Below are positions 1 to 26,726 of a stretch of 26,726 bases of DNA, piece after piece. Both the position numbers and the translations under genes were made by a program. The notes below the pieces were generated by a model that worked only from the letters and a program-made list of their open reading frames with translations, had not been told where the DNA came from and did no database searches. The stretch's first letter is position 1, and the number at the start of each line of letters is the position of its first letter. The DNA lies in IMG/VR virus record IMGVR_UViG_3300021368_001214, positions 1 through 26,726 of that record. One strand, 5' to 3'. Origin of the DNA: a virus.

Positions 1-4
1 GCAT

Positions 5-30
5 GAAAAAAGCACCCTGTCAAGGGTGCT
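5..30 (-). terminator. Rho-independent terminator ending the small-gene operon
   Basis: Read on the minus strand, a perfect 7-bp stem (AGCACCC/GGGTGCT, positions 24-30 and 11-17) with a 6-nt loop is followed directly by a run of six T. It lies 9 bp after the stop of the 51-aa gene and is the expected end of the operon that starts near position 1441. Confidence 0.9.
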
Positions 31-38
31 GTGCCAGT

Positions 39-194
39 TTATGCAGGTGTCACACTCCACTCATCGGTAGGCACCACGGTTTTAATTACATGTTCTACAT
101 TGTCAATACCGTAAACAATTACCTCTTGATTAGAGGTGAAACCATTTACTTTTTTCTCTCGACGCCAACTAACACGCCAACGATCATTCTGCAT
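39..194 (-). CDS. Hypothetical protein, 51 aa, last gene of small-gene operon
   Basis: Unrecognised. An ATG-started frame of 51 codons begins MQNDRWRVSW and ends in TAA just before the terminator hairpin. The N-terminal third is basic and rich in W/R/K; the rest is mixed with several valines and looks like a small beta-rich domain. The start overlaps the end of the upstream 42-aa gene by 11 bp, as expected for a translationally coupled operon. No signal peptide or membrane segment is visible. Support comes from packing and the downstream terminator, since no family was recognised. Confidence 0.6.
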   Translation of the reverse strand: MQNDRWRVSWRREKKVNGFTSNQEVIVYGIDNVEHVIKTVVPTDEWSVTPA

Positions 195-312
195 AGGTAA
201 GTTCATCAATTACTTCATTTTCACTGCCGAGAACAGCAGCAACCCAGTCATCTTCAGGTGCTTGACAGATGTCATTTTCGTCCCAAGAGATGTCGAAGTT
301 CTCATCATACAT
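184..312 (-). CDS. Hypothetical acidic protein, 42 aa
   Basis: Unrecognised, very short and strongly acidic (begins MYDENFDISW, many D and E, one Cys at residue 16). The ATG overlaps the end of the upstream 56-aa gene by 8 bp. An AGGAGG Shine-Dalgarno-like run lies about 10 nt upstream, inside that gene, which supports this start. The next gene overlaps its end. Small acidic proteins are common in early regions of T4-like phages, where some bind host proteins, but nothing here identifies a target. Confidence 0.55.
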   Translation of the reverse strand: MYDENFDISWDENDICQAPEDDWVAAVLGSENEVIDELTYAE

Positions 313-475
313 CGTAACCAAATCCTCCTTTTTGAGCAATAATAGTGGAACGGTGCCAGTCTTTCAACTGACGCAATTTTTTCTTCAGTGTGTGCATCTC
401 TTCCTCAGTATAAAGGAAGGGAGTTTCATTACCTTTTTTAATTGCCATCTTTAGCAATTTGATATCTTTCTTCAT
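305..475 (-). CDS. Hypothetical basic helical protein, 56 aa
   Basis: Unrecognised. The frame begins MKKDIKLLKMAIKKG and is rich in Lys and Leu with heptad-like spacing around residues 24-40, so it is probably largely alpha-helical. It ends with a short GGFGYDV tail. The ATG shares four bases (ATGA) with the stop of the preceding 64-aa gene, a classic coupling overlap. The next gene starts inside its last codons. No family call is made. Confidence 0.6.
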   Translation of the reverse strand: MKKDIKLLKMAIKKGNETPFLYTEEEMHTLKKKLRQLKDWHRSTIIAQKGGFGYDV

Positions 476-666
476 CGATATAGGTCCGATAAATGTAGTT
501 TTTCAACAATCGCTTCTACCTCTTTCATTTTGTCAAGATAGACAGGTTGTTCAATGAGTTTGTCTTGATAATAACGTTTCTGAAGATCAGAAACATACAA
601 GAACAATGCGTCCTTAAGGATCATTTTTTCGTCTTTGTCAAGAATTGCGGTGTGGAGGAATTGCAC
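472..666 (-). CDS. Hypothetical helical protein, 64 aa, GTG start
   Basis: Unrecognised. The frame begins with GTG whose first base pairs with the end of the upstream stop (TAGTG). A strong GGAGG lies about 8 nt upstream and supports GTG over the internal Met at residue 15. The sequence is charged and Leu/Ile-rich (KDALFLYVSDLQKRYYQDK), suggesting a helical, possibly coiled-coil protein. It ends in the ATGA overlap with the next gene. Probably an early accessory protein; function unknown. Confidence 0.6.
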   Translation of the reverse strand: MQFLHTAILDKDEKMILKDALFLYVSDLQKRYYQDKLIEQPVYLDKMKEVEAIVEKLHLSDLYR

Positions 667-851
667 TATGCATCCCTCCGTAGGGTACGCAGATATCCTA
701 ACACATACTCACGGATATACATGAGTTCGTGATAGCACTTTTGATTGTGTGCACACTGACGCAGTTTAGCATCAGGTTTGAGAACAGATTCCATAAAAAG
801 ATCTAGTCCTCTATTAAACTTTACGTCTTGAGATTCGGAATCAAAGTCCAT
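666..851 (-). CDS. Hypothetical protein, 61 aa
   Basis: Unrecognised. It begins MDFDSESQDVKFNRGLDLFM. Two cysteines lie close together (residues 33 and 39, CAHNQKC), followed by a Tyr/Leu-rich helix and a basic C-terminus (LRTLRRDA). The CxxxxxC and His spacing is not enough to claim a metal site. The start is 6 bp after the preceding acidic frame and the end abuts the next gene's GTG. No clear Shine-Dalgarno is visible. Probably a real member of the small-gene operon. Confidence 0.6.
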   Translation of the reverse strand: MDFDSESQDVKFNRGLDLFMESVLKPDAKLRQCAHNQKCYHELMYIREYVLGYLRTLRRDA

Positions 852-857
852 TTGATT

Positions 858-971
858 TTATGCTTGAGTGGTGTAATCCAAGTCGTAGTCTACCGCACTT
901 CCATCGTCAAACTCTATGTCTTCATAGAATTTTTCGATTTCGTCATAATCATTGCCATCCATCATCTTCAT
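858..971 (-). CDS. Possible very short acidic protein, 37 aa
   Basis: A short frame begins MKMMDGNDYDEIEK and consists largely of D, E and Y. It starts inside the end of the upstream basic gene and ends 6 bp before the next gene. The frame stays open for another 53 codons upstream, but that part overlaps the 66-aa basic gene and has a composition unlike the acidic tail. I therefore propose the internal ATG. The start is uncertain and no family was recognised. Confidence 0.4.
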   Translation of the reverse strand: MKMMDGNDYDEIEKFYEDIEFDDGSAVDYDLDYTTQA

Positions 972-1149
972 ATTCAACGTTTCGTTTCGCTTTTCTGTTG
1001 CTGTTGTTTCCTTTGGATTGATAGTTGTCATTGGAATCTTCTCCCCAGTTTGCTCGATTCGTTCCGCCACGTTGTCGTTTATCACGGATAGATTTACCAG
1101 GCGAGTAGTAACCACGTTCGGCACCACCACGTCGAAAAGTCTTGCCCAT
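949..1149 (-). CDS. Hypothetical highly basic protein, 66 aa
   Basis: Begins MGKTFRRGGAERGYY. The first two thirds are very rich in Arg, Lys, Gly and Asn, and the end turns acidic (VEYEDDGW). Low complexity and charge suggest a disordered nucleic-acid-binding or RNA-binding protein, but that is inference. Small Arg/Lys-rich proteins with this kind of N-terminus are, to my memory, common in cyanomyoviruses. A competing frame (858-1130) covers much of the same DNA. I favour this one because of its start position and composition. No Shine-Dalgarno is obvious. Confidence 0.5.
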   Translation of the reverse strand: MGKTFRRGGAERGYYSPGKSIRDKRQRGGTNRANWGEDSNDNYQSKGNNSNRKAKRNVEYEDDGWQ

Positions 1150-1191
1150 GTCTAAAGATGCTGATTTTAAGATAAACTACAGAAATATGTA

Positions 1192-1410
1192 TCAGGATTC
1201 AACATCCCGATAGAGGGATGCGTAATCAAAGTCATCATCTCCGTTTTGGGGGAGAGGATATACTTGAGTGTGAAGTTCTTCAAAGCAATAACCTACGCCT
1301 TTCAAGAAGTCTTGAGTTTTCTCGACAACTTCTTCCAAAATGTCCGCTTGAAATTCTTTGGTTGTCACAGTTTTGTCCTCATCAGAACAGATGAGAGTGA
1401 ATTGAGGCAT
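1192..1410 (-). CDS. Conserved-looking hypothetical protein, 72 aa, first gene of operon
   Basis: Begins MPQFTLICSD. It looks like a compact alpha/beta domain: a beta strand, an acidic/Thr turn, a long helix (about residues 22-37), then a CFEELHTQVYPLP segment and an acidic tail. I cannot name its function. It is the first gene after a sigma70-type promoter that shares its leader motif (TGGGTAATCAA) with the promoter near 19400. The 5' leader is short and lacks a good Shine-Dalgarno. Probably expressed early in infection. Confidence 0.7.
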   Translation of the reverse strand: MPQFTLICSDEDKTVTTKEFQADILEEVVEKTQDFLKGVGYCFEELHTQVYPLPQNGDDDFDYASLYRDVES

Positions 1411-1421
1411 CGGTCTTACCG

Positions 1422-1464
1422 TTGATTACCCAAGTAATATACCATAAAAAAACCCCCTATGCAA
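1422..1464 (-). promoter_or_regulatory. Sigma70-type (early) promoter with shared leader motif
   Basis: On the minus strand, TTGCAT (1459-1464) and TATATT (1436-1441) are separated by exactly 17 bp and match the -35/-10 pattern of the host housekeeping sigma factor. Three bases after the -10 comes TGGGTAATCAA (1422-1432), an 11-bp motif that also follows the -10 box of the promoter at 19401-19429. The -35 box lies in the loop of the terminator that closes the fibre block. Confidence 0.7.
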
Positions 1465-1470
1465 GGGGGT
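1446..1470 (-). terminator. Rho-independent terminator after the fibre block
   Basis: A 7-bp stem (ACCCCCT 1464-1470 with AGGGGGT 1452-1458, minus-strand reading), a 5-nt loop and a run of seven T. It lies about 22 bp after the stop of the Gly-rich adhesin gene and separates late fibre transcription from the downstream small-gene operon. It overlaps the -35 box and spacer of the next promoter. Confidence 0.9.
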
Positions 1471-1492
1471 GTGACAGTTTTAGAATTGATCA

Positions 1493-2698
1493 TTAAGTGC
1501 GATATCGAAGCATCACGACACCAGATCCACCAGATCCACCAGTGCCGCTATCTTCTCCACCACCACCGCCACCAGTGTTGGCAGTACCAGGACTAGGATC
1601 AGTGTTAGGACTCTGACGACCACCAATGCCGCCGCCACCAAGACCACCACGACCCACTTCAGCGTTGGATTCAACTCCACCACCACCGCCACCTGCTAAC
1701 CAATAACTTCTGTTAACTCTTTCTCCAATAGTTGTAACTTCACCGAAGGGATTAACAACACCGAAACCACCATTTCCAGCAAAATCATTATTTCTAGCGT
1801 TTTCACCAGGGGCACCAGCGCCACCGCCACCACCTTGAGGATAGTGAGGACCACCACGACCACTAGCACCAGCAAAACCCTGCCCAGTAGTTCCAGCAGC
1901 GCCAGCACGAGTGCTCACAGAACCTCCACCAGAACCTCCAGTTCTTCCAGTTGCAGAACCCCAAGATGCTCCACCACCACCGCCAGTGGATGAAATACCA
2001 TTAAAAGATGATGGACTGCCGTCACTAGCATCTGATCCAGAACTACCAGACCCAGGACCACCAGGACCAACTACAACAGGATAAGACCCAGGACCGATGC
2101 TCATCGCTGCTTCAGCAGTAGCGCCACCACCTGAAGGGAACCCAGGAACATTAGAGCGATAACCACCAGCACCACCACCAGCACCAACGTCACCGCCGCC
2201 GCCTCCACCGCCGCCAGCAACTACAACATATTGAATGTCATCTGTTCCAGAAGAAACTGTAAATGTTCCATCAGAAGTAAACACATGGTATTTCCAACCA
2301 TCACCAGGTTCATATTCATTGTTACCACCAGATGCCACCAATGGATCAGACTGACCTAAGGTAATTTGAACCCAAGAAGTTGTTGCTACATCATAAATTT
2401 CTAACTTACTATCAGCAGTATTAACACCAACCAAACCATTAACTAATCCAGATGTAGGTCTGTTACCAGTACCATTCCATGTGGGATATTGCCCACCACC
2501 TTTAACAATATTCCATGCAGATCCATCATAAACTTCTAATGCACCCTCTGTTGTGTTATATACAGTTTGACCAGCAACAGGACTACTAGGTCTAGTTGCA
2601 GCAGTAACTGAAGGAAACTTAAATCCACCAAGCGCCTGCAATACACCAGTGCTGGTGATATTAGTTGCCTGTAAATGATCTACGTTAAACTGACCCAT
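1493..2698 (-). CDS. Gly-rich tail-fibre adhesin, 401 aa
   Basis: Residues about 26-66 and 75-115 are two copies of the fibre module shared across this block (FKFPSVTAATRPSSP...NTTEGALEVY and PTWNGTGNRPTSG...NTADSKLEIY). They are followed by a beta segment (YHVFTSDGTFTVSSG...YVVVAGG) and then about 230 residues dominated by Gly runs, ending SGVVMLRYRT. This matches the general 'glycine-rich' phage tail adhesin pattern, in which Gly stretches can pack as polyglycine-II helices with variable loops at the tip, as in the S16 gp38 adhesin. Likely role: receptor binding at the fibre end. It is the last gene of the late block, preceded by a CTAAATA motif and followed by a terminator. The function is family-level inference. 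Confidence 0.7.
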   Translation of the reverse strand: MGQFNVDHLQATNITSTGVLQALGGFKFPSVTAATRPSSPVAGQTVYNTTEGALEVYDGSAWNIVKGGGQYPTWNGTGNRPTSGLVNGLVGVNTADSKLEIYDVATTSWVQITLGQSDPLVASGGNNEYEPGDGWKYHVFTSDGTFTVSSGTDDIQYVVVAGGGGGGGGDVGAGGGAGGYRSNVPGFPSGGGATAEAAMSIGPGSYPVVVGPGGPGSGSSGSDASDGSPSSFNGISSTGGGGGASWGSATGRTGGSGGGSVSTRAGAAGTTGQGFAGASGRGGPHYPQGGGGGAGAPGENARNNDFAGNGGFGVVNPFGEVTTIGERVNRSYWLAGGGGGGVESNAEVGRGGLGGGGIGGRQSPNTDPSPGTANTGGGGGGEDSGTGGSGGSGVVMLRYRT

Positions 2699-2720
2699 TT
2701 TTCAAATAACTTTATAGTGA

Positions 2721-2727
2721 TATTTAG
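2721..2727 (-). promoter_or_regulatory. Late promoter motif CTAAATA
   Basis: The minus strand reads CTAAATA, close to the T4 late -10 element TATAAATA recognised by the gp55 sigma factor. It overlaps the TAA stop of the upstream fibre gene (2724-2726) and lies 22 bp before the ATG of the Gly-rich adhesin gene. Confidence 0.55.
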
Positions 2728-3827
2728 TGAAGTAAGACATATACAGCAGTGCTGTAATCTCTACGGTTAGTATTATTACCGTCTCTAGAACCGTCAGCGA
2801 ATCTATCCATGAAACATCTTCTACCATCATCATGACCATATTGAGTTTGCACATCTTCATCCTGTCCAGATGTAGATCTATGTGAGTCTGTACTGAACTT
2901 AGCATCAGAAGCATTATTCAAGTTAAATGAACCTGCACTGGTAAATGCACCTTCAGCAATACTAACGTTAGTATCAGACATTTGCATAAATCCATAATTA
3001 GGATTTGCCCATCTGCCTCTACCATCCCATGATCCTTGAGTTGAAAATCCTTCTCTTCGGATTCTATCCATTCCAGAACTTCTACCATTAGTCCAGAATC
3101 TTTTCCATTGCCTACCATTAGGAACTCCATGCCAGAAGTCAAGGTTTCTATTGTTTGACCAATCACTGATACTGTTAACACCGATGTGACGAACAAAGGA
3201 TGGATAATAATCACCAAAGTCAGCACTGAATTCTGTACCTGTATTGTTTTGAACAGTTACACCACGAGTAGTGGTGATAGTATTTGTTACAGTATCAGAA
3301 GCATCACTGTTAAATTTACCTACAACCATCCAACCTGCACCCTTATCAAAGATACAGTAAATTTGTTGAACACCACCGTTAGGAGTATCAATATAATATA
3401 AACCATCGGCGGGTGTTGATTCCGCAGTTTCCAGAACTTCTTGAGCATCAGCAGCAGGATTTGATGCTGTTAATCCTTTAGCACCACCTCCTGCTCCACC
3501 ACCACCTACAACATTCCAACCATTAGAAAGATAAACTTCAAATTTATCAGACTCTGTATTAAATCCATATGCACCAACTGGTTGTGATGCAGGGCGAGTA
3601 GAATTATCCCATGTCGGAGTTGAAGCACCACCAAGAGATGACCACCCACCTGCTGCTCTGAGATTAAGAGCTCCAGCAGTGTTATTCCATACTAAAACAC
3701 CATCATCAGCAGAAGTTGGTCTAGTTGCAGTATCATATGAAGGCAGTTGAAGTTGTCCCGTGGTTGATACATAACCAGATGCAACAACTCTACCAGCAGT
3801 TATAGAACCAACAGTTAATTGTGACAT
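2724..3827 (-). CDS. Tail fibre with fibrinogen-like C-terminal domain, 367 aa
   Basis: Two N-terminal copies of the shared fibre module occur (LQLPSYDTATRPTSADDG...NNTAGALNLR and PTWDNSTRPASQPVG...NTESDKFEVY). After a short GGGGAGGG hinge comes a segment matching the start of fibrinogen-related domains: aliphatic YYIDTPNGGVQQIYCIFDKGAG, then GWMVVGKF (about residues 145-170). Near the C-terminus, SGQDEDVQTQYGHDDGR (about 321-337) resembles the acidic Ca-binding region of fibrinogen domains. Such domains bind sugars or acetylated groups in animal lectins, so host-surface recognition is likely. A similar arrangement is found in the fibre encoded at 4970-6157. Confidence 0.7.
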   Translation of the reverse strand: MSQLTVGSITAGRVVASGYVSTTGQLQLPSYDTATRPTSADDGVLVWNNTAGALNLRAAGGWSSLGGASTPTWDNSTRPASQPVGAYGFNTESDKFEVYLSNGWNVVGGGGAGGGAKGLTASNPAADAQEVLETAESTPADGLYYIDTPNGGVQQIYCIFDKGAGWMVVGKFNSDASDTVTNTITTTRGVTVQNNTGTEFSADFGDYYPSFVRHIGVNSISDWSNNRNLDFWHGVPNGRQWKRFWTNGRSSGMDRIRREGFSTQGSWDGRGRWANPNYGFMQMSDTNVSIAEGAFTSAGSFNLNNASDAKFSTDSHRSTSGQDEDVQTQYGHDDGRRCFMDRFADGSRDGNNTNRRDYSTAVYVLLH

Positions 3828-3850
3828 AGTTCAAAAAATACCTTATACCT

Positions 3851-3857
3851 TATTTAT
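3851..3857 (-). promoter_or_regulatory. Late promoter motif ATAAATA
   Basis: The minus strand reads CATAAATAAGG, a 7/8 match to the T4 late element. It overlaps the TAA stop of the gene encoded at 3854-4939 and lies 23 bp before the ATG of the next fibre gene. Confidence 0.6.
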
Positions 3858-4939
3858 GGAATGTAACCAAGCATATAAACAGTGTCGCCCTGCTGGGGAG
3901 CACTGGTGGCAATACCAGGACCAGTCTGAGAGGTGTTACCAATTCTTTGACTGCTTGAGTTTGAGTGGAAGTCATCACCCCAATAACTCCAGAATGTTTG
4001 TGATGGGTTTTGTCCTCTCCAACTATCCATCTTACCGTTTGCTAAGTTTCCATCGAAAGCACACAATGCCTGTGTGTCATCGTCAGAATCAGTATTGATA
4101 CCCCAATATACAAATCTATCAGGTGTATTACCATTATTTGCTTGCCAACCACCACCTGAAGCAGATAAAGTTCCACTATAACCATTACTATTACCAGTGA
4201 TCTGATTAACAGAAGGATTTGTATATCCACTAGCGTTTTGTGCTGCCAACTGTTGAGATTGGCATAAGTTGTCAATATTAAGTAATGTTTGATGTACTGA
4301 AGCACTCTGCGTTTCAACTAAATCATAAACAAGGTACTTAGAATGTGACGTTGGATCTTGTAAGTCACCAGTACCACTGACGAGAGCAACTTTGGTAACT
4401 CCAGTGGCAGTAAAGTAACCATCATATAATCCTTCACCATCACCAAATGCAGTTCTATTATTAGCACCTGTACTACTAGCAGTAATACTTCTCCAACCAC
4501 TACTTCCAGGATTACCTAAATTAGTAGATCTTGACTTCGCCCCAGCAGTCATCATGATAATGACCCAGTTAGCAGGAGCATATACATCTCCCAATGTTAA
4601 CCATTGTGCTTGATTATTTGCATCGAGATTATATACTTCAAACTGTTGAGTTTCTTGATTATATCCAAAATAACCTGGTGCCAAACCAGATGTAGGTCTC
4701 TGTGCCGTAGTTGCCCAAGTAGGATTTGCTTCACCACCAGAAAGATCTACCCAAGAACTATTAGACCACACCTGAATTTTAGAGTCAGTTGTGTTCCAAA
4801 TCATCGTGCCATCTGGACGACTGGTAGGTCTTTGTGCAGTAGAATAAGAGGGTAGTCTAAAACCCTCAGCAGAATCAATGCTGTCAACTGCTTGTAGAGT
4901 TCCTGAAGAAGATACAGTAGTTACATTTAACCTTGGCAT
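3854..4939 (-). CDS. Tail fibre protein with unrecognised C-terminal tip, 361 aa
   Basis: Two N-terminal shared fibre modules are present (FRLPSYSTAQRPTSRPDG...NTTDSKIQVW and PTWATTAQRPTSG...NQETQQFEVY, about residues 27-118). The C-terminal 230 residues are rich in Ser, Asn, Gly and Trp, with an acidic stretch (NTDSDDDTQALCAFDG, about 275-290), two widely spaced cysteines and a hydrophobic end (GDTVYMLGYIP). I do not recognise the tip; the Asp-rich stretch could bind calcium. Late motifs lie on both sides. The fibre assignment rests on the shared modules and position. Confidence 0.65.
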   Translation of the reverse strand: MPRLNVTTVSSSGTLQAVDSIDSAEGFRLPSYSTAQRPTSRPDGTMIWNTTDSKIQVWSNSSWVDLSGGEANPTWATTAQRPTSGLAPGYFGYNQETQQFEVYNLDANNQAQWLTLGDVYAPANWVIIMMTAGAKSRSTNLGNPGSSGWRSITASSTGANNRTAFGDGEGLYDGYFTATGVTKVALVSGTGDLQDPTSHSKYLVYDLVETQSASVHQTLLNIDNLCQSQQLAAQNASGYTNPSVNQITGNSNGYSGTLSASGGGWQANNGNTPDRFVYWGINTDSDDDTQALCAFDGNLANGKMDSWRGQNPSQTFWSYWGDDFHSNSSSQRIGNTSQTGPGIATSAPQQGDTVYMLGYIP

Positions 4940-4963
4940 TTCAGTCTGTCAGTATATCTTTAG

Positions 4964-4970
4964 TATTTAT
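4964..4970 (-). promoter_or_regulatory. Late promoter motif ATAAATA
   Basis: The minus strand reads GATAAATA ending at 4964, which overlaps the TGA stop of the upstream fibre gene (4970-4972) by one base. It lies about 24 bp before the ATG of the gene encoded at 3854-4939. Confidence 0.6.
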
Positions 4971-6157
4971 CACTTAATCCACCACCACAATGGTGTGGTT
5001 GTAATTGCACCATTATTTCCTGCATTACTTGTAGCAGTGGATGTGGCACCACCCCAATCAACGTTATCATCATTACCAATCTTTGCAGCAATGTTACTGT
5101 CAACATCTTGTCCAGAGACATCAGTATTTGCACCTTGAGTTGGAATTGATAATGATCCATCAACGTCAGAACCAGATCTTTGAGCATAGTTTGCACTTCT
5201 ACCAACACGAAACCATTCAAACTGCTGACCAGGATTACTGATTGCATTCCAAACATCAAAGAATCCTGATTGAGGTGCCTGGTTATTACCAATAGTACCG
5301 TAACTATAATCAGCAGTATCATTTCTAGATCCTTGATATCCAAAATCACTTAAGTTGTTGTACTTGTGATTTGGATTATTATATGCAAACTTGATATTGT
5401 AACTGCTGTCAAACTTTCTCATAGAACATCTTTGGACACTAGGATTACTACCATTAGACAGATAATATCTAACATTACCTGCATTAGGTGACCAAACTTC
5501 TTTCCAAGTAATTGGATTATTCCATCTGTAATACCAGTCTGCTGATGCACTAGCACCTAACGTAGTTTCAATACTGGTATTTGCAGTTACTCTAAATTCA
5601 GTAATTGGCATGTCATAGAAATTAGATGAAGGATTATAATGCTGTGATCCACCAGGATCAATAACCTGATCGGTTGTGACAATATTTTGTCCGTCACCAC
5701 CCCATCTATAACCCTCTCCAAATGATGCCACTAACATCCATCCACTGTTACCATCTTGATCTAGAGTATCAAAATCACAAAATACTTGTTTTACTCCAGC
5801 ACTGGTGTTAATCCATCGATAACCCTTTCCACTCGTTACTAGACCATCATCATACAATTGTTTTGCAGAATCTCCATAGGTTGCTGCTGATGTACCATCA
5901 AAAGTTGCACCCTTTGGCATATCTACCCATTGAGTTCCATCATAATACTCACCAATACTTGTACTGGTATTATAACGAATCATGCCTGCTGTAGGTGATG
6001 CAGGACGTTGAGCAGTAGTTCCTCTAGGTAAAGTAAGTTGCGCTCCAGCAGTCATCGCAAAAGAACCATTAACATTTAAGTGGGAAGAACCCTCCATGTT
6101 AATTGTCCAATCATTCCAGTCAGGACCATATAGGTTGTTAGTGTTTAGTGTGCTCAT
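4970..6157 (-). CDS. Tail fibre with fibrinogen-like domain, 395 aa
   Basis: I start it at the ATG at 6157 (MSTLNTNNLYG), which overlaps the upstream stop as TAATG. The frame extends 8 codons further upstream, but only inside the preceding gene. One shared fibre module (LTLPRGTTAQRPASPTAG...NTSTSIGEYY) is followed by a fibrinogen-like segment: AKQLYDDGLV, GYRWINTSAGVKQVFCDFDT and GWMLVASFG (about residues 95-155). SGQDVDSNIAAKIGNDDN (about 353-370) parallels the SGQDED...GHDD stretch of the 367-aa fibre. It ends with a Trp-rich tail (LWWWIK). Probable receptor-binding fibre that uses a lectin-like fold; the substrate is unknown. Confidence 0.7.
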   Translation of the reverse strand: MSTLNTNNLYGPDWNDWTINMEGSSHLNVNGSFAMTAGAQLTLPRGTTAQRPASPTAGMIRYNTSTSIGEYYDGTQWVDMPKGATFDGTSAATYGDSAKQLYDDGLVTSGKGYRWINTSAGVKQVFCDFDTLDQDGNSGWMLVASFGEGYRWGGDGQNIVTTDQVIDPGGSQHYNPSSNFYDMPITEFRVTANTSIETTLGASASADWYYRWNNPITWKEVWSPNAGNVRYYLSNGSNPSVQRCSMRKFDSSYNIKFAYNNPNHKYNNLSDFGYQGSRNDTADYSYGTIGNNQAPQSGFFDVWNAISNPGQQFEWFRVGRSANYAQRSGSDVDGSLSIPTQGANTDVSGQDVDSNIAAKIGNDDNVDWGGATSTATSNAGNNGAITTTPLWWWIK

Positions 6158-7530
6158 TAGTTCTTCTTCATTAGACCCCAATTCATGACCAGCATATAAC
6201 CATTGGATGCACCAAAGTTATTGCCCCACAATCTCCAATATCTATATTTAATACCTTGAGTGTTAACAGGATGCCACTTATTTGGATCATTAACAGTATT
6301 AGAATAAACATGATTACCTTGATTGTAAATCAAATAACCATCATTACTACCTGATCCATTGTGATATCGCCACTCCGACACATCAGTCCATCTACTATCA
6401 TCATTTGATCCTTGCACCAAGTTAAAATCAGACCAGTGATTGTCACCAGGATAACCAATAGCCCAGGTATAATCGAACGAAGTTTCATTGCCAGCGCCCA
6501 AATCTACGCGAATCCAGTTAGTACCACCTTGCTGCTGGATGCCATATGAGGGCCAATTACTTGTCGTAGTTCTATCTACAGCATCAGCAACATTGGCAGG
6601 ATTACTACTACCCTGACCAGAACTTGTATTGTTAGTCCAGTTAAAGTTAGTAGCGTTTCCTAAAGGACCAGTAGGCGTCAGATAGTTTGTATAATCACCT
6701 GCTTGAATCTCAACAGGTCTAGTGTCCAGATAGATGTAAATTCTTTCTTCTGTATTACCACCGCCACTACCTGAATGTGGTATAACTTTATTCAAAATAC
6801 CACCATAGTTACCAGTGGAGTCAATGTTACCCCAATACATGCCACTGCCCCAGACAGTACCAGGGTTGCCTAAAGTAACAATATCATGAGTTTCACCACC
6901 ACCATTGTTGTGTTGGAAGTTTAGTGATTCTCCAACTTTACCAGATGATCCAGCAATGGGACTAACACTATATTGATTATTGTTTCCTGCTGCCCAATCA
7001 CTATAGTTGTTTAATAAAGACGATAAAACAGTATCCATATTATCTGCGTTTCTGTTAAATCTCCACTGAACATGTGGTTTGAGATTACTTGTGAATACAA
7101 CAGTATTCCAGCGGGTGTCTGCTGAAACATTTGTCCAAGTTGTAGCAGTTACACTATTATCTGACTCTTTTACCGTTCCTAAATCTAAGAAGTTAGGTGA
7201 TCTTGCATCACCGTTTTCATCCATAACATAAACTAAAATTTGATCAGGAGTTGGTGTAGTTCTATTAGCACTACCTCCTGTTTCTTCATATGATCCCCAA
7301 GCACCATTACGATAAAGTTCAATCTTATTTGTATCTGTGTTAAATCTAAAATATCCCGTCGTCGGACTACCAGGTCTTTGTGATGTATTACCAGTGGGTA
7401 ATTGTAAAGCACCAGTATTTGCAGCAAGATCTAATACACCATTGACTCTAAAAGTATGACCAGCAGGAATAGTAACCTGGTCTAGAGTTGCTGTAATACC
7501 TTTTAATTTTGAAGTAGTAACTCTACTCAT
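6157..7530 (-). CDS. Tail fibre with discoidin (F5/8 type C)-like C-terminus, 457 aa
   Basis: One shared fibre module near residues 40-80 (LQLPTGNTSQRPGSPTTG...NTDTNKIELY) is followed by a beta-rich middle of unclear type. The last ~145 residues carry the hallmarks of an F5/8 type C (discoidin) carbohydrate-binding jelly roll: ANVADAVDRTTTSNW, WIRVDLGAGNETSFDYTWAI, FNLVQGSNDDSRWTDVSEW, and a final YRYWRLWG strand. Such domains bind sugars or lipid headgroups. It is coupled to the next fibre gene by a TAATG overlap and preceded by a CTAAATA late motif. Confidence 0.7.
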   Translation of the reverse strand: MSRVTTSKLKGITATLDQVTIPAGHTFRVNGVLDLAANTGALQLPTGNTSQRPGSPTTGYFRFNTDTNKIELYRNGAWGSYEETGGSANRTTPTPDQILVYVMDENGDARSPNFLDLGTVKESDNSVTATTWTNVSADTRWNTVVFTSNLKPHVQWRFNRNADNMDTVLSSLLNNYSDWAAGNNNQYSVSPIAGSSGKVGESLNFQHNNGGGETHDIVTLGNPGTVWGSGMYWGNIDSTGNYGGILNKVIPHSGSGGGNTEERIYIYLDTRPVEIQAGDYTNYLTPTGPLGNATNFNWTNNTSSGQGSSNPANVADAVDRTTTSNWPSYGIQQQGGTNWIRVDLGAGNETSFDYTWAIGYPGDNHWSDFNLVQGSNDDSRWTDVSEWRYHNGSGSNDGYLIYNQGNHVYSNTVNDPNKWHPVNTQGIKYRYWRLWGNNFGASNGYMLVMNWGLMKKN

Positions 7531-7552
7531 TTTATCAGATGCCTATACGTTG

Positions 7553-7559
7553 TATTTAG
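7553..7559 (-). promoter_or_regulatory. Late promoter motif CTAAATA
   Basis: The minus strand reads CTCTAAATAC. The motif contains the TAA stop of the 77-aa gene (7556-7558) and ends 22 bp before the ATG of the discoidin-like fibre gene. Same arrangement as at 2721 and 8228. Confidence 0.6.
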
Positions 7560-7789
7560 AGATTCTTCCAAGTAGTTCCTGTGTAGATCTCTAGTTTATC
7601 ACTGGTTTCATTATATCTGATGCTACCAGGATAAGCATATGAAGGTCTCTGTGCTTCAGTTCCAAAAGGTAGAGGAATATACTGTTGATTGTTAACTCGT
7701 AGATCACTTGCCATTCGTAATCTACTGCCAGAATCTAATTCTACTGTGAAGTTGGGAGCATTTCCTTGTATAGAACCAACATTAATCAT
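7556..7789 (-). CDS. Mini fibre-module protein, 77 aa
   Basis: Starts at the ATG at 7789 (MINVGSIQG), which overlaps the upstream stop as TAATG. The 5-codon upstream extension is unlikely. The protein is little more than one copy of the shared fibre module: an N-terminal strand region, then IPLPFGTEAQRPSYAYPG...NETSDKLEIYTGTTW, and it stops right after it. It therefore has the docking-type module but no tip domain. It could be a structural cap, a fibre chaperone, or a remnant that lost its tip. The short length and position between full fibres are notable. Confidence 0.65.
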   Translation of the reverse strand: MINVGSIQGNAPNFTVELDSGSRLRMASDLRVNNQQYIPLPFGTEAQRPSYAYPGSIRYNETSDKLEIYTGTTWKNL

Positions 7790-8205
7790 TAGACAACACT
7801 CCAAGAACCACCTGATTCAACGGTGACAGTGTAACCGTTAGCAATAGTGATAGGACCAGAACTCATGCCATTTGCAAATTCAGCACCAGCGGTAGGTCCA
7901 ACAGTGATATTTTCTGAAATGGTGTTTGGATTTGTTCTAATAATACTATCTGTACCTAATGCAGGACCACCACCAGAAACTGCTGACCAACCTGCACTAC
8001 CCGAACCATCGTCTGCCTTGTAGATTTCAGCAGCGTCAGTATCAGTATTAAAACGAATTGTACCAGGTGAAACACCTGTTGGTCTCTGTGCTTGAGTTCC
8101 AGTAGGTAACCTGAATACACTGCCTGTATTCAGGAAACTTAGAGTAGTTAAGATTGCTTCAGTTGCTGTGGAAATCTGATTTCCACTAATTCTTGCGATT
8201 GCCAT
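7789..8205 (-). CDS. Short tail-fibre-like protein, 138 aa
   Basis: The N-terminus (MAIARISGNQIST) leads into one shared fibre module at about residues 30-74 (FRLPTGTQAQRPTGVSPG...NTDTDAAEIY). The C-terminal 60 residues form a small beta-rich region ending VTVESGGSWSVV, a terminal strand often seen at the ends of phage fibre domains. It is probably a small trimeric fibre or baseplate-attached connector. It is the first gene of the seven-gene module family in transcription order and has a CTAAATA motif overlapping the stop of the 1320-aa gene upstream. Confidence 0.6.
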   Translation of the reverse strand: MAIARISGNQISTATEAILTTLSFLNTGSVFRLPTGTQAQRPTGVSPGTIRFNTDTDAAEIYKADDGSGSAGWSAVSGGGPALGTDSIIRTNPNTISENITVGPTAGAEFANGMSSGPITIANGYTVTVESGGSWSVV

Positions 8206-8227
8206 GTTTCTACAGTATCCTCCGTAT

Positions 8228-8234
8228 TATTTAG
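8228..8234 (-). promoter_or_regulatory. Late promoter motif CTAAATA
   Basis: The minus strand reads ATCTAAATAATACGGAGGATA. The motif contains the TAA stop of the 1320-aa gene (8231-8233). A GGAGG follows, about 15 nt before the ATG of the 138-aa gene. Confidence 0.6.
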
Positions 8235-11200
8235 ATAGGCAGTTCGAGAATATGAACCGTATCAGTTGATAAAGGTGCATCACCAGATGCGAACACAACG
8301 TTAGCACCATTAGAATCAACGGTATAATTAGTACCAGCAACCTGTGCTACACCATTCAAGAATACTAATAGAGAATCATCAGTATGTTGAATACCACCAG
8401 CATATGTTGAGACTGCAAATGTTAATGTAGATCCATCACCAGTGTAGGTCTTAGTGATATACTTATCAGCACCAACACCACCTCTACCAGTAACAACCAA
8501 GTCGCCATCAACTCTTACGTTACCATCTACGTTAACCCTGTAAGAATTATTAGGAGCAGTGCCAATACCGATAATTGTGCTGTTGTTGTAAGAACTAATA
8601 TTAATGTCACCAGTATCCGTGAGACCAAACTCTTTCCACGCTCCACCGTAGTATATCCAACCAAGCGACTTGCCAGGTGTCCAGTTGATGTTATAAACAA
8701 GATCACCATCAGCAGGGGTATCGTATCCTGTGATATTAGCAAAGCTGGGTTGTCCATTTGCATCTTCAGGTGCCAGTAAGGTTTGTTTAATTACCGTACC
8801 ATCCTGATTGTAATATGAGATCTTTCTTGCTTGAATATTATTTGTAAATGTAGTCAGACCTTGGAAAGTAACGGGACCAGCGAAAATCGATTCCAACTGG
8901 TTGGATGCACCACCAATAACAGTCAGTTTGTCAGTAAGAACCAACTCAGAGAATGTTTCAATAGTAGTGTTTTCTTCACCAACAACATTAAGTTGTGCAA
9001 TATCTTCGTTTGTAATTTGACCAGTAACAGGGTTAATAACCTGGTTACCAATGAACAGGTCACCATTAGAGTTCAAACCAGAATAGAATGAAACTCCACC
9101 CTCTTCTTTGATAGACTGTGAGAATCTAACTTGCTCAGGTGTTAGTGTCTCTACCTGAGTTTGAGGGAATGCAGTTGAGTAGTTACCAGGACCGAAACCA
9201 AGATATTCAAACGTGTGATTACCAGATCTCAGAATTGAGTGGCGTCTAAACTCAACATTGATAGGTGCAACTGTACCATCAGTATTTTGTCTGACATTTA
9301 TCTTCCTCGTTTCTTCATCTCCAGAACGAGCAGTAAGTTCAACGTTAGAAAGTCTAGCATTAACTGAGTCATAGTTTGGAGTTGTACCTGGTTGTGTCCA
9401 ACCAGTATCAGTTAAAAGGAATTGTACTGCTTCTTTGGTGATAGATCTCTTAGGATCTTTTGCTGGAGTTGGTGATGCACCATCAGTTGCATTTACGAGA
9501 CCGATAGTTTCGTTGTCAGCGACGGATACCGCAGCAAGAGGGTCAGCAACAGGGTTGTCTCTGTCAAACGTAGGATAGACTTCGTTGACATTTTGAGAGA
9601 ACTTCCTGTCGTTGAAGTTACTAGTGCTAGGTGCAATAGATGCACAAAGCAGGGTAAGGTAATAGATTCCATCTGCAACACCTCTTTCAAACTTCTGGAC
9701 AACTTCGATATCGTAGATATAGAAGGCACGTTGTAAATTATATGATGTAGTATCACTATTCAGAGGTTGCATCACGAAACCACTGATAGGATCTCTAGGC
9801 AGGGGATTAGTCTTATCCTTGTCAATTACATAACGAACACGATAGGTTCTGTCTTGTAAATCGCGAGGGTCAGGAATCCTCTTAATGAATGTAGTAGGAG
9901 TAAAGTTAACAGTATTATATTGTGTATTTGTAGATAAGGTAGTGTAGATTGCATTATCTACAGAATCGACAGAGAGATACCAACCACCAACAGAACCAGC
10001 AACACCACCGATTGTATATGTGGTGCTGTCATATTGAATGGGAGATCCAGTTGTTCCTGCTGCTTTACCCGATACAGAAGGACCGTATGGAGAAATTTTA
10101 GCAGTCTGAACTGTTGCTTCTGTAGCACCATTTGCAACTAAGAGGCAGTTGATTTTGTCTGGGATAGCAGTATTACCCGTGCCATCTTGACGTGCACCAA
10201 CGGTGTAACCTTGGACTCTAGTTGTAGGAGGAGACGCTTCAACCGTGTATCCGTAAAGATATAATCGTGTTCCAGGTGTTCCTCCTTGTCCAGCAAGTGC
10301 TGAGTTAATTACTTTTGTTCTTTGAATATCAATATTGACCCAGTTAACTGAAGTCTCTTCACCGAAGATGACGTTACCATTAACTGTAGCAGTATTTGCT
10401 GCTGTAAGAGTAACAACTCTAGTGTTTGTATTAACTGTTCCTACGAGTGCTCCAGTACCAATACCAGTACCACTTACTGTCATACCTTCGATGATACCAT
10501 TGATAGAACCATCGTTAGCAACAGTGATAGAAGACGCGGCGTTTGTACCAGTCGCTGTTGTTGAAATTGTGTTAAGTGCTTTAGGTGGAATAACGTGAGT
10601 GATTGCACCTGCTTTATCTTTCGAGAATGCTTTTGCTTTGAATCCAGCAGATCTGAGAGCAGTATTACCGAAGTTAGAGTTAGAGTTCGTGATGGACATG
10701 TCACCGCCGCTCAGTGCAGTGAAGTGACCTTGATATCCAACAGCGAACACCGAAACTGCCTGAATGAAGGAGTCATTAGAACACTTAATGTGCTCATGTC
10801 CCCATCCCTTACGATACTCAGCGAAACCATCTAAGTGAGCACCATCACCAGCAGTTGCTACGTCATAGTTACCAGTAGAAGCATTATATCTTACGAATGC
10901 TCTATCATCTTTCTGTAGAGATAGACCAGTGAACTGTGCAACAACCATCGATTTGAAACCAGTTGCCTTAGCACCGTTTGCGTGCATACCATTCATACCC
11001 CAGACACTTCTCAGTGACAGGTTGAACGCATATGGTGATGCAGAGTCAACAGTATCAATCTCAGTCTTAACAGTGATGTTAGAACCTACAGCATTTCCTG
11101 TTGGTTCTCCTTGCATTTGGTAAGTAAAGACGTTACCAGATGCGGATGTGACTGTAAAAGACCCGTTGTAAATTCCTGCATCAAGTTCGGATTGCGGTCC

Positions 11201-12193
11201 AGTTGATCCAGTAACACCACTAACGTTGATGTTAACACCAACGGAAAATCCGTGATCCCTGGGGTTATCAAACTCATCAACAGTAACTGCCGTTGCTGTC
11301 TGACCATTTCTTGTGATCTGAAGGACTCTGTATTCATCAGAAATAGGACCAACGATACGATTTTCTTCTACCCTTGCCTGAATCTGATCAGTTGCAGGAT
11401 CGCCAGATGTATCAGGAATTGTAGCAAATGCTTTAGATACTTTTTGATAGTAAATCTCTAAGTCTGTCCTTTCCAGGATGTTAGGCACAGCAGAATAATC
11501 TGCATTAGGAACTGTGCCCTGAGAGATCAGATTTGAAAGTGTATTAACACCATCAGCAAACTCAAAGCAAGTGAGTCTATGGTGTGAAAACTTAGGTGCT
11601 AATGTTTCTGTACTGTCAGGTTTGTAATATACGCCTTCCTCAGCACCATCGAAGAAGGAGAACTGCCAGAAATATGTACCACCTGTGACCTTGAAGATTG
11701 CGGTGCGGGGAGGTACTTGATCCTCTGTATTGATTCCCTTAGCAGCATATGTCGTAGGATAAGGAACGTACTTAGGAATAATCTTGGTACGACGAAGATC
11801 GGTGCCAACCAGCGAACAACCTCTGGGAACAATGATTCCTCCTTCAATTGAATTGTACTTGTACAAAACATTATTAGGAGAAGTCAGATCAAGGTTAGAG
11901 TTTGCATCTAAAGGAGCAACGTTGGTATAAAGAACGTCACCAGGTCTATTATCAACGATATATTCTGCTGGATACAGCATAATCGAGAAGGCGTCGAATT
12001 CGTCGTTCGACAGACCTACTCGATACGAAAATCTAGCAACCTCAAGGAATGCTCTTTGAAGAGACTTAAACGGTCTCAGTGCAGAGTTGCCCCTGTTGTC
12101 AATAGCATCAGATGCATCAAAGTCGTCAGGGTTAACGTAAATAATACGTCCAGTTCTGGACGTAATAATATTCTTAAGTCTAGTAAGGGACAT
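8231..12193 (-). CDS. Large virion structural protein (tail or fibre), 1320 aa
   Basis: The largest gene in the window. The N-terminus (MSLTRLKNIITSRTGRIIYV, then NRGNSALRPFKSLQRAFLEVA and GGIIVPRGCSLVGTDLRRTKI) looks like the entry to a parallel beta-helix of the pectate-lyase-like type: repeated short strands, aligned Gly/Asn turns. I recall this start from large structural proteins of T4-like cyanophages. The middle has repetitive Ser/Thr/Gly-rich strand segments. The C-terminus (YTGDGSTLTFAVS...LLVFLNGVAQVAGTNYTV) resembles a small beta domain common at phage tail-protein ends. Probably a long tail fibre or baseplate-associated spike. A late motif precedes it. Confidence 0.7.
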   Translation of the reverse strand: MSLTRLKNIITSRTGRIIYVNPDDFDASDAIDNRGNSALRPFKSLQRAFLEVARFSYRVGLSNDEFDAFSIMLYPAEYIVDNRPGDVLYTNVAPLDANSNLDLTSPNNVLYKYNSIEGGIIVPRGCSLVGTDLRRTKIIPKYVPYPTTYAAKGINTEDQVPPRTAIFKVTGGTYFWQFSFFDGAEEGVYYKPDSTETLAPKFSHHRLTCFEFADGVNTLSNLISQGTVPNADYSAVPNILERTDLEIYYQKVSKAFATIPDTSGDPATDQIQARVEENRIVGPISDEYRVLQITRNGQTATAVTVDEFDNPRDHGFSVGVNINVSGVTGSTGPQSELDAGIYNGSFTVTSASGNVFTYQMQGEPTGNAVGSNITVKTEIDTVDSASPYAFNLSLRSVWGMNGMHANGAKATGFKSMVVAQFTGLSLQKDDRAFVRYNASTGNYDVATAGDGAHLDGFAEYRKGWGHEHIKCSNDSFIQAVSVFAVGYQGHFTALSGGDMSITNSNSNFGNTALRSAGFKAKAFSKDKAGAITHVIPPKALNTISTTATGTNAASSITVANDGSINGIIEGMTVSGTGIGTGALVGTVNTNTRVVTLTAANTATVNGNVIFGEETSVNWVNIDIQRTKVINSALAGQGGTPGTRLYLYGYTVEASPPTTRVQGYTVGARQDGTGNTAIPDKINCLLVANGATEATVQTAKISPYGPSVSGKAAGTTGSPIQYDSTTYTIGGVAGSVGGWYLSVDSVDNAIYTTLSTNTQYNTVNFTPTTFIKRIPDPRDLQDRTYRVRYVIDKDKTNPLPRDPISGFVMQPLNSDTTSYNLQRAFYIYDIEVVQKFERGVADGIYYLTLLCASIAPSTSNFNDRKFSQNVNEVYPTFDRDNPVADPLAAVSVADNETIGLVNATDGASPTPAKDPKRSITKEAVQFLLTDTGWTQPGTTPNYDSVNARLSNVELTARSGDEETRKINVRQNTDGTVAPINVEFRRHSILRSGNHTFEYLGFGPGNYSTAFPQTQVETLTPEQVRFSQSIKEEGGVSFYSGLNSNGDLFIGNQVINPVTGQITNEDIAQLNVVGEENTTIETFSELVLTDKLTVIGGASNQLESIFAGPVTFQGLTTFTNNIQARKISYYNQDGTVIKQTLLAPEDANGQPSFANITGYDTPADGDLVYNINWTPGKSLGWIYYGGAWKEFGLTDTGDINISSYNNSTIIGIGTAPNNSYRVNVDGNVRVDGDLVVTGRGGVGADKYITKTYTGDGSTLTFAVSTYAGGIQHTDDSLLVFLNGVAQVAGTNYTVDSNGANVVFASGDAPLSTDTVHILELPI

Positions 12194-12214
12194 TGCCTAC
12201 GCTGCTTTTTTGAT

Positions 12215-12221
12215 TATTTAT
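12215..12221 (-). promoter_or_regulatory. Late promoter motif ATAAATA
   Basis: The minus strand reads TAATAAATAATC. The motif shares one base with the TAA stop of the 480-aa gene (12221-12223) and lies 21 bp before the ATG of the 1320-aa gene. Confidence 0.6.
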
Positions 12222-13663
12222 TAGGAACCGAAAACTCTAGTTGTCAATGCCGTGGAAGCATCTTGGAATCCAACTAGACTAAAAACGTTGTTTTGAGTTG
12301 CACTCTCAACAACCAATCTTTCGCCAGGTCCAATGACGAGAGATGTAATTCTGTCAACATTATTGTTGGCATTTGCCTTATCTTTGGTAAGATAATTCTG
12401 ATCTTCAAGTGCAGTAGATGCAACGGTGACACTACTGACTGTTGCCAATGTTCTAGATTGTTCATTATCTGCGGGAACATCACGGAAAGTATCACTTCCA
12501 GCAAAGTCAGCGGATCCAATACCTTTAATCACATAAAGTGTCGTTCCAGAATAAGAACGAACAACACCGAAAGGACCAGCAGTTTGTGCAGTGACAGTGT
12601 AGGTGATACCAGCGTTCAGGAAACCATCGCTACTGTTTGTCCAAGTGCCTTCAATGTCATAAACATAGATTTCACTGTATGTAACAGTCTCAGTAGTTTG
12701 AATGTAACGATCACTTCCACCATAGTTTGCATTAGCAGCGGTGCCAGTGCCACCATCATAGAAGTATAAATTGGTCGGAGTGTTTTCGTTTGCACCAAAA
12801 TCAAATTGAATATATGCACCACTAGAACCTGCTGTACCATTGGTAGTTTTACCAGTGGTAAATTCTGCACCATCGTCAGAGTTACCAGCAGTATTATCAG
12901 GACCCCACTCACCATTAATAGTAGTAGAAAGACTAAAGTCTCTACCACTCATAGAGGAATCCGATGTATCAAAACGATATACTCTATCAGAGAAAAGTGT
13001 AATACCACCATCTAATGCAAGACTATATGTTCCACCTGATGTTGTGGTTGAAAGTACAAACTCATTCACAGCAGATCCAACACCACCAGAAGAAACTGTT
13101 GCTGTTGCACTACCTGAAGTTACCGAATCACCAGCGGCAAATTCTGAACCAGAACCGTTAATAGTTGAAGGACCAACATAAATGATGTTGTTCTTATAAA
13201 AATAAACTGTGGCAGTTGTAGTGTTACCACCAGTTCCCTTAGTCAGAGTGTCACCAGGAGCAGGAAGACCAGAAAGAGATTCTACAGTGATTGGTCTGAC
13301 TGCAACATCCTTAACAAAGACAGAGGTGAATGTGGGGATATAAAAAGATTCAAAACGAAACTTCTTCTCACCATCTGTGCTAGTGAATTGTTGTCCTGGT
13401 TGGAAACCAGCACCACTACTGATAGGAGTACCTACCGTAAATCTATACCCACTGATGATATCACCTTCGTGGAGTTTATACGTTGATGCGTCCAACGTAA
13501 GTTTTTGATCAAAATCTTTGATCGCTACATCATATGCTGCACCAGTACCATCATTTGCGATAGTTAATACTGCGCTAGCAGATTGATTTACAGGAGCACT
13601 ATACAGGACTGTATTAGTTGTTCCCGCTGGTTTTGCTTGTCCTAAAAGTCCTTGGTCTGCCAT
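12221..13663 (-). CDS. Virion structural protein, beta-rich, 480 aa
   Basis: Begins MADQGLLGQAKPAGTTNTVLYSAP. The sequence is almost free of Cys and rich in Gly, Ser, Thr and Val, with regular beta-strand patterns. A segment near residues 120-200 (PGDTLTKGTGGNTTTATVYF) and repeats such as GSGSEFAAGDSVTSGSATATVSS suggest stacked beta repeats. It ends in a strand-rich domain (VIGPGERLVVESATQNNVFSLVGF), a common pattern in phage head/tail decoration proteins. It is separated by only 6 bp from the upstream 439-aa gene and has no late motif of its own, so the two are probably co-transcribed. Exact role unknown. Confidence 0.65.
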   Translation of the reverse strand: MADQGLLGQAKPAGTTNTVLYSAPVNQSASAVLTIANDGTGAAYDVAIKDFDQKLTLDASTYKLHEGDIISGYRFTVGTPISSGAGFQPGQQFTSTDGEKKFRFESFYIPTFTSVFVKDVAVRPITVESLSGLPAPGDTLTKGTGGNTTTATVYFYKNNIIYVGPSTINGSGSEFAAGDSVTSGSATATVSSGGVGSAVNEFVLSTTTSGGTYSLALDGGITLFSDRVYRFDTSDSSMSGRDFSLSTTINGEWGPDNTAGNSDDGAEFTTGKTTNGTAGSSGAYIQFDFGANENTPTNLYFYDGGTGTAANANYGGSDRYIQTTETVTYSEIYVYDIEGTWTNSSDGFLNAGITYTVTAQTAGPFGVVRSYSGTTLYVIKGIGSADFAGSDTFRDVPADNEQSRTLATVSSVTVASTALEDQNYLTKDKANANNNVDRITSLVIGPGERLVVESATQNNVFSLVGFQDASTALTTRVFGS

Positions 13664-13669
13664 TGTTAA

Positions 13670-14989
13670 TTAGAATCCTGCGTAGAAGAATTGTTGAAGT
13701 CGAGTTTGTCCCGACAGATTGTTTGCACCGATACCACCACCAAAGTTAACATCATCTAAAGTTACGTTATCAGTAGAAAGAAGCGTTGCATTAGCGTTGG
13801 GGAACCTAATAACTCTGTTACCAGTAATGTTATCAAGACTAAATGTTACCCCACCCGTATTACCGTCCTGCTTAATTGTAGGAACGTAAAGAGACTTATT
13901 CTTTAGGTCCTGTGTTGCAACTTCGCTAACAATAGTGTTAGGATCATTACCAGTATTTAGTAAATTAGTCGGAGGGAATTTGAATACCTGGTTAGAAAGT
14001 GTGTTCTGATTAGAAATATCAAAAGTTACTTTCTTAGTATTATCAGTTGAATCAGCAAGAATCAAACTGAGAATGGTTTTGTTAGATAAAATCTGTGTAG
14101 CATCTGTACCAACCAACGTAATGTTGGTGTCAGGCATAGTGATTGTTCTGTTTGCTGTAATAGCATCTGTATTGAACTGTGCCCAATTTGTAGCAGCTTC
14201 AGCATCAGTAGCAAGTTTCAAGTCAACCAACGTCTTATTCAACGCGGTTTGTTCTGCTTTTGTATCAAGAAGTGTGGATGATGTAGCAGTAGGTTCAGCA
14301 GTTGTAGTTACTGTTCCTGCATCAGGAAGGAAATATGAGCGTCTAGCATTACTAGTATCTACCCAGTTGATCTGGAAGATTGCTTCTTCAGTACCATCGA
14401 CAATAACAAGATTATCCTCATCAATAAGAATAGTTTTGTTAGTTAATGTCTGAGTAGTATTATCACCAACAACGGTAGTTCCGTTGCCAGAGGTAATAGC
14501 GGGAAGGGTGAAGATACGAGTATTAGTACCAGTACCAACGTTAGAAACTTCAAATCTCGCTTTAGGTCCTTGTGCATCTTCCAGGATAAAAGTTTGATCT
14601 GAGATAACAAAGTTACCCGTGACCTTTACAGCACCTGTACCTTTTGGTGCAAGAACAATATCAGCATTGTTAGCAACATCATCTGTAGCAGTGATGAATA
14701 ATGAAGTGCTACTATTACCATTATCAATCCGTGTCATATAGACACCACCATCACCAAATGCAATACCGATTTGATCATATGCATTTTGGTATAGACCAGT
14801 GTCTCGGTCCAAATCAAAACATAATCCAGGTGATGCCTTAGTGCCTGCTGTGACACCTTTGAACAACTGATTTACTTTTGCTTTTCGGTTAGGAATCAAC
14901 GGATCAGAGACAACAACTGGGAGAATTGCTTCACCCGAGATGTTAGCATCTGAGATTGTCTCTAACTGAGAAATTTTACGAGTTCCCAC
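13670..14989 (-). CDS. Tail-fibre-like virion protein with TxTNKT repeats, 439 aa, GTG start
   Basis: Begins GTG (MGTRKISQLETISDANISGEA), a plausible baseplate- or tail-attachment N-terminus. Three repeats contain the phage-fibre signature around L-x-N-K-T/S: TQTLTNKTILIDED, TQILSNKTILSLI and TQDLKNKSLYVPTI. Repeated motifs such as FxxPDxGTVTT and ITMPDTNITLVGTD occur between them. This pattern is typical of long beta-structured fibre shafts. The leader holds an exact TATAAATA 27 bp upstream. No clear Shine-Dalgarno precedes the GTG, but no in-frame ATG fits the N-terminal pattern better. It opens the late virion block. Confidence 0.7.
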   Translation of the reverse strand: MGTRKISQLETISDANISGEAILPVVVSDPLIPNRKAKVNQLFKGVTAGTKASPGLCFDLDRDTGLYQNAYDQIGIAFGDGGVYMTRIDNGNSSTSLFITATDDVANNADIVLAPKGTGAVKVTGNFVISDQTFILEDAQGPKARFEVSNVGTGTNTRIFTLPAITSGNGTTVVGDNTTQTLTNKTILIDEDNLVIVDGTEEAIFQINWVDTSNARRSYFLPDAGTVTTTAEPTATSSTLLDTKAEQTALNKTLVDLKLATDAEAATNWAQFNTDAITANRTITMPDTNITLVGTDATQILSNKTILSLILADSTDNTKKVTFDISNQNTLSNQVFKFPPTNLLNTGNDPNTIVSEVATQDLKNKSLYVPTIKQDGNTGGVTFSLDNITGNRVIRFPNANATLLSTDNVTLDDVNFGGGIGANNLSGQTRLQQFFYAGF

Positions 14990-15016
14990 AGATAATCACA
15001 CTATTTGCTACAGGTC

Positions 15017-15024
15017 TATTTATA
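15017..15024 (-). promoter_or_regulatory. Late promoter, exact TATAAATA
   Basis: The minus strand reads TATAAATA, identical to the T4 late -10 consensus. It lies immediately after the TAG stop of the upstream oxygenase gene (15025-15027) and 27 bp before the GTG start of the 439-aa fibre-like gene. It is the best late promoter match in the window and probably drives the start of the fibre block. Confidence 0.75.
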
Positions 15025-15654
15025 CTATTTCCCATTACCTTTCCAACTGGTAAAGTAAGAGACGCAGAATCGACCATCCAAAGGATTGGTACTCAAATTC
15101 CTAACTTCACTCACTTCATGTTTGATTGGTCCTGGGAATATAACCATAGAATTATTCTTACCCTCTATACTCAAATCATAGTCAGTAAACTTAAACTCTC
15201 CGCCCTCAAACTTCTTAGGTTCTTTATACAACCAGAGGCAGTGAGTTGCCATGGTTAAATCTCTATGTGGTTTATAATAATCACCATCCTTATAATGAGA
15301 TATAAGAACACTAATTTGATTCCACTGGTGATCTTGAAAATAATAATTTTTATCTACCCAGTCAGATTTAGGATACGCCATAAGAACAGGACTGATAAAT
15401 CTATTGATTGCTGAGCAATTAGGTCTTGCCCATGCTTCCTGTAAAAACAATCCTGCATTCTTTTTGATATATTTCGGACCATCCATGGCACCACCAGTGC
15501 TTTCTGGACTCAAAAAGAAATTGTCGTAATCAGAACAATAGTATTCTAATTCCTTCCAAATAATTTCTAACTGATCATCAGAAAATACGTTTTCAATTAT
15601 CAAAAAGGGAAAGGGTTCGTTATAACTGTACCCTCTAAGATCGGGATTTATCAT
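15025..15654 (-). CDS. 2OG-Fe(II) oxygenase, prolyl-4-hydroxylase-like, 209 aa
   Basis: The catalytic core sits at residues 110-200. The HxD motif is H130-R-D132 (YYKPHRDLT), a FEGGEF loop (149-154) typical of P4H-type enzymes follows, the distal metal ligand is H179 (IFPGPIKHEV) and the probable 2-oxoglutarate-binding Arg is R195 (LDGRFCVSYF). This family hydroxylates proteins or small molecules using Fe(II), O2 and 2OG; the substrate here is unknown. It is the last gene of the second accessory operon, overlapping the 54-aa gene upstream by 20 bp. Its stop abuts the exact late promoter for the next gene. Confidence 0.85.
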   Translation of the reverse strand: MINPDLRGYSYNEPFPFLIIENVFSDDQLEIIWKELEYYCSDYDNFFLSPESTGGAMDGPKYIKKNAGLFLQEAWARPNCSAINRFISPVLMAYPKSDWVDKNYYFQDHQWNQISVLISHYKDGDYYKPHRDLTMATHCLWLYKEPKKFEGGEFKFTDYDLSIEGKNNSMVIFPGPIKHEVSEVRNLSTNPLDGRFCVSYFTSWKGNGK

Positions 15655-15799
15655 CGCTCAATGGATAAAGTTCATTATATCGGAGGAATCTTCGTTTATT
15701 TGGTATAACATCTAATGACATACATGCATCATTATAAGATTCCCATTCCCCCTGTAGTTCAGGAGGAATTACATACTCTTCGTTACTTTCCAACGCCAT
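15635..15799 (-). CDS. Hypothetical protein, 54 aa
   Basis: Unrecognised. Begins MALESNEEYVIPPELQGEW and has a mixed charged C-terminal half (NKRRFLRYNELYPLSDDK). It starts inside the end of the preceding 54-aa gene (17-bp overlap) and ends inside the start of the oxygenase gene (20-bp overlap). Such stacking supports expression as part of a coupled operon. No motif or membrane segment was seen. Confidence 0.55.
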   Translation of the reverse strand: MALESNEEYVIPPELQGEWESYNDACMSLDVIPNKRRFLRYNELYPLSDDKSRS

Positions 15800-15947
15800 A
15801 ATCAGGTGCTTTCAGTTCTAGTTTACGAATATCAGCATGAAGACGCTCTGTTGCATTTCGATGTAACTTTGCAATCGCTGCTTTTGCCTCAGGGGTTTCA
15901 TCCCACTCCCAAGTATCACTGCCAATGGTCATAGTTTTTTTAGTCAT
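15783..15947 (-). CDS. Hypothetical protein, 54 aa
   Basis: Unrecognised. Begins MTKKTMTIGSDTWEWDETPE and continues as a helix rich in Ala, Lys, Arg and Leu (about residues 20-46), ending APDYGVGK. A strong GGAGG lies 6 nt before the ATG, the best ribosome-binding site among these small genes. The start shares ATGA with the upstream stop. Probably a small helical accessory protein. Confidence 0.65.
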   Translation of the reverse strand: MTKKTMTIGSDTWEWDETPEAKAAIAKLHRNATERLHADIRKLELKAPDYGVGK

Positions 15948-16174
15948 AGTTTTCCTCCAACGATTGCATTCCCAACAACACGGGAATATTGTTCTAGTGT
16001 GCCCTCTTGCTCACACTTTAGATGCCATCTAGACATGTCAGTGACAACTTTTTCGGTGAGACCGAAAAGGAAGTCCTTCCATTCACCATCAACTTGACGC
16101 ATACTTTTCCACATAAATCGTGTTTCGACAACGTAGAAAGCATCATCAATTAGTTTGGCATTTTCAGGCACCAT
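15944..16174 (-). CDS. Hypothetical protein, 76 aa
   Basis: I start it at the ATG at 16174 (MVPENAKLIDDAFYV), because the 23 extra codons upstream lie inside the previous gene and are low-complexity Gln/Thr. The core alternates hydrophobic residues with W/F (FYVVETRFMWKSMRQ) and has one Cys. No motif was recognised. It overlaps its neighbours by 11 bp and 4 bp. It is probably a small globular protein of unknown role. Confidence 0.6.
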   Translation of the reverse strand: MVPENAKLIDDAFYVVETRFMWKSMRQVDGEWKDFLFGLTEKVVTDMSRWHLKCEQEGTLEQYSRVVGNAIVGGKL

Positions 16175-16808
16175 CTTCGGTTTTGTATTGCCACTCGTCT
16201 GTGTGTCCAACTGTCCACCACTTTGGTTCTGTTTCAACGGCATAGTTTTGTGTGCAAACTTTGAAATCGGGTTGTTTAAGTGTTCCTGGGATCAGAGAGT
16301 TATCTCGCCATACTACTCGATTGTTTGGTTGGGCAGCGAACTGTCCATTATCGAGGGCGATAACGTTGAATGATTTATGTTCGGGATCCAACTCAGAAAA
16401 ATTAGTGTCAATAATAGACTGATCTGGATGAGCAGAGTCGATTGTAAATTCATATTCCCCCGCGTGCATTTTTTTATCCTTACCAAAGAACTCGCAACGA
16501 CCCAGGAGAGGTTTTCTCATCACCGTGATATTATAATCGAAAGAGTCCCAAAGTTCAAGTACATCCAATGGCAATTGATCTTCAGGATCAAAATCTGGTT
16601 TCCATACAAATGCACTCAATGGTAATTTATCATAGAGAGCACCATATTCAGTGAGAAGTGTCTCAAAATATAATGCCTTTGTCTGAACACTCTTTACGGA
16701 GATCCAGATGCCAGGTGTTAACTCACCGTGCCCTTTTGTGTGATCATAGAGATACTCTTTTTTCACCCATACTGGATTGGGTGGTAGTGGATGTACTAAA
16801 AATGCCAT
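16164..16808 (-). CDS. Conserved-looking hypothetical protein, 214 aa
   Basis: Unrecognised. Begins MAFLVHPLPPNPVWVKKEYL, which looks like a defined N-terminus. It has many Trp, Phe and Tyr and acidic turns, suggesting a soluble beta/alpha protein (for example FEFTIDS-like segments around residue 118 and WWTVGHTDEWQY at the end). No catalytic motif is evident. It is coupled to the 117-aa gene upstream by TAATG and to the next gene by an 11-bp overlap. Co-occurrence with oxygenases in one operon may hint at shared function, but that is only context. Confidence 0.65.
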   Translation of the reverse strand: MAFLVHPLPPNPVWVKKEYLYDHTKGHGELTPGIWISVKSVQTKALYFETLLTEYGALYDKLPLSAFVWKPDFDPEDQLPLDVLELWDSFDYNITVMRKPLLGRCEFFGKDKKMHAGEYEFTIDSAHPDQSIIDTNFSELDPEHKSFNVIALDNGQFAAQPNNRVVWRDNSLIPGTLKQPDFKVCTQNYAVETEPKWWTVGHTDEWQYKTEDGA

Positions 16809-17161
16809 TATCTATTAGAGGAAAACAAAACTTGTTCAACATGTCCCTCAACAAATGTCACCATTGCACTTGGAGTTGGTGCATAATGCACAGTCCAATG
16901 TGCAGGATATAGTTCCAATTGTTTTGTTAAGAGATATGGAGTAACTTTACCATGATTTATATTCTTTACAACCTTGAAATTTCCCTGATCATCAAAATCA
17001 TAAGTTCCTGAATGATCTATGGTCCATAGATTACCTCTAGGATCGATCCAATTATATGACATGAATCCCTCAAGATCTTTTGTTCTCAATTCACGATTCC
17101 AGAATCCTGGTCCAAGATCAAAAGTTGAAAAGATTGTGTCGTATATACCCATATTTTCCAT
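16808..17161 (-). CDS. Small 'MGxYDT' family-like hypothetical protein, 117 aa
   Basis: Begins MENMGIYDTIFSTFDLG. From residue 4 it resembles small phage proteins that start MGMFD and contain an F/L-x-TKDL segment followed by a beta hairpin (here LRTKDLEGFMSYNWIDPRGNLW, positions 25-46). Their function is unknown to me. The ATG at 17152 (MGIYDT) is an alternative start and fits that resemblance better; both have GGAA-type Shine-Dalgarno stretches. A weak TTAAATA (17175-17181) overlaps the upstream gene's stop and might act as a late motif. Confidence 0.6.
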   Translation of the reverse strand: MENMGIYDTIFSTFDLGPGFWNRELRTKDLEGFMSYNWIDPRGNLWTIDHSGTYDFDDQGNFKVVKNINHGKVTPYLLTKQLELYPAHWTVHYAPTPSAMVTFVEGHVEQVLFSSNR

Positions 17162-17173
17162 AATAGTTCCATA

Positions 17174-17755
17174 CTATTTAAACGTTGGACCCATCATCCA
17201 AGCAACTAAAGATATACGTCTGCCCCTAGTTACTGGAAGAACTCTATGTGGAATCCATGCAGGAAAGACAATACAACCACCCTTAGCAGGTTTTATACGT
17301 TGATTGAAGTTAGGACCATAATTAATTTCAAACTCACCACCATCATATTCATCTGGATCACTCAGTAAAAAAGAACAAGAAAGTTTTCTTTCTAAGTTTG
17401 GTAAGTTTGATGTTCCCTTTATCATACTAGCATCATCATTGTCACAATGCCAATCGTAGAAATCATTTGTCTCACCATAGTAAATGGTGGATTGAATCTT
17501 GGATTGAAAATACTCAAGATCATATCCAAAATAAGTTTTATTGGCAGATACCATCATATTGTGTATGATACCAGGAATCCATTCGTCCCAAGGTATCCAT
17601 GCCACACTAGTAGATCTGACTTTCAAATCTTCTACATCGTTGGCAATTTGAGCGGTTTTATAATGCAGAGACTCAACATAAGTTACCATATTGTTCAATA
17701 GAACATCTGGCATATTACTAGGAATCTGATATAGAATTTTGGTTGTAAAAGACAC
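17174..17755 (-). CDS. 2OG-Fe(II) oxygenase, PKHD/P4H-type, about 193 aa
   Basis: Numbering from a GTG start at 17755, the core has H103-C-D105 (DWHCDND), the EYDGGEFEI loop (136-144), H170 (FPAWIPHRVLPVT) and R180 (RGRRISLV), all at the spacing of PKHD-type prolyl/peptidyl hydroxylases (PiuC/YbiX-like). The frame is open further upstream but only through tRNA-Asn. The GTG uses the tRNA discriminator base as its G. An ATG at 17713 is a possible shorter start, but the upstream residues (KILYQIPSNMPD) look native. Substrate unknown. It is transcribed in the tRNA-containing accessory operon. Confidence 0.85.
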   Translation of the reverse strand: MSFTTKILYQIPSNMPDVLLNNMVTYVESLHYKTAQIANDVEDLKVRSTSVAWIPWDEWIPGIIHNMMVSANKTYFGYDLEYFQSKIQSTIYYGETNDFYDWHCDNDDASMIKGTSNLPNLERKLSCSFLLSDPDEYDGGEFEINYGPNFNQRIKPAKGGCIVFPAWIPHRVLPVTRGRRISLVAWMMGPTFK

Positions 17756-17826
17756 TCCCCTTCCTGGGATCGAACCAGGGACCAATTGATTAACAGTCAA
17801 TCGCTCTACCGCTGAGCTAAAGAGGA
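17755..17826 (-). tRNA. tRNA-Asn (GTT)
   Basis: A full cloverleaf of 72 nt on the minus strand: acceptor TCCTCTT with AAGGGGA, D arm GCTC...GAGC, anticodon loop CTGTTAA with anticodon GTT, 5-nt variable loop, T arm CCTGG-TTCGATC-CCAGG, discriminator G. No encoded CCA. The acceptor end runs into the oxygenase gene's start. Confidence 0.95.
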
Positions 17827-17873
17827 TTGAGAGGGGGCGCTGTTTCTAAATACAGATCTTTTGTACTCCCCCA

Positions 17874-17946
17874 TGGAGAATAGCGGACTCGAACCGCTGA
17901 CATCCTGCTTGCAAAGCAGGCGCTCTACCAACTGAGCTAATTCCCC
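17874..17946 (-). tRNA. tRNA-Ala (TGC)
   Basis: A 73-nt cloverleaf: acceptor GGGGAAT with ATTCTCC, anticodon stem CCTGC/GCAGG, loop TTTGCAA with anticodon TGC, T arm AGCGG-TTCGAGT-CCGCT, discriminator A. No encoded CCA. It lies 47 bp before tRNA-Asn in transcription order and 3 bp after tRNA-Thr. Confidence 0.95.
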
Positions 17947-17949
17947 GAG

Positions 17950-18023
17950 AGCCACACATCGGACTTGAACCGATGACCTACGGTTTACAAAACCGTTGCT
18001 CTATCCATCTGAGCTAGAGTGGC
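17950..18023 (-). tRNA. tRNA-Thr (TGT)
   Basis: A 74-nt cloverleaf: acceptor GCCACTC with GTGTGGC (one T-T mismatch), anticodon stem ACGGT/ACCGT, loop TTTGTAA with anticodon TGT, T arm ATCGG-TTCAAGT-CCGAT, discriminator T. Its first 23 nt are also the 3' end of the upstream 54-aa gene. Confidence 0.93.
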
Positions 18024-18165
18024 GTTTTAGTTGGAAATACAGTTTATAGTACCTATCACACATTTCTCTGAGAACATCTCTGTCTTCATCAAAACCAAGT
18101 TTTTTAGTGTGTTGATAAGAACCTTCTAACTCTGATATGAGTAGAAGTATTTCCACGGGTTTCAT
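18001..18165 (-). CDS. Hypothetical protein, 54 aa, ending inside tRNA-Thr
   Basis: Begins MKPVEILLLISELEGSYQ and is helical and charged, with no motif recognised. The start shares ATGA with the stop of the oxygenase gene upstream. The last codons (HSSSDG) and the TAG stop are read from tRNA-Thr, and the stop falls in its D loop. No stop occurs earlier in the frame, so if expressed the protein must end inside the tRNA. Regular codons and coupling favour a real gene. Confidence 0.6.
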   Translation of the reverse strand: MKPVEILLLISELEGSYQHTKKLGFDEDRDVLREMCDRYYKLYFQLKRHSSSDG

Positions 18166-18722
18166 TCTGCTACCGAAATATTAAAGTTACAGGCAAAAGT
18201 TTTTCTTACCGTGTCACTTTTATGCTGAGTTACTTGATGTAACGTTGAACCTGGGAAGAAAATAATATCACCAGGTTCATATTTAAGACCCCATATGTTA
18301 TGGTATTCGACTAGTTGTTTAATGTCGGGTGATAGAGTTGCATTATATCTATCAAAAAAAGTAAAGTCTGAAAACCCTTCACCACTGTTTGCAAAAAACA
18401 CACATGCTAGATCTTGTCGATCGTGATCATGTACTTCTTGATATGCCCCTCGTTTGTAGTAATTAATCCATGGATCAAACATCCAGAATTGAAATTTTTT
18501 GCCGAGTTGTTTTCCTAGGAGATGCATACTAGGTGTAACGAGTGGCACCCAATCTTGCCATTTTAGAGGGATGCGATCAATGACACATTCTTTTCCCCAA
18601 TTGAACGGAGAGTTGTCAATGTTTTCTTCTTTGGCAACAGCATCAATTTTGTCAATAAATTCTTGTGCGTTTGGTGCTTTGAATTGCCAGTAGAAAGTAG
18701 TAGGGAAAATGTATGATGTCAT
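18162..18722 (-). CDS. 2OG-Fe(II) oxygenase (2OG-FeII_Oxy_5-like), 186 aa
   Basis: A double-stranded beta-helix core with candidate metal ligands H98/H100 (QEVHDHDRQD), H162 (FFPGSTLHQVTQ) and a 2OG-binding Arg at R173 (DTVRKTFACNF). The FDPWINYYKRGAYQEVHDH strand and the EPGDIIFFPGSTLH strand match the small phage/marine 2OG oxygenase type found elsewhere in this window (21990-23148). It lies between tRNA-Leu and tRNA-Thr in the accessory operon, with the start 2 bp from tRNA-Leu's 3' end. Substrate unknown; sequence identity to the paralogs looks low outside the core. Confidence 0.85.
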   Translation of the reverse strand: MTSYIFPTTFYWQFKAPNAQEFIDKIDAVAKEENIDNSPFNWGKECVIDRIPLKWQDWVPLVTPSMHLLGKQLGKKFQFWMFDPWINYYKRGAYQEVHDHDRQDLACVFFANSGEGFSDFTFFDRYNATLSPDIKQLVEYHNIWGLKYEPGDIIFFPGSTLHQVTQHKSDTVRKTFACNFNISVAE

Positions 18723-18724
18723 AG

Positions 18725-18809
18725 TAGGAGAGGAGGGACTTGAACCCTCACGAGGTTAATCCTCAACAGATTTTAAGTCTGGTGCGTCTACCGATTCCGC
18801 CACACTCCC
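18725..18809 (-). tRNA. tRNA-Leu (TAA)
   Basis: An 85-nt class II tRNA with acceptor GGGAGTG paired to CTCTCCT (one G-T and one T-T), D arm GCGG..., anticodon loop CTTAAAA with anticodon TAA, a long variable arm (GAGG/CCTC stem), T arm GAGGG-TTCAAGT-CCCTC and discriminator A. No encoded CCA. Its first 54 nt overlap the 3' end of the 68-aa gene. Confidence 0.93.
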
Positions 18810-18962
18810 GTCAAGGTTATAGATCGGAGGATGAAAATGACAATACTCATTAAAAGTAATTTTCATTTCCTTGTTGCTAAGATTAGCATGTTTTGCTGCT
18901 TTTGGCAAGTTCCATTTGGCAGCAAACAGCATTTGCATAGACTTACGAGTTTCAGGACGCAT
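18756..18962 (-). CDS. Small HTH-like protein, 68 aa, ending inside tRNA-Leu
   Basis: I start it at the ATG at 18962 (MRPETRKSMQMLFAAKW); a GTG three codons upstream is possible. Residues about 16-40 (NLPKAAKHANLSNKEMKITF) look like a helix-turn-helix, so a small transcription-related role is possible but unproven. The frame has no stop before tRNA-Leu. The final 17 residues, starting GSVAESVDAPDL, and the stop are encoded by the tRNA from its first base to the variable arm. That part is unlikely to be conserved for protein function. It overlaps the upstream gene by 11 bp. Confidence 0.65.
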   Translation of the reverse strand: MRPETRKSMQMLFAAKWNLPKAAKHANLSNKEMKITFNEYCHFHPPIYNLDGSVAESVDAPDLKSVED

Positions 18963-19182
18963 CGGGAGCACCTACGTTTTCTAAGAATTTCCTACGAAAA
19001 TCTTCAACCTCATCTTGAATTTCTTCAGGAACAGGAGGAATTTCGTTAACAGGAACCATCAGAGCAGATTTTCCGTCAGGACGGGTAATTTTCCAACAGA
19101 CATGAGATCTGTCAGTAAGATCAAGAATAAAGTCAAAGTGATCCTCTGCTTCACGCAGAGTAATTCCAATAGGTCCAATCAT
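18952..19182 (-). CDS. Hypothetical protein, 76 aa
   Basis: Begins MIGPIGITLREAEDHFDFIL. A beta/alpha pattern is followed by an acidic, Pro-containing C-terminal half (NEIPPVPEEIQDEVEDFRRKFLE) likely to be helical. No motif was recognised. It shares ATGA with the 65-aa gene upstream and overlaps the HTH-like gene downstream, so it is the second gene of the operon driven by the promoter at 19401. Probably soluble and expressed early. Confidence 0.65.
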   Translation of the reverse strand: MIGPIGITLREAEDHFDFILDLTDRSHVCWKITRPDGKSALMVPVNEIPPVPEEIQDEVEDFRRKFLENVGAPDAS

Positions 19183-19376
19183 GCTTGTGCAAAACAGTAA
19201 GTTACAATTTCAGGATCAACAATATCTTGAATCATAGAGACGGTTTCAGAAAAACCTTCAGATCCTTCTTCATCCCATTTCCAAGTCACAACTTTGTCGT
19301 TGCCTTCATTATCTAGGATTTTTACAGAACGCTGGGAAAAATTGATCCAGACCTGTTCTAGAACTTTGTCCGTCAT
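19179..19376 (-). CDS. Hypothetical protein, 65 aa, first gene of second accessory operon
   Basis: Begins MTDKVLEQVWINFSQRSVKI. It is a small acidic alpha/beta-looking protein with Trp residues (VVTWKWDEEG) and one Cys near the end. No family was recognised. The start is 10 nt after the shared TGGGTAATCAA leader motif of the sigma70-type promoter. The leader lacks a good Shine-Dalgarno, like that of the gene at 1192-1410. Confidence 0.65.
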   Translation of the reverse strand: MTDKVLEQVWINFSQRSVKILDNEGNDKVVTWKWDEEGSEGFSETVSMIQDIVDPEIVTYCFAQA

Positions 19377-19386
19377 GGGTCGTCTC

Positions 19387-19429
19387 TTGATTACCCATAT
19401 AGTATAACAGGATGCTAGATGCCTGTCAA
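19387..19429 (-). promoter_or_regulatory. Strong sigma70-type (early) promoter with shared leader
   Basis: The minus strand reads TTGACA (19424-19429), a 17-bp spacer and TATACT (19401-19406). The -35 is perfect and the -10 has one mismatch to TATAAT. TGGGTAATCAA (19387-19397) follows 3 bp after the -10, as at 1422-1432. The -35 lies 1 bp after the gp5-like stop, so late read-through from gp5 is also possible. Confidence 0.85.
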
Positions 19430-19430
19430 G

Positions 19431-21971
19431 TCAGTTCAGGAAGATCGATGCACCTGTAATTGCCACAGCAAGTTCAGCACTCAGAACCATTCCCAGTCCT
19501 GCTTTGATACTACATGCAAGACCAGCGTTCATCGCAATCAATCCAGCACCAACATTAACATTAAATGCGCCCGTAGTAACGTTACAGTTATATCCTGTTG
19601 CACCACATGTCAGAGAATAAGGTCCAACTGGATTAACAATGGTGTATCTAGGAATAGCATCAGCACCAGACACAGAGGGTGTCATAACTGTTTCAACAGA
19701 TCCACCAACAAATCTACGAATACCTGTCATTGCCTTAGGAAGAGGTGACGGTGGGCTATTAATCATCTCAACTAAGTGTGGTGTAACAATCTCAATGGAG
19801 TTGTCACCACTAAAGATCTGTTCAGCAGCACTTCTACTTTGTTGCGATGCAGAGTTTTCAAACATACTACCAGTGACTTTAGTAGATGTAGATGCAATAT
19901 TTGCTTCAGCACCCTGCAATTCAAACTTAGCACCAACCGTGTTAACATCAACGTCGGAACCAAATCTAATGGTGTGCTTCTGTACCTTATCGTTTTTCTT
20001 TTCACCGTTACCATCAACAACTTTAGGAGCACCTTCAGCACCTAAGAAGAAACCACCACCAACTTCAATGTGACAATCACCAGTAATCTTCAGGAAGTAA
20101 TCTCCATCAACATTAACTACTTTATCGTTATCAACATTCTCACAATCATCACCATGGATTTCTCGCGTGTAGTTACCAGCATAAGAAGTATGATCAGCGA
20201 TCAAAGATCCATTGTCACCCTTATTGTTATTTTGAGATTTGGTATATGACTCTACCTTCTTTTCAATCTCTTCTGGTTCTGCATCAGGATAATCTTCAGC
20301 AATTTTCTTTCTAGCAACATATTCAGCATACAAAGACTGATTGATGTTGATAGATGTATGGGTAGTACCACTAGCAGTTTTCTTGATACTGGCAGAACGT
20401 CCAGGTGTGCCAACAAACATGTCGTAAGCACCATCTAAGTAAGTTGTAGCAGCAGTCAAATAAGGATCCGCTTCCTTGAAAATACTATCAAGCAGACCAC
20501 CTGCTCGTGCATCACCACCACATTCACCTCTCGATTCACCCCTAATTTTATTAATTGATTCTAATTCTGCTTCTGTACAATGAGTTACACCGAAGAGAGG
20601 ATACCAACCAACTGTATCCTTACCGCCATCAGCAGAACGACCACAACCACTGCCGATAAACTTAATAAACAATGCAATCAGACCAGTGATTGAAGAGATA
20701 CCTTTTGTGAATAGATCAGTACCTGCTTCAAAGATCTCACTACCTGCTTTCCATGCTTCAATAATTTCTGTTGCTTTACCAACGCCATCAACGATAGTCT
20801 TAACAGTATCAACTACACCGAGAACTGTATCAAGAAGACCCTGAACTTGACAGATAACTCTATCAATAGTTTGTTGAACACCTTGCATCACAAAAGTTGC
20901 TTTGTCAATCAAACCTTCCAACACACCTTCGAGCAAACCCAAGATACTTCCAATAGGATCTTGAATGAAACCCAACAGTTGATTATCAATCATACAGAGA
21001 GCCTTAAGGATCGTAGTCACTGCCTGTTGAATAACAGTAAAGACCACAAAAGGAGCACCAGTAGCACCACCAAGAATGTTAACCAGTTCTAACTCTTCTG
21101 CAAGGTTTGCCAAAGATTGTCGCATCGCAGATACAACCTGAGTAAATACCGCACTCAAGAAGTTCTGAATCTTTGCAGTCAATGCCTTTGCACTAACAAG
21201 TTTGCCTGTAACAATATCAATGAAGTCACCATCTTCTGCCTTCATCAGTGTTCCAGCATGGTCAGCAAGATCTTCCAAGAGATAAGATAACTTATACTCT
21301 AGTGTTTTCCATGGTCCAGCAACACCATTAGCAGCAGGAATAGGTTTCTTTGGTTGCCTAGGTTTGTTGGGATTACCTGCGCTACCATTCAATAAGTTTC
21401 CTACATTATTTGGTGTTCCATTTCCCGCAGTCTCACTCTTACCATCGTTAGGGAGAGGAACAGTATTATCATCAGAAGGTCTCTTGTAACCAGTTGCCTT
21501 AGTAGTTGCCATTGATGAATTAGGATTCATCGGGTGCATTGTTGCTTTATTAGGAGCAAGACCTGGTTCTACTGCCTGACCAGTGAAAGCAAACGTTTTA
21601 GAGTCTTTCGTAACTGATGACTTTGTAACTCTCATAACACCGATGACGATAGGCATCTGCGCCTGTTCACCATCCATGAAAAATCCCATGACGATTGCAC
21701 CTGGTTGTAATTGACCAGCACTTTCGCCTTGACCATCATTACCTGCCTGGCAAGTGTGCTGCAACACAGTTGCCCAGGGAAGATCATCTGTAGGGAGAGC
21801 AGAAGTAGTTTCACCTCTAACATTCGTGTAATAACCAAGAACACGAACCTTCACTCGACCCAACTTCATTGGATCTTTATGATCTTCTACTTCACCAACC
21901 CACCAGAAAAATCCGTCTTTACCGACGAAATTAATTGTGGGTTCATTAATAATACCGTCAATGGTGCTCAT
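19431..21971 (-). CDS. 5: Baseplate hub/spike protein gp5-like, 846 aa, no visible lysozyme domain
   Basis: Residues about 15-115 match the T4 gp5 N-terminal OB-fold: FFWWVGEVEDHKDPMKLGRVKVRV, DLPWATVL and QPGAIVMGFFMDGEQAQMPIVIGV. About 600-846 look like the gp5 triple-stranded beta-helix: VDGDYFLKITGDCHIEVGG, then a Gly/Asn/Val-rich end (NVTTGAFNVNVGAGLIAMNAG). Between them, T4 gp5's lysozyme is replaced by a long linker and a hydrophobic helical region around residues 300-430 (LLGFIQDPIGSILGLLEGVL). No E-x8-D-x5-T lysozyme triad is apparent. It is much longer than T4 gp5 (575 aa). The role is the central membrane-puncturing spike. The long helical insert is unexplained. Confidence 0.85.
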   Translation of the reverse strand: MSTIDGIINEPTINFVGKDGFFWWVGEVEDHKDPMKLGRVKVRVLGYYTNVRGETTSALPTDDLPWATVLQHTCQAGNDGQGESAGQLQPGAIVMGFFMDGEQAQMPIVIGVMRVTKSSVTKDSKTFAFTGQAVEPGLAPNKATMHPMNPNSSMATTKATGYKRPSDDNTVPLPNDGKSETAGNGTPNNVGNLLNGSAGNPNKPRQPKKPIPAANGVAGPWKTLEYKLSYLLEDLADHAGTLMKAEDGDFIDIVTGKLVSAKALTAKIQNFLSAVFTQVVSAMRQSLANLAEELELVNILGGATGAPFVVFTVIQQAVTTILKALCMIDNQLLGFIQDPIGSILGLLEGVLEGLIDKATFVMQGVQQTIDRVICQVQGLLDTVLGVVDTVKTIVDGVGKATEIIEAWKAGSEIFEAGTDLFTKGISSITGLIALFIKFIGSGCGRSADGGKDTVGWYPLFGVTHCTEAELESINKIRGESRGECGGDARAGGLLDSIFKEADPYLTAATTYLDGAYDMFVGTPGRSASIKKTASGTTHTSININQSLYAEYVARKKIAEDYPDAEPEEIEKKVESYTKSQNNNKGDNGSLIADHTSYAGNYTREIHGDDCENVDNDKVVNVDGDYFLKITGDCHIEVGGGFFLGAEGAPKVVDGNGEKKNDKVQKHTIRFGSDVDVNTVGAKFELQGAEANIASTSTKVTGSMFENSASQQSRSAAEQIFSGDNSIEIVTPHLVEMINSPPSPLPKAMTGIRRFVGGSVETVMTPSVSGADAIPRYTIVNPVGPYSLTCGATGYNCNVTTGAFNVNVGAGLIAMNAGLACSIKAGLGMVLSAELAVAITGASIFLN

Positions 21972-21989
21972 TTATCTTTGAGTTTTTCT

Positions 21990-22598
21990 TTATTTATCGT
22001 ATTTTGGGGTGGGATCATAAACTCGATCCGCAATCTTCTTTACTACTTGATCTGCCTGATCACCAAACAACTCACGTTTCTTAGCAAAGAGTAATTGTGT
22101 ATCAAACATATTGAAAGAGATAATGGTTCTAACCTCATCGGATTCATTGGGACATGCCTCATGTGAAAATGATGATGGAAAGAAAACAATGTCACCTTCT
22201 TTTACATCAGGTTGATATGACATCAAAGCACCAGTAAAAGGGTTTCCATATGGACAATAAAACACAGTAGGTTGATGAACTTCAGGATTGAATTCAACAT
22301 ACATCACTGCAGAAAACCCTGCCCCACCATGATTATGTACAGGATGACGATGAGATTGTTTAGATCTTTCATACCACATGTTCATAATAACTAAAGGGAA
22401 ATCTAGGTATGAACTAAAGTCCATCAATTCATTCCGAATACATTCAGAAACTACTCTTTCATATGGTGGGGATTCATAATCTCCATAATCAGTAAACTTA
22501 TCTTCTAACTGACTGAGGATTATAGATTTCTTTTCTTCCCAGTTATCAATACTGTAATGTGAATAGGGAATTTTAAATATTTCTCTATTGTTTAGCAC
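21990..22598 (-). CDS. 2OG-Fe(II) oxygenase, tandem paralog B, about 202 aa, GTG start
   Basis: I start it at GTG 22598, where the N-terminus (LNNREIFKIPYSHYSIDNWEEKK) lines up with that of paralog A (SNARDYLFKVPFRQYSISDWENKK), and an AGGA lies about 7 nt upstream. The 33 extra upstream codons overlap paralog A. Core motifs: H88/H90 (HPVHNHGGAGFSAVMYVEFNP), H146 (FFPSSFSHEACP) and R157 (EVRTIISFNM). It belongs to the small 2OG-FeII_Oxy_5-type family. The last 35 residues are charged and absent from paralog A. Its stop overlaps the late motif driving gp5. Confidence 0.85.
   Translation of the reverse strand: MLNNREIFKIPYSHYSIDNWEEKKSIILSQLEDKFTDYGDYESPPYERVVSECIRNELMDFSSYLDFPLVIMNMWYERSKQSHRHPVHNHGGAGFSAVMYVEFNPEVHQPTVFYCPYGNPFTGALMSYQPDVKEGDIVFFPSSFSHEACPNESDEVRTIISFNMFDTQLLFAKKRELFGDQADQVVKKIADRVYDPTPKYDK
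21991..21997 (-). promoter_or_regulatory. Late promoter motif ATAAATA
   Basis: The minus strand reads GATAAATAAAG. The motif overlaps the TAA stop of oxygenase paralog B (21990-21992) and lies 19 bp before the ATG of the gp5-like gene, as expected for a late virion gene. Confidence 0.6.
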
Positions 22599-23148
22599 GT
22601 TTAAATCCTGCGTTAAATGCTTTAGCAACATCTTCACCCATGATGTTGAAAGATACGATAAGTCGTTCTTTCTCACTATTATTGATAGGTGCTTCATGTA
22701 GAATATAGGAAGGGAACACTAATAGATCGCCCTCCCTAACAATAGGTTGATACTTCATGTTTTCACCTGTTGCAGCATCCAAAAATGGTGCATGAAACTT
22801 GGTTGGTTCGTGCTCAGATGGATCATAATCAACAAACAATATACAAGAAAATCCTGTTGCACCATGGTTATGTGGTCCATGATAATCGCCTTGTTTTGAT
22901 TTTTCATACCATGCAGAAGTAATCATGATTCCTGGCGGATATGACTCCTTGAAATCAATCATACACTCATCAATTACATCACCCAATACTTTGATATACT
23001 GAGGAATACCATACTTTTTATTGTCATAAAAATCGGTATATTGATTCAGTGGCAAAACATCAATAAGTTTTTTCTTTTTATTTTCCCAATCTGAAATAGA
23101 ATATTGTCTGAATGGGACCTTAAAAAGGTAATCTCTTGCGTTACTCAT
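22585..23148 (-). CDS. 2OG-Fe(II) oxygenase, tandem paralog A, 187 aa
   Basis: Core motifs: H90-G-P-H93-N-H95 (YHGPHNHGATGFSCILFVDYDP), H151 (VFPSYILHEAPIN) and R162 (KERLIVSFNI). These match the 2OG-FeII_Oxy_5-like pattern (H-x-H ... LLxFPSxLxHxxxPNxSxxxRxxxSFN). Similarity to the next gene is clear along the full length, including SAWYEKSKQ/NMWYERSKQ and the FHAPF/FYCPY insert, so the pair arose by tandem duplication. It is coupled to the cupin-like gene upstream by TAATG. The enzyme probably hydroxylates an unknown substrate. Confidence 0.88.
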   Translation of the reverse strand: MSNARDYLFKVPFRQYSISDWENKKKKLIDVLPLNQYTDFYDNKKYGIPQYIKVLGDVIDECMIDFKESYPPGIMITSAWYEKSKQGDYHGPHNHGATGFSCILFVDYDPSEHEPTKFHAPFLDAATGENMKYQPIVREGDLLVFPSYILHEAPINNSEKERLIVSFNIMGEDVAKAFNAGFKRAKQ

Positions 23149-23606
23149 TATATTTGTATCGGGGGTGATTGGGGTGTTGAGATACTCAACGTCGCTCTAG
23201 CAGAATGAACAATGGGATCATGATATACTCCAGAAGGGATATACAATAGATCACCAGGTTCTACTCTATGTATTGTACCATCATCAAATTTATATGACAC
23301 ACTTCCGATAGCACCCACAAGTAAAACGTTAACATTGTCTTTGTGCCTACCAAAAGTTAGAGCAGATTTACCGAATGATGTGTAGATATGACAACCAGTT
23401 GTCACCCAATCATTTTCAATCTCTTTTACTGCATTGAAAATTGATAAGGGTTGATTTTTATTGTGGAGAATAATTGTTGGTGCATGTGCTGTATTAACGT
23501 ATGCCACACAACTTTGCTCCTCAAACTCATTCTCCATTTTCTTGATAACATCATCCCATGTTATCTGTTTTACCAAATGGTATGCATTTTTAACGAATGT
23601 AACCAT
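23148..23606 (-). CDS. Compact JmjC/cupin-like oxygenase, 152 aa
   Basis: The C-terminal half resembles the metal-binding barrel of cupin_4/JmjC ribosomal oxygenases (YcfD/NO66 type): FGRHKDNVNVLLVGAIGSVSYKF with H88-x-D90, then RVEPGDLLYIPSGVYHDPI with H129. These fit HxD...H ligands for Fe(II). The protein is much shorter than those enzymes and lacks their C-terminal winged-helix dimerisation region, so it is a minimal single-domain version or another cupin. It overlaps the metallopeptidase gene by 17 bp. The substrate is unknown; ribosomal protein hydroxylation would be a guess. Confidence 0.75.
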   Translation of the reverse strand: MVTFVKNAYHLVKQITWDDVIKKMENEFEEQSCVAYVNTAHAPTIILHNKNQPLSIFNAVKEIENDWVTTGCHIYTSFGKSALTFGRHKDNVNVLLVGAIGSVSYKFDDGTIHRVEPGDLLYIPSGVYHDPIVHSARATLSISTPQSPPIQI

Positions 23607-24264
23607 TTTCTTCTAACCACTCGCGTGTCATAGGTGTAGGTTCATAGTCAGTCCACATAGTACCACGAGCACAAGATTCAAGTGCTTCCTGTGTCATGCC
23701 TACTGTTTTACCTGCCCAGGTTGCCTCTTTCTCCCAAGGAATAGCATGGGGTTGAAGTGCATAGGTTCTTCGTGCCATCTCTGCCCACATCTCAGGTACA
23801 TCCTCTTCATTCTTGATAATAGCAATCATGTTGTTATTAATTGTACCTGCCATACAATCCTGTGCAGCGTGCCAACCTTCATGACGAACAACACTCATTA
23901 ATACATGAGGGCGATGTACAAATGTTTTATTCAGATAGAAATGATTACTAACAGTATGATACACACCACGGTGTCCTACTGGAAAATACTTTTCATCAGC
24001 AAGATGAACATCTACGCCGATCTTCTTGAAGGCATTCATGATCCTATCAAACTCATCAGCAATATGACTCCAATCAGAGTCAGGGAATGCTGCACGAAGA
24101 TCATCAGAAGAAGTAATCTTCTCTACATCTTTTGTGCATTCTTTGAGTAGCATACATCCCATGGCATCCATGGTGTAGTATCCCTTGGTAGGTTCTGCAT
24201 TCACTGCAATACCATGTGCCAAACCAAACATCAATCCTGAGAGGATTGCATTACGCAGTTTCAT
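23590..24264 (-). CDS. Secreted HEGWH metallopeptidase-like protein, 224 aa
   Basis: I start it at ATG 24264 (MKLRNAILSG), with AAGGAG 6-7 nt upstream; an upstream TTG is less likely. The N-terminus is a signal peptide: basic MKLR, hydrophobic stretch, and likely cleavage after AVNA. HEGWH at residues 128-132, in SVVRHEGWHAAQDC, is a zincin HExxH motif. A downstream E such as that in EMWAEMARR could be the third ligand. Two Cys pairs might form disulfides in the periplasm. Possible roles are cell-envelope processing or superinfection exclusion; none can be chosen from sequence. Confidence 0.75.
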   Translation of the reverse strand: MKLRNAILSGLMFGLAHGIAVNAEPTKGYYTMDAMGCMLLKECTKDVEKITSSDDLRAAFPDSDWSHIADEFDRIMNAFKKIGVDVHLADEKYFPVGHRGVYHTVSNHFYLNKTFVHRPHVLMSVVRHEGWHAAQDCMAGTINNNMIAIIKNEEDVPEMWAEMARRTYALQPHAIPWEKEATWAGKTVGMTQEALESCARGTMWTDYEPTPMTREWLEENGYIR

Positions 24265-24418
24265 TAGAGTCTCCTTCGAGATAATCAAAGATCATGTTGT
24301 GTAATTCCCAATAACGGAGATACCAATCAGGTATCAAACCATAGTGAGGAAGTGTGTAATAATCAGAATAATTGTTATACAAGAGATCAATAATCTCTTC
24401 CTTAGTCGGTTTTGTCAT
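24251..24418 (-). CDS. Hypothetical protein, 55 aa
   Basis: Begins MTKPTKEEIIDLLYNNYSDY. It is rich in Tyr, Leu, Asp and Trp (HYGLIPDWYLRYWELHNMIFD), probably two short helices, with an acidic C-terminus. No family was recognised. It starts 17 bp after the tRNA-Val 3' end and overlaps the metallopeptidase start by 14 bp, so the peptidase is probably translated by coupling in addition to its own ribosome-binding site. Confidence 0.6.
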   Translation of the reverse strand: MTKPTKEEIIDLLYNNYSDYYTLPHYGLIPDWYLRYWELHNMIFDYLEGDSNETA

Positions 24419-24434
24419 AATAAAAAACGACAGT

Positions 24435-24505
24435 GGGCGAAGAGGGGATCGAACCCCCGACCGACTCGGTGTAAACGAGTAGCTCTACCGCTGAGCTATT
24501 CGCCC
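24435..24505 (-). tRNA. tRNA-Val (TAC)
   Basis: A 71-nt cloverleaf: acceptor GGGCGAA perfectly paired with TTCGCCC, D arm GCTC...GAGC, anticodon stem ACTCG/CGAGT, loop TTTACAC with anticodon TAC, T arm GGGGG-TTCGATC-CCCTC. No encoded CCA. Its first 10 nt hold the last two codons and TAG stop of the CpeT-like gene. Confidence 0.95.
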
Positions 24506-24951
24506 ATACGGGTAAATTTGTATAGTTGTTCAGAACCCCATACCATTTTACCCTCTGAGTTGTAACCTTGATCCATAGTATGTAGTTTGTCTTTGAAGAT
24601 ATAAATCTCCGACACTACCCTATATCCTTTGACTCCTGTACATTTGCCTGGGGTTGCTAATTCCCCACGCCAACAGGTGCCATCGAACTTGAGTATCATA
24701 TCACAATCTTCTGCTCTTGTCCAGTCAAGATCGTAGTTCTCAACTAAGATTTCATTATCTGAGAGTGATACCATTTTATGATACCGCTCTCGATATGGTT
24801 TACTAGATCCATCTGATCTAAAATAGTTTTTTGAATAGTAACCACCATCAACTTTCTTCCAAACTGCTTCTACAGTAGAGAAGTGGTGGGGTGCAGATTG
24901 TGCTTGATATCTATTAGACCAGTGTCCTAACAAATAATCATCAATCGTCAT
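24496..24951 (-). CDS. cpeT: CpeT/CpcT-type phycobiliprotein lyase-like protein, 151 aa
   Basis: Matches the CpcT/CpeT chromophore lyase family by pattern: an N-terminal GHWSNRYQAQS (L-x-G-x-x-S-N-x-x-Q-A in the family), then YYSKNYFRSDGSSKPYRERYHKM, a central CDMILKFDGTCWRGEL strand with KCTGVKGYRVVSEI, and the C-terminal DQGYNSEGKMVWGSEQLYKF. Family members attach or handle bilins of phycobiliproteins. It is somewhat shorter than host CpcT (about 200 aa), as in other cyanophage copies. It is coupled to the CP12-like gene by an 11-bp overlap and ends inside tRNA-Val. It probably modifies host light-harvesting pigments during infection. Confidence 0.85.
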   Translation of the reverse strand: MTIDDYLLGHWSNRYQAQSAPHHFSTVEAVWKKVDGGYYSKNYFRSDGSSKPYRERYHKMVSLSDNEILVENYDLDWTRAEDCDMILKFDGTCWRGELATPGKCTGVKGYRVVSEIYIFKDKLHTMDQGYNSEGKMVWGSEQLYKFTRMGE

Positions 24952-25168
24952 AAACGAGACATTCAGGCTCCGAAGGGTTTTGGTCGCAATACAATTCTAG
25001 ATATGTCGGATCGTGATGATCTCCTGCTGCAATCTCTTTCTTATGGTGCTCTGCGTACTCTTCTAACTCATGTAATTCTCCTTCTACATGACGACGCATT
25101 TGAGGGGAGATTGTTGGATCATGAAGAATTTCTTTATCCTTCTGGATGTGTTGTTCGATGCTTTCCAT
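24941..25168 (-). CDS. cp12: CP12-like Calvin cycle inhibitor, 75 aa
   Basis: The C-terminus LYCDQNPSEPECLVYDD (C61 and C70, eight residues apart) matches the CP12 signature CDxNPxxxECRxYDD, with Leu replacing the usual Arg. The rest is a charged helix (EGELHELEEYAEHHKKE) in the place of CP12's AWD-VEEL core, which is degenerate here. The N-terminal Cys pair of host CP12 is absent. CP12 binds GAPDH and phosphoribulokinase and blocks the Calvin cycle, which favours NADPH for phage nucleotide synthesis in known cyanophages. The length fits the family. It is the first gene after stacked early and late promoter motifs. Confidence 0.75.
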   Translation of the reverse strand: MESIEQHIQKDKEILHDPTISPQMRRHVEGELHELEEYAEHHKKEIAAGDHHDPTYLELYCDQNPSEPECLVYDD

Positions 25169-25196
25169 GGAAGGTGGTATAGTAGTTATACAGTAT

Positions 25197-25204
25197 TATT
25201 TATC
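25197..25204 (-). promoter_or_regulatory. Late-type motif GATAAATA before the CP12 operon
   Basis: The minus strand reads GATAAATAATACTG. It matches the late motif found before virion genes, 28 bp before the CP12-like ATG and 27 bp after the sigma70-type -10 box. It suggests a second, late start for this accessory operon. Confidence 0.5.
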
Positions 25205-25231
25205 AAAGCTCCTCTGAACCTTGACAGTGTT

Positions 25232-25260
25232 ATTCTACACAGAATTCAGGGGTGTGTCAA
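25232..25260 (-). promoter_or_regulatory. Sigma70-type (early) promoter of the CP12 operon
   Basis: The minus strand reads TTGACA (25255-25260), a 17-bp spacer and TAGAAT (25232-25237): perfect -35 and one mismatch at -10. It begins 3 bp after the stop of the gp27-like gene. No TGGGTAATCAA leader follows, unlike the other two promoters. Confidence 0.8.
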
Positions 25261-25263
25261 GCG

Positions 25264-26634
25264 TCAGATAATAGCGTCTCTTAACAATAAAAGTTCTGTT
25301 TCTAGTTGGTTATCTACCATTCCATGCTTCACAGAGGCAATTAAATACCGCCCGCTGTATCGTTTATCTACAGGAGTTTTATCACCATCTCTAAACGTAG
25401 CAGGCATTGTGATATTAATACCTTTACCAGCATACAAATCAAAATTACCAGGAACTTTGATCAATAATTTAATATTTTTGAGTGAAGCAATACGCATCCA
25501 TTGATATGCTTGCAATTCTACAAGTTCTTCGTAATTCTTTTGAGGATTGTTTTTATACTTGGGATCGAAATTTTGATTAGGTAATATCGTATAACGAACT
25601 CTCTTAGGATAATCAGTCATCGCCTGAATACCAGTATCCATCTGCGCTAGAGGGTTTTTGGTTTTCTTACCATCTAAGTGCTCCATCTTTTTCCAAGTAT
25701 CTTTGATGGCATAACGATATGCATCAACAGAGAGATCAGAACTCAGTCCAAAAACAGAGTTTGATATAGTTACAGGATCAAATCCAACACTATATCCAGA
25801 CCACTCACCATGCCTCAGACCCATCAAAAAGTTTCTTTCATCTGGAAATACTAACGATCTAATTTTGAAGAAGTCACTTTCTCCTTCATCCATACTCTTT
25901 GGAGAATAGACATAATTGTAAAGTTCGGGAGTATTTTTTGCATAATTTGTCGTTGATCCCTCTTTCTGATCATTCGCTTCAGAGATCATGGTATCAATTG
26001 ATTTGAAGTTAAATCCTAATGCATTTTCCCAGAAACAAAATCCGTTTTGTAAACTACCACCCTTTCTAGACTTTCTAATAGATCTTTGTGCCATCCAATA
26101 AATTGTGTCGAAGGGTCTCCAATTAGGAGCAATGAATTCTTGCTTGTTTAAAGTTTCTTCTGCAAATACCTTTTTCTTTGAATTTAAGTATCTCTTATCA
26201 GTCAAAATTTGCTTAACGATACTTGAAGCTTCAGTATTCTTGAATACAGTAGAACTGTTTCCAAATACATTAGTAACTTCATTTTTAATAAACTCATCAG
26301 AACACGCTCGCACAATAAACACGTCTTGACCTTGAGTGGCTCTAGATCTTGATTCCATCGCATAGGCACGAACAAAATAAGTTCTATCCATGTTTGTAGC
26401 GATACATTGAATCTTAAATAACTCAGATCCAGTCATCGCACCCATGAAACCAGCAGAGTCCTGAACAATCAATGTTGCCTCAATAGTTGCTGAGGTGATA
26501 CTCTCAATAATTTCAATACCACGAATAAATTCAGAGATGTTTGATTCGCCATCTTCGTTAGTAACTACGTTACCATTTCTGATCAATTGAATTTTATAGA
26601 CTACTTCGCCTAATTGTTCGTATTTTAATGTCAT
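25264..26634 (-). CDS. 27: Baseplate hub protein gp27-like, 456 aa
   Basis: Short stretches fit T4 gp27 in the same order: NWRPFDTIYWMAQRSIRKS (about 171-189; gp27 WTSTFENYLSYVREV), GFCFWENALGFNFKSIDTMI (about 198-217; gp27 [20 protein letters not shown]), PGNFDLYAGKGINI (near 400; gp27 IGNFNLTPGVKII) and GRYLIASVKHGMVDNQLETEL (near the end; gp27 [20 protein letters not shown]). gp27 forms the trimeric hub ring that carries the gp5 spike. It is longer than T4 gp27 (391 aa). Its stop is next to an early promoter and the gp5-like gene lies two operons downstream. Confidence 0.75.
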   Translation of the reverse strand: MTLKYEQLGEVVYKIQLIRNGNVVTNEDGESNISEFIRGIEIIESITSATIEATLIVQDSAGFMGAMTGSELFKIQCIATNMDRTYFVRAYAMESRSRATQGQDVFIVRACSDEFIKNEVTNVFGNSSTVFKNTEASSIVKQILTDKRYLNSKKKVFAEETLNKQEFIAPNWRPFDTIYWMAQRSIRKSRKGGSLQNGFCFWENALGFNFKSIDTMISEANDQKEGSTTNYAKNTPELYNYVYSPKSMDEGESDFFKIRSLVFPDERNFLMGLRHGEWSGYSVGFDPVTISNSVFGLSSDLSVDAYRYAIKDTWKKMEHLDGKKTKNPLAQMDTGIQAMTDYPKRVRYTILPNQNFDPKYKNNPQKNYEELVELQAYQWMRIASLKNIKLLIKVPGNFDLYAGKGINITMPATFRDGDKTPVDKRYSGRYLIASVKHGMVDNQLETELLLLRDAII

Positions 26635-26637
26635 GAG

Positions 26638-26726
26638 TTACCCGAAGATCTTTCCTACTGCGTTAATTGCGGATCCAAGTTTTGATGCAGTTGACACTCT
26701 TGAACTGAAGGATCCTCCTCCTCCAC
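26638..26726 (-). CDS. 3' end of an unrecognised Gly-rich protein (partial)
   Basis: Only the last 28 complete codons are inside the window: a short Gly run, then SFSSRVSTASKLGSAINAVG and KIFG before TAA. This is a Gly/Ser hinge followed by an amphipathic C-terminal helix. The stop lies 3 bp before the ATG of the gp27-like gene, so it is the gene upstream in the baseplate operon, likely another baseplate or tail protein. The function cannot be read from this fragment. Confidence 0.6.
   Translation of the reverse strand, partial: GGGGSFSSRVSTASKLGSAINAVGKIFG

Follow-up and report, generated by a model that had tools for sequence, protein, structure and literature searches.

The window (the whole 26,726-nucleotide stretch of viral DNA analysed here) is part of the genome of a T4-like marine cyanomyovirus (Kyanoviridae), and between positions 1493 and 8205 it carries seven consecutive minus-strand genes built on one shared module, which we read as a modular array of putatively receptor-binding fibres. 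The genes follow a three-part plan, with a position-specific N-terminal segment that we call the address, one or two copies of the module and a tip, the last being absent in position 2. Two start codons were revised, and the resulting lengths (395 aa in position 4 and 77 aa in position 2) agree with those of relatives.

7789..8205, minus: position 1 gene, 138 aa; address, one module (~7972-8118), short tip
7556..7789, minus: position 2 gene, 77 aa from ATG 7789; address, one module (~7559-7684), tipless
6157..7530, minus: position 3 gene, 457 aa, phrog_5636; address, one module (~7285-7413), long discoidin-like tip
4970..6157, minus: position 4 gene, 395 aa from ATG 6157, phrog_5621; address, one module (~5915-6040), fibrinogen-like tip
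3854..4939, minus: position 5 gene, 361 aa; address, two modules (~4736-4867, 4589-4729), unrecognised tip
2724..3827, minus: position 6 gene, 367 aa; address, two modules (~3627-3758, 3501-3632), fibrinogen-like tip
1493..2698, minus: position 7 gene, 401 aa; address, two modules (~2498-2629, 2360-2494), glycine-rich tip
8231..12193, minus: tail fibre gene upstream of the array, 1320 aa, phrog_529; candidate attachment partner
12221..13663, minus: tail fibre/structural gene upstream of the array, phrog_693
13670..14989, minus: virion structural gene upstream of the array, phrog_692
19431-21971: baseplate hub, phrog_694

According to the PHROG matches, the order toward the array is the phrog_694 baseplate hub, phrog_692, phrog_693, phrog_529 and then the array. 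No Pfam match to the gp34-37 families of the T4 long tail fibre was found among the array proteins. A fusion of position 1 with the upstream fibre, suspected from PHROG 745 (1452 positions, with the module part at 1133-1275), was not supported: the matches to this profile in 11 genomes span only positions 1112-1407 and therefore show no fusion, and in the same 11 genomes no module gene was seen joined to the upstream fibre.

The module and its predicted fold

The module is ~40 residues long and occurs ten times in the seven genes, as the earlier note had counted, twice in each of positions 5, 6 and 7 and once in each of positions 1 to 4. When each gene was left out in turn and scored with an HMM built from the copies of the other genes, the held-out modules reached 25.8-50.9 bits, against 6-14 bits for the highest-scoring of 1000 shuffled versions of each gene, so the copies do align in a single HMM. 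The other window proteins tested, the upstream fibre included, gave no match, and a remote module suspected by eye in that fibre gene scored at chance level. An iterated HMM over 95 loci again recovered seven genes and ten copies in the window. Key residues of the module are kept in every gene, and the large differences sit in the tips. In Pfam, the module has a possible relative in DUF7360 (PF24059), a family of the same length (39 positions) and of no assigned function, which matched 6 of 32 module sequences (best E 6e-6); in two relatives its bit scores were 14.6 and 14.9, both under the cut-off of 27.6.

AlphaFold monomer models of the tipless protein and of a fibrinogen-like protein gave the module the same order of three strands (residues 57-60, 65-69 and 74-76 in one, 60-63, 68-72 and 77-79 in the other), that is, a predicted three-stranded sheet per chain as in domain D4 of the CBA120 tailspike TSP3. 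Over the module, the tipless protein reached a model confidence (pLDDT) of 90-94; the fibrinogen-like one reached about 74-83 there, and its 395-residue model was poor across most of the tip. In ACG-2014a, the predicted structures of proteins as long as three of the window orthologues agree with the module fold as well. Foldseek aligned the module with TSP3 at a probability of 1.00 over 42 columns (1.4 A), with further matches to TSP4-N, Mtd and the trimerisation domains of collagen XV/XVIII; the best E value for the stem was 0.06, and no PDB fold was below 0.001. The sequence profile of the module matched the end of TSP3 (585-621, E 0.29) and Gp49 (0.012), each of them weak alone. SAKe proteins, which were top module matches, were set aside, their similarity consisting of six repeats of a short partial motif (~20 positions). 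D4 of TSP3 (598-627) forms a sheet of three strands within a trimer built as a beta-prism II, an architecture first seen in a mannose-binding lectin (PMC6517402), and it is most likely the region that the module matches. A docking/trimerisation unit had been suggested for the module, and trimerisation is the better half of that suggestion because the fold resembles solved trimerising beta-prisms; docking likelier belongs to the position-specific N-terminal segment, since the module is common to all positions.

The tips

The tips were as had been described from the sequence (glycine-rich, two fibrinogen-like, discoidin-like, unrecognised, short and none), with support that differs from one to the next. 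Position 7 ends in a Gly_rich_2 domain (8e-21). The tip-family profile of positions 4 and 6 matched the serum lectin 7e1e at 3.7e-7 over ~54 positions and angiopoietin at 0.03, an NCBIfam GGGWT match to the fibrinogen-like tip stayed below its cut-off, and Foldseek, working from the low-confidence model, gave weak matches to H-ficolin (E 0.03) and angiopoietin domains. In position 3 the tip bears a resemblance, at the level of sequence families, to F5/8 type C (discoidin-like) domains: F5_F8_type_C_2 was found in five of the six members of the family, weakly (best 9e-4), and ACG-2014a has a protein as long as the orthologue (463 aa) that bears the name 'F5/8 type C domain-containing', but Pfam reported no such match in the window protein itself. 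The tip of position 1 is short, conserved and of beta type (NGMSSGPITI...SGGSWSVV), and beyond its modules the position 5 gene (3854) matched nothing known. Single-sequence PDB searches with the position 3 and position 6 proteins returned nothing useful, and profile searches with those of positions 3 and 5 returned chance-level matches only. The earlier description of the C-termini as unrelated holds in general, except that the two fibrinogen-like tips cluster together by sequence. Elsewhere such arrays carry Phage Tail Collar, Laminin_G_3 and ALK_LTK glycine-rich domains, and tipless stems are common (53 genes). The tipless position 2 gene of the window is, as judged from its substitutions against locus L002 (dN 0.17, dS 0.85), under purifying selection.

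Tip exchange between stems

There is good support for tips having moved between stems, which is implied by the discordance of stem and tip across genomes. The position 3 stem carries seven tip types or none. In position 5, where tip type is not constant among relatives, the address and modules of the window and of loci L033 and L082 are 39-48% identical while their tips are at shuffle level. Locus L026 has a fibrinogen-like tip on a position-2-type stem and a tipless position-3-type stem, and in L014 tips that are 74-78% identical sit on three stems that are only 25-37% identical. Near the module/tip junction identity climbs in three genomes, L014 among them. N-terminal segments were clustered by single linkage, which merged too much, and average linkage was added; its cluster A20 still includes outliers.

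The tips are interchangeable, as had been proposed, but not freely: exchange is occasional and depends on position. At position 1 all 94 loci share a single tip type, and some last-position stems also retain theirs. For the tip family c1, the tip and stem trees largely follow position (they need 6 and 3 label changes, respectively, where 2 is the minimum), so tips and stems have long travelled together, in keeping with rare exchanges followed by co-evolution of both parts. Ongoing gene conversion of tips is not supported, because the c1 tips now track positions. In positions 6 and 7 the stems are less conserved than the tips.

Expression signals and occurrence in other cyanophages

The published late promoter is NATAAATA (PMC2984593). 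Similar motifs precede five of the array genes, and a hairpin read by eye from the sequence lies just past the array.

8228..8235, minus: late-promoter-like TCTAAATA before position 1, overlapping the upstream stop
7553..7560, minus: late-promoter-like TCTAAATA before position 3
4964..4971, minus: late-promoter-like GATAAATA before position 5
3851..3858, minus: late-promoter-like CATAAATA before position 6
2721..2728, minus: late-promoter-like ACTAAATA before position 7
1446..1469, minus: terminator-like hairpin (CCCCCTTGCATAGGGGG) followed by a T run

The late-promoter core was present at 64 of 79 short-gap junctions (3.6 expected), at none of 94 overlaps and in 81 of 697 controls. Across the whole window, TATAAATA with one mismatch allowed showed no enrichment (40 found vs 42 expected); the signal comes from the position of the motif at gene junctions. 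SSZBM1_51, the position 1 orthologue of the distant phage S-SZBM1, was detected in virions by one peptide; position 1 was the only member of this family seen, and no long tail fibre was assigned in that study (PMC9146016).

Synechococcus phage ACG-2014a has the same seven-gene array with near-identical gene lengths; S-MbCM100 likewise has a large array, and S-SM1 one of medium size that includes SSM1_044 to SSM1_049. Among 19 complete isolate genomes the module was found in 18, in 1-10 copies and nearly always at the array locus, and homologues of position 1 occur in 294 phage records, all of them cyanophages. Some phages carry just one or two module genes and in S-WAM1 the module profile finds none, though a position 1 homologue is present, so a large array is not essential.

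Proposed function and alternative explanations

We consider it likely that the seven genes encode late-expressed virion fibre proteins, that is, receptor-binding adhesins made of an address, a beta-prism clamp and exchangeable tips. Most of the stand-alone genes carry their own late promoter motif. The address (~25-50 residues) would set the docking place on the tail-fibre/baseplate structure, the ~40-residue modules of three chains would probably pack as a beta-prism and so clamp the trimer together, and two module copies would give two stacked prisms. The tips, in all positions but 2, mostly resemble lectin or adhesin domains and would probably contact the host surface, and the module/tip junction would be the place at which recombination has exchanged them between stems, within and between genomes. 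We infer trimer assembly, docking by the address, the attachment site, receptor binding by the tips and an effect on host range from this arrangement, and the combinatorial host-range toolkit of the earlier note would likewise follow from it.

It is unlikely that these proteins are instead virion decorations or accessory adhesins (head or collar fibres, general carbohydrate stickers) that do not decide host range. Such a role would suit the generic sugar-binding and adhesin types of the tip domains, the wide variation in gene number and content, with arrays reduced to one or two genes, and the S-SZBM1 study with its single family member and no assigned long tail fibre. However, the genes lie directly downstream of PHROG tail-fibre genes, within the host recognition cluster as published (PMC7029224), one relative has the Phage Tail Collar tip, a gp38-like fibre assembly gene lies near the array in Syn33, and among solved structures the module is closest to tailspikes.

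Whole-gene duplication with uneven divergence, in which tips would only seem to be swapped because stems diverge faster than they do, is very unlikely: position-specific stems stay recognisable across genomes with unrelated tips or none, the tipped stem in L026 is not the one that is tipped in the window, and duplication alone yields neither of these outcomes. The climb in identity near the junction in three genomes also speaks against it, whereas the mostly position-wise c1 trees and the less conserved stems of positions 6 and 7 speak for it. We give as little credence to the module itself being the host binder, a small lectin-like beta-prism to which the tips are secondary or structural. The beta-prism II architecture of TSP3 D4, first seen in a lectin, the many tipless stems and the purifying selection on that of the window are in its favour, but the module lies between address and tip with its key residues constant while the tips carry the large differences, and a receptor-facing surface would be expected to vary more.

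Beyond the fibre reading, we suggest tentatively, as a possibility that falls somewhat short of an even chance, that cyanomyoviruses keep a tip library, in which stems are individually addressed, the common trimerising clamp is also the recombination joint, and tips are copied from stem to stem within a genome, so that one virion would show several tips and reshuffle them without outside DNA.

A review of T4-like cyanophages, which are common viruses of ocean photosynthesis, noted 'missing' tail fibre proteins that may be among the unassigned structural proteins (PMC2984593). Present in nearly all isolates checked, the array is a concrete and widely conserved candidate for them and probably the long-missing host-gripping apparatus. 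The map of stem position to tip type across genomes makes host range testable against tip content, and the module marks a natural place to cut when tips are to be expressed. The conserved tipless position 2 protein raises the question of what role a fibre stem has with no tip.

Comparison with known systems

Mtd, the tropism determinant of a Bordetella phage, bears a C-type lectin diversified by reverse transcriptase; its N-terminal domain (PF18454) has a similar small beta fold by Foldseek, and one relative matches that domain in Pfam below the threshold. Marine phage metaviromic islands contain fibrinogen-like and lectin-like genes, as well as tail fibre genes, that were flagged as variable host recognition genes, but as annotations only and not as an array with a shared module (PMC3909814). 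The host recognition cluster of cyano- and pelagimyophages occupies the same place, a variable region downstream of VrlC with tail fibres, and the array likewise lies downstream of VrlC/gp5, in the structural region and with tail fibres; the available part of that account describes a hypervariable fibre region, without a common module, position-specific addresses or stem-to-stem tip exchange (PMC7029224). The branched complex of the tailspikes TSP1-4 of CBA120 (Ackermannviridae) puts several receptor-binding proteins on one virion, joined through their N-terminal segments and differing in their swappable binding ends (PMC8825819, PMC8432352), and TSP3 and TSP4-N are the best solved matches of the module. 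In TSP3, however, D4 is C-terminal, whereas the module lies between address and tip; CBA120 has catalytic beta-helices where the array has lectin-, fibrinogen- or Gly-rich-like tips; and the array reaches seven genes, tipless members included. No gp10-like XD2/XD3 domains of an anchoring protein were reported by Pfam or PHROG, and Foldseek touches TSP4-N. With seven module genes side by side, adjoining tail-fibre genes and putatively binding receptors, the array is best described as a variant of the known multi-receptor-binding systems.

Organization of the array region

DNA of the array region in the 26,726-base window, a virus record, is shared with 225 phage records, all of them Synechococcus/Prochlorococcus phages or cyanophages. 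The genes of interest lie on the minus strand and their matches are in marine T4-like cyanophages. In transcription order, the block reads as follows.

Features of the block
Baseplate hub and lysozyme gene (phrog_694), first
tRNA genes and 2OG-Fe(II) oxygenase-like ORFs
Structural gene phrog_692
Tail-fibre genes phrog_693 and phrog_529, a pair directly before the array
7789-8205, array position 1
7556-7789, position 2, tipless
6157-7530, position 3, F5/8 C-like (discoidin-like) tip
4970-6157, position 4, fibrinogen-like tip
3854-4939, position 5, tip with no recognised domain
2724-3827, position 6, fibrinogen-like tip
1493-2698, position 7, Gly_rich_2 tip
1446-1469, terminator-like hairpin with a T run, read in the sequence immediately past position 7, where it marks the block end

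The oxygenase-like ORFs around the structural genes lie at 15025-15654 (called by a phrog_61 match) and at 17174-17800, 18162-18722, 21990-22697 and 22585-23148 (assigned by eye); genes of this kind directly adjoin the fibre array in other isolates. A tRNA-Asn (17755-17826) overlaps the predicted start of the ORF at 17174-17800, so the true start of that ORF probably lies further downstream. Genes for a CpeT-like antenna protein (24496-24951) and a CP12-sized conserved protein (phrog_627, 24941-25168) adjoin each other, likewise in Syn33. Immediately after the fibre array of P-RSM4 (locus L085, 4193-5857) and S-CAM8 (locus L086, 4612-6222) lies, on the opposite strand, a Nol-like carbamoyltransferase gene, whose product might alter a sugar on a fibre or on the host surface.

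Anatomy and predicted fold of the module

The earlier note had proposed that the seven genes carry ten copies of one module. We excised and aligned the ten copies and built an HMM for each gene leaving out that gene's own copies. These held-out models scored the modules at 25.8-50.9 bits, compared with a best score of at most 14 among 1000 shuffled versions per gene, which bears the proposal out; no match was found among the other window proteins tested. Start codons were corrected to the ATGs at 6157 and 7789, giving the lengths seen in relatives.

In every array gene the module part is preceded by an N-terminal address of about 25-50 residues, from which array position is recognisable across related genomes (for example M..NVGTIxGNSPNF at position 2 and MSxxxTxKLKGIxATLxQVTIP at position 3). 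One or two modules follow, completing the stem, and then a tip or nothing. Across 95 loci the tips formed 27 sequence clusters and 53 genes were tipless; Phage Tail Collar, Laminin_G_3 and ALK_LTK glycine-rich tips occur in relatives. Tipless proteins of 76-89 aa, ending no more than a few residues from the module's last strand, are recurrent (7556-7789 in the window; SSM1_045 and SSM1_046 in S-SM1, locus L101).

AlphaFold predicted the module with a pLDDT of 90-94 in the tipless 77-residue protein and of about 74-83 in the 395-residue protein; the order of elements was identical in both, not the unrelated folds that would have refuted the note's reading. Foldseek aligned the tipless model (probability 1.00) with TSP3, a tailspike of phage CBA120, at 1.4 A across 42 columns, and TSP4-N, the Mtd N-terminus and the collagen XV/XVIII trimerisation domains were also among the matches, all with weak PDB E-values (0.06 and above). 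Independently, the module sequence profile matched TSP3 residues 585-621 (E 0.29), and from match length and context we infer that both searches point to the same site. TSP3 residues 598-627 are a three-stranded sheet that forms a trimeric beta-prism II (PMC6517402). That two methods, each weak by itself, point to one protein is taken as good evidence that the predicted module resembles the TSP3 fold. By this resemblance the module, modelled here as a monomer, would trimerise. Among predicted viral structures the fold matched 35 proteins at E < 0.001, including ACG-2014a proteins of 79, 396 and 463 residues, equal in length to the orthologues of positions 2, 4 and 3 of the window.

Exchange of tips between stems

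Four lines of evidence from sequence comparison indicate that tips move between stems. At position 5 of three otherwise collinear arrays (the window and the phage loci L082 and L033), address and modules are 39-48% identical while the tips are unrelated (23-24% identity, against a shuffle level of 20-21%). Locus L026 carries a fibrinogen-like tip on a position-2-type stem, tipless in the window, and a tipless position-3-type stem, which bears a discoidin-like tip in the window. Single linkage places 83 genes in the position-3 stem group, whose members bear seven tip clusters or no tip. Within locus L014, tips at positions 2, 3 and 4 are 74-78% identical on stems 25-37% identical, some listed pairs being between L014 and its near twin L013; L054 and L026 likewise each hold similar tips on different stems, and in all three identity climbs near the module end.

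Tips of the c1 sequence family are now grouped mostly by position, so the copying took place in an ancestor and its products were then inherited; exchange is occasional, not continuous. Position 1 had a single tip type in 94 of 94 loci, although its protein is extended in some isolates (287 aa in S-SZBM1, 305 aa in Syn9). The proposed interchangeability of tips therefore stands as stem/tip discordance between and within genomes, but not as a free assortment at every position.

Distribution, selection and probable late expression

The position-1 gene has homologues in 294 phage records, every one of a cyanophage. Module genes numbered 1 to 7 per locus in 80 viral-contig loci (picked for their resemblance to the position-1 gene; isolates are among them) and 14 isolate loci; at the ACG-2014d locus no hit passed in this survey. 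The module was present in 18 of 19 complete isolate genomes, in 1-10 copies, nearly all at the array locus, of which it is a general feature. ACG-2014a has seven array genes of near-identical lengths, with module counts equal to those of the window. In cyano- and pelagimyophages this region has been published as the host recognition cluster (PMC7029224).

Between close relatives, both stems and tips are under purifying selection, and the tipless window gene (7556-7789) gave a dN of 0.17 and a dS of 0.85. TAAATA, to be compared with the published late promoter NATAAATA (PMC2984593), lies 15-40 bases before the start at 64 of 79 array junctions with a 4-60 base gap (3.6 expected) but at none of 94 overlapping array genes; among control ORFs, which were called mechanically and are not all real genes, it precedes 81 of 697. 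At the gapped junctions of the window this motif overlaps the stop codon before it or lies right beside it. Most of the array genes that stand alone thus probably form late cassettes in their own right.

Comparison with known systems

The array is best accounted for as a set of modular receptor-binding fibre proteins, with receptor binding, docking and a link to host range all putative; each protein would consist of an addressed stem, a trimerising clamp and an exchangeable tip. Locus 51 of S-SZBM1 occupies the place of position 1 and matches the same PHROGs. Its product was found in purified particles by one peptide, and it adjoins loci 52-54, whose products were strongly detected (PMC9146016). 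The array proteins are specific candidates for the tail fibre proteins of cyanomyoviruses called missing in a review (PMC2984593).

In its working the array would resemble the branched tailspike complex of the Ackermannviridae. It differs in two respects: Pfam and PHROG searches of the window proteins found no gp10-like domains, and the module is placed elsewhere than in that complex.
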